From Actinomycetota bacterium (GTDB taxonomy: Bacteria; Actinomycetota; Rubrobacteria; Rubrobacterales; Rubrobacteraceae): a stretch of DNA of 41,589 nucleotides. Below are positions 1-41,589 of the stretch, in pieces; the stretch's first letter is position 1, and every line of letters starts with the position of its first letter. The notes beneath the pieces are model-generated. The model searched no databases. It was not told the DNA's origin and saw nothing but the letters and a program-made list of their open reading frames with translations. The stretch lies in contig SIRX01000119.1 of the NCBI GenBank assembly GCA_004563715.1, forward strand, positions 1 through 41,589. The letters are read 5' to 3'. A program made the position numbers and the translations under genes.

Positions 1-36
1 GAGCTGGGGTATATATAAGTGGATTCTACACATAGT

Positions 37-65
37 TTGAACGAGATTTTACCGGCCGCTAGACT
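37..65 (+). promoter_or_regulatory. Sigma70-like promoter for the first SDR gene
   Basis: A -35 box TTGAAC (37-42) and a -10 box TAGACT (60-65) are separated by exactly 17 bases. The predicted start of transcription is about 40 bases ahead of the ATG at 105. The call rests on consensus match and spacing only. Confidence 0.5.
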
Positions 66-104
66 AGGGTTGTCAGAGGAAGTTAGGCGGGAAGGGAGTA
101 ATCT

Positions 105-854
105 ATGCCGGGGTTGGAGGACATGGTTGTCGTGGTAACGGGCGCCAGCCGGGGTCTGGGGCGTGCTATTGCGGAGGAGCTTGGTCGGGGAGGGGCGAAG
201 GTCGTCGTCAACTACTCGCGGAGCAAAGAGCCGGCCGACGAACTGGTCAGCGAGCTCTCGGAGGCCGGTGGTGAGGCAGTGGCGATCCAGGCCGACGTCT
301 CGGACGCGGAGCAGGCGCAGCGCCTGATAGAGGAGACGGTAGAGAAGTTCGGCAGGATCGACGTGCTGGTCAACAACGCCGGCATAAACCGGGACAAGAC
401 CCTCAAGAAGCTCTCGGTGGAGGACTGGGACACGGTCATCCAGGTCGACCTCAACAGCGCTTTCTACACGGTACACGCCGCGCTGCCGCACATGACGGAG
501 CAGGGGAGCGGCAAGATCATCAACATGAGCTCCTTCGTGGGCGAGGCCGGCAACGTCGGACAGGCCAATTACTCGGCGGCCAAAGCCGGCCTCCTGGGCT
601 TTACCAAGACCGCCGCCAAGGAGCTGGCCCGCTACGGCATCACGGTCAACTCCATCTGCCCCGGCTTTATCGAGACCGACATGGTCGCCAACATCCCGGA
701 AGAAGCCCGCGAGAAGCTCCTCAAGACCGTGCCTCTCGGTCGCTTCGGCAAGCCGAACGAGATCGCCCGCGCCGTCCGCTACTTGGTAGAGGACGGCGAC
801 TATATTACCGGCCAGGCCCTGGATATCAACGGAGGCGTGTACATCAGGACCTGA
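105..854 (+). CDS. SDR family oxidoreductase, FabG-type 3-oxoacyl-ACP/acetoacetyl-CoA reductase
   Basis: This 249-residue protein has the complete classical short-chain dehydrogenase pattern. The cofactor loop TGASRGLG is at about residues 12-19, NNAG follows the central strand, and the catalytic Ser143, Tyr156 and Lys160 are in place. The length and the C-terminal DYITGQALDINGG are typical of FabG/PhaB NADPH reductases, which reduce 3-oxoacyl thioesters in the cytoplasm. The ATG at 105 follows an AAGGGAG ribosome site by 6 bases. The gene is monocistronic: its own promoter lies upstream and a strong terminator follows the stop. The exact substrate (ACP or CoA thioester, or another ketone) cannot be told from sequence. 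Confidence 0.85.
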   Translation: MPGLEDMVVVVTGASRGLGRAIAEELGRGGAKVVVNYSRSKEPADELVSELSEAGGEAVAIQADVSDAEQAQRLIEETVEKFGRIDVLVNNAGINRDKTLKKLSVEDWDTVIQVDLNSAFYTVHAALPHMTEQGSGKIINMSSFVGEAGNVGQANYSAAKAGLLGFTKTAAKELARYGITVNSICPGFIETDMVANIPEEAREKLLKTVPLGRFGKPNEIARAVRYLVEDGDYITGQALDINGGVYIRT

Positions 855-873
855 AAACCAGTCCCGCTTGTCC

Positions 874-912
874 GGCCTCCTTCCCCGCGGCGCGGGGAAG
901 GAGGCCTTCTCG
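874..912 (+). terminator. Rho-independent terminator after the first SDR gene
   Basis: A perfect 14-bp stem (874-887 with 893-906) closes a 5-base loop and is followed by a T-rich run (TTCTCGTTT). It starts 19 bases after the stop codon, so transcription from the first gene probably ends here. Confidence 0.85.
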
Positions 913-1013
913 TTTCCCCCACATCCCCACCGTGTAATCAGATGCACGAACCCGGTGTGCAGATCGAATATACTGTCGAAGCACGGCGTCTACCATATGC
1001 ATATAGTTTCTTG

Positions 1014-1058
1014 TTGCACTTATTCAGCCTAGACATATATATTCTAATCGTATACAAT
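1014..1058 (+). promoter_or_regulatory. Promoter with GntR-type operator-like palindrome ahead of the second SDR gene
   Basis: The AT-rich stretch 940-1080 stands out in this GC-rich window. TTGCAC (1014-1019) and TATATA (1036-1041) are 16 bases apart and could be -35 and -10 boxes. Just downstream, ATCGTATACAAT (1047-1058) is a near-perfect palindrome resembling sites bound by FadR/GntR regulators. A second palindrome, ATATGCATAT, is at 995-1004. An operator overlapping the transcription start would suit a repressor, but which protein binds is unknown. Confidence 0.4.
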
Positions 1059-1133
1059 CAACTTTTGGTTAGCGGAAGCTTCTCCGGTAGGAGGGGCGGT
1101 TTACGAGCGCAGCAGACAGAAAGGTGATCGCAG

Positions 1134-1904
1134 ATGGCAAGACTCAGCGGACGGACGGCTATAGTGACGGGCGCGGCCCGGGGTATCGGGGCGGCCGAAG
1201 CGGTCCGGCTGGCCAAGGACGGGGCCAACGTGGCGGTGTTCGACCTTTCGGAGGAGGCCTGTCGTGAGACGGTGGAGGCCGTAGAGGCGACGGGGGTGCA
1301 AGCGCTGGCGGTGGCTTGTGACGTGTCGGATGCGGAGCAGGTCCGGGCCGCGTTCGCGAAGGTCGCGGAGGAGTTCGGGACGGTGGACATCCTGATCAAC
1401 AACGCGGGCGTCATCCGCGACAACCTCTCGTTCAAGCTGAGCGAGGCAGACTGGGACACGGTCCTAAACGTGCACCTCAAGGGCAGCTTTTTGTGTGCGC
1501 AGGCGGCCCAAAAGTACATGGTGGAGCAGGAGTACGGCAAGATCGTGAACACCTCCTCCATCGTGGCGCTCGGGAACAAGGGCCAGGCCAACTACTCCTC
1601 GGCCAAGGCCGGGTTGCAGGCGCTGACCCGGACGCTGGCGCTGGAATTGGGCCGGTTCAACATCAACGTCAACGCGGTGGCTCCGGGCTGGATCGAGACG
1701 GAGATGACCAAGGAGGCCGCCGAGCGGGTGGGGATGACGATGGAGGACATGAAGGAGCGCTTCGCCTCCAACATCCCGCTGCGGCGCTTCGGCCGGGTCG
1801 AGGACATCGCCAACGTGGTGGCGTTCCTGGTCTCCGACGAGGCCTCGTACATCAGCGGCGAGACGATCTACATCGCGGGCGGGCCTTCCAGCTCTGTGAT
1901 TTAG
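1134..1904 (+). CDS. SDR family oxidoreductase, FabG-type
   Basis: A 256-residue classical SDR with TGAARGIG near the N-terminus, NNAG, and the catalytic set Ser141, Tyr154 and Lys158. It resembles the preceding SDR in length and motifs, and is probably an NAD(P)-dependent 3-ketoacyl or alcohol/ketone dehydrogenase. The ATG at 1134 follows AAAGGTG by about 7 bases. It is transcribed alone: a promoter-like AT-rich region precedes it and a terminator follows within 35 bases of the stop. The two neighbouring SDRs may be old tandem paralogues with separate control. Substrate unknown. Confidence 0.85.
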   Translation: MARLSGRTAIVTGAARGIGAAEAVRLAKDGANVAVFDLSEEACRETVEAVEATGVQALAVACDVSDAEQVRAAFAKVAEEFGTVDILINNAGVIRDNLSFKLSEADWDTVLNVHLKGSFLCAQAAQKYMVEQEYGKIVNTSSIVALGNKGQANYSSAKAGLQALTRTLALELGRFNINVNAVAPGWIETEMTKEAAERVGMTMEDMKERFASNIPLRRFGRVEDIANVVAFLVSDEASYISGETIYIAGGPSSSVI

Positions 1905-1935
1905 AGCCCGCCGGTCTTTCAGTCGGTCAGGTTTT

Positions 1936-1962
1936 GGGCGGGGGTTTCCCCCGCCCTTTTTT
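1936..1962 (+). terminator. Rho-independent terminator after the second SDR gene
   Basis: A 9-bp stem of GGGCGGGGG (1936-1944) and CCCCCGCCC (1948-1956) closes a TTT loop and is followed by six T residues (1957-1962). This is a textbook intrinsic terminator. Confidence 0.92.
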
Positions 1963-2060
1963 CTCGCTTTCTCTGCGCCCCGGTCTTCCTGGCACTTGGG
2001 AAACAGGAGCGTCGCTCGTAGTCTTACGTTACTAACGTAACCGTCGAGAAGGAGGCGTTG

Positions 2061-2831
2061 ATGGGCAAGAGGACAGGTTACGAGCCGGGGACGTTCTGCT
2101 GGCTGGACCTCTCCACGGGCGACCTCGATGCCGCCAGGAACTTCTACGGCGGGTTGTTCGGCTGGGAGTTCGAGAGCAGTGAGATCCCCGGTGGCGGCGT
2201 CTACACGATGTGCCGGCTCGGGGGCGACGACGTGGCGGCGATGGTTCGGCAAGATCAGCAGCCCGGCTGGAACCATTACATCAGCGTCGAGAACGCCGAC
2301 GAGGCGACCGAACGGGCGGAGCGGCTGGGGGCACGCGTGTACGAGAAGCCCTTTGACGTGATGGACTCCGGTCGTATGGCGGTGTTCGCCGACCCCGACG
2401 GCGCGGTGTTCTGCGTCTGGGAAGCCCGGGACCACATCGGCGCGAGCCGGGTCAACGACGTCGGCTGCATGGCCTGGAACGAGCTCCAGGCCCGCGACCC
2501 GGAGAAGGCCGGAGCCTTCTACTCCGGGTTGTTCGGCTGGGAGACGGAGCCCATCGAGGAAGACGGGCAGGTAGCCTATACCACGATCAAGAACAGCTCC
2601 GGGCGGATGAACGGCGGCTTGATGCCGATGACCGGACAGCCCGAAGACGCACCGTCGTACTGGCTCCCCTACTTCACCGTCGCCTCCTGCGACGAGGCTG
2701 TGGAGAAAGCAAAGGAGCTCGGTGGCGCGCTCCTCGCGGGCCCGATGGAGCCGGGGGCGGGCAGAATCGCGGTGCTGTCCGATCCGCAGGGCGCGGTGTT
2801 CGCCGTCTTCGAGGGCGAAACCGACGAGTAA
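2061..2831 (+). CDS. VOC (glyoxalase/bleomycin-resistance) family protein with two tandem VOC domains
   Basis: The 256-residue protein contains two copies of the same fold. Each begins with a phrase like 'FCWLDLSTGD...FYGGLFGWE' (near residues 10-40) and 'MAWNELQARD...FYSGLFGWE' (near 135-165). Each ends with a 'DPDGAVFCVWE' or 'DPQGAVFAVFE' strand. This is the arrangement of actinobacterial Cfp30B-like proteins and hydroxylase-associated VOC proteins, whose biochemical role is mostly unknown. The ATG at 2061 is preferred over the TTG at 2058 because GGAGG lies 5 bases ahead of it. It is followed tail-to-tail by an oxidoreductase gene on the other strand. A specific reaction cannot be assigned. 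Confidence 0.8.
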   Translation: MGKRTGYEPGTFCWLDLSTGDLDAARNFYGGLFGWEFESSEIPGGGVYTMCRLGGDDVAAMVRQDQQPGWNHYISVENADEATERAERLGARVYEKPFDVMDSGRMAVFADPDGAVFCVWEARDHIGASRVNDVGCMAWNELQARDPEKAGAFYSGLFGWETEPIEEDGQVAYTTIKNSSGRMNGGLMPMTGQPEDAPSYWLPYFTVASCDEAVEKAKELGGALLAGPMEPGAGRIAVLSDPQGAVFAVFEGETDE

Positions 2832-2853
2832 CCGGCGGGAGAAGCCGGTCTAA

Positions 2854-3837
2854 CTACGGGTTGAGGATAAGCTTTCCGGTCGTCCGGCGGCCTTCCAGGT
2901 CGGCGTGGGCCTCGGCGGTGTCCTCCAGCGGGTAGCGGGCGCCGATGGTGATCTCGAGGTCGCCGGAGGAGATCCAGGCGAGCATCTCCCGGAGGCTCGG
3001 TACAAAGAGATCGGGGCGGCTCATGACCCGGGGCAGGTAGAAGCCGACGACCGCGTGACACTTCTTCATCAGGCCGGCGGGGACTATGGTGCCCCGCTCC
3101 CAGCTCGCCGCGCCGTAGACCACCATCCGGCCGAAGACCGCCAGGCAGCTCAGGTTCTTCTCCAGAAAGTCCCCGCCGACCATCTCCAGGATCACGTCGG
3201 CTCCCCGGTCGCCGGTGGCCTCACGCACCCTTTCCGGCCACTCTTCCCCGGTGTAGTTGATCAGGACGTCGGCTCCCAGCGACTCCGCGAGCGCCAGCTT
3301 CTCGGGGGTACTCGCGGTAGCGATGACCGTACCGGCTCCCATGAGCCTCGCCATCTGGACGGCGAGCGTGCCGACGCCGCCGGCCGCTGCGTGGACCAGC
3401 ACGCTCTCGCCGGTACGCAGCGCGCCCGAGGTCTTGAGGATGTGGTAGGCGGTGAGCCCCTGGAGCGGGATGGCCGCGGCCTCGTCAAAGCCCAACCCTT
3501 CGGGGAGCGGGATGAGGGCCCGGGCGGGAGCCACGGCGTACTCGGCGTAACCGCCGGCCTCGACCAGCGCCACCACCCGATCACCGATGCTCGTCTCTTC
3601 GAGGCCCGCACCCACCTCGGCGACGGTTCCGGCGACCTCCGAGCCCGGCGTGAACGGCAGCTCCTGGTGCACGAGGTACTGGTTCCGGCGGCGCATGGCG
3701 TCGGCGTAGTTCACCCCGGCGGCGCGGACCGAGATCAGGACCTCCCCCTCGCCCGGCGCCGGACGCTCCACGTCGGCGTACCGCATCACCTCCGGGTCCC
3801 CAAACTCTTCCACGACTATCGCCTTCATCCGCGCCAT
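2854..3837 (-). CDS. NADPH:quinone oxidoreductase / zinc-independent MDR-family dehydrogenase
   Basis: This 327-residue medium-chain dehydrogenase/reductase starts MARMKAIVVEEFGDPEVM, the usual opening of the quinone-reductase branch. It carries the Rossmann motif AAAGGVGTLAVQMAR about halfway along. The cysteine-rich structural-zinc loop of alcohol dehydrogenases is absent, which supports the QOR (zeta-crystallin-like) subfamily. These enzymes reduce quinones or activated alkenes with NADPH in the cytoplasm. The ATG at 3837 is chosen; a second in-frame ATG 9 bases downstream is possible. The gene is divergent from the CoA-transferase gene and convergent with the VOC gene. Confidence 0.82.
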   Translation of the reverse strand: MARMKAIVVEEFGDPEVMRYADVERPAPGEGEVLISVRAAGVNYADAMRRRNQYLVHQELPFTPGSEVAGTVAEVGAGLEETSIGDRVVALVEAGGYAEYAVAPARALIPLPEGLGFDEAAAIPLQGLTAYHILKTSGALRTGESVLVHAAAGGVGTLAVQMARLMGAGTVIATASTPEKLALAESLGADVLINYTGEEWPERVREATGDRGADVILEMVGGDFLEKNLSCLAVFGRMVVYGAASWERGTIVPAGLMKKCHAVVGFYLPRVMSRPDLFVPSLREMLAWISSGDLEITIGARYPLEDTAEAHADLEGRRTTGKLILNP

Positions 3838-3971
3838 AGACCCCCCGTTTCACCGTCGTCCTCGATCGCAGGTCAGACTATACCAGGAGGACCCCGGAAG
3901 CCTCCGCTATACTGGACCCACCGGTTACCGAACGGGGATCGAGGGATCGCGTTGCGAGCAACTTCCGACAG

Positions 3972-5129
3972 ATGCCGCCCATCGTGAAGCTCCCGCTCGA
4001 AGGCGTCCGGGTGCTCGACCTCTCGCGGGTGCTGGCCGGCCCCTACGCGACGATGGTGCTCGGGGACCTGGGGGCCGACGTGATCAAGGTAGAACGCCCC
4101 GAAACGGGCGACGACACCCGGCACTGGGGACCGCCCTTCGCCGGCGGCGAAGCGGCCTACTTCCTCTCCGTGAACCGCAACAAACGCTCCATAACCGTGG
4201 ACCTGAAGTCCGAAGAGGGACTGGAGCGCGTGAGAAGCCTGGCAACGGGGGCGGACGTGCTGATAGAGAACATGAACCCGGGCACGCTGGAGAGGCTCGG
4301 CCTCGGCTACGAGCACCTCAAGAAAGAGAACCCCGGCCTCGTCTACTGCTCCATCACGGGCTTCGGACCAGGGCCGGACGAGGACCGTCCCGGCTACGAC
4401 TTCCTCATCCAGGCCCGAGCCGGGATCATGGGCATTACCGGCTTCCCCGACCCGGAGGGCCATTTGACGAAGGTCGGGGTCGCGGTGGCGGACATCGTCT
4501 GCGGCCTCTACGCGGCGAACGCCATCCTCGCCGCCCTCCACCGGCGGAGCGTCACGGGAGAGGGCGCCAGAGTCGAGGTCCCTCTCTTCGAGAGCACCCT
4601 CTCCTGGCTCGCCAACCGCGCCCAGGAGTACCTGGTCTCCGGCGTGGACACGGGCCGCCTGGGCAACGCCCACCCGACGATCGTCCCCTACCAGACCTTC
4701 GACGCCGCCGACAAGCCCATAGCCCTCGCCGTCGGCAACGACGCCCAGTTCCGGAAGTTGTGTGAGGTCCTGGGTCGCGAGGAACTGGCCGACGACGAAC
4801 GCTACGCTACGAACCCGGCCCGCGTGGAGAACCGGCGGGAGCTGGTCGCGGAGCTACAAAAAGAGTTCTCCAGGCGGACCGCCGAGGAGTGGATCTCCGA
4901 GATCCGGGTCGCGGGCGTGCCCTGCGGCCCGGTCAACAGCCTGGCGGACGTGTTCGCCGACCCGCACGTCACGGGTTCGGACATCCTGCAGACCGTCGAG
5001 CACCCGGCGGCTGGTCCGCTAAAAATGCTCGCCTCCCCGCTGCTGGTGGACGGGGAGCGGCCCCCGGTCCGGCGACCGCCGCCCACGCTCGGGCAGCATA
5101 CGGACGCCGCCGCGTGGGAGGCGGGATAG
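3972..5129 (+). CDS. CaiB/BaiF family class III CoA-transferase
   Basis: The 385-residue protein opens with 'VRVLDLSRVLAGPYAT' and 'LGADVIKVERPETGDD', hallmarks of class III (formyl-CoA transferase-like) CoA-transferases. It retains the aspartate of 'GYDFLIQA', which forms the acyl-aspartate intermediate in this family. These enzymes move CoA between organic acids. The ATG at 3972 is used; a GTG 12 bases downstream is a possible alternative. The gene ends 18 bases from the convergent butanediol dehydrogenase gene, and a role in CoA activation of a carbon source is a reasonable but unproven inference. Substrate pair unknown. Confidence 0.85.
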   Translation: MPPIVKLPLEGVRVLDLSRVLAGPYATMVLGDLGADVIKVERPETGDDTRHWGPPFAGGEAAYFLSVNRNKRSITVDLKSEEGLERVRSLATGADVLIENMNPGTLERLGLGYEHLKKENPGLVYCSITGFGPGPDEDRPGYDFLIQARAGIMGITGFPDPEGHLTKVGVAVADIVCGLYAANAILAALHRRSVTGEGARVEVPLFESTLSWLANRAQEYLVSGVDTGRLGNAHPTIVPYQTFDAADKPIALAVGNDAQFRKLCEVLGREELADDERYATNPARVENRRELVAELQKEFSRRTAEEWISEIRVAGVPCGPVNSLADVFADPHVTGSDILQTVEHPAAGPLKMLASPLLVDGERPPVRRPPPTLGQHTDAAAWEAG

Positions 5130-5147
5130 CCGCCGGACGGCGCCGCT

Positions 5148-6215
5148 CTACTCCGGAGAGCGGACCAGGATCTTCACGTGGCGGTCCTTGTGGTCCACCA
5201 GTTCCTCGAAACCTCCCTCGACGACGTCCGAGAGCGGGATGCGCCCGGTGATGATCCCCTCGGTCTCGATGCGGCCGTCGCGGAGCATGGAGATCGTGTC
5301 GGCGAAGTCCTCGGGCGTGTAGCAGATGGTGCCGACGACGTTCAGCTCGCTCAGGACGATGTCGTTCGGGTTGATCTGGACCGGCCCTTCCCAGATGGAG
5401 ATGATCGTGACCGTCCCGCCCTTGCGGGTGGCGTGGAGCGCGGTCTGCAGCGTCTCCTGGATGCCGGCGGCGTCGAAGGAGTGTTCCGCCCCCTGGCCTT
5501 CGGTCAACTCCCGGACCCGCCCGGCAACGTCCTCCTCCGTGGAGTCTATAACCGCGTCGGCCCCGATATCCAGCGCCTTCTCCTTGCGGGCCTCCGCGAC
5601 CTCGGCGACCATGATCTGGCCCGCCCCGGAGGCCTTCAGACACTGCACCGTGACCGCCCCGATGGGACCGCCCCCGAAGACGAGGGCGCTCTGTCCCGCC
5701 TCGAACCCGGCCCGCCGCACGGCCCGCAGGCCGACGGCGATGGGCTCGACCAGGGCCCCCTGCTCGGTCGTGAGTCCTTCCGGAAGCTTGTGGATCATGT
5801 ACGAGGGTATGACCGCGAACTCGGACATGCCGCCGCCCCCGCCCATCAGGCCGTAGAAACCGAGCTTCTCGCAGAGGTTGGTCGCGCCCCGCAAGCATGC
5901 GGCGCACTCGCCGCACCGGAAAACGGGCTCTATCGCCACCCGGTCTCCGGCTCGAAGCCCTTCCGAGTCGTCCCCCACCTCGACGACCTCGCCCGCGAAC
6001 TCGTGGCCCAGGGTTAGCGGCAGCGTCTCACCCGTGATGGGGTGCGGGCTCCCGGCGGGCGGGATGAAGATCGGACCGGCCAGGTACTCGTGCAGGTCCG
6101 TGCCGCAGATGCCGCACCAGTCCACCTTCACCTTTACGCTCCCGGACCGGACCTCGGGTTCCGGCACATCTTCGAGCCTCACGTCCTTCTGCCCGTGGAA
6201 TACGGCGGCTTTCAT
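5148..6215 (-). CDS. Zinc-dependent 2,3-butanediol dehydrogenase (MDR family)
   Basis: A 355-residue zinc alcohol dehydrogenase. The catalytic-zinc ligands appear in CGICGTDLHEY and GHEFAGEVVE, and the four structural-zinc cysteines in 'CGECAACLRGATNLC'. The Rossmann motif is GGGPIGAVTVQ. The 'GTDLHEYLAGPIFIP' phrase and the long loop before GHEF are characteristic of (R,R)-butanediol dehydrogenases, which interconvert 2,3-butanediol and acetoin with NAD. That assignment agrees with the acetoin dehydrogenase genes 3-7 kb away. The start follows a GAGAGGAGAG ribosome site. Its upstream region was altered by the IS630 insertion, so its present expression may differ from the ancestral state. Confidence 0.82.
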   Translation of the reverse strand: MKAAVFHGQKDVRLEDVPEPEVRSGSVKVKVDWCGICGTDLHEYLAGPIFIPPAGSPHPITGETLPLTLGHEFAGEVVEVGDDSEGLRAGDRVAIEPVFRCGECAACLRGATNLCEKLGFYGLMGGGGGMSEFAVIPSYMIHKLPEGLTTEQGALVEPIAVGLRAVRRAGFEAGQSALVFGGGPIGAVTVQCLKASGAGQIMVAEVAEARKEKALDIGADAVIDSTEEDVAGRVRELTEGQGAEHSFDAAGIQETLQTALHATRKGGTVTIISIWEGPVQINPNDIVLSELNVVGTICYTPEDFADTISMLRDGRIETEGIITGRIPLSDVVEGGFEELVDHKDRHVKILVRSPE

Positions 6216-6356
6216 GATCTCTCCTCTCTTCCCCCCAACTTCAAGGGCGAGTCAAGATACACCCGTCACAAGCTCAACGCAACCGTCCCACAGCGCGGCC
6301 GGAGGGACTAGTGCATCCTCAGAGGTGGTTGTGTGTGATGGGCTATAGTTCTCCAC

Positions 6357-6878
6357 ATGAAAGCTCCAATCTTTGTTCGGGAACTGTCGGAAAACGAACA
6401 CGAAGAACTCGAAGCGGGGCTGCGCTCCAGAGACTCCTTCGTGATGCGCCGCTGCCAGATCCTTCTGGCGAGCGCCCGCGGGAAGTCTCCTCCGAAGATC
6501 GCCGAAGACCTCGAATGCGCTTCGCAAACCGTCAGAAACGCCATCCGCGCCTTCAACGAGAAGGGTCTCGACGCGCTCACGCCCGGCTCCTCGCGCCCGA
6601 AGCGCGTCCACGCCGCTTTCAACGAAGAGTCAGCCGAGACTCTGCGGGAGATGCTCCACTGCTCCCCGAGGGAGTTCTCTGGCGAGTCGAGCCTTTGGAC
6701 GCTGGAGATGGCCGCCGACATCGCCTTCGAGGAGGGGATCACAAACGAGCGCGTCAGCGGGGAGACGATCCGGGCGACGCTCTCGCGTCTGCTCGGGGTT
6801 CGGTGGATGCGGGCGAAGCGGTGGATCACCTCTCCCGACCCCCTGTACGAACGAAAAAAAGACGGCGCGACCGGCTGA
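6357..6878 (+). CDS. IS630-family transposase, first frame (DNA-binding part)
   Basis: This 173-residue frame carries the N-terminal helix-turn-helix region of IS630 transposases ('PPKIAEDLECASQTVRNAI' and 'FNEKGLDAL', residues about 40-68). A second winged-helix-like region precedes the catalytic domain. It stops at TGA 6876-6878, shortly after the A-run at 6854-6860, where the ribosome can shift to the -1 frame. Alone it lacks the catalytic residues and could act as a DNA-binding inhibitor, as in other frameshifting insertion sequences. The ATG at 6357 has no strong ribosome site, which is usual for transposases. Confidence 0.82.
   Translation: MKAPIFVRELSENEHEELEAGLRSRDSFVMRRCQILLASARGKSPPKIAEDLECASQTVRNAIRAFNEKGLDALTPGSSRPKRVHAAFNEESAETLREMLHCSPREFSGESSLWTLEMAADIAFEEGITNERVSGETIRATLSRLLGVRWMRAKRWITSPDPLYERKKDGATG
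6854..6860 (+). other. Slippery heptamer for -1 programmed frameshifting
   Basis: Seven A residues are placed as A-AAA-AAA relative to the first transposase frame (codons CGA AAA AAA GAC). This satisfies the X-XXY-YYZ rule for tandem -1 slippage. A shift of one base backward continues as AGA CGG CGC GAC straight into the catalytic frame. The fused product would be about 373 residues, a normal IS630 transposase length. Confidence 0.7.
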
Positions 6879-7477
6879 TGGAGACCGCCGCCTCCGACCC
6901 CGAGTGGGCCACCGGATTCGAGGACGAGTGCTGGTGGAGCCGGCTTGCTTTGCCCACCTTGAGAAGCTGGGCCGAGGAGGGCGAGCCACTTCGCCTCGTC
7001 CAACGGTCGGTCGCCAAAGACGACCCCGAGCCGAAGGCGATCTCTTGCTACGGACTCTATCTGCCGGAGGCTTCGCCAGGCGACACTTGGCTGAGATTCG
7101 TGGATGGCAGGCCCGTAAGCTCCATAACGACCCAGTTTCTCTGGTGGTGCGCCGAGAATCTCGAAGAGATGGGCAAGAAGGTTTTTCTTCTCATCTGGGA
7201 CAATGCGAGCTGGCACGTCTCCAAAGAGGTCAGAAGGTGGCTCGGAAAACACAATCGCAAGGTCAAAAGCAGCGGCGAAGGAGTGAGAATCGTGAGCTGC
7301 TTTCTCCCGAAGAAAAGTCCGTGGTTGAACCCGATCGAGCCGAAATGGGTTCACGGAAAGAGAAAGGTGGTGGAGGCTGACGGACTGCTCGGGACGTATG
7401 AGCTTGCCGAGAGGGTGTGCCGAGTTTTCGGATGTCCTCATCACGAGCATCTCACCGTCCCACAAGAGGTCGCCTGA
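6860..7477 (+). CDS. IS630-family transposase, second frame (DDE catalytic domain), reached by -1 frameshift
   Basis: This frame supplies the DDE superfamily catalytic core. The first acidic site is in 'GFEDECWWSRL', the second is the aspartate of 'FLLIWDNASWHVSK', and the final glutamate is in 'SPWLNPIEPKWVHGKRK'. All are standard IS630 signatures. No convincing independent start with a ribosome site is seen, so the coordinates begin at the frameshift point. ATG 6878-6880 is a conceivable but weaker internal start. The C-terminus ends 8 bases before the right inverted-repeat tip. Confidence 0.82.
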   Translation, partial: RRRDRLMETAASDPEWATGFEDECWWSRLALPTLRSWAEEGEPLRLVQRSVAKDDPEPKAISCYGLYLPEASPGDTWLRFVDGRPVSSITTQFLWWCAENLEEMGKKVFLLIWDNASWHVSKEVRRWLGKHNRKVKSSGEGVRIVSCFLPKKSPWLNPIEPKWVHGKRKVVEADGLLGTYELAERVCRVFGCPHHEHLTVPQEVA

Positions 7478-7505
7478 TCATGCACTAGTCCTGTGGCGGG
7501 TAGGT

Positions 7506-7988
7506 TCACTCGGGATCGGGCATCGCCCGGGGCATCTCGATAGCCTCTAAGATGTGTCCGAGGGCGTCTTCGGTCTCGAAGTAGGCGTAGGCCCCGTCGC
7601 CTTCGGTGCCGAAGCCCCGGCCGCTCTGCAGGAGCGGGAAGCCCTTGCCCTCCATCTCCTCTATCGCGGCGTCTATGTCGTCCACGAAGTAACCGAGGTG
7701 GTGCAGGCCCTCACCACGCGCGTTCAGGAACTCCTCGTAAGTGTTCGGCCCCTGGACGGGCTCGATCAGCTCGTACATAACGTCGCCCACCTGGGCGAGC
7801 GCCAGCTTCATCACGTAGCCCCGCTCCTCACCGCGGAAGGTCATCCGGATCCAGTCCGGACTGAACGTGTAGACGCTCCACGGGCCGATGCCCACCTCGT
7901 CCACATACCGCTCCATCGCCCGGTCGAGGTCCCGCACGACCACCGCCACCTGGTCTATGGACCCGATCCCCAAAGAACTACCCGCCAC
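7506..7988 (-). CDS. VOC family protein (methylmalonyl-CoA epimerase/lactoylglutathione-lyase-like)
   Basis: The 160-residue protein starts 'IGSIDQVAVVVRDLDRAMERY' and has 'GLHHLGYFVDDIDAAIEEM' in the second half. This is the paired beta-alpha-beta-beta-beta layout of a single-chain VOC enzyme. The histidine in 'DQVAVVV' is replaced by Gln, while 'HHLGY' keeps histidines and 'GHILEAIE' keeps the terminal Glu. The start is GTG at 7988, 6 bases after AAAGGAG. It probably preceded the butanediol dehydrogenase gene in one transcript before the IS630 insertion. No specific reaction can be assigned. Confidence 0.72.
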   Translation of the reverse strand: MAGSSLGIGSIDQVAVVVRDLDRAMERYVDEVGIGPWSVYTFSPDWIRMTFRGEERGYVMKLALAQVGDVMYELIEPVQGPNTYEEFLNARGEGLHHLGYFVDDIDAAIEEMEGKGFPLLQSGRGFGTEGDGAYAYFETEDALGHILEAIEMPRAMPDPE

Positions 7989-8111
7989 GTCCGCTCCTTT
8001 CTAATTCCCCCACACAAGCATACAGCACCCCGAACCTTGCATACAAGCGAGCCCGGAACCGACGACGACCGTCAGAATGCCATTCAGCCGCAGGTTCGTC
8101 GTAAAACGACC

Positions 8112-8140
8112 TTGACAACCACACCTCTAGCAACTATCGT
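8112..8140 (+). promoter_or_regulatory. Sigma70-like promoter for the acetoin-reductase gene and possibly the aco genes
   Basis: TTGACA (8112-8117) and TATCGT (8135-8140) are exactly 17 bases apart, giving a perfect -35 box and a fair -10 box. They lie 38 bases ahead of the ATG at 8178. There is no clear terminator before acoA, so this promoter may also serve the downstream aco genes. Confidence 0.6.
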
Positions 8141-8177
8141 ACCCGTCGCTCAAAAAGCATGGGGCAAAGGAGGATTC

Positions 8178-8972
8178 ATGAGCGAGGACGGCGGCGCGGC
8201 GAGGGTCGCGCTGGTCACGGGCGCGGCCCGGGGCATCGGCCGGGGCATAGCCCTGCGGCTGGCGCGCGACGGGCTCGACGTGGCGGTCAACGACGTGGAG
8301 GCCAACCGCGGCGAGCTTGAAGGGGTCGCGGGGGAGATAGAGAAGGCCGGCCGGCGGACGGCGGCGGTAACGGCGGACGTCTCCGCGCCGGACGAGGTCG
8401 AAAGCATGGTCGAGCGGGTCGCCGGGGAGCTGGGACGGCTCGACGTAATGGTCGCCAACGCCGGGATAGCGCAGGTGATACCACTGCTGGAGCTGACCCC
8501 CGAGGACTTCGACAAGATGATGGCGGTCAACCTGCGCGGGGTGTTCCTGTGCTACCAGGCCGCCGCGAGGCAGATGATCCAGCAGGGCGGCGGGGGCAAG
8601 ATCATCGGCGCCGCCTCTATAGCGGCCCACAAGGGCTTCGCCATGCTCGGCCACTACTCGGCGACCAAGTTCGGCGTCCGCGCCCTTACCCAGGCCGCCG
8701 CCCAGGAGTGGGCCGAACACGGCATAACCGTCAACGCCTACTGCCCCGGCATCGTCGGGACCGCCATGTGGGAGCTGATCGACGAGCAGCTCGGCGGGTA
8801 CATGGGCTTGAAGAAAGGCGAGGCGCTGGAGCAGTACTCGCAGCTCATCGCCCTGGGCCGCGTCGAGGAGCCGGAGGACGTGGCGGCCTTCGTCTCGTAC
8901 CTGGCCTCGGAGGACTCCGACTACATGACCGGACAGTCCGTGATGATAGATGGCGGGATCATCTTTTCGTGA
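8178..8972 (+). CDS. SDR family meso-2,3-butanediol dehydrogenase / diacetyl (acetoin) reductase
   Basis: This is a 264-residue SDR with TGAARGIG, a 'VANAGIA' motif in place of NNAG, and the catalytic Tyr160 and Lys164 in 'GHYSATKFGV'. The 'SIAAHKGFAMLGHYSATKF' region and the C-terminal 'YMTGQSVMIDGG' resemble the BudC/ButA group. That group reduces diacetyl to acetoin or interconverts acetoin and butanediol. The ATG at 8178 follows AAAGGAGG by 4 bases; open sequence upstream is not coding. The position 93 bases before acoA strongly supports an acetoin/butanediol role. Confidence 0.78.
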   Translation: MSEDGGAARVALVTGAARGIGRGIALRLARDGLDVAVNDVEANRGELEGVAGEIEKAGRRTAAVTADVSAPDEVESMVERVAGELGRLDVMVANAGIAQVIPLLELTPEDFDKMMAVNLRGVFLCYQAAARQMIQQGGGGKIIGAASIAAHKGFAMLGHYSATKFGVRALTQAAAQEWAEHGITVNAYCPGIVGTAMWELIDEQLGGYMGLKKGEALEQYSQLIALGRVEEPEDVAAFVSYLASEDSDYMTGQSVMIDGGIIFS

Positions 8973-8980
8973 CCCGGTGA

Positions 8981-8994
8981 TTTTGTACACAAAA
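8981..8994. promoter_or_regulatory. Palindrome upstream of acoA, candidate operator
   Basis: TTTTGTACACAAAA has perfect 6-base arms around a central AC and sits 72 bases before the acoA start. A -10-like TATACT is at 9020-9025, but no matching -35 was found. A regulator site for the acetoin genes is plausible, though no regulator gene is adjacent. Confidence 0.35.
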
Positions 8995-9065
8995 GCACTC
9001 TACAGAGGACGATCCGCTATATACTGTATCTGCTGTTGCATGGGGAAACAGAAAAAGGAGGCTCT

Positions 9066-10055
9066 ATGACGGAGGTTGCCGGCGCGCAGGAGCTTGGCAA
9101 GGAGCAACTGCTGGACGCCTACCGGACGATGCGCACGATCCGGGAGTTCGAGGAGCGGCTGCACGTGGAGTTCGCGACGGGTGAGATCCCGGGCTTCGTC
9201 CACCTGTACGCGGGCGAGGAGGCTATCGCCGCCGGGGTAATGGCGCACCTCGACGCTGACGACTACATCGCCAGCACCCACCGGGGCCACGGGCACGCCA
9301 TCGCCAAGGGCTGCGACGTCAAGGGGATGATGAAGGAGATCTACGGCAAGGCCGACGGCCTGTGCCACGGCAAGGGCGGCTCGATGCACATCGCCGACCT
9401 GGACAAGGGCATGCTCGGGGCCAACGGCATCGTCGGGGGCGGGCCGCCGCTGGTGTGCGGCGTCGGGCTCTCGGCCAAGGTGCGCGGCACAAACCAGGTC
9501 GCGGTGTCCTTCACCGGTGACGGCGGATCCAACCAGGGCACGACCCTGGAGAGCATGAACCTGGCCGCCGTGTGGGACCTGCCGGTGGTCTTCGTGATCG
9601 AGAACAACGGCTACGCCGAGGCCACCTCGACCAACTTCTCGACCAAGGGCCTCGACATCGCCAAGCGGGCCGACGGCTTCGGCATACCCGGCGTGGTGGT
9701 GGACGGGCACGACTTCTTCGCGGTGTACGAAGCGGCGGGCGAGGCCATCCGGCGGGCGCGCGAGGGCGGCGGGCCGTCCCTGATCGAGTGCAAGGTCAAC
9801 CGCTACTACGGCCACTTCGAGGGCGACGCCCAGACCTACCGCGCCCCCAACGAGGTCGAGAACATACGCCAGGAGAAAGACTGCCTGATGCTCTTCCGCC
9901 AGCGCGTCACCTCCGCGGGCCTCGTCGAGGACGGGGAGCTCGACCGGATAGACGAAGAGGTCAAGCAACTCATAGACGAGTCCGTCGAGGAGGGCAAGGC
10001 CTCGCCGGAACCCGGCGAAGAGTACCTGCTCACCGACGTGTACGTGAGTTACTAG
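9066..10055 (+). CDS. acoA: Acetoin dehydrogenase E1 component, alpha subunit
   Basis: The 329-residue protein is a thiamine-diphosphate E1 alpha subunit. The ThDP motif runs from GDG at residues 151-153 to NN at 180-181 ('GDGGSNQG ... ENNGYAEAT'). The phrases 'HRGHGHAIAKG' and 'HGKGGSMHIAD' are typical of acetoin/pyruvate-type E1 alpha. With acoB it cleaves acetoin, releasing acetaldehyde and passing the acetyl group to the lipoyl arm of AcoC. Assignment to acetoin rather than pyruvate rests on the neighbouring AcoC-type E2 and AcoX. The ATG at 9066 follows AAGGAGG by 4 bases, so it is preferred to any start further upstream. Confidence 0.9.
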   Translation: MTEVAGAQELGKEQLLDAYRTMRTIREFEERLHVEFATGEIPGFVHLYAGEEAIAAGVMAHLDADDYIASTHRGHGHAIAKGCDVKGMMKEIYGKADGLCHGKGGSMHIADLDKGMLGANGIVGGGPPLVCGVGLSAKVRGTNQVAVSFTGDGGSNQGTTLESMNLAAVWDLPVVFVIENNGYAEATSTNFSTKGLDIAKRADGFGIPGVVVDGHDFFAVYEAAGEAIRRAREGGGPSLIECKVNRYYGHFEGDAQTYRAPNEVENIRQEKDCLMLFRQRVTSAGLVEDGELDRIDEEVKQLIDESVEEGKASPEPGEEYLLTDVYVSY

Positions 10056-10129
10056 TCTTTCAGTCGGTCGGTCGCTCAGAAAAGCTGAAAGGCTGAACGA
10101 CTGACCGACGCCGACCAAAGGGAGGCAAG
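10055..10129 (+). repeat. Inverted-repeat intergenic segment between acoA and acoB
   Basis: The 74-base gap contains CTTTCAG (10057-10063) facing CTGAAAG (10085-10091). Overlapping GTCGGTC units can instead pair with GACCGAC further on, so two alternative hairpins are possible. Its first 15 bases (10055-10069) repeat exactly the sequence at 1914-1928. There is no T-run, so it is not a normal terminator; mRNA processing or balancing of subunit expression is possible. Confidence 0.5.
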
Positions 10130-11149
10130 ATGGCCCGCAGGATCACCTACATGCAGGCGATAAACGAGGCGCTCCGGCAGGAGATGGAGCGCGATGAGAG
10201 CGTCGTGGTCTTCGGTGAGGACAACGTCGGCGGCACGGGGGCGCCGGGTGAGGACGACGCCTGGGGCGGCGTCATGGGCGTAACCAAAGGACTCTACCCG
10301 CACTTCCCGGACCGGGTTATAGACACCCCGATCAGCGAGTCCGCGTTTATCGGGGCGGCGGCGGGGGCCGCCTGCTCGGGCTTGAGGCCGGTGGCGGAGC
10401 TGATGTTCGTGGACTTCTTCGGCGTGTGCATGGACCAGATCTACAACCAGGCCGCCAAGTTCCGCTACATGTTCGGCGGCAAGGCCGTGACGCCGATGGT
10501 CATAAGGACCATGTACGGGGCCGGCATCCGGGCCGCCGCCCAGCACTCCCAGAGCCTCTACCCCATCTTCACCCACATACCGGGCCTGAAGGTCGTGGTC
10601 CCCTCCAACCCCTACGACGCCAAGGGGCTCATGATCGCCTCGATCCGGGACGACGACCCCGTGATCTTCTTCGAGAACAAGGTCCTCTACACGATGGAGG
10701 GCGAGGTCCCGGAGGAGCCCTACGAGATACCGCTGGGCGAGGCGGAGTACGTGCGCGAGGGCGATGACGTGACGATCGTCGCCATCGGCCGCATGGTGAG
10801 CATGGCCGAACAGGCCGCCGAAGCCCTCTCCGGCGAGGGGATAGAGTGCGAGATCGTGGACCCGCGCACCACCTCCCCCCTGGACGAGGAGACGATCTTC
10901 GAGAGCGTGGAGAACACGGGCCGCCTGGTGGTCGTGGACGAGGCGAACCCGCGCTGCAGCCTGGCGACGGACATCGCCGCCCGCGTGGCCGAGAACTGCT
11001 TCGACGACCTCAAGGCCGCGCCGAAGATGGTTACCGCCCCGCACACGCCGCCGCCGTTCTCGCCGACGTTGGAAGACCTCTACGTCCCCGACCCCGAGCG
11101 GGTCGCCGCCGCCGTGCGCGAGGTCACGGGCGCGGGCGCCAGGGCGTAG
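10130..11149 (+). CDS. acoB: Acetoin dehydrogenase E1 component, beta subunit
   Basis: A 339-residue transketolase-like E1 beta subunit. It starts 'ITYMQAINEALRQEMERDESVVVFGEDN' and carries 'RVIDTPISESAFIGAAAGAA', the usual beta-subunit signature around the ThDP-activating glutamate. The C-terminal swivel domain includes 'EIVDPRTTSPLDEETI'. It pairs with AcoA in a heterotetrameric E1. The ATG at 10130 follows AAGGGAGG by 5 bases. The gene lies 74 bases after acoA, separated by a hairpin-forming segment, and 10 bases before acoC. Confidence 0.9.
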   Translation: MARRITYMQAINEALRQEMERDESVVVFGEDNVGGTGAPGEDDAWGGVMGVTKGLYPHFPDRVIDTPISESAFIGAAAGAACSGLRPVAELMFVDFFGVCMDQIYNQAAKFRYMFGGKAVTPMVIRTMYGAGIRAAAQHSQSLYPIFTHIPGLKVVVPSNPYDAKGLMIASIRDDDPVIFFENKVLYTMEGEVPEEPYEIPLGEAEYVREGDDVTIVAIGRMVSMAEQAAEALSGEGIECEIVDPRTTSPLDEETIFESVENTGRLVVVDEANPRCSLATDIAARVAENCFDDLKAAPKMVTAPHTPPPFSPTLEDLYVPDPERVAAAVREVTGAGARA

Positions 11150-11159
11150 GGACCGCAAC

Positions 11160-12278
11160 GTGAGCGAGACCCAGCAACTCTCCAAGCTCGGCATGCCCAA
11201 GTGGGGGCTCTCCATGACCGAGGGGACCCTTATCGAGTGGCTCATCGAGGAGGGGACCGAGGTCAGCCAGGGCGACGAGGTCGTCGAGGTCGAGAGCGAG
11301 AAGATCAACAACGTCGTCGAGGCCCCAACCTCGGGCGTGCTGCGCCGCCGGGTGGCTAAAGAGGGCGAGGTCATCCCGGTCGGCGGCATGCTCGGCGTCA
11401 TAGCCGACCCTTCGGTCCCCGACGAGGAGGTAGACGCCTACGTCGAGGAGTTCCAGTCGACCTTCGTGCCCGAGCAAGAGGAGGCGGGCGGCCCCGAGCC
11501 CGCCTCCGTCGAGGTGAACGGACGTAATATCCAGTACCTCGAGATGGGCGAGGGCGGTGTGCCGCTCGTCCTAATCCCCGGCTACGGCGGCGACATCAAC
11601 ATCTGGGTCTTTAACCAGGAGGTCCTCTCCGCCGAGCGCGCGGTCTACGCCGTAGACCTGCCGGGACACGGCGGCTCCTCCAAGGACGCCGGTGATGGGG
11701 ACCTGGACTTCTTTGTCGAGGTGCTGGCCGGTTTTCTGGATTCCCAGGGAATCGAGAAGGCGCATCTCGCCGGGCACTCTATGGGCGGGGCGGTGGCGGC
11801 GGCGTTCGCGATGGCCCATCCGGATCGGGTAGCTTCGGCCACCCTGATCGCCAGCGCCGGGCTCGGGGAGGAGATCAACGCCGACTACATCGAGGGCTTT
11901 ATCGCGGCGAACCGACGCAAGGAGATGAAGAACGTCCTCGGGCTCCTGTTCGCCGACCCGGACCTCGTCACCCGCCAGCTCGTCAACGATGTGCTCCAGT
12001 ACAAGCGCAAGGACGGCGTGGACGAGGCCCTGCGCACCATCGCGGATAAAGTCTTCCCCGACGGCAAGCAGGCCGGCGTGCCCGACGTGGCGGATATCTC
12101 CGTCCCGGTGCTGGCAATCTGGGGAGATAAAGACGAGATCGTGCCCGTAGAGCACACCGGGAACCTGCCGGACCACGCCCGGATCGAGGTCATCGAGGGC
12201 AAGGGACACTCGGTGCAGATGGAGGCCGCCGGAAAGGTAAACCGCCTGGTCTCGGGCTTCCTGGCCGAGCAGGACTAG
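11160..12278 (+). CDS. acoC: Acetoin dehydrogenase E2 component: lipoyl domain fused to alpha/beta hydrolase domain
   Basis: The 372-residue protein begins with a biotinyl/lipoyl domain (residues about 6-80) with the lipoyl-lysine K48 in 'VESEKINNVV'. After a short acidic linker comes an alpha/beta hydrolase fold (about 115-370). Its nucleophile is Ser207 in GHSMGG, with acid Asp325 in 'WGDKDEIVP' and His350 in 'GKGHSVQME'. The usual 2-oxoacid acyltransferase domain is absent. This is the architecture and length of the AcoC proteins of Cupriavidus and Pseudomonas putida. The acetyl group is passed from the lipoyl arm to CoA. The start is GTG, 10 bases after acoB, indicating an operon. Confidence 0.9.
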   Translation: MSETQQLSKLGMPKWGLSMTEGTLIEWLIEEGTEVSQGDEVVEVESEKINNVVEAPTSGVLRRRVAKEGEVIPVGGMLGVIADPSVPDEEVDAYVEEFQSTFVPEQEEAGGPEPASVEVNGRNIQYLEMGEGGVPLVLIPGYGGDINIWVFNQEVLSAERAVYAVDLPGHGGSSKDAGDGDLDFFVEVLAGFLDSQGIEKAHLAGHSMGGAVAAAFAMAHPDRVASATLIASAGLGEEINADYIEGFIAANRRKEMKNVLGLLFADPDLVTRQLVNDVLQYKRKDGVDEALRTIADKVFPDGKQAGVPDVADISVPVLAIWGDKDEIVPVEHTGNLPDHARIEVIEGKGHSVQMEAAGKVNRLVSGFLAEQD

Positions 12279-12281
12279 CGC

Positions 12282-13337
12282 GTGCCGTCCGTCGTCGGCG
12301 TGATCGCCAACCCCGCCTCGGGGCGCGACATCCGGCGGCTGGTCTCGGGCGCCTCGGTCTTCGACAACGCCGAGAAGGGCAGCATGGTGTACCGGCTGAT
12401 GGCGGGCCTCGGGGCCGTGGGCGTTGGGCGCGTCCTGATGATGCCCGCCGCCTCCGGCGTCTCGGAGAGCCTGCGCCGCCACCTGCGGGGCCACGCCTCC
12501 GAGCATCGTCCCCTGCCGGAGCTGGAGACGCTCCCGATGACCGTGCGCCACAGCGCCCGGGACACGGTGGAGGCCGTCGGCGCGATGCTGGAGCGGGACG
12601 TGGCGGCGATCGTGGTGCTCGGGGGCGACGGCACCAACCGCGTCGTCGCCCGCCACTGCGCGGAAATCCCTCTCTGCACCCTCTCTACCGGGACCAACAA
12701 TGCCTTTCCTCGCATGCGGGAGGCGACCGTCGCGGGCATGGCGACGGGCCTCGTCGTCACCGGCAAGATCGGGGACGAGGCCCTGCGCCGGGAGAAGATC
12801 CTGCGCGTCGGGCTCAACGGCGACCCAGACCACGACTGCGCCCTGGTGGACGTCGCGGTCTGTGCGGAGCGCTTCGTGGGGGCCCGCGCCGTGTGGCGGG
12901 CCGCCGACGTCTCGGAGCTGTTCGTCGCCTCCGCCTCACCGGACGCTGTCGGCTTCTCCGCCGTGGCCGGCCTGCTCGACCCAGTCCCCCGCACGGCGGG
13001 CTATGGCCTGCACGTGTGGCTCACGAGCGCGGAGGACGCGAAACCCCCGCTGACGGTCCCACTCGCGCCGGGCCTCGTGGTGCCGGTCGGCATAGCCGGA
13101 CACCGGCGCATCGAGCCGGGAGAGGAGATCCCCATAGAACCCCGCCCCGGCAGCCTCGCGCTGGACGGCGAACGGGAGATAGAGATCGGCCCCGGAGACC
13201 GGCCCACGGTCCGCCTCGAAACCGGCGGCCCGCTGACCGTGGACGTCGAGGAGGCCATGCGAACAGCGGCCCGACGCGGCCTGCTAAACGGGGCTCTCAC
13301 CGCTGAAGCCGACGTTCCCGGCGACGAGCCGTCCTAG
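12282..13337 (+). CDS. acoX: Acetoin catabolism protein AcoX, ATP-NAD kinase-like
   Basis: This 351-residue protein contains the NAD-kinase/diacylglycerol-kinase fold signature 'VVLGGDGTNRVVAR' followed by 'STGTNNAFP', as in AcoX of acetoin operons. Its biochemical function is not established; a nucleotide or NAD kinase activity is suggested by the fold. The start is GTG, 3 bases after the acoC stop, so it is translated from the same message. In Cupriavidus the order is acoXABC, whereas here acoX comes last. Its stop codon shares the bases CTAG (13334-13337) with that of the converging J-domain gene. Confidence 0.82.
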   Translation: MPSVVGVIANPASGRDIRRLVSGASVFDNAEKGSMVYRLMAGLGAVGVGRVLMMPAASGVSESLRRHLRGHASEHRPLPELETLPMTVRHSARDTVEAVGAMLERDVAAIVVLGGDGTNRVVARHCAEIPLCTLSTGTNNAFPRMREATVAGMATGLVVTGKIGDEALRREKILRVGLNGDPDHDCALVDVAVCAERFVGARAVWRAADVSELFVASASPDAVGFSAVAGLLDPVPRTAGYGLHVWLTSAEDAKPPLTVPLAPGLVVPVGIAGHRRIEPGEEIPIEPRPGSLALDGEREIEIGPGDRPTVRLETGGPLTVDVEEAMRTAARRGLLNGALTAEADVPGDEPS

Positions 13338-13939
13338 GAGTCGGGCTTCTCCGTCCTGGGCGGTTTCGGGGGTTTGGGAGGTTTTCCGGGCTTTTCCGTC
13401 CTCCCTCCGGGCGCGTCCTCGCCCATCTTCGCGGAGCCGTGGGTCCACCCCTGCTCGAAGCTGACCTTCGTCCCGGCCCTTATCCTGTCTCCCAGGAGCT
13501 TCGAGAGGCGGGTTATGTCCACCCCCAGGACCTTTGCCAGACGCGCCACCTCCTCGCCCCGCAGCTCCCAGGCACGGCTTGTTTTCCCACCCTCAGCGGA
13601 GAGGTCGTTGAGCTTGCTGAGAAAGTCCGAGAGGTTACTGGCATGGACGGTTCCCCCCTGATGAGCCCCGCCCCCGGCCTGCGGGCGCGTCCTCCTCCGC
13701 CCGCCACCGCGCGGCGCGGCCTGTGACCTGTCGTACCGCTCCCGCTTTCCGGGGTCGGACAGGACCTCGTAGGCCCGCTGCACCTGCTTGAAGTGCTCCT
13801 CGGCCTTGGGGTCTCCCGGGTTGGCGTCCGGGTGGTGCTCGCGGGCCAGCCTCCGGAAAGCCTTGCGGAGGTCCTCCTGGGAGGCATCCTTACCGACCTG
13901 GAGTACCCGGTACGGGTCTTTGCCGAGGTCACCGGTCAC
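13334..13939 (-). CDS. J-domain (DnaJ-like) co-chaperone protein
   Basis: A 201-residue protein with an N-terminal J domain (residues about 8-72) containing the essential HPD in 'AREHHPDANPGD'. J domains stimulate the ATPase of DnaK-type chaperones. The cysteine-rich zinc domain and the C-terminal substrate domains of full DnaJ are absent. Instead there is a Gly/Arg-rich linker, a predicted helical segment 'ELRGEEVARLAKVLGVDITRL' and a proline/lysine tail with a repeated PPK pattern. It is therefore a specialised J protein rather than DnaJ itself. The start is the ATG at 13939. The gene overlaps acoX tail-to-tail by 4 bases. Confidence 0.8.
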   Translation of the reverse strand: MTGDLGKDPYRVLQVGKDASQEDLRKAFRRLAREHHPDANPGDPKAEEHFKQVQRAYEVLSDPGKRERYDRSQAAPRGGGRRRTRPQAGGGAHQGGTVHASNLSDFLSKLNDLSAEGGKTSRAWELRGEEVARLAKVLGVDITRLSKLLGDRIRAGTKVSFEQGWTHGSAKMGEDAPGGRTEKPGKPPKPPKPPRTEKPDS

Positions 13940-14245
13940 AATGAACCAGGGTTATTGGCCGCCCAGCAGCCGGCGCCAGCCGCCGCGATCTCCCCGCCGG
14001 GCGAACTCCGCTTGCGGTTTCGCTTCCGGCCCGTCGGCGCGCGCCTTCTCTCTGTGCAAAGTGATCCTGCCGTTCTCGCGCCACGGGCGTTTTGTACCCG
14101 GACACCGCGTTGCGCAACCCAAAACCCGGCGTCGCCCTCTTGCGACGCCGCTGCGCCCAACGGCCGTCCCGGGGGTGCATACCTCCTCGAGACCGTGCCG
14201 GTTAGCCGATGTATCTCTCCGCGTCCCGTGGCGTCACGTCTTGCC
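13940..14245. other. Intergenic stretch between divergent genes, with one perfect hairpin
   Basis: I see no convincing gene here. A perfect 8-bp hairpin, GGCGTCGC (14128-14135) with GCGACGCC (14142-14149) around a CCTCTT loop, is the only clear structure. It has no T-run in either direction, so it is not an obvious terminator. Confidence 0.5.
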
Positions 14246-14560
14246 ATGCCGCAGTACTTCGTAACGATGGACATAGAGGCCGCCGATCCACTGCTCCCCG
14301 TGGACCAACTGGCGCGGGTGATGCGGGAGTCGATCCTGCCCTCCATCGAGGCCCTGATACAGCTAACGGTTCAGGGAAAGGTGATCACGGGCGGATACCC
14401 TGTAGGCGACCGGTTCATGGTGTTCATCGTGGAAGCCGAGTCCGAAGAGGAGGTTCACGAGGTGCTCGCGGAGTTGCCTCTCTCCGGCACGGCCAGGACC
14501 ACGGTGAGGCGGTTGCAAAGCCCCGAAGAACTGCGGAACCCAGACGGTCGCCCTACCTGA
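14246..14560 (+). CDS. Muconolactone isomerase-like small protein
   Basis: This is a 104-residue protein. Its core 'LIQLTVQGKVITGGYPVGDRFMVFIVEAESEEEVHEVLAELPL' region (described here in pieces: GKVITGG, FMVFIVEA, EEVHEVL, ELPL) matches the dimeric ferredoxin-like fold of muconolactone delta-isomerases. It is slightly longer than the classical roughly 96-residue enzymes. Classical family members isomerise muconolactone in the beta-ketoadipate pathway, but many relatives have no known function. No other beta-ketoadipate genes are nearby, so the catalytic role is uncertain. The ATG at 14246 was chosen because homology-like sequence begins there; the ribosome site is weak. Confidence 0.6.
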   Translation: MPQYFVTMDIEAADPLLPVDQLARVMRESILPSIEALIQLTVQGKVITGGYPVGDRFMVFIVEAESEEEVHEVLAELPLSGTARTTVRRLQSPEELRNPDGRPT

Positions 14561-14597
14561 GTACAAGCAAGCCTACCCGCCAGCCCCGGGAAAACAG

Positions 14598-14825
14598 CTA
14601 GCCCAGGTACCCGCGCCGCCACAGGAGATCCAGGTCCGCACACTCCGCGTCGAGGGCGAAGCGACCGTCGGGAAAGCGGAACAGGTCGTTCTCCCCGTCA
14701 TAAACAAGCCTGGACTCTACACCCTCGTCCATCAGCGACATCTCCAGCTCGTAGAGAATCCTCGCTTTAAGCCGGCACCTCTCTTTTGCGGCACTCGTGG
14801 GCCGCCCGCTCGTGCTGGTTCTCAA
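14598..14825 (-). CDS. Small hypothetical protein (75 residues)
   Basis: I do not recognise this protein. A TTG start at 14825 is preceded, 7 bases away, by the strong ribosome site GGAGGGGG (14833-14840). The frame then runs for 75 residues to a stop at 14598. The C-terminal half is acidic with a plausible folded pattern ('SRLVYDGENDLFRFPDGRFALD' in part, then 'DLDLLWRRGYLG'). A shorter version from the ATG at 14741 would lack proper ribosome-site spacing. Confidence 0.45.
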   Translation of the reverse strand: MRTSTSGRPTSAAKERCRLKARILYELEMSLMDEGVESRLVYDGENDLFRFPDGRFALDAECADLDLLWRRGYLG

Positions 14826-14840
14826 AACTACGCCCCCTCC

Positions 14841-15223
14841 GTGTAGCCTGACACCGTACCGAACCCACGCCGGTACAGCACACCAACAGCACAACACCAG
14901 GGAACCATATACCTTGAGAAGCGTGGTTCCAAGTCCCGACAAGTCCTGCGAACCTCTGGCAGCGTGCGTTATCGACGCGGGAAGCCTAACAACGCCTCGC
15001 CGCCCGCACATCGTCCATACGGCACATTCTTTCGATCACTTGGGTGTTACATATCGTTACAACCTCTGGCGAGGGTCAGGCAACGCCCTGGGACGGCCCA
15101 GTCGAACCAGCCACCGGGACCAGCGGGCTAGCGGGCGTGGGCGGCGCAGGCGTAATGGTCTCCACCTGCGCCTCTGGCTTCAGGAACTAGTCGCCGCGGA
15201 AAAGGCCTTTCGCTGCGGCTTTC
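14841..15223. other. Gene-poor intergenic stretch
   Basis: No reading frame with a credible start and protein-like composition was found on either strand, and no tRNA or recognised riboswitch. Base composition is less GC-rich than the neighbours around 14870-15060. The sequence GCCGC...GCGGC near 15190-15216 can form an imperfect hairpin just beyond the stop of the next minus-strand gene. Confidence 0.4.
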
Positions 15224-15415
15224 CTACCCCGCAACCGGGGGCTGGCCGCCGAACTCCTCCCGGATTTGGTCGGCGTTTATGTTGTATCTGGAGAGCAGCT
15301 CCGCGTCGCCGTCCAGGTCGAGCTTCTCGGGCAGCTCCCGGTCCGCACTGTCGGCGGCCTCGGCCCCGTCCCGGCTGCGGATGCGCTCGACGATCATGCT
15401 CTTCGGTATCTCCAC
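15224..15415 (-). CDS. Small hypothetical protein (63 residues)
   Basis: A charged, probably helical 63-residue protein starting MEIPKSMIVERIRSRDG, with a mid-region rich in Ala, Asp and Glu ('AEAADSADRELPEKLDLDGD'). It has no membrane segment and no family I recognise. The GTG start at 15415 is preceded by AAAGGAG at the right distance, which makes it a likely real gene. It is divergent from the DUF5996 gene, and the 125-base gap between them probably holds both promoters. Confidence 0.65.
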   Translation of the reverse strand: MEIPKSMIVERIRSRDGAEAADSADRELPEKLDLDGDAELLSRYNINADQIREEFGGQPPVAG

Positions 15416-15540
15416 CCCGCGCTCCTTTCTCTCACCTGACGCACATGCTAACAGAGGGCGTCCACAGCCGTGCGCTCTCTGGATGCCCGGGACACGGCGG
15501 GGTAGACTGACGAAGGTTTTAAGGGAGACAGGAGGCCCAG

Positions 15541-16458
15541 GTGAAAAAGGAACCCGGGAAGACGCTGACTTTGCCGTCTCTGCCGCTGGAGGAGTGGGAG
15601 CCCACCAAGGAGACGCTACACCGCCACTGCCAGGTGGTGGGCAAGATCCGGATGGAACTCTCCCCGCCGAGAAACCACTGGTGGCACGTCACCCTCTACG
15701 TTACCTCCCGGGGGCTCGCCACCGGCCCCATCCCCCACCCGTCGGGAACCTTCGAGATCTCCTTCGACCTGTTGGAGAACCGGCTGGAGGTCCTCACCAG
15801 CGAGGAAGGAGAGTTCTCCTTCGCCCTGGACGACCTGCCCGTGGCGGACTTCTACGGCAGCTTGCTGGGAGGACTCCGCTCGTTGGGGATAGACGTCTCC
15901 ATAAACACCTCCCCCTTCGACCTGGACGACCAGCACCCGCTCTACGAGAACACCTTACATTGCGTCTGCAACCGGGAGCACGTCCGGCGCTACCACCGCA
16001 TGCTCTCCTGGGTGGACCAGGCCTTCAAAAAGTACGCCGGTCGCTTTAACGGCAAGGAGAGCCCCGTGCACCTCTTCTGGCACAGCTTTGACCTGGCCGT
16101 CGCCCGTTTCTCAGGCCGCCGCGCCCCGGAGCGTCCGGGCGCCGACCGGGTGACCCGCGAGGCCTACTCGCACGAGGTCATCTCCTGCGGCTTCTGGGCG
16201 GGGGACGACAACGTCCGCGAGCCCGCCTTCTACTCCTACACCGCCCCCGAGCCGGAAGGTCTCACCGAACAGCCATTGGAACCCGAAGCGGCGTTCTGGA
16301 CGCCGGAGGGCGGGACCGCGCTCCTTATGTACGAGGACGTGCGCAAGAGTGATTCGCCCAGAGATACCCTGCTGGCGTTCCTGGAGAGCACCTACCTCGC
16401 CGGGGCACAGACAGCAGGCTGGGACGTAGAGGCCTTCCGTGCCGAACCCGCCGGATAG
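15541..16458 (+). CDS. DUF5996 family protein
   Basis: The 305-residue cytoplasmic protein contains the conserved DUF5996 phrases 'EWEPTKETLHRHCQVVGKIR', 'NHWWHVTLYVTSRGL', 'HLFWHSFDLAVARFSGR' and 'SHEVISCGFWAGD' (quoted here in short parts). The function of this family is not known. The GTG start follows AGGAGG by about 5 bases. It ends 12 bases before the DUF1445 gene and so is probably co-transcribed with it, although the two are not known to be functionally linked. Confidence 0.8.
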   Translation: MKKEPGKTLTLPSLPLEEWEPTKETLHRHCQVVGKIRMELSPPRNHWWHVTLYVTSRGLATGPIPHPSGTFEISFDLLENRLEVLTSEEGEFSFALDDLPVADFYGSLLGGLRSLGIDVSINTSPFDLDDQHPLYENTLHCVCNREHVRRYHRMLSWVDQAFKKYAGRFNGKESPVHLFWHSFDLAVARFSGRRAPERPGADRVTREAYSHEVISCGFWAGDDNVREPAFYSYTAPEPEGLTEQPLEPEAAFWTPEGGTALLMYEDVRKSDSPRDTLLAFLESTYLAGAQTAGWDVEAFRAEPAG

Positions 16459-16470
16459 ATGAGGAGAAGC

Positions 16471-17250
16471 ATGCAAGATACGGACCTGAAAGCCGTCAGA
16501 GAGAAGATCCGCGCCGGAGAGCACCCTGGGCCGACGAGCGGCCTCGCGAGCGGACACGTGCAGACGAACCTCGTGGTCTTACCGGAGGACTACGCCTTCG
16601 ACTTCCTGAAGTTCTGCATCCGCAACCCGAAGCCCTGTCCCATCCTGGAGGTCACGGACGAGGGTTCCCCTTCGGCGCCGGTCATGGCGCCCGAGGCCGA
16701 CCTCCGCACGGACGTCCCGAAGTACCGGGTGTACGAAGCCGGGGAACTGGTGGACGAGCCACCGGACATCCGGGGCTACTGGGAAGACGACCTGGTGTCG
16801 TTCCTGATCGGGTGCAGCTTCACCTTCGAGACGGCGCTGCTGGCCGCGGGCCTGCGCCTCACCCACCAGGATCAGAGCAAGAACGTGCCGATGTACGTGA
16901 CGGACCGCGAGTGCGTCCCCTCGGGGCCGTTCTCCGGTCCCATGGTAGTGAGCATGCGCCCCTACAAACCGGACGAGATACCCGCCGCCGTCAGCGTCTC
17001 GGGCCGTTACCCGGCCATGCACGGCGCCCCCGTGCATATCGGAGAGCCGTCCGCCCTGGGCGTGAAGGACCTGGACCACCCGGAGTTCGGTGAGGCCGTC
17101 ACCATCGGGGAAGACGAGACCCCCGTGTTCTGGGCCTGCGGGGTCACGCCGCAGGCCGTGGCGTTACAGGCCCGGCCGCCGCTCATGATCACGCACAGTC
17201 CCGGTCACATGTTCATAACCGACCGCCGGAACGCCGAGTACGAGGTCTGA
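16471..17250 (+). CDS. DUF1445 / YcsI-like putative hydro-lyase (D-glutamate cyclase-like)
   Basis: This 259-residue protein has the DUF1445 signatures 'GLASGHVQTNLVVLPEDYA', 'CPILEVTDEGSP', 'DLVSFLIGCSFTFETAL', 'VSMRPYKPDEI' and 'ITHSPGHMFITD' (short parts). It is the same family as Bacillus YcsI and mitochondrial D-glutamate cyclase, which interconverts D-glutamate and 5-oxo-D-proline. A 5-oxoproline connection fits the hydantoinase/oxoprolinase genes downstream. The ATG at 16471 is preferred over that at 16459 because AGGAG (16462-16466) sits just ahead of it. Whether this bacterial protein is a cyclase or another hydro-lyase is not settled. Confidence 0.8.
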   Translation: MQDTDLKAVREKIRAGEHPGPTSGLASGHVQTNLVVLPEDYAFDFLKFCIRNPKPCPILEVTDEGSPSAPVMAPEADLRTDVPKYRVYEAGELVDEPPDIRGYWEDDLVSFLIGCSFTFETALLAAGLRLTHQDQSKNVPMYVTDRECVPSGPFSGPMVVSMRPYKPDEIPAAVSVSGRYPAMHGAPVHIGEPSALGVKDLDHPEFGEAVTIGEDETPVFWACGVTPQAVALQARPPLMITHSPGHMFITDRRNAEYEV

Positions 17251-17280
17251 AAGACAGATCTGAAAGACGTATCTGAAAAC
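17246..17280 (+). repeat. Three 13-bp tandem repeats after the DUF1445 gene
   Basis: TCTGAAAGAC begins at 17246 and 17259, and a degenerate third copy TCTGAAAAC begins at 17272, giving an exact 13-base period. The core CTGAAAGAC is the reverse complement of the GTCTTTCAG found at 1914 and 10055. The first copy overlaps the stop codon of the DUF1445 gene. Confidence 0.6.
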
Positions 17281-17297
17281 CCGGATTTTTGTCCGGG
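17280..17297 (+). terminator. Weak hairpin between the DUF1445 and NRAMP genes
   Basis: CCCGGA (17280-17285) pairs with TCCGGG (17292-17297) around a TTTTTG loop. There is no following T-run, so termination would be inefficient at best. A TATAGT at 17336-17341 could be the -10 of a second promoter, but no good -35 was seen. Confidence 0.35.
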
Positions 17298-17389
17298 CGG
17301 CCATTTACCGGGGGCGTACGGGATGCTACTTTACGTATAGTGATCTAGGACATCATGCAGGCAGAGGGGAGGCCAGGGAGCGTGGGCGC

Positions 17390-18610
17390 ATGGTGAGGCG
17401 GTTGAGGAACCTGGGGCCGGGGTTGCTGGTGGCGGCGGCGTTTATCGGGCCGGGGACGGTGACGACGGCGAGCGTAGCGGGGGCGAGCACCGGGTACGCG
17501 TTGTTGTGGGCGCTGGCGTTCTCCATCTTCGCGGTGATAGTGCTCCAGGAGATGAGCGCCCGGCTCGGGATCGTGAGTCGGGAGGGTCTTGGGGAGGCGC
17601 TGCGCACCACCTTCGGCAGCCCGGTATTCAAGGTTGTGGCCGTGCTGCTGGTGGTCGCGGCGATAACCTTCGGCAACGCGGCGTTCGAGACGGGGAACAT
17701 AACGGGGGCGGCGCTGGGGCTGGAGGCCCTGCTCGGGCTCTCGACCCAGGTGTGGGCGGTTATCGTGGGGGCTGGGGCCTTCGCGCTGCTGGCCTCCGGG
17801 GCGTACAAGGTCATAGAGCGGGCGCTGGTGGCGATGGTGATCCTTATGAGCGTCGTGTTCGTGCTCACGGCGATCATCGTGCGGCCCAGCATCCCGGACA
17901 TCCTGGCGGGCCTCTTCGCCCCGAGCATCCCGCCCGGGGCGCTGCTCACGGCGGTCGCCCTCATCGGGACCACGGTGGTACCGTACAACCTCTTTCTGCA
18001 CGCCAGCTCCGTGCAGGAGAAGTGGTCCGAGGACGTGCCGACGGACGAGGCGCTCGCGGAGAGCCGCTTCGACGCGACGTTCTCGATCGTGTTGGGGGGC
18101 TTGATCACGCTGGCCGTAGTCGCGACCGCCGCCGGGGCGTTCTTCGAGCGGGGCATCGAGATCACGGACGCCGGCCAGATGGCCGAGCAACTCGAACCGC
18201 TGCTGGGTCCGGCGGCCCGGTACTTCTTCGCAATCGGGCTCCTGGCGGCGGGCCTGACGAGCGCGGTGACCGCCCCCCTGGCGGCGGCCTACGCCACCTC
18301 GGGCGCCCTGGGCTGGGAGCGCAACCTGGCCGGCTGGAAGTTCCGGGCGGTGTGGGCGACCATAATCATCGTCGGGACTACCTTCGCGGCCCTGGGTACG
18401 GAGCCGGTGACGGCCATCGTCTTCGCCCAGGCCGCCAACGGCGTCCTGCTCCCCGTAGTCGCGGCGTTTCTCCTGATCGTGGTCAACCGCAGCGACCTGA
18501 TGGGCGAGTTCAAGAACAAGGTGGTGGGCAACATCCTGGGCGGCCTGGTCGTGCTGGTCGCCACCGGACTCGGCTTGCGCCTGATCCTCTCGGCCTTCGG
18601 GGTGCTCTGA
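17390..18610 (+). CDS. NRAMP-family (YcsG-like) membrane transporter with altered metal-site motifs
   Basis: A 406-residue polytopic inner-membrane protein with about 11 hydrophobic helices and the overall NRAMP/SLC11 layout. Known metal-transporting members carry D-P-G-N in helix 1 and M-P-H in helix 6. Here these positions read G20-P-G-T23 ('AAFIGPGTVTTA') and V197-P-Y199 ('TVVPYNLFLH'), so the metal-ligating Asp, Asn and Met are missing. Substrate is therefore unlikely to be Mn2+ or Fe2+ by the known mechanism. The gene is directly coupled to HyuA (stop TGA overlaps the next ATG) and follows a YcsI-like gene, as ycsG does in Bacillus. Uptake of an organic compound such as 5-oxoproline is my inference. 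Confidence 0.78.
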   Translation: MVRRLRNLGPGLLVAAAFIGPGTVTTASVAGASTGYALLWALAFSIFAVIVLQEMSARLGIVSREGLGEALRTTFGSPVFKVVAVLLVVAAITFGNAAFETGNITGAALGLEALLGLSTQVWAVIVGAGAFALLASGAYKVIERALVAMVILMSVVFVLTAIIVRPSIPDILAGLFAPSIPPGALLTAVALIGTTVVPYNLFLHASSVQEKWSEDVPTDEALAESRFDATFSIVLGGLITLAVVATAAGAFFERGIEITDAGQMAEQLEPLLGPAARYFFAIGLLAAGLTSAVTAPLAAAYATSGALGWERNLAGWKFRAVWATIIIVGTTFAALGTEPVTAIVFAQAANGVLLPVVAAFLLIVVNRSDLMGEFKNKVVGNILGGLVVLVATGLGLRLILSAFGVL

Positions 18611-20586
18611 TGAGCGGCCTCCGGCTCGGGGTGGACGTCGGCGGCACCTTCACCGACCTCGTCGCCCTCGGCGGCGGCGACGTGCTGACCGCGAAGGTCC
18701 CCTCCACCCCGCAGGACCAGTCCCGGGGCGTGATGAACAGCGTCCGGGCGGGCGAGGTAGAGGCCGGGAGCGTCACCGCCTTCGCCCACGGCATGACCGT
18801 CGCCACCAACGCCCTGCTGGAGCGCAAGGGCGCGAAGACCGCCATCGTCACCACCGAGGGCTTCCGGGACGTGCTGGAGATAGCCCGCCAGGACCGCCCC
18901 GCGCTCTACGACCTGACCCAGGACCGGCCTGCCCCCCTCGTCCCCCGCGAGCTGCGCTTCACCGTCCGCGAACGAATCGGGCCGGAGGGCGAGATCACAC
19001 CGCTAGACGAAGCCAGCTTGGAAGCGGTAGTCGAAGCCTTGAAGGAGGCGGAGGTCGAGGCGGTCGCCGTCTGCCTGCTGTTCGCCTTCATGCACCCGGA
19101 GCACGAGAAGCGGGTGGGCGAGGTACTCCGCGAAGCGCTGCCGGACGTACACGTATCTCTCTCCAGCGAGGTCTTGCCGGAGTTCCGGGAGTACGAGCGC
19201 TTCTCGACCACCGCCGCCGACGCCTATCTCGGCCCGAAGCTCGCCGCTTACCTCAAAAACCTGGCGAACGAGGTCGAGGGAGCCGGGATACCGACGCCAA
19301 TGATCATGCAGTCCTCCGGCGGCGTCATAGACCTGGAGGTCGCCGCGAGAGGAGCTGCGGCCTGCGTGCTCTCGGGGCCGGCGGGCGGGGTGGTCGGGGC
19401 GGCCTACGTCGCGGGCGCCAGCGGCTACGACGACCTCCTGACCTTCGACATGGGCGGCACCAGCTCGGACGTGGCGACGATCCTGGAGGGCGAGGCGCTG
19501 ACCACCACCGAGGCGGCCATAGCCGGGGTCCCCATAAAGCTGCCGATGGTGGACATCCACACCGTGAGCGCCGGGGGTGGCTCCATCGCCTGGGTGGACG
19601 CCGGCGGCGCCCTGCGCGTCGGGCCCCACTCGGCCGGGGCGGAGCCCGGCCCCGCCTCCTACGGCAAGGGGGGCGGGGAGCCCGCCGTCACCGACGCCAA
19701 CCTCTACCTCGGCTACCTCCAGGACGGCGTGGAGCTCGGCGGCGAGGTCGTGCTCAACCGCGGGCGCGCCGAAGAAGCCCTTACCCGGGTGGGAGACAAG
19801 GCGGGCATGGACGCCCTGGAGACGGCGCTCGGGGTGGTGCAGGTCGCCAACACGGAGATGGTGGGCGCTTTGCGCGTGATCAGCGTGGAGAAAGGCCTCG
19901 ACCCGCGGGAGTTCGCCCTCGTCGCCTTCGGCGGCGCCGGTCCCCTCCACGCCTGCTCTCTGGCCGAGGAGCTGAACATGACAACCGTCCTCGTCCCGAA
20001 GGCCAGCGGCGTGCTGAGCGCCCTGGGCCTCGCCGTCTCTGACGTGCGCCGCGACTACGTCACCCCCCTGCTCTCGGATCTGGATACAGTAGAGAAAAGC
20101 CGGCTGGAGGAATCCTTCGAATCGTTGGAGCGCCTGGCGGCGGAGCATCTCAAGGGTCCGGAATATACCCGGCGGGTGGACCTGCGCTACGCGGGCCAGT
20201 CCTTCGAGCTGACGGTGGAGGCGGACGACCTCGACGCCCTCGCGAAGAATTTCCACGCCGCCCACGAGCGGCGTTACGGCTACCGGATGGAGGAGGAGAC
20301 GGTGGAGCTGGTGAACCTGCGCCTGATCGCCACCGTCCCCGTCGAGCGGCCCGAGCTGGAGGAGAAAGAGCCAGAAGACAAAGCGGAGACCGGACGGCGC
20401 GAGGCCAACTTCGACGGCGAGTGGGTCGAGGTCCCGGTACTCGACCGCACGAAGATGGGAGCCGGTTCGGAGGTCGAAGGTCCCGCGGTGGTCGAGTTCG
20501 CCGAGGCAACGTGCGTGGTGAGGCCCGGCTGGAGCGGAAAGGTGGACGAGGTGGGAACCCTGATCCTGGAGCGCGGCGATGAGTAA
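18610..20586 (+). CDS. hyuA: Hydantoinase/oxoprolinase A subunit
   Basis: The 658-residue protein opens with 'LGVDVGGTFTDLVAL', the N-terminal phosphate-binding motif of HyuA. It continues with 'GMTVATNALLERKGAKTAIVTTEGF', 'LSGPAGGVVGAAY' and 'LTFDMGGTSSDVA' (quoted in parts), the signature of the ATP-dependent hydantoinase/5-oxoprolinase large subunit. Family members hydrolyse cyclic amides such as 5-oxoproline or N-methylhydantoin, or carboxylate ketones. The ATG at 18610 overlaps the NRAMP stop by one base. The 3' end overlaps hyuB by 8 bases, so the two subunits are translationally coupled. Substrate is suggested by context (5-oxoproline-like) but not proven. Confidence 0.88.
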   Translation: MSGLRLGVDVGGTFTDLVALGGGDVLTAKVPSTPQDQSRGVMNSVRAGEVEAGSVTAFAHGMTVATNALLERKGAKTAIVTTEGFRDVLEIARQDRPALYDLTQDRPAPLVPRELRFTVRERIGPEGEITPLDEASLEAVVEALKEAEVEAVAVCLLFAFMHPEHEKRVGEVLREALPDVHVSLSSEVLPEFREYERFSTTAADAYLGPKLAAYLKNLANEVEGAGIPTPMIMQSSGGVIDLEVAARGAAACVLSGPAGGVVGAAYVAGASGYDDLLTFDMGGTSSDVATILEGEALTTTEAAIAGVPIKLPMVDIHTVSAGGGSIAWVDAGGALRVGPHSAGAEPGPASYGKGGGEPAVTDANLYLGYLQDGVELGGEVVLNRGRAEEALTRVGDKAGMDALETALGVVQVANTEMVGALRVISVEKGLDPREFALVAFGGAGPLHACSLAEELNMTTVLVPKASGVLSALGLAVSDVRRDYVTPLLSDLDTVEKSRLEESFESLERLAAEHLKGPEYTRRVDLRYAGQSFELTVEADDLDALAKNFHAAHERRYGYRMEEETVELVNLRLIATVPVERPELEEKEPEDKAETGRREANFDGEWVEVPVLDRTKMGAGSEVEGPAVVEFAEATCVVRPGWSGKVDEVGTLILERGDE

Positions 20587-22129
20587 CGGCCGGCTAGACC
20601 CCGTAACCCTCTCGGTGCTGGCGAGCGCTCTCTCCGGGGCGGCGGAGGAGATGGGGGCGGTACTCATCCGGGGCGCCTACTCCTCCAACATCAAGGAGCG
20701 GCGCGACTGCTCCACCGCCCTCTTCGACGCCCGGGGCCAGATGGTGGCCCAGGCCGAGCACATCCCGGTACACCTGGGAGCCATGCCCGAGGCGGTGGCG
20801 GCGGTCATGGAGCGCGACCCCGAGCCCGGTGACGTTTACGCCCTCAACGACCCCTACTCCGGCGGGACGCACCTGCCGGACATAACCCTCGTCTCGCCGG
20901 TGGCGCACGAGGAGGAGATTATCGGGTACGCCGTTACGCGGGCGCACCACTCGGACGTGGGCGGCATGAGCCCCGGCTCCATGCCGTCGAACTCGCGCGA
21001 GATCTACCAGGAGGGCATCATCATCCCGCCCGTCCGGCTCGTCCACGAGGGCGAGTACGTGGACGAGATACTCGACCTGATCCTCGCCAACGTCCGCACG
21101 CCCGACCTGCGGCGCGGCGACCTGCGGGCCCAGATCGCGGCCAACAACCTGGCCCAGACCCGCCTCTCCGAGCTGATCGAGCGTCGGGGCCGGGATACCG
21201 TGCTCACCGCTTTCGAGGAGGTCATCGCCTACACCGAGCGCCGCACCCGCGAGGCGATCCGGGAGCTGCCCGACGGCGAGTACAGTGCAGAGAGTGAGAT
21301 CGAGGGCGACGGCGCCAGCGACGAGGACATACCCACAAAGGTCACCGCTACCATCGAAGGTGACGAGATCCGGCTAGACTTCTCCGGTACCTCCGGCGCC
21401 GTGGCGGGCAACGTGAACTGCCCGCTGGCCGTCACCCGCTCCGCCTGCTACTTCGCCCTGCGGGTCCTGCTCCCCGGGGACGTGCCGGCCAACGCCGGCA
21501 CCTACGCCCCCCTCGACATCCACGCCCCCGAGGGCAGCCTGGTAAACGCCGAGAGCCCCTCGGCGGTCGTGGCGGGCAACGTCGAGACCAGCCAGCGGGT
21601 CGCGGACACCATCATCGCCGCCTTCTCGGAGGCCACGGACCTCGTCGCGGGCGGTCAGGGCACGATGAACAACCTCATAATCGGCGGGTCCGGCAACGGA
21701 GGCTGGACCTACTACGAAACCATCGGCGGCGGCCAGGGCGCGAGCAAGAAGGCCGACGGCCCCTCCGGCGTCCACGTCGGCACGTCCAACACCCTCAACA
21801 CCCCGATAGAGGCCCTGGAGCTGGAGTACCCGATGCGCGTCGAGCGTTACGAGCTGCGCTACGGCTCCGGCGGCGGGGGCGCCCACCGCGGCGGCGACGG
21901 CATCGTCCGCTCCGTGCGCGTCCTGGAGCCCGCCAGCCTCTCGCTTCTCACCGACCGCCGGCGCCACGGGCCGCACGGCGTGGGCGGCGGAGAACCCGGC
22001 GCACCCGGCCGCAACCTCCTGAACGACGAGGAGCTGCCACCGAAGGCCAGCCGGGAACTGGAGGAGGGCGACGTGGTCACGGTCGAGACGCCCGGCGGCG
22101 GCGGGTACGGCAGCCCTGGAGGGGGGTAA
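20579..22129 (+). CDS. hyuB: Hydantoinase/oxoprolinase B subunit
   Basis: This 516-residue protein is the partner of HyuA. It contains 'VTLSVLASALSGAAEEMGAVLIRGAYS', 'ERRDCSTALFDARGQMVAQAEHIPVHLG', 'NDPYSGGTHLPDITL' and 'AVVAGNVETSQRVADTI' (quoted in parts). The C-terminus is the typical Gly-rich 'TVETPGGGGYGSPGGG'. The B subunit forms the heteromeric complex that carries out ATP-dependent ring opening or carboxylation. Its ATG lies 8 bases inside hyuA, and the order matches the usual hyuAB arrangement. It is the last gene of this plus-strand operon; the next gene converges on it 30 bases away. Confidence 0.88.
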   Translation: MSNGRLDPVTLSVLASALSGAAEEMGAVLIRGAYSSNIKERRDCSTALFDARGQMVAQAEHIPVHLGAMPEAVAAVMERDPEPGDVYALNDPYSGGTHLPDITLVSPVAHEEEIIGYAVTRAHHSDVGGMSPGSMPSNSREIYQEGIIIPPVRLVHEGEYVDEILDLILANVRTPDLRRGDLRAQIAANNLAQTRLSELIERRGRDTVLTAFEEVIAYTERRTREAIRELPDGEYSAESEIEGDGASDEDIPTKVTATIEGDEIRLDFSGTSGAVAGNVNCPLAVTRSACYFALRVLLPGDVPANAGTYAPLDIHAPEGSLVNAESPSAVVAGNVETSQRVADTIIAAFSEATDLVAGGQGTMNNLIIGGSGNGGWTYYETIGGGQGASKKADGPSGVHVGTSNTLNTPIEALELEYPMRVERYELRYGSGGGGAHRGGDGIVRSVRVLEPASLSLLTDRRRHGPHGVGGGEPGAPGRNLLNDEELPPKASRELEEGDVVTVETPGGGGYGSPGGG

Positions 22130-22159
22130 GCGCCCGCCGGTCGCTCTGCCGAAGCTCGC

Positions 22160-22477
22160 TTACCGGGTCTGTTGCCCGTTTTCCCGGGCTTCCTGCCCCC
22201 GCTGCGCCACCCGCTCCACGGTTTCTTCCACCTCTTGCTTCTCGATCACCCGGTCCAGGATGTACTGCACGTCCTCGTAGGAGCCCACGAGCTTCTGAAG
22301 CTGGGAGCGGGTGTCTTCCTGGGATTCCGGGAGGTTATCCAGCAAGCTCTGTAACTGGGAGCGGTCGTTCTCCAGGCGGCCCTTGAGCGCCCCGACAGAC
22401 TCGCCGAAAAAGTCTCTCGCGCTCTCCAGGATCCTACCGCGGACCTCCCCGGCCAGGTTGTTAGGGTCTTCAGGCAT
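22160..22477 (-). CDS. Small coiled-coil hypothetical protein
   Basis: The 105-residue protein is strongly helical and charged, with heptad-like segments ('ALKGRLENDRSQLQSLLDNL', 'DVQYILDRVIEKQEVEETVERV' in parts) and no membrane span. I do not recognise a family. Start and length are well supported: the ATG at 22477 follows AAAAGGAG by 5 bases. It converges with hyuB and lies 56 bases from the end of the GH15-like gene. Confidence 0.7.
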   Translation of the reverse strand: MPEDPNNLAGEVRGRILESARDFFGESVGALKGRLENDRSQLQSLLDNLPESQEDTRSQLQKLVGSYEDVQYILDRVIEKQEVEETVERVAQRGQEARENGQQTR

Positions 22478-22533
22478 ACTTTCTCCTTTTAAAGCTACTC
22501 GCCTGGCGCTATTGTAGCCGCCGATCCCCTCCG

Positions 22534-23940
22534 TTACGGGACTCCGTAGCCCGGGACCGGCAACGGTTCTTCTTTCGACCGGAGCGCCAGCACGACCACC
22601 GCGCCGGTCCAGCCGAGCGGCGCCACGGTCTTGGGCTCGCCCGCGCCGTCCACCTTTTCCGGGAACACCCCGAGTTCCGTGCGATGCTCCGCGAGCCAGC
22701 CGAGCCAACAGTCCGCCGCCGCCCGGTCGCCGCCCGCGGCGGCCGAAAGGGCGAACAGGGCCGTCTGGGGGGTCCAGGCGACGGTCGGGTCCTGCGGCCA
22801 CCGCTCGCCGGGCTCCACGCCGCCGTTCGGGATGGTCAGGCGTCCCGCCGCGTCGTCCACCGCCCGGGAAACCATCGGGTTGGGAGCGGCGAACGGTGGG
22901 GCCAGGAAGCTCACGGCGGCGTCGGCGCCGCTGCCGGGCCGGGCGGTGCGCGGGTAGCCGCGCGGGGCGAACTCTCTCTCTATCGCGGCGTCGAGCCGGG
23001 CGGCGGCCCCGGTGTAGCGCCGGGCTTCGGTTGCGTGCCCGAGGCCGTCGGCCAGCTCCGCGGCGGCGCGCAGGCCCGCGCGCAGCGGGGCGGCGGTGCC
23101 GAGGTTCGGCCTCCAGGTCTCGATCTCCCAATAATCCGCCCCGCCGGGGGGCAGGCCGTTCGCCCCCAGAGATCCCGACGCGGCGTCGGCGGCGCTGCGC
23201 ACGGCGGGCCAGAGCGTCCGGACCTCCTCGGCGTCGCGCGTTCCGGTAGCGGCGTGAAACCAGACGGCCCAGGGGAACCAGCCGGTCGCGTCGAGCTGCG
23301 GCGGGCGGCCGTCGTCCACCGGCGCACCGTCGGTCGTGTAGCGGGCCTCCCAGGTACCGTCGGGTTCCTGGACGCCGGCCAGGAACTCCAGGACTTCGTA
23401 CGATTCCTCGTGGTGCCCGGTGGCGGCGAAGGCGGCGGCCATCCAGCTCGCGTCGCGGGGCCACACGTAGTTCCAGCGCGGGTACCGGGCGGCGACCGCG
23501 GCGCCGTTGGGCTCCGTCAGGAGGCGCAGGTCCAGCAGGGCACGGGCGGCCATCCGGCGTTCGTCCTCGTTCGCCCCGGGTACGACGCCCTCTTCCAGCC
23601 AGGCGCGGGTCTCGGAGACGGCCGCGGTGGCGCCGGGGTCGTCCGGCGGGACGGTTACCGGGACGCTAGAGCCAGGAGGCAGGTAGCGGAGGTCGCCGTT
23701 CGGGAGGCGCAGGACGTTGGACCCCGGCAGGTACTCCGCGCCCCGGGCCTCGTCCGGCGGCACGGGGTAGGTGGCGGCGCCGTTGCCGAGCAGGCCGGCG
23801 GCCCGCAGCGGGATAGGCTCCGGGTACTCTCGCGCTCCCCGAAGGTCCCCGAGGCCTGTAACAAAGAGCAGTGCAACAACCAGGGTCAGGGCCAACAACG
23901 CCGTGGCCGTACACCCCCGTGCTCTACTGCTCCTCCGCAT
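22534..23940 (-). CDS. Secreted or membrane-anchored GH15-like (glucoamylase family) glycoside hydrolase
   Basis: A 468-residue protein with an N-terminal signal or anchor: an Arg-rich start MRRSSRARG and then the hydrophobic stretch 'TALLALTLVVALLFVTG'. The remainder is an (alpha/alpha)6-barrel-like sequence with GH15 markers. These include 'YVWPRDASWMAAAFAATGHH', the acid region 'DYWEIETWRPNL', and a late 'GVFPEKVDGAG' glutamate followed by 'APLGWTGAVVV'. GH15 enzymes release glucose from alpha-glucans or trehalose. Sequence similarity to well-studied members looks moderate, so substrate is open. The start at 23940 lacks a clear ribosome site but is required for the signal segment. Confidence 0.7.
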   Translation of the reverse strand: MRRSSRARGCTATALLALTLVVALLFVTGLGDLRGAREYPEPIPLRAAGLLGNGAATYPVPPDEARGAEYLPGSNVLRLPNGDLRYLPPGSSVPVTVPPDDPGATAAVSETRAWLEEGVVPGANEDERRMAARALLDLRLLTEPNGAAVAARYPRWNYVWPRDASWMAAAFAATGHHEESYEVLEFLAGVQEPDGTWEARYTTDGAPVDDGRPPQLDATGWFPWAVWFHAATGTRDAEEVRTLWPAVRSAADAASGSLGANGLPPGGADYWEIETWRPNLGTAAPLRAGLRAAAELADGLGHATEARRYTGAAARLDAAIEREFAPRGYPRTARPGSGADAAVSFLAPPFAAPNPMVSRAVDDAAGRLTIPNGGVEPGERWPQDPTVAWTPQTALFALSAAAGGDRAAADCWLGWLAEHRTELGVFPEKVDGAGEPKTVAPLGWTGAVVVLALRSKEEPLPVPGYGVP

Positions 23941-24012
23941 GCTGCGAGTAATTTTAGAGGATCGGCCAGGCCTCCGGACGCAAAACGCCGGACACGAGGG
24001 TCGCGAATGCTC

Positions 24013-25122
24013 CTACACGACCACCTCCGCCATCTCATCTATGAGGGCGCGCTGGAACTCGACCACCCGCGGGTCTGGCTGCTGGGCCGCGAAGAGCTCC
24101 TCGAAGGGATCCTCCACGGCCGTGCGCGCGCCGCTCAGTTCCTCGACGACCGCGAGCCCGCAGAAGGGCACGGTGGACTCAGCGTAGCCGCCCTCGTGCA
24201 CGGCGACGAGGCGTCCGCCGCAGAGGACTTCTGCGGCCTCCAACAAGAGGCGGGTCATCTGGCGGTAGGACTCGCCGTAGAGCATCTGGCGCGCCAGGGG
24301 GTCGGCGGCGTTGGCGTCCAGGCCGCTGGCGATAATGACCAGCTCCGGCCCGAAGCGCTCCAGGGCGGGCACCACGATGCGCCGCAGCGCGTACAGGTAG
24401 GTCTCGTGGCCGCTGCCGGGCGGCAGCGGCACGTTTGCGTTGTAGCCTGCTCCCGCCCCCGCGCCGCGCTCCTCCACGTTCCCGCTGCCGGGCGGGAAGC
24501 AGTTCTCCTGATGCATGGAGATCGTGAGCACGTCCGGCCGCTCGTAGTAGATGGACTGCGTCCCGTTGCCGTGGTGGACATCCCAGTCGAGCACGGCGAC
24601 CTTCTCCACCCCGGATCCGGCCCTCGCGGCCTCTATGGCTATGGGGATGTTGGCCAGCAGGCAGAAGCCCATCGCCGAGTCGGGCAGGCAGTGGTGGCCC
24701 GGGGGCCGGGAGAGCGAGTAGGCGTTGCGGTAGATGCCGGAGAGCACGTCGGAGACGGCGCGTTTGGCGAGCCCGGCGGAGAGCTTGGCGATCTCGTAGC
24801 TGCCCGCTCCGAAGGGGGCGAAGAGCCCCTCCTCACCGCCGCCAGCGTCGCTGGCGGCCTTGAAGCGCTCCAGGTACTCTCGGGTGTGCACCCGCAGCAG
24901 GTCCTCCTCGGTGGCCTCCGGGGCCGAGAGCTGGGCGACCTGGTTGCCCAGGCCCGAGACGTCCAGGAGGGCCTTGAAGCGGCGCTTGGTCTCGGGCGAC
25001 TCGCCGTGTCCGCCGCCGGCCGGGGGCTGCAGCCAGCCGCCTACTGGCATGACCAGCACCGCCTCGCCGGTGGTGTGCCAGAGGCACCGCTCGTCGTGGT
25101 AGAAAGCCGTATCGTAGTCCAT
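24013..25122 (-). CDS. Class II histone deacetylase-like / acetylpolyamine amidohydrolase
   Basis: The 369-residue cytoplasmic zinc hydrolase has every arginase-deacetylase fold motif. These are RPPGHH (His143/His144), 'MGFCLLANIPIA', the zinc ligands Asp181 and His183 in 'DWDVHHGNGTQ', Asp269 in 'SGLDANAADPL', and 'HEGGY' near the C-terminus. Bacterial members remove acetyl groups from acetylpolyamines or other N-acyl amines, or from proteins. The ATG at 25122 follows GAGAGGAG. It lies 30 bases downstream of the PLP decarboxylase gene on the same strand, which suggests joint action on amines. Confidence 0.87.
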   Translation of the reverse strand: MDYDTAFYHDERCLWHTTGEAVLVMPVGGWLQPPAGGGHGESPETKRRFKALLDVSGLGNQVAQLSAPEATEEDLLRVHTREYLERFKAASDAGGGEEGLFAPFGAGSYEIAKLSAGLAKRAVSDVLSGIYRNAYSLSRPPGHHCLPDSAMGFCLLANIPIAIEAARAGSGVEKVAVLDWDVHHGNGTQSIYYERPDVLTISMHQENCFPPGSGNVEERGAGAGAGYNANVPLPPGSGHETYLYALRRIVVPALERFGPELVIIASGLDANAADPLARQMLYGESYRQMTRLLLEAAEVLCGGRLVAVHEGGYAESTVPFCGLAVVEELSGARTAVEDPFEELFAAQQPDPRVVEFQRALIDEMAEVVV

Positions 25123-25152
25123 CCTGACTCCTCTCTTTGCTTGGGGACCCGG

Positions 25153-26634
25153 CTACGGGAGCTCCGCCGGTCGCTCTCCGAACTCCCGGGCTACCTCCAG
25201 CACGTACTCCACCTCGTCGGGGGTAGTTCGGAAGTTGACAAAGCACACCCGCAGGCAGCCCCGGCCGTCCACGGCGGCGGGGGCGAGAAAGACACGCCCG
25301 TCGCCCTGCAAAGCGCGGGCCAACCGCAAGTTGTGCTCGTCGAGGTCCGCGACGCCGGACGGGGCGTGCCGGAAGCAGACGGTCGAGAGCATCGGCTCGT
25401 GCAGCAGCTCGAAGTCGGGGGCGGCACGCAGCAGCTCCGTGAGCCGCCGGGCGTTGGCGAGGGTGCGCTCGATCCAGGCCCGGTACTGGGCGGCGCCGTG
25501 GACGCGGAAGGCCATCCACAGCCGCAGGGAACGGAACGGGCGCGAGTACTCCAGCGTCTGGTCCACGGGGTTGACGACGTCGCCTTCGTGCAACAAGTAC
25601 CGTTCCTCGTGGCCGAACGCCGCCCGCAGCCGGTCCGCCTCGCGCAGCATGACGACGCTGCAGCTCTTCTGCACCCCGAGCCACTTGTGGGCGTCGAGGG
25701 TCGCGGAGTCCGCACGGTCGAGGCCGGTGAACAGGGCCGCCGTGGACGGGACCGCCGCCGCGGGGAGCCCGTAGGCGCCGTCCACGTGCAGCCAGACGCC
25801 ACGGTCCCCGTAGGAGGCGCAAACGCCGGCTATCTCGTCCAGCGGATCCACGGCCCCCGTGAGCGTGGTGCCGGCGGTCGCCACCACCGCCACAGGCGTA
25901 ACGCCGGCCGCGATGTCGGCGGCGAGCGCCCGGTCGAGCGCCTCGGGGCGCATGCGACGACGGGAATCGATGGGGATACGCCGGACGGCGGCGCTGCCGA
26001 GGCCACAGACCTCGACGGCCCGGACAACCGAGTAGTGGGCCTCATCGGAGCAGTAGACCGCCGCCCGTCGGCCCCCTATTCCCTCGGCGCGCGAGCCGGG
26101 TAACGCCTTCTCGCGGGCGGCGAGGAGCGCGGTGAGGTTGGAGATCATACCGCCGCTGGTGAAGGAGCCCTCGGCGAGCGGGAAGCCCACGAAGTCCGCG
26201 ACCCAGCGCAGGGATTGCTGCTCGACCAGGTCCGCCCCGCCGGCGGAGACGGCGAGGTTGGCGTCGTAGGTCGCGGCGAGGGCGGAGGCGAGGACCCCGA
26301 CCTCCAGGCCGGTGGAGCCGATGTAGCCGAGGTAGAGCGGGCGGGAGGGCGAGATGCTGGCGTCGAGGATCCGGGCCGCGTCGCCCAGAGCCGCTTCGGC
26401 GTCGCCGGCCTCCTCGGGGAGCGGCGAGCCCAGGCGGGTGGCCAGATCCTCGTCGAGCTCCGGTTCGGAGGCCCGCGGCCGGTCGAAAGAGGCCCAGGCG
26501 TCGCAGATCACGCGCTCCAGGTCGGCCAGCACACCCTCCCGGTCGGCGAGCGCGGGGAGGTCGGCCTGCTCGTGCTGCGGCGCGGAGCCCATCCGCGCCG
26601 CGTTTGCTGGCCGCGAGCCGCGGTTGCGGCTCAT
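25153..26634 (-). CDS. Group II PLP-dependent (aromatic-L-amino-acid type) decarboxylase
   Basis: A 493-residue fold-type I PLP enzyme. 'FTSGGMISNLTALLAAREKAL' binds the cofactor phosphate, and 'WLHVDGAYG' supplies the Asp that contacts the pyridine nitrogen. Lys317 in 'DAHKWLGVQKSC' forms the Schiff base. The family makes amines from aromatic amino acids, glutamate or diaminobutyrate; the exact substrate cannot be read off. The ATG at 26634 is favoured because it overlaps, as ATGA, the stop of a 25-codon upstream ORF with a strong ribosome site. A TTG at 26658 and an ATG at 26592 are alternatives. Confidence 0.82.
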   Translation of the reverse strand: MSRNRGSRPANAARMGSAPQHEQADLPALADREGVLADLERVICDAWASFDRPRASEPELDEDLATRLGSPLPEEAGDAEAALGDAARILDASISPSRPLYLGYIGSTGLEVGVLASALAATYDANLAVSAGGADLVEQQSLRWVADFVGFPLAEGSFTSGGMISNLTALLAAREKALPGSRAEGIGGRRAAVYCSDEAHYSVVRAVEVCGLGSAAVRRIPIDSRRRMRPEALDRALAADIAAGVTPVAVVATAGTTLTGAVDPLDEIAGVCASYGDRGVWLHVDGAYGLPAAAVPSTAALFTGLDRADSATLDAHKWLGVQKSCSVVMLREADRLRAAFGHEERYLLHEGDVVNPVDQTLEYSRPFRSLRLWMAFRVHGAAQYRAWIERTLANARRLTELLRAAPDFELLHEPMLSTVCFRHAPSGVADLDEHNLRLARALQGDGRVFLAPAAVDGRGCLRVCFVNFRTTPDEVEYVLEVAREFGERPAELP

Positions 26635-26708
26635 GACAGCCCGCCGGGGCACAGGCAAGCACCATTCCCCGTCTGCGGCAGGTTGGAAGGTGGGCTTGCG
26701 TGAGACAT
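26631..26708 (-). CDS. 25-codon leader ORF coupled to the PLP decarboxylase
   Basis: The ATG at 26708 is preceded by AAAGGAG, 5 bases away, the best ribosome site in this stretch. The peptide starts MSHASPPSNLPQTGNG and ends CLCPGGLS. Its TGA overlaps the decarboxylase ATG in ATGA. It could be a translational-coupling leader. Alternatively it is the displaced true N-terminus of the decarboxylase after a frameshift. No run of regulatory codons for a single amino acid is evident. Confidence 0.45.
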   Translation of the reverse strand: MSHASPPSNLPQTGNGACLCPGGLS

Positions 26709-26722
26709 CGACGCTCCTTTAC

Positions 26723-27648
26723 TCAGCTCGAACTCCGCTCGGTTTGCGTCCCGGTATCCTCCTTTGCCGCCGTGGCCTGGACGGCGGCCACGCCCTCGCC
26801 GATACCGGCGTAGACCGCGGGCCTGCGCGACCGCATAGCGACCGCGACCACGAAACCTACGACGCCCGCCCCGAGCACCAGGACCGGGAACACCACGGCC
26901 AGCGGGTTCAGAGGAGCACCCGGCGTCGAGGTCAACAGTACGTTGAAGTTGAGCACGATCAGGACCAGGACGACCGCCAGCACGAGGCCCGCAACGAGCG
27001 GGGCGATCAGGCGCGCGAAGCCTCCCTCGTTGCGCGCGTCGTTCCGGAAGAAAGCGACGACCGAGAACGACAGCAGCGTCAGCAGCGCCACTACGCCCAA
27101 AGCGCCGGTATTGGTGAGCCAGGTAAAGAGCGTGAGGATCGGGTCCAGGCCGAGGACGGCGAAGACCGTGACGACCACGAAGGCCAGGGCGGTCTGCGTC
27201 AGAGACGCCGCGTAAGGGGCCTGCTTCCGCGGATGCACCTGTCCCAAGACGCGGGGCAGGACCCGCTCCCGGCCGAGCGAGAAGATGTACCGGGCCACCG
27301 CGTTGTGGAAGGACAGCAGCGCGGCGAACAGGCTCGTGGCGAAGAAGAGCACTCCTACCTCCGCGAACCACGCGCCGAGCCTCTCGGCCCCCGCGACGAA
27401 CAGCACGGTCGTGGGGTCCGGCGCGCCTCCCGACGTGAAGCCCGCCTCCGCCAGCCGGTCCGGGTCCGTGATCGTAGCGGGACCGGCCGCCACGGCGAGG
27501 AGCCAGCTAGAGACGGCGTAGAAGACGGAGATGGTGCCCGCCGCGATGTAGCGACGATAAAGAACACGATCGAGGGAACACCCATGGCCCCCCGGTGCAG
27601 ACGCTCTCCGGTTTCCGCCGTTTGCGCGGAAGTCTGTCCCTGGCTCAT
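26723..27648 (-). pseudogene. APC-family amino-acid permease with a large internal deletion and frameshift
   Basis: The first 32 codons from the ATG at 27648 encode the usual APC N-terminus ('RLHRGAMGVPSIVFFIVA'). Near 27553-27565 the sequence jumps to what is normally residue about 230-240 of the family ('RRYIAAGTISVFYAVSSW') in a different frame. It then continues for about 275 residues to the normal C-terminus, through 'FHNAVARYIFSLGRERVLP' and several membrane helices. A full-length relative has about 480-510 residues, so roughly 200 residues (helices 1-6) are gone. The gene is probably dead unless the C-terminal half is made from an internal start at 27493. Confidence 0.78.
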
Positions 27649-27726
27649 GATTCGTTACCTGGCTTTCTTCTATTTCGGTGGGTGGCAGCCATCAGAAATT
27701 TCGGAAAGGTGGGCACCGCACCCCCT

Positions 27727-28995
27727 TCAATCCCGAGCCCTGACAAGACCGCACCAGTCCCTCACGAACAGCCCGAGCACCTGCGCGGTCTCGACGACCG
27801 AGCTTAGAGCTACGCGCTCGTCTATGCCGTGGATGTTCTCCGCACGCGGCCCGAAGCAGACGGCCGGTATCCCCGCCCGCACGAAGTGCCTCGCGTCCGT
27901 GGTGGCGGTCGTGGCCTCCAGGCCGGGGCGCTCCCCGTGCAGCCGGGCGTACGCCTCGGAGAGCGCGTGGACCACCGGCTCGTCTTCGTCCACCACCGAC
28001 CCCTCGCAGGCGAACCCGTCGTAGCGCACGCGCGGCGGGTTCCCGGCGAGCCGGGGCGAGGCTTCCGCTGCTTCGGCGACCGCCTCTTCGACCAGGGCGC
28101 GCATCTCCTCCGGGGACTGCCCCGGGTTGAGTCCGATGCGGCACGAGAGGGTGCAGGTCGCCGCGACGGTCGAGGGCCAGTCGCCGCCGGAGATCACGCC
28201 GGGGTTCAAATTGATGGGGTGCTCGAACGCGTCGAAGGGGGGCGGCGGGTCCTCGTTGAGCCGCTTCTCCAGCTTGCGGAGCGCCGCGAGCACCTCGTAG
28301 GCGGCCTCGATAGCGTTGAAGCCGAGCCGGCTGGCGCGGGCCGCGTGCGCCGGAACGCCGGAGATCTCGACGTGGAACCAAAGCACGCCGACCTGGGCCA
28401 CGGTCAGGTGGTCGGGATGCGGCTCGGGGATGACGCACGCCTCGGCGCGAGCCCCGTCCAGCAGGCACTGCAACGCCCCGTGGCCGGTGCACTCTTCCTC
28501 TACGACTGACTGGAGCTGCACCGGGGCCGCCGGGGCGTACCCGGCGCGCTTGAGCGCCCGCACCGCGCCGGTCATGGCGGCGAGGCCGGCCTTCATGTCC
28601 CCGGCCCCGCGCCCGTAGATCCAGTCGCCGGCGCGCACCGCCTCGTAGGGCGAGTGCGACCACAGCTCCCCGGCGGCCGGCGGCACGACGTCGATGTGGC
28701 CGTTGAGGATCAGGGACTGTCCCCCCTCGCCGCCCGCCGGCCAGTCGGCGACGAGGTTGCGCTTGCCTTTTACGTCCCAGGAGAACGGGGAAGCACCGTC
28801 GGCGGCGCGCAGGGCTCCGGCGTCGAGCGGGACGCTGCGCGGCGCGAGGCCGCAGTCGGCGAAGGCTTCCTCCATTATCTGCTGGCCCGCCTCCTCGTCG
28901 CCGAGGACGGTCGGGGCTTCGACGAGGCGGACGAGCACTCTTTCCATCCACCCCTGCTCGGCGGCGACCGCGGCGAGGACTGTTTCGTCGTTCAT
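27727..28995 (-). CDS. M20-family (ArgE/DapE-type) deacylase / peptidase
   Basis: This 422-residue cytoplasmic zinc amidohydrolase has the M20 motifs: 'LILNGHIDVVP' (zinc His and Asp), 'GRGAGDMKAGLAAM' (bridging Asp), and 'QSVVEEECTGHGAL' (catalytic Glu-Glu). The lid domain contains 'VPAHAARASRLGFNAIEA'. Members hydrolyse N-acyl amino acids, dipeptides or carbamoyl compounds. The ATG at 28995 overlaps the aldehyde dehydrogenase stop as ATGA, so it is the last cistron of the coupled operon. In this setting it could remove a gamma-glutamyl or other acyl group from a pathway intermediate, which is inference. Confidence 0.85.
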   Translation of the reverse strand: MNDETVLAAVAAEQGWMERVLVRLVEAPTVLGDEEAGQQIMEEAFADCGLAPRSVPLDAGALRAADGASPFSWDVKGKRNLVADWPAGGEGGQSLILNGHIDVVPPAAGELWSHSPYEAVRAGDWIYGRGAGDMKAGLAAMTGAVRALKRAGYAPAAPVQLQSVVEEECTGHGALQCLLDGARAEACVIPEPHPDHLTVAQVGVLWFHVEISGVPAHAARASRLGFNAIEAAYEVLAALRKLEKRLNEDPPPPFDAFEHPINLNPGVISGGDWPSTVAATCTLSCRIGLNPGQSPEEMRALVEEAVAEAAEASPRLAGNPPRVRYDGFACEGSVVDEDEPVVHALSEAYARLHGERPGLEATTATTDARHFVRAGIPAVCFGPRAENIHGIDERVALSSVVETAQVLGLFVRDWCGLVRARD

Positions 28996-30458
28996 CCGGT
29001 GCTGCCTTCGAGGATCTGGAGGGCCTTCAGGTCGGAGTAGAAGTCCAGGGCGTAGTCGCCACCCTCGCGCCCGATGCCGGAGATGCCCGTGCCGCCGAAC
29101 GGGGCGGTCAGGTCGCGCACCAGGAAGGTGTTGACCCAGACCACGCCCGCGCGCACCCGGCGGCCCACGCGGTCGGCCCGGCCGAGGGAGCCCGTGTAGA
29201 CGATGCCCGAGAGGCCGTACTCGGTGGAGTTGGCGAGGGCGACCGCCTCGTCCTCGCCGGCGAAGGTCTGGAAGGTGAGGACGGGGCCGAAGACCTCCTT
29301 CTGGACGATCTCGGCGTCGTTGGAGTTCGGCTTGATGAGGGTGGGCTCGTAGAAGAGCGAGCCCACGGGCGAGCAGCGGCCGCCGCGCACGATCCTGTGT
29401 CCCTCGGCGCGGGCGCGCTCGACGAAGCCCTCGACGCGCTCCAGGTGGTCGGGGTGGATGAGCGGCGAGAGGGTGGTCGAGTCCTCGCGCGGGTCGCCGG
29501 GGACGTGCTCGTCGGCGAAGCGGTGAAACCTCTCCAGAAAGTCGTCGGCGACGGACTCCTGCACGAGCAACCGCGTGCCGGCGAGGCAGACCTGCCCGGC
29601 GTCGTCGTACTGGCCGGCCGCTTTGCGCGCGGCGGCGTCCAGGTCGGCGTCCTCGAAGACTATCAAGGGTCCCTTGCCGCCGAGCTCGGCGGTGAACGGC
29701 ACCAGGTTCTTGGCCGCAGACACCCCGATCCGGCGCCCCGTCTCCGGCGAGCCCGTGAACGAGACGCGCCGCAAGAGCGGGTGCGCGACCAGTGCAGCTC
29801 CGGCCTCCTCCCCGACCCCCTGGACGACGTTGAACACGCCCGGCGGGAAGCCGGCCCCGGCCACGAGGTCGGCGAGCAGCGAGCAGGAGAGGGGCGACCA
29901 CTCGGCGGGCTTGAGGACGACGGTACAGCCGGCGGCCAGCGCAGGAGCGGTCTTCCAGGTCGAGAGCATGAACGGGGCGTTCCACGGCGTGATCACGGCC
30001 GCCGAGCCGGCGGGCATCCGCTGCACCCGGTTCCACGTCCCCTGCGAGCGCCAGTCGCGCTCCTCGTAGGCGGTCGCCAGGTCCGCGTAGGAGCGGTAGT
30101 TGCGCGCCCCGCGCGAGATCACGCGCGCCCGCAAGGAGCGCAGCAGCATCGCCATGTCCATACACTCGACGGCGGCCAGCCTCTCGACGTTGGCGTCGAT
30201 AAGGCCGGCGAGCCGGTGCAGGTAGGGCGCGCGGCCGGCCGGTCCGAGGTCGGCCCACGCCGGGAAGGCGTCGCGGGCGGCGCGCACCGCCGCGTCCACC
30301 TCGGCCTCGCCGGCGCGCGAGACCTCGGCGATGACCTCGCCCGTGATCGGGGAAATGTCCTCGAAGCGCCGGTCGCTCGCCACCCGCTCCCCCCCGATGA
30401 AGTGGTCGGGTGAGACCTCGATGCCCGCGACCCGGATGCGCCCGGCGATAGCGGTCAT
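28992..30458 (-). CDS. Aldehyde dehydrogenase (hydroxymuconic-semialdehyde dehydrogenase-like)
   Basis: A 488-residue NAD(P)-dependent aldehyde dehydrogenase. 'VITPWNAPFMLSTWK' and 'VLKPAEWSPLS' bind the cofactor. 'FTAELGGKGP' carries the general-base Glu, and Cys291 in 'DDAGQVCLAGTR' is the nucleophile. The opening 'HFIGGERVASDRRFEDISPITGE' (in parts) and the neighbouring ring-cleavage dioxygenase favour the HpaE/XylG branch, which oxidises semialdehydes from meta cleavage. It overlaps both neighbours by 4 bases (ATGA at each end), showing tight translational coupling. Confidence 0.88.
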   Translation of the reverse strand: MTAIAGRIRVAGIEVSPDHFIGGERVASDRRFEDISPITGEVIAEVSRAGEAEVDAAVRAARDAFPAWADLGPAGRAPYLHRLAGLIDANVERLAAVECMDMAMLLRSLRARVISRGARNYRSYADLATAYEERDWRSQGTWNRVQRMPAGSAAVITPWNAPFMLSTWKTAPALAAGCTVVLKPAEWSPLSCSLLADLVAGAGFPPGVFNVVQGVGEEAGAALVAHPLLRRVSFTGSPETGRRIGVSAAKNLVPFTAELGGKGPLIVFEDADLDAAARKAAGQYDDAGQVCLAGTRLLVQESVADDFLERFHRFADEHVPGDPREDSTTLSPLIHPDHLERVEGFVERARAEGHRIVRGGRCSPVGSLFYEPTLIKPNSNDAEIVQKEVFGPVLTFQTFAGEDEAVALANSTEYGLSGIVYTGSLGRADRVGRRVRAGVVWVNTFLVRDLTAPFGGTGISGIGREGGDYALDFYSDLKALQILEGSTG

Positions 30459-31255
30459 ACGAGCTCCTTGACGGTCTGGAGGTCGTCCACGGTGTAGCCG
30501 AACGTGAAGCGGTAGCCCCGGTCGATCTTCACGGGGGCGAGCGTGTCGTGCTCCTCGCCGGGGGCCGGGTACAGAGTAAGTGTGGCAGGACCGGCGAATA
30601 CTCTGGATATCGCGCGGTCGCGGCTCACGGAGCGGACGAGCTCGTGCACCTGCGGGTCGTCGTGGCGGCCGGCGGCGAGGCGCGGGAAGTGGCGCACGTT
30701 GACGATGGGCGGGGCGTTGTGGCGCGGGCCGTCCTCGGCCTCGCCCTCGATGGTGAGGGTCATGTCGGCGATGGCGCGGCCGCGCGCGGAGCAGGTCGCG
30801 CCGTGGCGGCCGCCGGGCCGCAGTCCCGGGTCTGCCGGCAACTCCAGGCCGAAGGTGCGGGTCATCCAGACCGAGCCCAGCTTCTTGGGGAAGCCCTGGA
30901 TCCAACCTCGAGCCAGCGCGAAGTCCTGGTCCACCCAGATAAAGGGGCAGGTCGTCACCTCCTCGCCGTCGAGCAAGGCGTTGACCACGACGAAGAACTC
31001 CCGGTAGTGGGACCGGATCGGGTCTACCAGCTCGTCCCCGCCCTCGGAGCACGACTGCCAGTCGGCGAACACCGCGGCGCAGCGGCTGGGGTCGGGGTGC
31101 GGGTCTAACCCGTCGGGCAATACGGCGCGGACGGCGTCGGGGTCGGCCCAGTAGTCCACGACGAGGAAGTCGCCGACGTAGTGCCACGGGGGCGGCGGGA
31201 CGAGGCTGGCCCGGCCGGTCCGGGTGCGGGGGATGGAGTAGCCGCGCAGGCTCAT
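30455..31255 (-). CDS. Acetoacetate decarboxylase-family protein
   Basis: The 266-residue protein contains the acetoacetate decarboxylase core. 'WIQGFPKKLGSVWMTRTFG' includes the paired lysines that form the Schiff base in the clostridial enzyme, and 'DQDFALARG' precedes them. Relatives include true acetoacetate decarboxylases and aldolase-dehydratases acting on other oxo acids. In an operon with extradiol cleavage, aldehyde dehydrogenase and FAH-family genes, decarboxylation of an oxalocrotonate-like intermediate is a reasonable hypothesis. The start and stop both overlap adjacent genes by 4 bases. Confidence 0.8.
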   Translation of the reverse strand: MSLRGYSIPRTRTGRASLVPPPPWHYVGDFLVVDYWADPDAVRAVLPDGLDPHPDPSRCAAVFADWQSCSEGGDELVDPIRSHYREFFVVVNALLDGEEVTTCPFIWVDQDFALARGWIQGFPKKLGSVWMTRTFGLELPADPGLRPGGRHGATCSARGRAIADMTLTIEGEAEDGPRHNAPPIVNVRHFPRLAAGRHDDPQVHELVRSVSRDRAISRVFAGPATLTLYPAPGEEHDTLAPVKIDRGYRFTFGYTVDDLQTVKELV

Positions 31256-32175
31256 TTGTGGACCTCCTCTGGTAACGGCTGACCGAGCATCTCCAGGCTC
31301 TCCCGCTCGGAGGCGACGGCCGCCTCGTCGAAGCGGAAGTAGGAGCGGGGCGGCAGAGGACCCCAGGTGTTCGAGGAGAAGCGGTTGTCCGGCCAGCGGC
31401 GCGGCTCGTGGTCGGCCTCCAGCTGCTCCATGTCGCAGTAGAGCTCGACGAAGCACTCCTCCTCGACGATCCGCACGTAGGAGGCGATGTTGCCCCCGAT
31501 GCCGTGCCGCACCGGCCCCCAGCCGAGCCAGCGCCCGTGCCTCCCGAGGTGATCGAGGGCGACCCGCATCTGGCCGATGTCCACGACGTCGAAGGCGAGA
31601 TGGTGGAAGTGGGAGTAGCCCTTGTCCACGAGCGCCATGACGTGGTGGTCGCCGTTTACGTGGAACCACACGCCGCCGGCGCCGAGCCAGTCTGTCAGGC
31701 CCATGCCGAGCCCGCGCGTGTAGAACTCGACACCGGCCTGCATCTCGCCGGTAAGGAAGTTGACGTGCCCGAGCTTGCGGGGATGGCCGACGACCTGGTC
31801 GGTGGCCGCCCGCGCGTGTGGAACCCACCGCTCTCCGGGCTCCCGGTAGGGCATCACGAGCACCCCGTTGTCCTCCGGGTCTGAGAGACGCAGGCCGTCG
31901 TCTCGCTCCTCGTAGGCGATGCCGAGCCCATCGAAGTGGCGCCTCGCGTCGTCGAGCGAGCAGGAGCGGCGCAGTTCGTAGGCGACGTGCTCCAGGCCGG
32001 ACGCTTCGGCGGCGACCAACTCTAGAGAAAAAGGCTCGTCGTCGCAGGCGAGGCGGGCGCGGTGCTCGTCACGTTCCCGCTCGACGAGGCCGAACTGGAG
32101 GCGCCAGCGGCGGGCGGCGCCTTCCACGTCGGTGACGCGCAGGCTGACGTGGTCGATGCGGCGGAGGGAGATCAC
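31252..32175 (-). CDS. Type I extradiol ring-cleavage dioxygenase (VOC family)
   Basis: A 307-residue two-domain VOC protein with a full extradiol active site. Iron ligands are His137 ('KLGHVNF'), His191 or 192 ('HFHHLAFDV') and Glu244 ('FVELYCDME'). The catalytic second-sphere set is His177/178 ('NGDHHVM'), His224 and Tyr233 in 'GPVRHGIGGNIASYV'. This matches the catechol 2,3-dioxygenase/BphC family, which opens catechols next to the hydroxyls using Fe(II) and O2. Both ends overlap neighbours by 4 bases. The intact catalytic residues argue against a non-enzymatic VOC role. Confidence 0.88.
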   Translation of the reverse strand: MISLRRIDHVSLRVTDVEGAARRWRLQFGLVERERDEHRARLACDDEPFSLELVAAEASGLEHVAYELRRSCSLDDARRHFDGLGIAYEERDDGLRLSDPEDNGVLVMPYREPGERWVPHARAATDQVVGHPRKLGHVNFLTGEMQAGVEFYTRGLGMGLTDWLGAGGVWFHVNGDHHVMALVDKGYSHFHHLAFDVVDIGQMRVALDHLGRHGRWLGWGPVRHGIGGNIASYVRIVEEECFVELYCDMEQLEADHEPRRWPDNRFSSNTWGPLPPRSYFRFDEAAVASERESLEMLGQPLPEEVHK

Positions 32176-33416
32176 GCCGCCTCCACCCGCACCGGCATGC
32201 GCTTGATACCGTTGAAGAAGTTGGAGCGCAGGCGGTCCACCCGGCCGGCCAGCTCGACGGACCCCAGGCGTGGGATCAGCTCCTCGAACGCCACGCGGAC
32301 CTCCATGCGGGCGAGGTGGGCGCCGAGGCAGAAGTGCTTGCCCCCGGGGCCGAAGGTCATGTGCCCCTTGTGTCGGCTCGGCTCGCGGCCGACGTCGAAG
32401 GTGTCCGGGGCCTCGAAGAAAGCCTCGTCCCGGTTGCCCGAGGTGAACCAGGTTGTCACCTTGGCCCCGGCCGGTATCTTCGTCCCGGCCAGCCCGGTCT
32501 CCTGCGTCGTGGTGCGCCGGAAGTGGTGCACGGGGGTGGCCCAGCGGAGCATCTCCTCGGCGGCCGAGGCGTAGAGCGCGGGGTCACGGCGCAGCCGTTC
32601 GAGCTGGTCCGGGTTCTCGATGAGGGCGAGGAGGCCGTGGGTGATGGTGTGCCGGGTGGTCTCGTTGCCGGCGGTGGCCAGCAGCACGAAGTTCACGTCG
32701 TACTCGCGCTGGGTGAGCCCGCCGAAGGCGAGCTGGGTCACGATGTCGTCCTTGGGGTTGCGCCGCCGCTCCTCGGCGAGCGCGCGCCCGATCCTGAACA
32801 GCTCCAGCGAGGCCGGGCTGGAGAACGGCAAGAGGCGGTGCTCGGGCTTCTCCGGGGGCCGGGCGAACTCCGGGTCCTGGCCCCCGAGCAGGTGGTCCCC
32901 GAGCTCGATGATGTGGCGGCGCTCGTCCTGGGGGATGCCCAGGATGTCCGCGAAGACCTGCATCGGGATCTCCGAGGAGATCTCGCGCACGAAGTCGAAC
33001 TCGCCCTTGGGCAGCGCCTCGTCGATCACCCGGCGGGCGACCTCGCGCACCTGGTCCTCCCAGTCCTTGACGGCCCGGGGGGCGAAGCGGCCCTTGATGA
33101 GACGCCGGATCTCGTCGTGGCGCGGCGGGTCGAGGTCTATCATGGACTTGCGGGCCTCGATCTGGTCCGGCTCCAGGTCTTCGAGCGAGGTGCCCCCGAT
33201 CTCCGAGGAGTAGATGTCCCAGCGGCGGTGCACCTCCCGGATGTCCTCGTAGCGGCTTATGACCCAGAAGCCGGGGCCGTCGGGCTCGGGGTTGAAGAAC
33301 ACGGGCGCCTCGCGCCGGAGGGTACGGAACCACCCGTGCGGTACCCGCTCCACGAAGGCGTCGGGGTTGGAGAGGTCTATCTCCTCCAGCGAAACGGTCT
33401 CTCTGGTCTCGGTCAT
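32172..33416 (-). CDS. Cytochrome P450
   Basis: This 414-residue soluble bacterial P450 has the I-helix oxygen-binding motif 'LLATAGNETTRHT', the K-helix ExxR in 'EEMLRW', and the heme loop 'FGPGGKHFCLGAHLARME' with Cys363 as the iron ligand. Sequence style is that of actinobacterial CYPs acting on terpenoids, sterols or cyclic amines. The ATG at 33416 follows AGGAGG, which overlaps the stop of the preceding gene. No ferredoxin or ferredoxin reductase is encoded nearby, so the electron donors must come from elsewhere. In this operon it may hydroxylate the amine-bearing substrate before ring cleavage. Confidence 0.92.
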   Translation of the reverse strand: MTETRETVSLEEIDLSNPDAFVERVPHGWFRTLRREAPVFFNPEPDGPGFWVISRYEDIREVHRRWDIYSSEIGGTSLEDLEPDQIEARKSMIDLDPPRHDEIRRLIKGRFAPRAVKDWEDQVREVARRVIDEALPKGEFDFVREISSEIPMQVFADILGIPQDERRHIIELGDHLLGGQDPEFARPPEKPEHRLLPFSSPASLELFRIGRALAEERRRNPKDDIVTQLAFGGLTQREYDVNFVLLATAGNETTRHTITHGLLALIENPDQLERLRRDPALYASAAEEMLRWATPVHHFRRTTTQETGLAGTKIPAGAKVTTWFTSGNRDEAFFEAPDTFDVGREPSRHKGHMTFGPGGKHFCLGAHLARMEVRVAFEELIPRLGSVELAGRVDRLRSNFFNGIKRMPVRVEAA

Positions 33417-33427
33417 CTTCGCTCCTC

Positions 33428-35488
33428 CTAGAGGTGGTGGAGGTACTCGGCGATCTCCCAGTCCGAGACCCACGTCCGGTGCCGCTCGGCCTCGAACCGC
33501 TTCATCGTGAGGAAGGTATCCACGATCTGGGGCCCCATCGCCTCCCGCAACACCTCGTCGGCCTCCAGCGCGTCCAGCGCCGCCTCCAGGGTGGCGGGCA
33601 GTTGTCCGCCGGCGGCGTCTTCCGGGAGGGTGTAGGCGTCGCCGCCGACCGGCGGGCCGAGCGGCAGCCTCTCGCGCAGGCCGTGCAGTCCGGCGAAGAG
33701 GATGGCGGCGGTCGCCAGGTACGGGTTCGCGCTCCCGTCGCCCACGCGCACCTCGGCCCTCGTGGCCCCGCCCCGCTCGGGCGGGATGCGCACGAACGCC
33801 GTCCGGTTGTCCCAGCCCCAGTTGGCGTGGGTGGGAGCCAGCGAGTCCGGCACGAGCCGCCGGTAGGCGTTGACGGTCGGGTTCAGGAAGGCCGTGAGGC
33901 CGCGGGCGTGAGCGAGTATACCGCCGACGAAGTGGCGCATCTTCCCGGAGACGCCGTCCGCGTCGGCGTCGTCAGCGAAGGCGTTCTCACCGTCCTGGCC
34001 TAGCGAGAAGTGGAAGTGGAAGCCGGAGCCGCCCTGGTCGTTGAACGGCTTGCCCATGAACGTGGCGATGAGGCCGTGCATGGCGGCCACGTCCTTGACG
34101 GCGCCCTTGAGGCGGAAGGCCCGGTCGGCGGCGGTCAGGGCGTCGGCGTGGTGAAGGTTGATCTCGTACTGCGAGTTCATGTACTCGTGGTTGGCCGCGA
34201 AGGTGCCCATCCCGAGGCCGGAGAGGTCCTCGGCGATCTTGCGCACGATGCCGCGCGGGTCGGCCTGCGGGCCTACCGTGTAGACCATGCTCAGGTTGTC
34301 CACGTAGCGCCGCACGCCGTTGACCGCTGCGGGGTCGCGCTCGCAGAGGAAGAACTCCAGCTCCGGGCCCACGACCGGCGCCAGCCCGAGCTCCTCGCAG
34401 GCGGCCACGGCGCGGCGTACCGCGCCCCGCGGGTCGGCGGGTGGTGCGTGATCCCCAACCGGGCGCAGGTCTGCGATGCAGCACGCCAGGCCCGGCTCCC
34501 ACGGGACCATCGTCACCGTGGAGAGGTCGGGGAAGGCCACGAGGTCGGGGTAGCCCTCCTCGCCTCCCACGACGGGGGTGTGGCGCAGGTCGGTGCCCAT
34601 TACCGCCGAGCAGAAGGCGAGCCCGTGCTCCAGGGCGCGGTCGAACTCGCCGATGGGCACGTCCTTGCCCCGCACCACGCCGTGCAGGTCCGGGTAGATC
34701 ACGCGTACGGAGGTAACCGAGCCGTCGGACAGCTCGGGGGGCTTCTCTACGGGTTTCTCCTGTTCGATCATTGCATCTTCCTTCCCGCCGGTCGCACCGG
34801 CTGCTCTTCCTTCGCGGTGGACTTCCACGCTGGCCGCGAACGCGTCGAAGAAGCGGTAGGCCGCTTCCCTGGAGGCCCTCTCACGCTCCGGGGGTCCGCC
34901 GAGCAGCTCCGCGCCGTCTTCTATGCCGAGCGCTGACAGACGCTCGGTGTCCATCTCCGCCCACCGGGAGACGATCTCCACGGTGCTCTCGGGATGGAAC
35001 TGCACCCCGAGGTGCGGACCGAACCGGAACGCCTGCACGGCGTCTGTGGTGCGTGCAATCTCCTCGGCGCCGGGCGGCGTCGTAAACCGCTCGTAGTGCC
35101 ACTCCAGCCACGGGCCGGGCGGCACGGTCTCCGGGTCATCGGTCTCTATCTCGCGCCATCCCAGCTCCGGCTGGGGCGAAACCTCCACCCGCCCGCCGAG
35201 CACGGCGGAGAGCACCTCCCCCCCGAAGCACAGCCCGAGTACCGGGACGTCTTTCTCGACCGCGGCCCGTATCAAGTCGAGCTCCTGTACCACCGAAGGC
35301 TCGTGTGTGTCGTTTGGCCCGTAAGGGGACCCTAGCGACGCGACAAAGGAGTATTTTTCCGGGTCGGGGGCGGGCAACCCGTTGTACGAGTGGTTCACTT
35401 CGTATGGTAGACCCCGCTCGTCCAGCCACTCGGCGAGCAACCCGGGCGGCGTGTTCTCTTCGTGCTGGCGGATCAGGACCGGCTTCAA
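33428..35488 (-). CDS. Fusion protein: class I glutamine amidotransferase domain + glutamine synthetase-like domain
   Basis: A single 686-residue frame joins two enzymes normally made separately. Residues 1 to about 205 form a class I amidotransferase with nucleophile Cys87 ('GLCFGGE'), His165 and Glu167 ('GVQFHPEST'). From about 250 to the end is a type III/PuuA-like glutamine synthetase. It carries 'YPDLHGVVRGKDVP', 'GPELEFFLCE', 'NHEYMNSQYEINL', 'GGSGFHFHFSLG' and 'GDGSANPYLATAAIL'. Separate GS-like/amidotransferase pairs make and hydrolyse gamma-glutamyl amines in putrescine (PuuA/PuuD) and aniline (AtdA1/AtdA2) catabolism. The TTG start overlaps the FAH stop (TTGA). Met240 follows GGAAGGAAG, so the GS part may also be made separately. 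Confidence 0.88.
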   Translation of the reverse strand: MKPVLIRQHEENTPPGLLAEWLDERGLPYEVNHSYNGLPAPDPEKYSFVASLGSPYGPNDTHEPSVVQELDLIRAAVEKDVPVLGLCFGGEVLSAVLGGRVEVSPQPELGWREIETDDPETVPPGPWLEWHYERFTTPPGAEEIARTTDAVQAFRFGPHLGVQFHPESTVEIVSRWAEMDTERLSALGIEDGAELLGGPPERERASREAAYRFFDAFAASVEVHREGRAAGATGGKEDAMIEQEKPVEKPPELSDGSVTSVRVIYPDLHGVVRGKDVPIGEFDRALEHGLAFCSAVMGTDLRHTPVVGGEEGYPDLVAFPDLSTVTMVPWEPGLACCIADLRPVGDHAPPADPRGAVRRAVAACEELGLAPVVGPELEFFLCERDPAAVNGVRRYVDNLSMVYTVGPQADPRGIVRKIAEDLSGLGMGTFAANHEYMNSQYEINLHHADALTAADRAFRLKGAVKDVAAMHGLIATFMGKPFNDQGGSGFHFHFSLGQDGENAFADDADADGVSGKMRHFVGGILAHARGLTAFLNPTVNAYRRLVPDSLAPTHANWGWDNRTAFVRIPPERGGATRAEVRVGDGSANPYLATAAILFAGLHGLRERLPLGPPVGGDAYTLPEDAAGGQLPATLEAALDALEADEVLREAMGPQIVDTFLTMKRFEAERHRTWVSDWEIAEYLHHL
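34771..34786 (-). promoter_or_regulatory. Internal ribosome site and ATG inside the amidotransferase-GS fusion
   Basis: On the minus strand GGGAAGGAAG (34786-34777) lies 5 bases before an in-frame ATG (34771-34769, Met240). That Met begins MIEQEKPVEKPPELSDG, just where a stand-alone GS-like protein of this type would start. The region upstream is a low-complexity linker rich in Gly and Ala. It looks like the start of a formerly separate gene. Confidence 0.5.
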
Positions 35489-36360
35489 CCGCCCGTCCTT
35501 CCTGCCTCTACCATCTTCTCAGCCTCTTCCTCGGAGACGGCCAGCGCGACGTGCAGCGTGTTGGCCGAGGTCTCGGGCTGCTCGCCCGGCCCCGACAGGT
35601 CCACCTCCCACTCCTCGACGGTGTTGCTGAGGCAGCCGATGCCGTCTATCTCGACCTCCACCACGTCTCCCGGCTGCATGGGCCGGGAGTTGGCCGGCGT
35701 GCCGGTCAGGAGCACGTCGCCGGGCTCCAGCGAGATCAGACGGCACACGTCCGCGAGCTGGTACGCCACGCCGAACAGTAGGTCGTCCGAGCCACCCTCC
35801 TGCACGACCTCGCCGTTGAGGTACGTCCGAAGGGTGAACGCCTCCGGGTCGAACTCCGAGGCGGGCACCACCTCCGGCCCGAGCGGCAGGAAGCCGTCCT
35901 GGCCCTTGACGCGCAGCATCGAGCCCCGGTCCGCGTGCCGGAAGTCATGCAACCCCACGTCGTTGGCGCACGTGTAGCCGGCCACGTAGTCGAGCGCCTC
36001 CTCCTCCGGCACGCCCTTCATGCGCCGCCCGACAACGACGGCCAGCTCCCCCTCGTAGTTGAGGAACCGCGTCCCCGCCGGACGCCGCACCGTACCCCGG
36101 TGCCCGTTCAGCGCCGTCGGGGGCTTCAGGAAGTACGAGGGCTGCGCCGGCGCCTTCGCGGCGTACTCCTCCACGCGGCTCCGGTAGGTCAGGTGGACCG
36201 CGAGGATCTTGGTCGGCTCGACCGGCGCGAGGTAATGCGCCTCCGCCTCGGGCAACCGCTCCCCCGACTCCAGCACGACCTCATCGCCCTCCCGCCAGCC
36301 CCACACCGGTGCGCCTCCGTACAGCACACGCAGCGCCCGACCATCCCCGATAGCTCCCAT
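35485..36360 (-). CDS. Fumarylacetoacetate hydrolase (FAH)-family protein, HpaG-like isomerase/decarboxylase/hydrolase
   Basis: The 291-residue protein has the FAH catalytic core. 'FLNYEGELAVVVG' provides two metal-binding Glu residues, 'ANDVGLHDFRH' an Asp, and 'VKGQDGFLPLGPEVV' the substrate/metal loop. 'GDVLLTGTPANSRPMQPGDVVEVEIDGIG' (in parts) closes the beta-roll. Family members hydrolyse acylpyruvates or decarboxylate and isomerise meta-cleavage products. The ATG at 36360 is preferred to the GTG at 36369 because of ribosome-site spacing. It is the first gene of the coupled operon; its stop overlaps the next start (TTGA). Confidence 0.87.
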   Translation of the reverse strand: MGAIGDGRALRVLYGGAPVWGWREGDEVVLESGERLPEAEAHYLAPVEPTKILAVHLTYRSRVEEYAAKAPAQPSYFLKPPTALNGHRGTVRRPAGTRFLNYEGELAVVVGRRMKGVPEEEALDYVAGYTCANDVGLHDFRHADRGSMLRVKGQDGFLPLGPEVVPASEFDPEAFTLRTYLNGEVVQEGGSDDLLFGVAYQLADVCRLISLEPGDVLLTGTPANSRPMQPGDVVEVEIDGIGCLSNTVEEWEVDLSGPGEQPETSANTLHVALAVSEEEAEKMVEAGRTGG

Positions 36361-36392
36361 AACAGACACCCCACAGTCCGATAAACCAGTTT

Positions 36393-36409
36393 ATGGATAC
36401 ATTATCCAT
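36393..36409. promoter_or_regulatory. Operator copy 1 (17-bp palindrome) over the catabolic-operon promoter
   Basis: ATGGATA-CAT-TATCCAT is a perfect 7-base-arm palindrome with a 3-base centre. It covers the -10 element of the minus-strand promoter. The same motif recurs 52 bases away at 36445-36461. Size and symmetry fit the dimeric GntR/FadR regulator encoded next door. Confidence 0.65.
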
Positions 36410-36427
36410 TTCTGCCTGCGCTGTCAA
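36399..36427 (-). promoter_or_regulatory. Promoter of the minus-strand catabolic operon
   Basis: Reading on the minus strand, TTGACA (36427-36422) is followed after 17 bases by TAATGT (36404-36399). The -35 is consensus and the -10 is moderate and lies inside operator copy 1. Transcription would begin about 30 bases before the FAH-family ATG. Confidence 0.6.
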
Positions 36428-36444
36428 GCGGTGTGGGGTGTTTG

Positions 36445-36461
36445 TTGAATAATGTATCCAA
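36445..36461. promoter_or_regulatory. Operator copy 2 (17-bp palindrome) over the regulator promoter
   Basis: TTGAATA-ATG-TATCCAA is the same element as copy 1 read on the other strand, with one mismatch between its arms. It covers the -35 box and part of the spacer of the regulator's own promoter, which suggests autoregulation. Confidence 0.65.
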
Positions 36462-36473
36462 ACGGCCTATGAT
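36445..36473 (+). promoter_or_regulatory. Promoter of the GntR regulator gene, probably leaderless
   Basis: TTGAAT (36445-36450) and TATGAT (36468-36473) are 17 bases apart. Only 6 bases separate the -10 box from the ATG at 36480, so transcription should start at or next to the start codon. No ribosome site is visible, in agreement with a leaderless message. Confidence 0.65.
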
Positions 36474-36479
36474 CGCGGC

Positions 36480-37208
36480 ATGACCCTCCCCTCTGGACAG
36501 CGGAAGGATGAGGACCACATCCGGGTAGATTCCGTCGTGGACCTCGCCTACGGGCGCATCCGGGACCTGGTCCTCAGCGGCGAGCTGGCGCCGGGGGCGC
36601 GGCTCGGGCAGGTGGAGCTGGCGGAGCGGTTCGGGATCTCGCGCACGCCGGTCCGCGAGGCGTTGCGGCGGCTGGCGGGCGAGGGGCTCGTGGACCCGCT
36701 CTCCAACCGGGGCTTCCGGGTTGCGGATCTCGGCCTCGACGCGGTCATGCGGCGTCTGGAGGTGCGGTCCATCCTGGAGCCGGGCATCGCCCGGCTGGCG
36801 GCGCGGCGCCGGAGCGAGCGCGACGTCGAGCGGTTACGGGGCGCGATCTCACGCGAGGAGCGGGCGCGGGACGGGATCGAGGCCCACGACGCCAGCCGCG
36901 ACTTCCACGTCGCGCTCGCGCGCGCCACCGGCAACGAGGAGATCGTGCGCGTCCTGGAGTCGCTGTGGCTCGTGGAGGTGGACCGGCGCCTCCTCGCCCG
37001 GCGCTCCGCCGAGTCGGACTGGCCGTCCGTGGACATCCGGGAGCACCGGGAGATAGCGACCGCCGTGGAAGAGGGCCGCGCCGAGGACGCCGGGCGGCTG
37101 ATGGAGGAGCACGTCAGCGGGGCCGTGCGCCACTGGGAACCCGAGTGGCGAGCCACCACGGACCGTCTGGACGGGGAGTCCGGACCCGGCGTCGCCGCGG
37201 GCCGGTGA
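36480..37208 (+). CDS. GntR-family transcriptional regulator, FadR/FCD subfamily
   Basis: The 242-residue protein has an N-terminal winged helix (residues about 18-80). Its recognition helix is 'LAERFGISRTPVREALRRLAGEGLV' (in parts), the GntR hallmark. A C-terminal all-helical FCD ligand domain follows, with 'DASRDFHVALARATGN' and 'REHREIATAVEEGRAEDAGRLMEEHV' (in parts), which carry the His and acidic residues that bind a metal and a carboxylate ligand. It is divergent from the catabolic operon, and a repeated palindrome lies in the 119-base gap. It is probably an autoregulated repressor released by a pathway substrate. Its stop is 2 bases from the convergent MFS gene. Confidence 0.9.
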   Translation: MTLPSGQRKDEDHIRVDSVVDLAYGRIRDLVLSGELAPGARLGQVELAERFGISRTPVREALRRLAGEGLVDPLSNRGFRVADLGLDAVMRRLEVRSILEPGIARLAARRRSERDVERLRGAISREERARDGIEAHDASRDFHVALARATGNEEIVRVLESLWLVEVDRRLLARRSAESDWPSVDIREHREIATAVEEGRAEDAGRLMEEHVSGAVRHWEPEWRATTDRLDGESGPGVAAGR

Positions 37209-37210
37209 GG

Positions 37211-38410
37211 CTAGCCCTTGCCGGCCTCCACCGTCCGGCCCTCGCGGGCGGCGCGGTCGCGGAGGAGCAGGTAGCGTCCGGAGAGGACAGCTGTGGCGGA
37301 GAGCAGGGCTATGGCGCCGGAGACGAGCCAGGCGGTGCTGTAGGAGGTTGCTTCCAGCACGAGGCCAAAGAGCAGCGGCCCCAGGGCCGCCCCGCCGGAG
37401 GCGCCGGTCTGCGTGACGCCGGTCGCCGCCGCCGGGGCTCCGGGGTTGGTCTTGACGACGGCGAAGTTAAAGAGCCCCGGCCAGCCCCACCCGGCCCCGA
37501 AGGCCAGCACCGTTCCCGCCACGAGCAGCGCCTCCATGCCGGTCGCCAGCATCACGAAGCCTACAGCGCCGGCCCCGAGCATCCCGGCCACCAGCCGCAG
37601 GCGGCCGCCGCTCATCCCGTCGGCCAGGTACCCGAACAGGACGCGCACCACGATACCCACGGCGCTCCCCAGGGCCAGCAGGAGACCCGCCCGGCCGACC
37701 CCGATCCCCGCAGCCACCGCCGACTCCACGATAAACGCCCCCAGAGGAGTAGCCGCCGTCGAGCCGAGCCCGATACCCACGGCGAGCAGTATCAGGGGCC
37801 GCATCCGCACGTCGCCGGCGCGGGCAGCTTTTATCTCCGCCCTTCCGCCAAGCCGGCTGGCGGTCCCGGCGGGGACGGCGAGCGCGACGGCCAGCGCGAG
37901 CGCCGCGCCGCCCACGAAGGCCCAGCGCCAGCCGACGGTTATAGCCAGGGTGGGAACGGCCAGCCCGGCGAGCAGGGTCGCCGTGGGGATGGCGGCCTGC
38001 TTGATCCCGAACGAAAACCCCTGACGTCCGGTGGGGACCCGACGCGCCAGAAAGAGGTGCGTCGCCGGGTGCGAGACCGCGTTGGCGAACCCGCCGACGA
38101 CCAGGCACGCTACCAGCAATCCCCAGGATCGGGCGAAGAGCGCCACCCCCAGGAGCGCGGCCGCGCTCCCCACCGCGGCCACCCGCATCCCGCGGTGCGC
38201 CCCGATCCGCTCCACCACCCGCCCGAACGCCACCGAGGCCACCGAGGACGAGACAAAGAACAGCGCCACCGCCAGCCCCAGCGCCGCCTCCCCGAAGCCC
38301 AGCTCCTCCCGCACCTGCACCGCCAGCCCGCCCGTCAGGAAGGCCGGCAACACCCCCGCCGTGGCGACGGCGACGGCCAGCAGCACCGGCCGGTAACTCA
38401 TGCTCTCCAT
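37211..38410 (-). CDS. MFS transporter
   Basis: A 399-residue inner-membrane protein with twelve hydrophobic segments. A conserved MFS loop follows helix 2 ('FGRVVERIGAHRGMRVAAVG'), and an equivalent follows helix 8 ('FGYLADGMSGGRLRLVAG'). The 'HLFLARRVPTGRQGFSFGIKQAAIPTA' stretch (in parts) is typical of the cyanate/nitrate-type and aromatic-acid-type MFS permeases. Direction and substrate cannot be told; uptake or export of the compound degraded by the neighbouring operon is possible. Starts at 38410 and 38401 are both in frame, and neither has a strong ribosome site. Confidence 0.82.
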   Translation of the reverse strand: MESMSYRPVLLAVAVATAGVLPAFLTGGLAVQVREELGFGEAALGLAVALFFVSSSVASVAFGRVVERIGAHRGMRVAAVGSAAALLGVALFARSWGLLVACLVVGGFANAVSHPATHLFLARRVPTGRQGFSFGIKQAAIPTATLLAGLAVPTLAITVGWRWAFVGGAALALAVALAVPAGTASRLGGRAEIKAARAGDVRMRPLILLAVGIGLGSTAATPLGAFIVESAVAAGIGVGRAGLLLALGSAVGIVVRVLFGYLADGMSGGRLRLVAGMLGAGAVGFVMLATGMEALLVAGTVLAFGAGWGWPGLFNFAVVKTNPGAPAAATGVTQTGASGGAALGPLLFGLVLEATSYSTAWLVSGAIALLSATAVLSGRYLLLRDRAAREGRTVEAGKG

Positions 38411-38484
38411 CAGGAGTGGGAAACGACATACGTAGGACTGAACGGCACGCCGGGGATCATACCATGCTCCCCGGGACGGCCCGG

Positions 38485-39441
38485 TTACCGCGCCGGGGGC
38501 TCTCCGGCGTCGTAGCGGGCCGCGCCGGAGCCCGGGGGCACGACCACCTTCAAGGCGTTCGGGGCGACGGAGAAGGTGAGAGGCGTGTGGGCCACGAGCT
38601 CGCCGTCCACGTTTACCGGAAGCTCGGGCTCCGTCTCCAGGTGCACCCGCGCGGTCCGGTAGTGGTTGACGCTGCCGTTGGAGACGAAGTCCCCGCTCCT
38701 GAGGTAGCGGGCCACACCCACGAGGTCCCGGTGGCGGCCGAGCGCTATCGTGTAGACGTCCAGCGCGCGGTCGTCCATGCCCGAGTTTGGCGCCACCACC
38801 ATGCCGCCGCCGTAGAAGCGCCCGTTGCCCACCGCCACCTGCAAGAGCCGCCCGTGCTCCACCGGCTCGTGGTCGCCGTCCGGGAAGGTGAGCCGCGCCG
38901 TAAAAGGCTCGTGGCGCAGGAACGCCCGCACGGCGGCCACCGTGTAGGCGATAGCCCCCGCCCGCTTCTTCAACCTCGGGGAGAGCGCCTGCGTAACCCC
39001 CACCCCGAGGCCCGCCGAGGCGACGTTCACGTAGTAGTTGTCTTCCGCCAGCCCCAGGTCCACGTCCACGACCTTGCCCCGCGCGATGGTCTCGCACGCC
39101 CGCTCGATGTCCGAGGGTATCTCCAGCGTGCGGGCGAAGTCGTTGGCGGTGCCCAGCGGCAGGAGCCCCAGCACGGCGTCGCGGCCGGCGAAGAAGTCCA
39201 CCACGGAGCTGACAGAACCGTCCCCGCCGCCCAGCACCACGAGCCCGTAGCCCTCCTCCAGGACCTCGCGAATGACCTCGGCGAGCCGCGCCGGGTCTCG
39301 GACGGCGTAGGTGGCCCCCAGGGGGACGCCGAGCCGGTCCAGCACGTCGATCGCCTCGAAAAAAGCGCGCTCCCCGTGGCGGGCGCGGGTGTTCACCACC
39401 AGCGCCGCCCGGCGCAACCGGTCTATACCAGGGCTGTTCAA
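38485..39441 (-). CDS. Diacylglycerol kinase-family lipid kinase
   Basis: This 318-residue protein has the DAGK catalytic domain: 'AALVVNTRARHGERAF' opens the fold, 'LVVLGGGDGSVSSVVDFFAG' binds nucleotide, and 'LLPLGTANDFARTLEIP' follows. The second domain contains 'VGNGRFYGGGMVVAPNSGMDD'. Bacterial members phosphorylate diacylglycerol or other lipids, or sphingosine-like bases. The TTG start at 39441 is chosen because AGAGGAG lies 5 bases before it and protein similarity begins there. Codons further upstream are Arg-rich and unlike the family. Confidence 0.85.
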   Translation of the reverse strand: MNSPGIDRLRRAALVVNTRARHGERAFFEAIDVLDRLGVPLGATYAVRDPARLAEVIREVLEEGYGLVVLGGGDGSVSSVVDFFAGRDAVLGLLPLGTANDFARTLEIPSDIERACETIARGKVVDVDLGLAEDNYYVNVASAGLGVGVTQALSPRLKKRAGAIAYTVAAVRAFLRHEPFTARLTFPDGDHEPVEHGRLLQVAVGNGRFYGGGMVVAPNSGMDDRALDVYTIALGRHRDLVGVARYLRSGDFVSNGSVNHYRTARVHLETEPELPVNVDGELVAHTPLTFSVAPNALKVVVPPGSGAARYDAGEPPAR

Positions 39442-39717
39442 GAGTTCTCCTCTAGACGCCGTCACAGCAGCCTCTCGGCTCCAACCCTTTATACGGGCGG
39501 AGAGCGTGAGGGTAGCAAAAGCCGTCCGGCCGGGACCCGCGAGCTTCCCGGCACGGCGGAGAACCGCAGCGGAAGGCCCCGGTTCTCCGAACATCCGTGG
39601 GCGCGTATTTGACCTGCCGGGCCTTTTCGTGCAACCTGCACGGACAACGAGCGTGGCCGAACTCTCGGGGGAGTTATCAAGGTTCAGCCAGCCGACAGAA
39701 ACATAGCGCGCTCGCGC

Positions 39718-41298
39718 GTGTGGGTAGTTCCGGCGATAGCAGTGCTCTCGTGGCTCGCGATGCTTGCGGCCGTCCTGGCAGGTTCTCGCGGGTTGCCTTC
39801 CGGGTGGGACCTCTCCGCCACGCTGCTCTACCTGCCGGCCGGTTTCCTGTGCGCCTGGACTTTCACGGCGGTCTCGGTCAAGGCATCCGGCACCGAGAGG
39901 CTTTTCTGGGGCCTGCTCGGGGCGGGGGTGATCCTCTACCTGACGGGGAGCCCTCTCTGGAGCCCCGTCCGGGGGGTCGGCTCCACGCTGACGTTTTCGT
40001 GCTACGTCGCCTCCAACGCCCTGTTGTTCGGCGCGCTACTGCTGGTCCTCTCCAGGGTCTCCAGGAGGGCCCGGTACGTGGCCTGGCTCGATGCCCTGTG
40101 CGTCATGTCCTCCGTGGCGGTCCTGATCTCCTACTTCCTCGCCACACCGGCGGAGTTGGCGTCGGGCGCCCGCGGCTGGCAGGAGGCCCTGGTCGTCTTC
40201 TCCGGCCCCGCCCTGGGCGCGGGGCTGCTCTACCTGTCCCTCGTGCTCCTGGGCGTGGACGAGAAGCCTCCCTTCGCGGGTGCGCTGGCGGGCGGTTTCC
40301 TGCTGCTCCTGCTGGTAGAGGGCTCCTACCTCGCCATACACCACTCGACGCTATCGGGGACGGGGCTTGCGGAGCCCGAGTTCTGGCAACAGTTCCTGTG
40401 GGTCGCGGGTCCCGTACTGATGGCCCTCGCGGCCCGCAACTCCTGTCCGGCGGCCTTCGAGTGTTCCCCCTGGGAGCTCGGCGTCGCCCCCGAAAAGCAC
40501 GCCGCCTTCTGGTTCGGGTTGCTCTCCCCGGCGGTCCACTTCACGGTCATCTTCGTGTGGGCCGCGTTGCATCCGCCGGCGCCGGACTACCTGCTGCTGG
40601 CGGGAGCGGCGCTGATGCTCTACTTCGCGCTGCGCATCTCCATCTTCTCGTACGCCGTGCACCGGCTGCGCCTCCAGCGGGACGCGGCCGTCGGCCGGCT
40701 GGAGCAGGGTCGCATCTCCGAGGAGCTGCACGACACCCTGAAGCAGAACGTCTTCGGCGCGGCGCTCCTGCTCGACTCCTACAAGAAAACGAAGGAGAAG
40801 GGCGACGCCGCCGGCGCGGAGCAACTCCTGGACGGGGCGATGGCCGCCTGCCGGGAGGCCGGACACTAGGTGGGCCGTTCCATAGAGGAGTTGCGGGCGC
40901 GCAGCGCGGGCAGCCTGGACCTCCTCGCCCTTCTCCAGGAACGGCTCGCCGAGACGCGCGAGTACTTCGGCGTGAGGACCCACGAAGACCTCGCAGCGGA
41001 CCTGACCGTTCTGGGCCCGGAGGAACAGGCGGCGGCGTACAGGATCGCCAGCGAGGCGCTGTGGAACGCCGGCAAGCACTCGGGAGCGAACAACGTGTAC
41101 CTGGAGTCCCGGCAGGTAGGCTCCGTCCTGCTGCTCAAGGTGCGCGACGACGGGCGCGGGCTGCCGGCCGGGGAGAACGGGACGGGCGCCGGGCTCGCGC
41201 TCATGCGCGGACGGGCCGGGGAGGTCGGAGCGGCGCTGGACGTGATCTCCGCTCCCAACCGTGGAACGACCGTGCAGGCGAGGTTCGATACGCGGTGA
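39718..41298 (+). pseudogene. Sensor histidine kinase interrupted by an in-frame TAG
   Basis: The first part (39718-40866, 383 residues, GTG start, weak ribosome site) has about eight membrane helices and then a HisKA_3 dimerisation helix with phospho-acceptor His338 in 'ISEELHDTLKQNVFGAALLL'. A TAG at 40867-40869 stops it. The same frame continues to 41298 with 'VGRSIEELRARSAGSLD' and an HATPase domain with N box 'EALWNAGKHSGANNV' and G1 box 'RDDGRGLP'. One C-to-T change (CAG to TAG) explains the break. The halves could be made separately from GTG 40870, but no ribosome site supports this. A truncated response regulator follows. Confidence 0.8.
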
Positions 41299-41477
41299 AG
41301 GTACTGCTGGTAGAAGACCATCCCACCATGCGCCTCGGCATCAAAGCCGCCCTGGAGCTCGAAGAGGACATACAGGTCGCCGCCGAAACGGACGAAGCCG
41401 GGACAGCGCTCGACCTCGCCAGAAAGCTCGCCCCCGACCTCGTACTGCTCGACCTCCGTCTCAAACGCTTGGTGTGA
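41295..41477 (+). pseudogene. Response regulator cut off within the receiver domain
   Basis: The GTG start at 41295 overlaps the kinase stop by 4 bases. The 60 residues begin MKVLLVEDHPTMRLGIKAAL, with acidic pocket residues, and reach the phospho-acceptor Asp in 'APDLVLLDLRLK'. They then diverge to RLV and stop. A normal NarL/LuxR-type regulator has about 210 residues. The unrelated sequence that follows leads into a transposase start, so the gene was most likely disrupted by insertion at about 41466-41480. Confidence 0.72.
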
Positions 41478-41503
41478 GTTACCCGTCGAAGATTTGAGCG
41501 AAA

Positions 41504-41582
41504 GGTGTCCACGCACTAGAGTCGGCTTGCCCACCAATCCCGAAGGGAAAGGAACCGGACTCTTATGGTCGACGTGGACACC
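41504..41582 (+). repeat. Inverted repeat spanning the start codon of the edge transposase
   Basis: GGTGTCCACG (41504-41513) pairs perfectly with CGTGGACACC (41573-41582). A nested AGAGTC/GACTCT pair lies inside. The stem would bury the ribosome site and ATG of the downstream gene if transcription started outside the element. Confidence 0.6.
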
Positions 41583-41589
41583 TTCCTCA
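41565..41589 (+). CDS. Partial transposase start (window edge)
   Basis: Only eight codons are visible, MVDVDTFL, after an AAAGGAA ribosome site. The opening resembles IS4/IS982-type transposases from memory, but the family cannot be fixed from this much sequence. The gene continues beyond the window. Confidence 0.4.

What the first reader, a model, noticed from the sequence alone, without database searches (positions are those of the whole stretch)
27727..37208. A coupled seven-gene operon that may define an undescribed gamma-glutamyl-amine / ring-cleavage pathway
Seen: FAH hydrolase, amidotransferase-GS fusion, P450, extradiol dioxygenase, acetoacetate-decarboxylase-like protein, aldehyde dehydrogenase and M20 deacylase are on one strand. 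Five of six junctions are 4-base stop/start overlaps, with a divergent GntR regulator. Known: GS-like plus amidotransferase pairs start aniline (AtdA1/A2) and putrescine (PuuA/PuuD) catabolism; P450 plus GS-like plus GntR genes occur in piperidine/morpholine degraders; extradiol, ALDH and FAH enzymes make up meta-cleavage pathways. Inference: an aromatic or cyclic amine is gamma-glutamylated, oxygenated by P450 in place of a Rieske dioxygenase, ring-opened and degraded. The exact combination is unfamiliar to me.
Basis: partly seen in the sequence, partly recalled or inferred. Interest (0 to 1): 0.85.

Follow-up and report, generated by a model that had tools for sequence, protein, structure and literature searches.

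The report
Glutamyl-tagged aromatic amine ring-cleavage operon
A conserved bacterial operon appears to tag a tyramine-like amine with glutamate, open its aromatic ring with oxygen-using enzymes and recycle the pieces, a route that seems not to have been described but that is still a prediction from sequence.

Summary
Seven same-strand genes (27727-36369, minus) have 4-base overlaps at 5 of 6 junctions and a divergent GntR gene with operator-like repeats. The cluster recurs in Rubrobacteraceae and Solirubrobacterales, and rearranged in other Thermoleophilia and Acidobacteriota. One correction: the amidotransferase-GS 'fusion' is local (21 of 23 loci keep two genes).

The GS-like enzyme has lost three ammonium-site residues. 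In Acidobacteriota a gamma-glutamyl-GABA-hydrolase-type gene stands in for the amidotransferase. The window's P450 clade shares no held locus with HpaB (4-hydroxyphenylacetate hydroxylase family), which takes its place in other clusters. The dioxygenase, ALDH and FAH proteins resemble HpaD, HpaE and HpaG. The acetoacetate-decarboxylase-like protein is of an aldolase type and may replace HpaH and HpaI, for which this genome gave no match.

Best reading: tyramine-type catabolism in which the gamma-glutamyl tag is kept through ring cleavage, ending in pyruvate plus gamma-glutamyl-4-aminobutanal, then gamma-glutamyl-GABA. Known modules, combined in a way I found in no paper. Substrate, P450 chemistry and aldolase step are inferred; I know of no assay of any of these proteins.

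The parts
35485..36369 (-). FAH-family protein, HpaG-like isomerase/decarboxylase (294 aa from GTG 36369; ATG at 36360 also possible)
   Evidence: Pfam FAA_hydrolase 5e-59; NCBIfam best a general FAH-family model (257 bits), then HpaG-C-term 217 bits, cut-off 276; best solved relative HpaG 1gtt
34770..35488 (-). class I glutamine-amidotransferase domain, predicted gamma-glutamyl-amide hydrolase
   Evidence: Pfam GATase 2.9e-10; Cys87/His165/Glu167 in 21 of 21 aligned loci
33428..34750 (-). GS-like gamma-glutamyl-amine ligase (GoaS type by residues); fused here to the GATase
   Evidence: Pfam Gln-synt_C 2.4e-104; ammonium-site residues replaced
32172..33416 (-). cytochrome P450, CYP125/124-like, predicted ring hydroxylase
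   Evidence: best solved relative is the CYP125MRCA entry, 399 bits; heme Cys363 and the AGNET motif in 50 of 50 aligned loci
31252..32175 (-). type I extradiol dioxygenase (VOC superfamily), HpaD-like
   Evidence: best NCBIfam model HpaD, 96.6 bits against a 321 cut-off; H137, H192, E244 and Y233 invariant in 13 orthologs; their roles assigned by recall of HpaD structures
30455..31255 (-). acetoacetate-decarboxylase-like protein, predicted hydratase/aldolase
   Evidence: closest solved relatives 4zbo, MppR (4jm3) and 5upb; K124 of GFPKK in 58 of 58 aligned loci
28992..30458 (-). aldehyde dehydrogenase, HpaE-like
   Evidence: best NCBIfam model HpaE, 512 bits against a 638 cut-off; aminobutyraldehyde dehydrogenase model 411 bits
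27727..28995 (-). M20 ArgE/DapE-type deacylase, possible second amide hydrolase
   Evidence: PRK06837 453 bits, over its 376 cut-off; in 11 of 71 loci
36480..37208 (+). divergent GntR/FCD regulator
   Evidence: FCD 1.2e-22 and GntR 4.1e-18
36394..36408 (.). operator-like imperfect palindrome TGGATACATTATCCA next to the operon promoter
   Evidence: exact in 9 of 16 divergent FAH/GntR intergenic regions, 9 of 10 in the Rubrobacter type
36446..36460 (.). second operator-like site (1 mismatch)
36422..36427 (-). TTGACA, -35-like box upstream of the first operator
   Evidence: TTGAC in 10 of 10 aligned intergenic regions
26723..27648 (-). broken APC amino-acid/amine permease (N-terminal piece joined out of frame to the C-terminal half)
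   Evidence: full-length in relatives L038 and L048
25153..26658 (-). group II PLP decarboxylase, possible source of the amine
   Evidence: Pyridoxal_deC 8e-62; best solved relatives DOPA decarboxylase 7xin 197.6 bits and the PLP decarboxylase 4obu 197.2 bits; in 18 of 71 loci
24013..25122 (-). histone-deacetylase-fold amidohydrolase, loosely associated
   Evidence: Hist_deacetyl 9.5e-82; in 7 of 71 loci

Best explanation
The operon degrades a phenethylamine-type aromatic amine, most likely tyramine (inferred), as its gamma-glutamyl amide. (1) The GS-like ligase joins glutamate to the amine (inferred from the lost ammonium site). (2) The P450 hydroxylates the phenol to a catechol (inferred: it stands where HpaB stands in sister clusters). 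(3) The extradiol enzyme opens the ring as HpaD does. (4) The ALDH oxidises the semialdehyde as HpaE does. (5) The FAH protein isomerises and decarboxylates as HpaG does. (6) The ADC-like protein hydrates and splits the product, replacing HpaH and HpaI, giving pyruvate and gamma-glutamyl-4-aminobutanal. This follows from Hpa atom mapping (recalled): homoprotocatechuate gives succinic semialdehyde, so a 2-aminoethyl side chain gives 4-aminobutanal. (7) An ALDH gives gamma-glutamyl-GABA. (8) The amidotransferase (or the C26 enzyme, or M20) releases glutamate and GABA, which the genome's GABA transaminase can use. The tag would keep the aminoaldehyde from cyclising, as in the Puu putrescine route. 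GntR is the likely repressor. Steps 1-8 are inferences from sequence; what is shown is gene content, conservation and residues.
For: EDO ortholog in 13 of 396 sampled genomes, 11 of them with the six core genes; in 71 compared EDO loci, Acidobacteriota included, 31 hold all six. GS ammonium-site residues replaced: C53 in 42 of 46, V162 in 46 of 46, L310 in 46 of 46, as papers report for amine ligases. A candidate gamma-glutamyl-amide hydrolase accompanies GS in 34 of 44 GS loci: GATase in 24, C26 in 10, never both; the C26 protein's best model is gamma-glutamyl-GABA hydrolase. EDO and ALDH match HpaD and HpaE best, FAH matches HpaG second in NCBIfam and first among solved structures; sister clusters carry an HpaB-1-type hydroxylase. 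The window-type P450 clade has 0 of 43 EDO-linked members with HpaB in the held locus; 20 of 26 P450-type genomes have no HpaB match, G000 included. HpaH and HpaI give no match in G000; ADC relatives are aldolase-type. GABA transaminase over cut-off in 12 of 13 genomes.
Against: I know of no measured activity for any member. The Hpa and Puu model scores lie below their curated cut-offs. The P450 is closest to the CYP125/124 group, which I recall as aliphatic hydroxylases. Five loci with HpaB also carry a P450 of another clade (L064, L074, L080, L111, L112), and 9 of 11 genomes of loci with HpaB but no P450 hold P450s of 44-53% identity elsewhere, so the two are not simply alternatives. Rieske oxygenases exist elsewhere in 9 of 13 operon genomes, G000 included, so another catechol-forming enzyme is not excluded. 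ADC is missing in 7 of 12 Acidobacteriota loci; 7 of 42 well-flanked EDO loci have no GS of 38% or more. Ten of 44 GS loci show neither GATase nor C26, two of them short contigs. The PLP decarboxylase cannot be called tyrosine-specific. Only 3 independent pairs were available to test P450 against HpaB on the EDO tree, too few for significance. The HpaH and HpaI searches had no control over cut-off, and the HpaF search rang nowhere, so it is uninformative.
Confidence: 0.45

Rival explanations
1. An aniline-type pathway: an arylamine is gamma-glutamylated as by AtdA1, the P450 replaces the Rieske dioxygenase and frees a catechol, and the GATase only trims excess amide as AtdA2 does.
For: GS-like plus GATase is the AtdA1/AtdA2 pair (passages of PMC11335346). 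NpaA1 (8wwu) is among the solved relatives of the GS domain. Rieske oxygenases exist elsewhere in 9 of 13 operon genomes.
Against: None of those Rieske oxygenases lies near the operon: other contigs, or about 60 kb or more away. HpaB-1-type hydroxylases in sister clusters and HpaE/HpaG-like enzymes point to a substituted phenol. A P450 monooxygenation does not by itself release the amine.
Confidence: 0.15
2. The substrate already is, or becomes, a catechol amine by demethylation: the P450 O-demethylates 3-methoxytyramine-like amines, or acts on a side chain, and dopamine-type amines enter directly.
For: The decarboxylase's top solved relative is a DOPA decarboxylase, by a margin of 0.4 bits. 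The P450 is CYP125-like, not a known phenol hydroxylase. Clusters with both P450 and HpaB exist.
Against: The window-type P450 clade is not found with HpaB in the held loci, which suggests that it makes the catechol itself.
Confidence: 0.17
3. A plain 4-hydroxyphenylacetate/homoprotocatechuate pathway in which GS, GATase and P450 are neighbours with unrelated duties.
For: HpaD/E/G-like core; of 8 well-flanked loci with HpaB, 5 have no GS of 38% or more (L081, L087, L092, L093, L108).
Against: GS and P450 lie together in 43 of 71 loci, in two phyla. In L044, L069, L071 and L073 GS lies between P450 and FAH. The genomes of those five loci hold GS-like genes of 46-53% identity elsewhere.
Confidence: 0.1
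4. A cyclic aliphatic amine pathway (piperidine/morpholine type), with P450 opening the ring and GS-like scavenging.
Against: An extradiol dioxygenase with its metal ligands conserved has no evident role there.
Confidence: 0.04

Closest known systems
Hpa homoprotocatechuate meta-cleavage pathway (HpaBCDEFGHI)
   Same: HpaD-, HpaE- and HpaG-like enzymes; HpaB-1-like hydroxylase in sister clusters
   Different: P450 instead of HpaB in the window type; ADC-like protein where HpaH/HpaI would be expected; amine ligase and amide hydrolase added; scores below the curated cut-offs
Puu gamma-glutamylputrescine pathway
   Same: gamma-glutamyl ligase, aldehyde dehydrogenase and gamma-glutamyl hydrolase logic; predicted common intermediate gamma-glutamyl-GABA
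   Different: no PuuB-type oxidase in the window operon; the aldehyde would come from aromatic ring cleavage; the genome has a separate Puu-like cluster (L123)
Aniline/1-naphthylamine systems AtdA1-A5, NpaA1-A5
   Same: GS-like GoaS ligase plus GATase next to a ring-oxidising enzyme
   Different: P450 instead of Rieske dioxygenase; the tag is predicted to stay on past ring cleavage; Hpa-type lower pathway
MppR / 4zbo / 5upb acetoacetate-decarboxylase-like enzymes
   Same: sequence family of the ADC-like protein
   Different: predicted to run in the splitting direction in catabolism, as a paper also suggests for S. solfataricus phenol degradation (PMC7820114, passages)

Membership tests
GoaS (glutamyl-organic-amine synthetase) | loss of GS Asp50 and of the Glu-flap Glu327 | tested here: met
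   C53 in 42 of 46 (V in 3, gap in 1) and L310 in 46 of 46; Tyr179 also replaced, by V162, 46 of 46; criteria from passages of PMC11335346 and PMC6529630
GoaS (glutamyl-organic-amine synthetase) | glutamylates an organic amine and not ammonium | not testable with these tools
   needs an enzyme assay
GoaS (glutamyl-organic-amine synthetase) | extra N-terminal '15th motif' | not tested
   motif named; no reference sequence was at hand
Hpa pathway | equivalog scores for HpaD, HpaE, HpaG | tested here: not met
   96.6 of 321, 512 of 638 and 217 of 276 bits
Hpa pathway | HpaH hydratase and HpaI aldolase in the genome | tested here: not met
   no match in G000; none over cut-off in 13 genomes; but no control genome was over cut-off either
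Hpa pathway | HpaF isomerase in the genome | tested here: inconclusive
   PF02962: 0 of 13 genomes, and no control rang
Puu pathway | PuuA-type ligase at equivalog level | tested here: not met
   GGputSyn 285.6 bits against 650
Puu pathway | PuuD-family gamma-glutamyl hydrolase in the cluster | tested here: inconclusive
   C26 protein in 12 of 71 loci, all 12 Acidobacteriota; PuuD model 108 bits against 266; the window has a GATase instead
AtdA aniline system | two-component Rieske dioxygenase in the cluster | tested here: not met
   PF00848 matches in 9 of 13 genomes, none near the operon; not searched in the other loci
Type I extradiol dioxygenase | 2-His-1-carboxylate metal site | tested here: met
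   H137, H192, E244 invariant in 13 orthologs; assignment to ligands recalled
ADC-like aldolase/dehydratase group | Schiff-base lysine region conserved | tested here: met
   K124 of GFPKK, 58 of 58; its role is recalled
ADC-like aldolase/dehydratase group | aldol/hydratase activity | not testable with these tools
   needs an assay

The most novel reading that the evidence does not exclude
A complete new catabolic route for tyramine-type amines in which the gamma-glutamyl tag stays on from amine to gamma-glutamyl-GABA, so that aromatic ring cleavage feeds straight into the Puu-type end of polyamine catabolism, with a P450 as catechol-forming hydroxylase and one ADC-like enzyme doing the work of HpaH and HpaI.
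Probability: 0.35. Interest if true: 0.75.

Novelty: new variant of a known kind. Interest (0 to 1): 0.62.

Why it matters
If true, it gives a substrate class and a step order to a gene cluster found in Rubrobacteraceae, several Thermoleophilia lineages and Acidobacteriota. It would link two textbook pathways (Hpa and Puu) through one intermediate, explain why an amine is glutamylated before ring opening, put a P450 in HpaB's place, and give the poorly understood acetoacetate-decarboxylase-like family a catabolic job. Each step can be assayed with purified enzymes.

Tried and rejected
Ordinary glutamine synthetase: rejected, because Asp50, Tyr179 and Glu327 are replaced. The GATase-GS fusion as a hallmark: rejected (2 of 23). 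HpaB elsewhere in the genome as the hydroxylase: rejected for G000 (no match). A Rieske oxygenase elsewhere as the hydroxylase: not excluded for G000, which has one; G109 and G338 have the P450 operon but no match to HpaB or to a Rieske oxygenase alpha subunit. A strict P450-or-HpaB rule: rejected, since five loci with HpaB also hold a P450, of another clade. The tree-based pair test of P450 against HpaB had 3 pairs and cannot reach significance. The AlphaFold model of the dioxygenase (mean pLDDT 65, most of residues 214-307 under 50) was not used, and no fold search was run. The plasmid search gave only hits under 60% identity. The decarboxylase's substrate could not be read from its relatives. 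Literature: ten searches of the open library, judged from listings, showed no paper on this cluster; subscription journals are largely not held.
Full report
What is there. On the minus strand of the window lie, in order, a FAH-family gene (36369-35485), a GATase-GS reading frame (35488-33428), a P450 (33416-32172), an extradiol dioxygenase (EDO, 32175-31252), an acetoacetate-decarboxylase-like gene (ADC, 31255-30455), an aldehyde dehydrogenase (30458-28992) and an M20 deacylase (28995-27727). Five of six junctions overlap by four bases; the GS-P450 junction has an 11-base gap with a GGAGG box. A GntR/FCD gene runs the other way from 36480. The gap between it and FAH holds two copies of a 15-base imperfect palindrome; one, TGGATACATTATCCA, is exact in 9 of the 16 loci with a divergent FAH/GntR gap under 900 bases, 9 of 10 in the Rubrobacter type. 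A nearby TTGAC box is kept in 10 of 10 aligned gaps, while most positions outside these sites vary. I read this as a self-regulated divergon with a repressor site on the promoter (inference).

Whose genome. The window's genome (3.47 Mb, 99% complete) shares a family with G026. G026's contig and that of Rubrobacter taiwanensis (L047) both have length 112,895, so the window most likely belongs to Rubrobacteraceae (inference).

Conservation. In an even sample of 396 genomes of the phylum, 13 (with the window's own) carry an extradiol ortholog at 57% identity or more; 10 of these are in the window's family. A named scan of species genomes gave 65 loci from Rubrobacter, Solirubrobacter, Conexibacter, Gaiella, other Thermoleophilia, Acidobacteriota and, weakly, one Rhodococcus. 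I dropped six loci held twice, two stretches of contigs already held and one short contig (L118), and added follow-up loci; of the 81 compared, 71 hold the dioxygenase under identity cut-offs that I set. Of these 71, truncated contigs included, 63 have the ALDH, 60 FAH, 60 ADC, 50 P450, 44 GS (43 together with P450), 40 an APC permease, 30 GntR, 26 GATase, 18 the PLP decarboxylase, 14 HpaB, 13 a ferredoxin reductase, 12 a C26 peptidase, 11 M20, 7 a Rieske-type ferredoxin, 7 a histone-deacetylase-fold gene. FAH, GS, P450, EDO, ADC and ALDH are all there in 31 of 71. Pfam was run on representatives only; the Rieske ferredoxins rest on similarity to one 110-residue stretch of L044. The ferredoxin reductase sits between FAH and GATase in the Solirubrobacterales-type loci that I mapped, and the Rieske ferredoxin before the P450 in L044, L069, L071 and L073; both would suit as P450 redox partners.

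The GS-like enzyme. Aligned to a solved GS, Asp50, Tyr179 and Glu327 fall on C53, V162 and L310. These are C in 42 of 46 (V in 3, a gap in 1), V in 46 of 46 and L in 46 of 46 aligned loci. Passages of two papers give such losses for amine ligases: NpaA1 and the GoaS class (PMC11335346), GlnA4 and PauA7 (PMC6529630). So it is an amine ligase by residue pattern, not by assay. The GATase keeps Cys87, His165 and Glu167 in 21 of 21. In the 12 Acidobacteriota loci no GATase was found and a C26 protein is present; where I looked (L096, L097, L098) it directly follows the P450. Its best NCBIfam model is gamma-glutamyl-GABA hydrolase, 108 bits against a cut-off of 266. GATase or C26 accompanies GS in 34 of 44 GS loci (24 and 10), the two never together; the ten with neither are L044, L054, L060, L061, L069, L071-L074 and L080, of which L054 and L061 are cut short upstream of GS. 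L065 has a diverged GS (41%) overlapping M20 by four bases, and L083, L088 and L091 have a diverged GS (40%) between dioxygenase and ADC.

The fusion. Of 24 loci with both GATase and GS, one has them on opposite strands; of the other 23, 21 keep separate frames and 2 (window, L062) read through. The window keeps the start-like ATG and a GGAAGG box of the separate gene.

The oxygenases. Of 42 dioxygenase loci with at least 7 kb on both sides, 31 have the P450 without HpaB, 7 HpaB without P450, 1 both (L080), 3 neither (L060, L084, L089). HpaB (one representative, L045) is of the 4-hydroxyphenylacetate 3-monooxygenase family HpaB-1 (416 bits, cut-off 480). In a tree of 55 P450s (under 36% identity or 70% coverage dropped) the window type and its sisters form one branch of 45 (SH-aLRT 99), of which 43 lie beside the dioxygenase and none has HpaB in its held locus. 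All five P450s that do have HpaB in the locus (L064, L074, L080, L111, L112) fall outside it, as does a second, 38% P450 of L102. Of 26 genomes with the P450-type operon, 20 have no HpaB match at all, five have only weak ones (29-39%), and one (that of L071) has a 75% one; G000 has none. Results against a clean swap: of the 11 genomes of loci with HpaB but no P450, 9 hold P450s of 44-53% identity elsewhere (L078's and L091's genomes only 29% and 34%); L111 and L112 show GS, P450 and HpaB in one cluster; the pair test on the dioxygenase tree is too small to be significant; and Rieske oxygenases occur elsewhere in 9 of 13 operon genomes, G000 included, though none near the operon. G109 and G338 have neither HpaB nor a Rieske oxygenase match, which leaves the P450 there among these three oxygenase types. 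My reading is that the window-type P450 forms the catechol and that the HpaB-linked P450s do another job.

The lower pathway. NCBIfam's best model is HpaD for the dioxygenase and HpaE for the ALDH; for FAH a general family model is first and HpaG second; none reaches its cut-off. Among solved structures FAH is closest to HpaG (1gtt). The dioxygenase's relation to solved HpaD is distant, with other dioxygenases scoring somewhat higher. The ADC-like protein's closest solved relatives are 4zbo, MppR (4jm3) and 5upb, which I recall as aldolase/dehydratase types. A paper on S. solfataricus phenol degradation suggests ADC-superfamily proteins as the aldolase of a meta pathway by the same MppR argument (PMC7820114, passages). 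HpaI gives no match in 10 of 13 operon genomes and HpaH none in 9 of 13; neither is found in 6 of 13, G000 among them; none is over cut-off, but neither is any of the 14 controls. The HpaF search rang nowhere, controls included, and says nothing. A GABA transaminase over cut-off is present in 12 of 13, against 3 of 14 control genomes.

Putting it together (inference). In the Hpa pathway the side chain of homoprotocatechuate ends in succinic semialdehyde (recalled). If the side chain is CH2CH2NH-gamma-glutamyl, the same steps end in gamma-glutamyl-4-aminobutanal, the Puu intermediate, and the next steps are ALDH and gamma-glutamyl-GABA hydrolysis. That one assumption accounts for the ligase, the hydrolase, the HpaB/D/E/G resemblances and the lack of HpaH/HpaI beside an ADC-like gene. 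It does not by itself fix tyramine against phenethylamine, methoxytyramine or dopamine. The PLP decarboxylase fits an aromatic amine but scores equally with a DOPA decarboxylase (7xin) and with 4obu, which I recall as a tryptophan decarboxylase.

Novelty. Ten literature searches listed no paper that, by title and abstract start, describes the cluster or gamma-glutamyl-tyramine catabolism; the library lacks most subscription journals. The modules are known, the combination appears not to be.

Noticed in passing
window 26723-27648: The APC permease is broken: a short N-terminal piece runs out of frame into the C-terminal half, while relatives L038 and L048 keep full-length frames of 511 and 518 aa. 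A real deletion or an assembly slip.
   Followed up: partly
L123 (G000:C118) 1315-5578: The same genome has a separate Puu-like cluster: GS-like (34% to the operon's), C26 peptidase (42% to the Acidobacteriota operon's C26), ALDH and SDR.
   Followed up: partly
G000:C12:9172-9762: A Rieske oxygenase alpha-subunit gene of the same genome, close to a place that weakly resembles the operon's ALDH DNA (L002).
   Followed up: no
L085 (CAMAWJ010000013.1): A record titled Bifidobacterium breve carries the cluster form of freshwater Actinobacteria and groups closely with a Thermoleophilia bin, L086; probably a mislabelled or mixed bin.
   Followed up: no
L107 4094-5937, L091 4324-7386: Beside HpaB-type clusters lie an acyl-CoA-dehydrogenase-like gene, an alpha/beta hydrolase and a protein without a Pfam match that looks to me (recall) like NicX.
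   Followed up: partly
L080 6566-7426: A LigB-type extradiol gene next to another P450, about 1 kb before the permease of this cluster.
   Followed up: no
window 15541-22129: Plus-strand genes for DUF5996, D-glutamate cyclase, Nramp and a hydantoinase B/oxoprolinase: possible 5-oxoproline metabolism.
   Followed up: no
L084 / L111 (same genome, G404): The dioxygenase (L084) and the GS-P450-ALDH-ADC-HpaB-FAH group (L111) lie on different contigs of one genome, so the pathway may be split there.
   Followed up: partly

What the first reader, a model, noticed from the sequence alone, without database searches (positions are those of the whole stretch)
33428..35488. Amidotransferase and glutamine-synthetase domains fused in one polypeptide
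Making and hydrolysing a gamma-glutamyl amide are opposing steps normally on two proteins. Both domains here keep their catalytic residues (Cys87/His165/Glu167, and the GS motifs). A fusion suggests channelling, or an amidotransferase acting as a safety valve that removes excess or wrong gamma-glutamyl amides. It could also feed ammonia to the GS site.
Basis: partly seen in the sequence, partly recalled or inferred. Interest (0 to 1): 0.75.

Follow-up and report, generated by a model that had tools for sequence, protein, structure and literature searches.

The report
One-base accident joining two amine-catabolism genes
Two neighbouring genes, one that attaches glutamate to an amine and one that takes it off again, read as a single protein in this genome because of one extra base between them; nearly all relatives keep them as two genes, so this is most likely a recent, probably inconsequential joining (or a sequencing error) inside a known type of aromatic-amine breakdown pathway.

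Summary
In detail: 35488-33428 (-) is one 686-aa open frame, a class I amidotransferase (GAT) followed by a glutamine-synthetase-like ligase, with catalytic residues kept. The designed-fusion reading is not supported. In 24 distinct relatives with the two genes side by side, 23 keep them separate, usually start-stop coupled with a Shine-Dalgarno just before the ligase start. The window differs by one extra base in that spacer (34779/34778), which puts the GAT frame onto the ligase frame. The ligase's own ATG (34771) and a weaker Shine-Dalgarno remain, so free ligase is probably still made. One Solirubrobacteraceae MAG shows a second one-ORF case. The ligase half has lost both ammonium-site acids of true glutamine synthetase (D50 to Cys293, E327 to Leu550), so it should glutamylate an organic amine. 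The pair resembles AtdA1/AtdA2 and NpaA1/NpaA2: make a gamma-glutamyl amide, and hydrolyse the excess. That safety-valve idea is already published, for separate proteins. The surroundings form a conserved actinobacterial operon (FAH hydrolase, GAT, ligase, P450, extradiol dioxygenase, ADC-like, HpaE-like dehydrogenase) with a P450 where the aniline operons have a Rieske dioxygenase. The operon's permease is broken in this genome. Sequencing error cannot be excluded without reads.

The parts
33428..35488 (-). single 686-aa open reading frame, GAT plus GS-like ligase (TTG start)
34801..35488 (-). class I amidotransferase half (Cys87, His165, Glu167); probable gamma-glutamyl-amide hydrolase of the AtdA2/NpaA2 role
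   Evidence: Pfam; conserved triad in relatives; PDB relatives; function inferred
33428..34771 (-). GS-like ligase half, 447 aa from the internal ATG; D50 and E327 equivalents replaced by Cys293 and Leu550
34772..34786 (-). former intergenic spacer with Shine-Dalgarno (GGGAAGGAAGATGCA); one extra A at 34779/34778 compared with relatives (GGGAAGGA-GAGGAA etc.)
34769..34771 (-). internal ATG, the ligase start codon position in relatives
35485..36369 (-). FAH-family hydrolase (HpaG-like), first gene of the operon
32172..33416 (-). cytochrome P450, nearest solved relatives CYP125/CYP124
31252..32175 (-). extradiol ring-cleavage dioxygenase (HpaD/catechol 2,3-dioxygenase-like)
30455..31258 (-). acetoacetate-decarboxylase-family protein (MppR-like)
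28992..30383 (-). aldehyde dehydrogenase, HpaE/2-hydroxymuconic-semialdehyde type
27727..28707 (-). M20-family peptidase/amidohydrolase downstream of the core operon
26726..27684 (-). remnant of the operon's amino-acid permease: about 630 nt of the middle missing and the frame changed
36393..36409 (.). palindrome ATGGATACATTATCCAT overlapping the operon promoter; probable GntR operator, conserved in relatives
36480..37208 (+). divergent FadR-type GntR regulator

Best explanation
The locus is an operon for breakdown of an amine, probably aromatic, whose first steps work like AtdA1/AtdA2. The GS-like ligase attaches the gamma-carboxyl of glutamate to the amine at the cost of ATP. The operon's P450 then hydroxylates the masked ring, and the extradiol dioxygenase, HpaE-like dehydrogenase and FAH protein process the ring. 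The amidotransferase hydrolyses surplus gamma-glutamyl amide. Ancestrally the two genes were start-stop coupled; in this genome one extra base in the spacer removed the stop from the amidotransferase frame and joined the frames. The ribosome can then make a 686-aa two-domain protein, while the kept Shine-Dalgarno and ATG still give free ligase. The joining is recent and most likely neutral. Shown: one open frame, the one-base difference, two genes in nearly all relatives, residue replacements, conserved operon. Inferred: the reactions, the amine class, internal initiation, neutrality.
For: Junctions of close relatives differ from the window by one spacer base, with Shine-Dalgarno and start in the same place. 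23 of 24 distinct relatives with adjacent genes have two genes, including all 9 others in the window's family. Loss of the D50 and E327 equivalents, plus extra residues next to the D50 position, is reported for gamma-glutamyl organic-amine synthetases. The gene order GAT-ligase-P450-dioxygenase-ADC-ALDH is conserved across Rubrobacter and Thermoleophilia. AtdA2/NpaA2 roles as published. Core enzymes are about as close to outgroups as those of relatives, so no general decay. AlphaFold gives two folded domains and a linker at 233-247 with pLDDT under 50.
Against: Neither activity has been tested. By sequence the ligase half is nearer to canonical archaeal/Bacillus GSI (E 1e-76) than to NpaA1 (8wwu, E 1e-46), so the substrate is not established. 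A second one-ORF case exists (L052/L059), which leaves room for some benefit. No reads are available to confirm the base.
Confidence: 0.6

Rival explanations
1. The extra base is a sequencing or assembly error and the living cell has two separate, coupled genes, as in its relatives.
For: One base is enough to explain the fusion. The genome is a 176-contig draft. The same operon also shows a broken permease in this assembly.
Against: In 113-126 orthologous frames (about 120 kb) compared with a complete relative, no other small frameshift specific to this genome was found; the other candidates that were inspected looked like an IS pseudogene in the relative, antisense or neighbour-gene effects. 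No long homopolymer lies at the site. The survey would not flag large deletions.
Confidence: 0.27
2. The fusion is a selected bifunctional enzyme: tethering the hydrolase to the ligase channels or limits the gamma-glutamyl amide.
For: Both active sites are intact. A second, independent one-ORF case exists in a Solirubrobacteraceae MAG. Hydrolase-ligase fusion has a precedent in FluG, amidohydrolase plus gamma-glutamyl ligase (PMC6478659).
Against: Both fused cases keep the internal Shine-Dalgarno and ATG. The fusion is absent from every close relative. Tethering a ligase to the enzyme that undoes its product would promote a futile cycle unless regulated (inference).
Confidence: 0.1
3. The amidotransferase half hydrolyses glutamine and feeds ammonia to the GS half.
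For: Class I amidotransferases often do this for synthetase partners (general knowledge).
Against: The ligase half lacks both ammonium-site acids. Glutamine breakdown to rebuild glutamine is pointless. The gene sits in an amine-catabolic operon.
Confidence: 0.02

Closest known systems
Aniline oxidation system AtdA1/AtdA2 (TdnQ/TdnT), Acinetobacter sp. YAA and Pseudomonas putida UCC22
   Same: GS-like gamma-glutamylanilide synthetase plus amidotransferase-like hydrolase that limits the amide, in an aromatic-amine operon (PMC4539516, PMC11335346)
   Different: Known genes are separate and use a Rieske dioxygenase; here a P450 is next to them. The window was not compared directly with AtdA1/AtdA2 sequences.
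1-Naphthylamine pathway NpaA1/NpaA2 and the GoaS class, Pseudomonas sp. JS3066
   Same: GoaS features: loss of the catalytic Asp50 and the Glu flap residue, with a longer loop in the amine site
   Different: The ligase half matches NpaA1 (8wwu) only at E 1e-46, weaker than canonical GSI
GlnA4 and PauA7 gamma-glutamyl-monoamine/ethanolamide synthetases
   Same: E327 replaced by a nonpolar residue and D50 not conserved (PMC6529630)
   Different: No amidotransferase fusion reported there; different operon context
FluG of Aspergillus (amidohydrolase fused to gamma-glutamyl ligase)
   Same: Hydrolase N-terminal to a GS-like ligase in one polypeptide (PMC6478659)
   Different: The FluG hydrolase is a TIM-barrel amidohydrolase, not a class I amidotransferase; that fusion is stable across many genomes

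Membership tests
GoaS (gamma-glutamyl organic-amine synthetases) | GSI fold with metal, ATP and glutamate motifs kept | tested here: met
GoaS (gamma-glutamyl organic-amine synthetases) | Loss of the ammonium-site residues Asp50 and Glu327 of GSI | tested here: met
   FDGSS to FCSAV (Cys293), GYEAP to DSLAP (Leu550)
GoaS (gamma-glutamyl organic-amine synthetases) | Longer hydrophobic loop near the D50 position (15th motif) | tested here: inconclusive
   A six-residue insertion there; motif not compared with NpaA1 residue by residue
GoaS (gamma-glutamyl organic-amine synthetases) | ATP-dependent glutamylation of an organic amine | not testable with these tools
   needs enzyme assay
AtdA2/TdnT-type gamma-glutamylanilide hydrolase | Class I amidotransferase with Cys-His-Glu triad | tested here: met
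AtdA2/TdnT-type gamma-glutamylanilide hydrolase | Direct sequence orthology with AtdA2/TdnT | not tested
   no AtdA2/TdnT sequence was retrieved; the plasmid record H67 turned out to be another context
Aniline dioxygenase operon (atd/tdn) | Two-component Rieske dioxygenase next to the GS-like and GAT genes | tested here: not met
   P450 in that place; no Rieske protein in the operon
Glutamine synthetase (ammonia-using GSI) | Asp50 and Glu327 present | tested here: not met
Fixed two-domain GAT-GS fusion family | One-ORF architecture conserved across a clade | tested here: not met
   1 of 24 distinct relatives besides the window

The most novel reading that the evidence does not exclude
A true bifunctional gamma-glutamyl-amide ligase/hydrolase that arose independently at least twice in Actinomycetota, with nested initiation giving both fused and free ligase, in a P450-type aromatic-amine pathway that has not been described.
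Probability: 0.1. Interest if true: 0.6.

Novelty: new variant of a known kind. Interest (0 to 1): 0.3.

Why it matters
The fusion itself is a clean example of how start-stop-coupled genes become one frame by a single base, and a warning against reading function into unique fusions in draft genomes. The larger point is the operon: a conserved actinobacterial gamma-glutamylation pathway with a P450 in place of the Rieske dioxygenase, which the literature searches here did not find described. Its amine substrate would be worth finding.

Tried and rejected
Search for the fusion in literature: only FluG. Search of 399 genomes of another phylum (that of Aliagarivorans) found only GS-like genes without the amidotransferase part, at 35-40% identity. 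Plasmid record H67 was followed as a possible tdnT and was not one. Glutamine-feeding to GS rejected on residues. General decay of the operon rejected for the core enzymes: identities to outgroups are similar to those of relatives, GAT slightly lower. The first protein alignment misplaced amidotransferase C-termini and was replaced. Papers on gamma-glutamyl tyramine/homoprotocatechuate or P450-linked gamma-glutamyl pathways were not found.

Full report
What is there. On the minus strand 35488-33428 is one open frame of 686 aa. It starts at a TTG that overlaps the stop of the FAH gene upstream. Residues 57-169 match GATase PF00117 and 351-682 match Gln-synt_C PF00120. The amidotransferase nucleophile Cys87 and His165/Glu167 are present and invariant among relatives. 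AlphaFold on an alignment of relatives gives two folded domains joined by a low-confidence stretch, 233-247 (mean pLDDT 76, pTM 0.58).

Why it is one frame. In relatives the amidotransferase gene ends at or just before the ligase start, in another frame, with a Shine-Dalgarno such as GGGAAGGAG immediately upstream. Lined up, the window reads GGGAAGGAAGATGCA|ATGATCG where relatives read, for example, GGGAAGGA-GAGGAA|ATGATCG: one base more. That base moves the amidotransferase frame onto the ligase frame, so the TGA inside the overlapping ATGA is no longer read. The ATG at 34771 remains, with predicted pairing to the 16S tail of -10.5 kcal/mol against -12.4 to -15.1 in the Rubrobacteraceae relatives tested (one more distant relative, L036, is weaker at -7.4). 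A few other internal start codons in the frame score as well as this one, so the energy alone does not prove use; the conserved position does the arguing.

How common. Ten of 40 genomes of the class sample carry the locus; the nine others have two genes. Over all distinct loci with the two genes adjacent, 23 are separate and one is a single frame: L052 = L059, a Solirubrobacteraceae MAG in another family. That case also keeps a Shine-Dalgarno and ATG before the ligase part.

Real base or error. Frames from 1.2 Mb of a complete relative were compared with 0.79 Mb of this genome. Among 113-126 orthologues no other small frameshift specific to this genome was found. That favours a real base but is not proof. 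The survey would not flag large deletions, and one was found by hand: the operon's amino-acid permease has lost about 630 nt from its middle with a change of frame, and no intact copy was found elsewhere in the genome. So this operon carries two unusual changes in this assembly.

What the ligase does. Metal, ATP and glutamate motifs of GSI are intact, but the Asp50 position is Cys293 and the Glu327 position is Leu550, in the window and all close relatives. Loss of these residues is reported for GlnA4/PauA7 (PMC6529630) and for NpaA1 and the GoaS class (PMC11335346; that text numbers the Glu-flap residue as Glu357). The ligase should therefore use an organic amine, not ammonium. By overall sequence it is still nearer to canonical GSI than to NpaA1, so it is a GoaS-like enzyme by active site rather than an NpaA1 orthologue.

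What the amidotransferase does. In aniline and 1-naphthylamine degraders a GAT-like protein is held to hydrolyse the gamma-glutamyl amide back to the amine and so limit a toxic intermediate; in the naphthylamine system it is not required for conversion (PMC4539516, PMC11335346). The same role is inferred here.

The operon. The order FAH, GAT, ligase, P450, extradiol dioxygenase, ADC-like, ALDH is conserved across Rubrobacter and Thermoleophilia, in most cases behind a divergent GntR gene. The promoter region carries a conserved palindrome, ATGGATACATTATCCAT in the window. Thermoleophilia versions insert a ferredoxin reductase between FAH and GAT, which suits a P450. The ALDH is nearest HpaE and the FAH protein resembles HpaG, pointing to meta-cleavage of a catechol with a side chain. 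A Streptomyces canus plasmid has ligase, P450, FAH, dioxygenase, ALDH and ADC together without the GAT. The amine is not identified.

Verdict. Interest is moderate to low for the fusion and somewhat higher for the operon.

Noticed in passing
window 26726-27684 (-): Amino-acid permease of the operon lacks about 630 nt of its middle and changes frame; intact versions exist in relatives L034, L036, L037, L039
   Followed up: partly
window 36393-36409 and near 36447: Conserved palindrome/half-site TGGATACATTAT overlapping the promoter between the GntR gene and FAH in Rubrobacteraceae relatives; probable GntR operator
   Followed up: partly
L052 839-2851: Second, independent single-frame GAT-GS case in a Solirubrobacteraceae MAG
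   Followed up: partly
window 25153-26658 (-) and 24013-25122 (-): PLP-dependent decarboxylase and histone-deacetylase-family (possibly acetylpolyamine-hydrolase-like) genes next to the operon; L046 (decarboxylase) and L036 (deacetylase) have similar genes nearby, possible hints to the amine
   Followed up: no
window 16459-22129 (+): D-glutamate cyclase, Nramp transporter, hydantoinase/oxoprolinase A and B genes; 5-oxoproline/glutamate handling near a gamma-glutamyl pathway
   Followed up: no
L077 (Streptomyces canus plasmid) 2049-12624: Same P450-type operon without the amidotransferase, on a mobilizable plasmid
   Followed up: no
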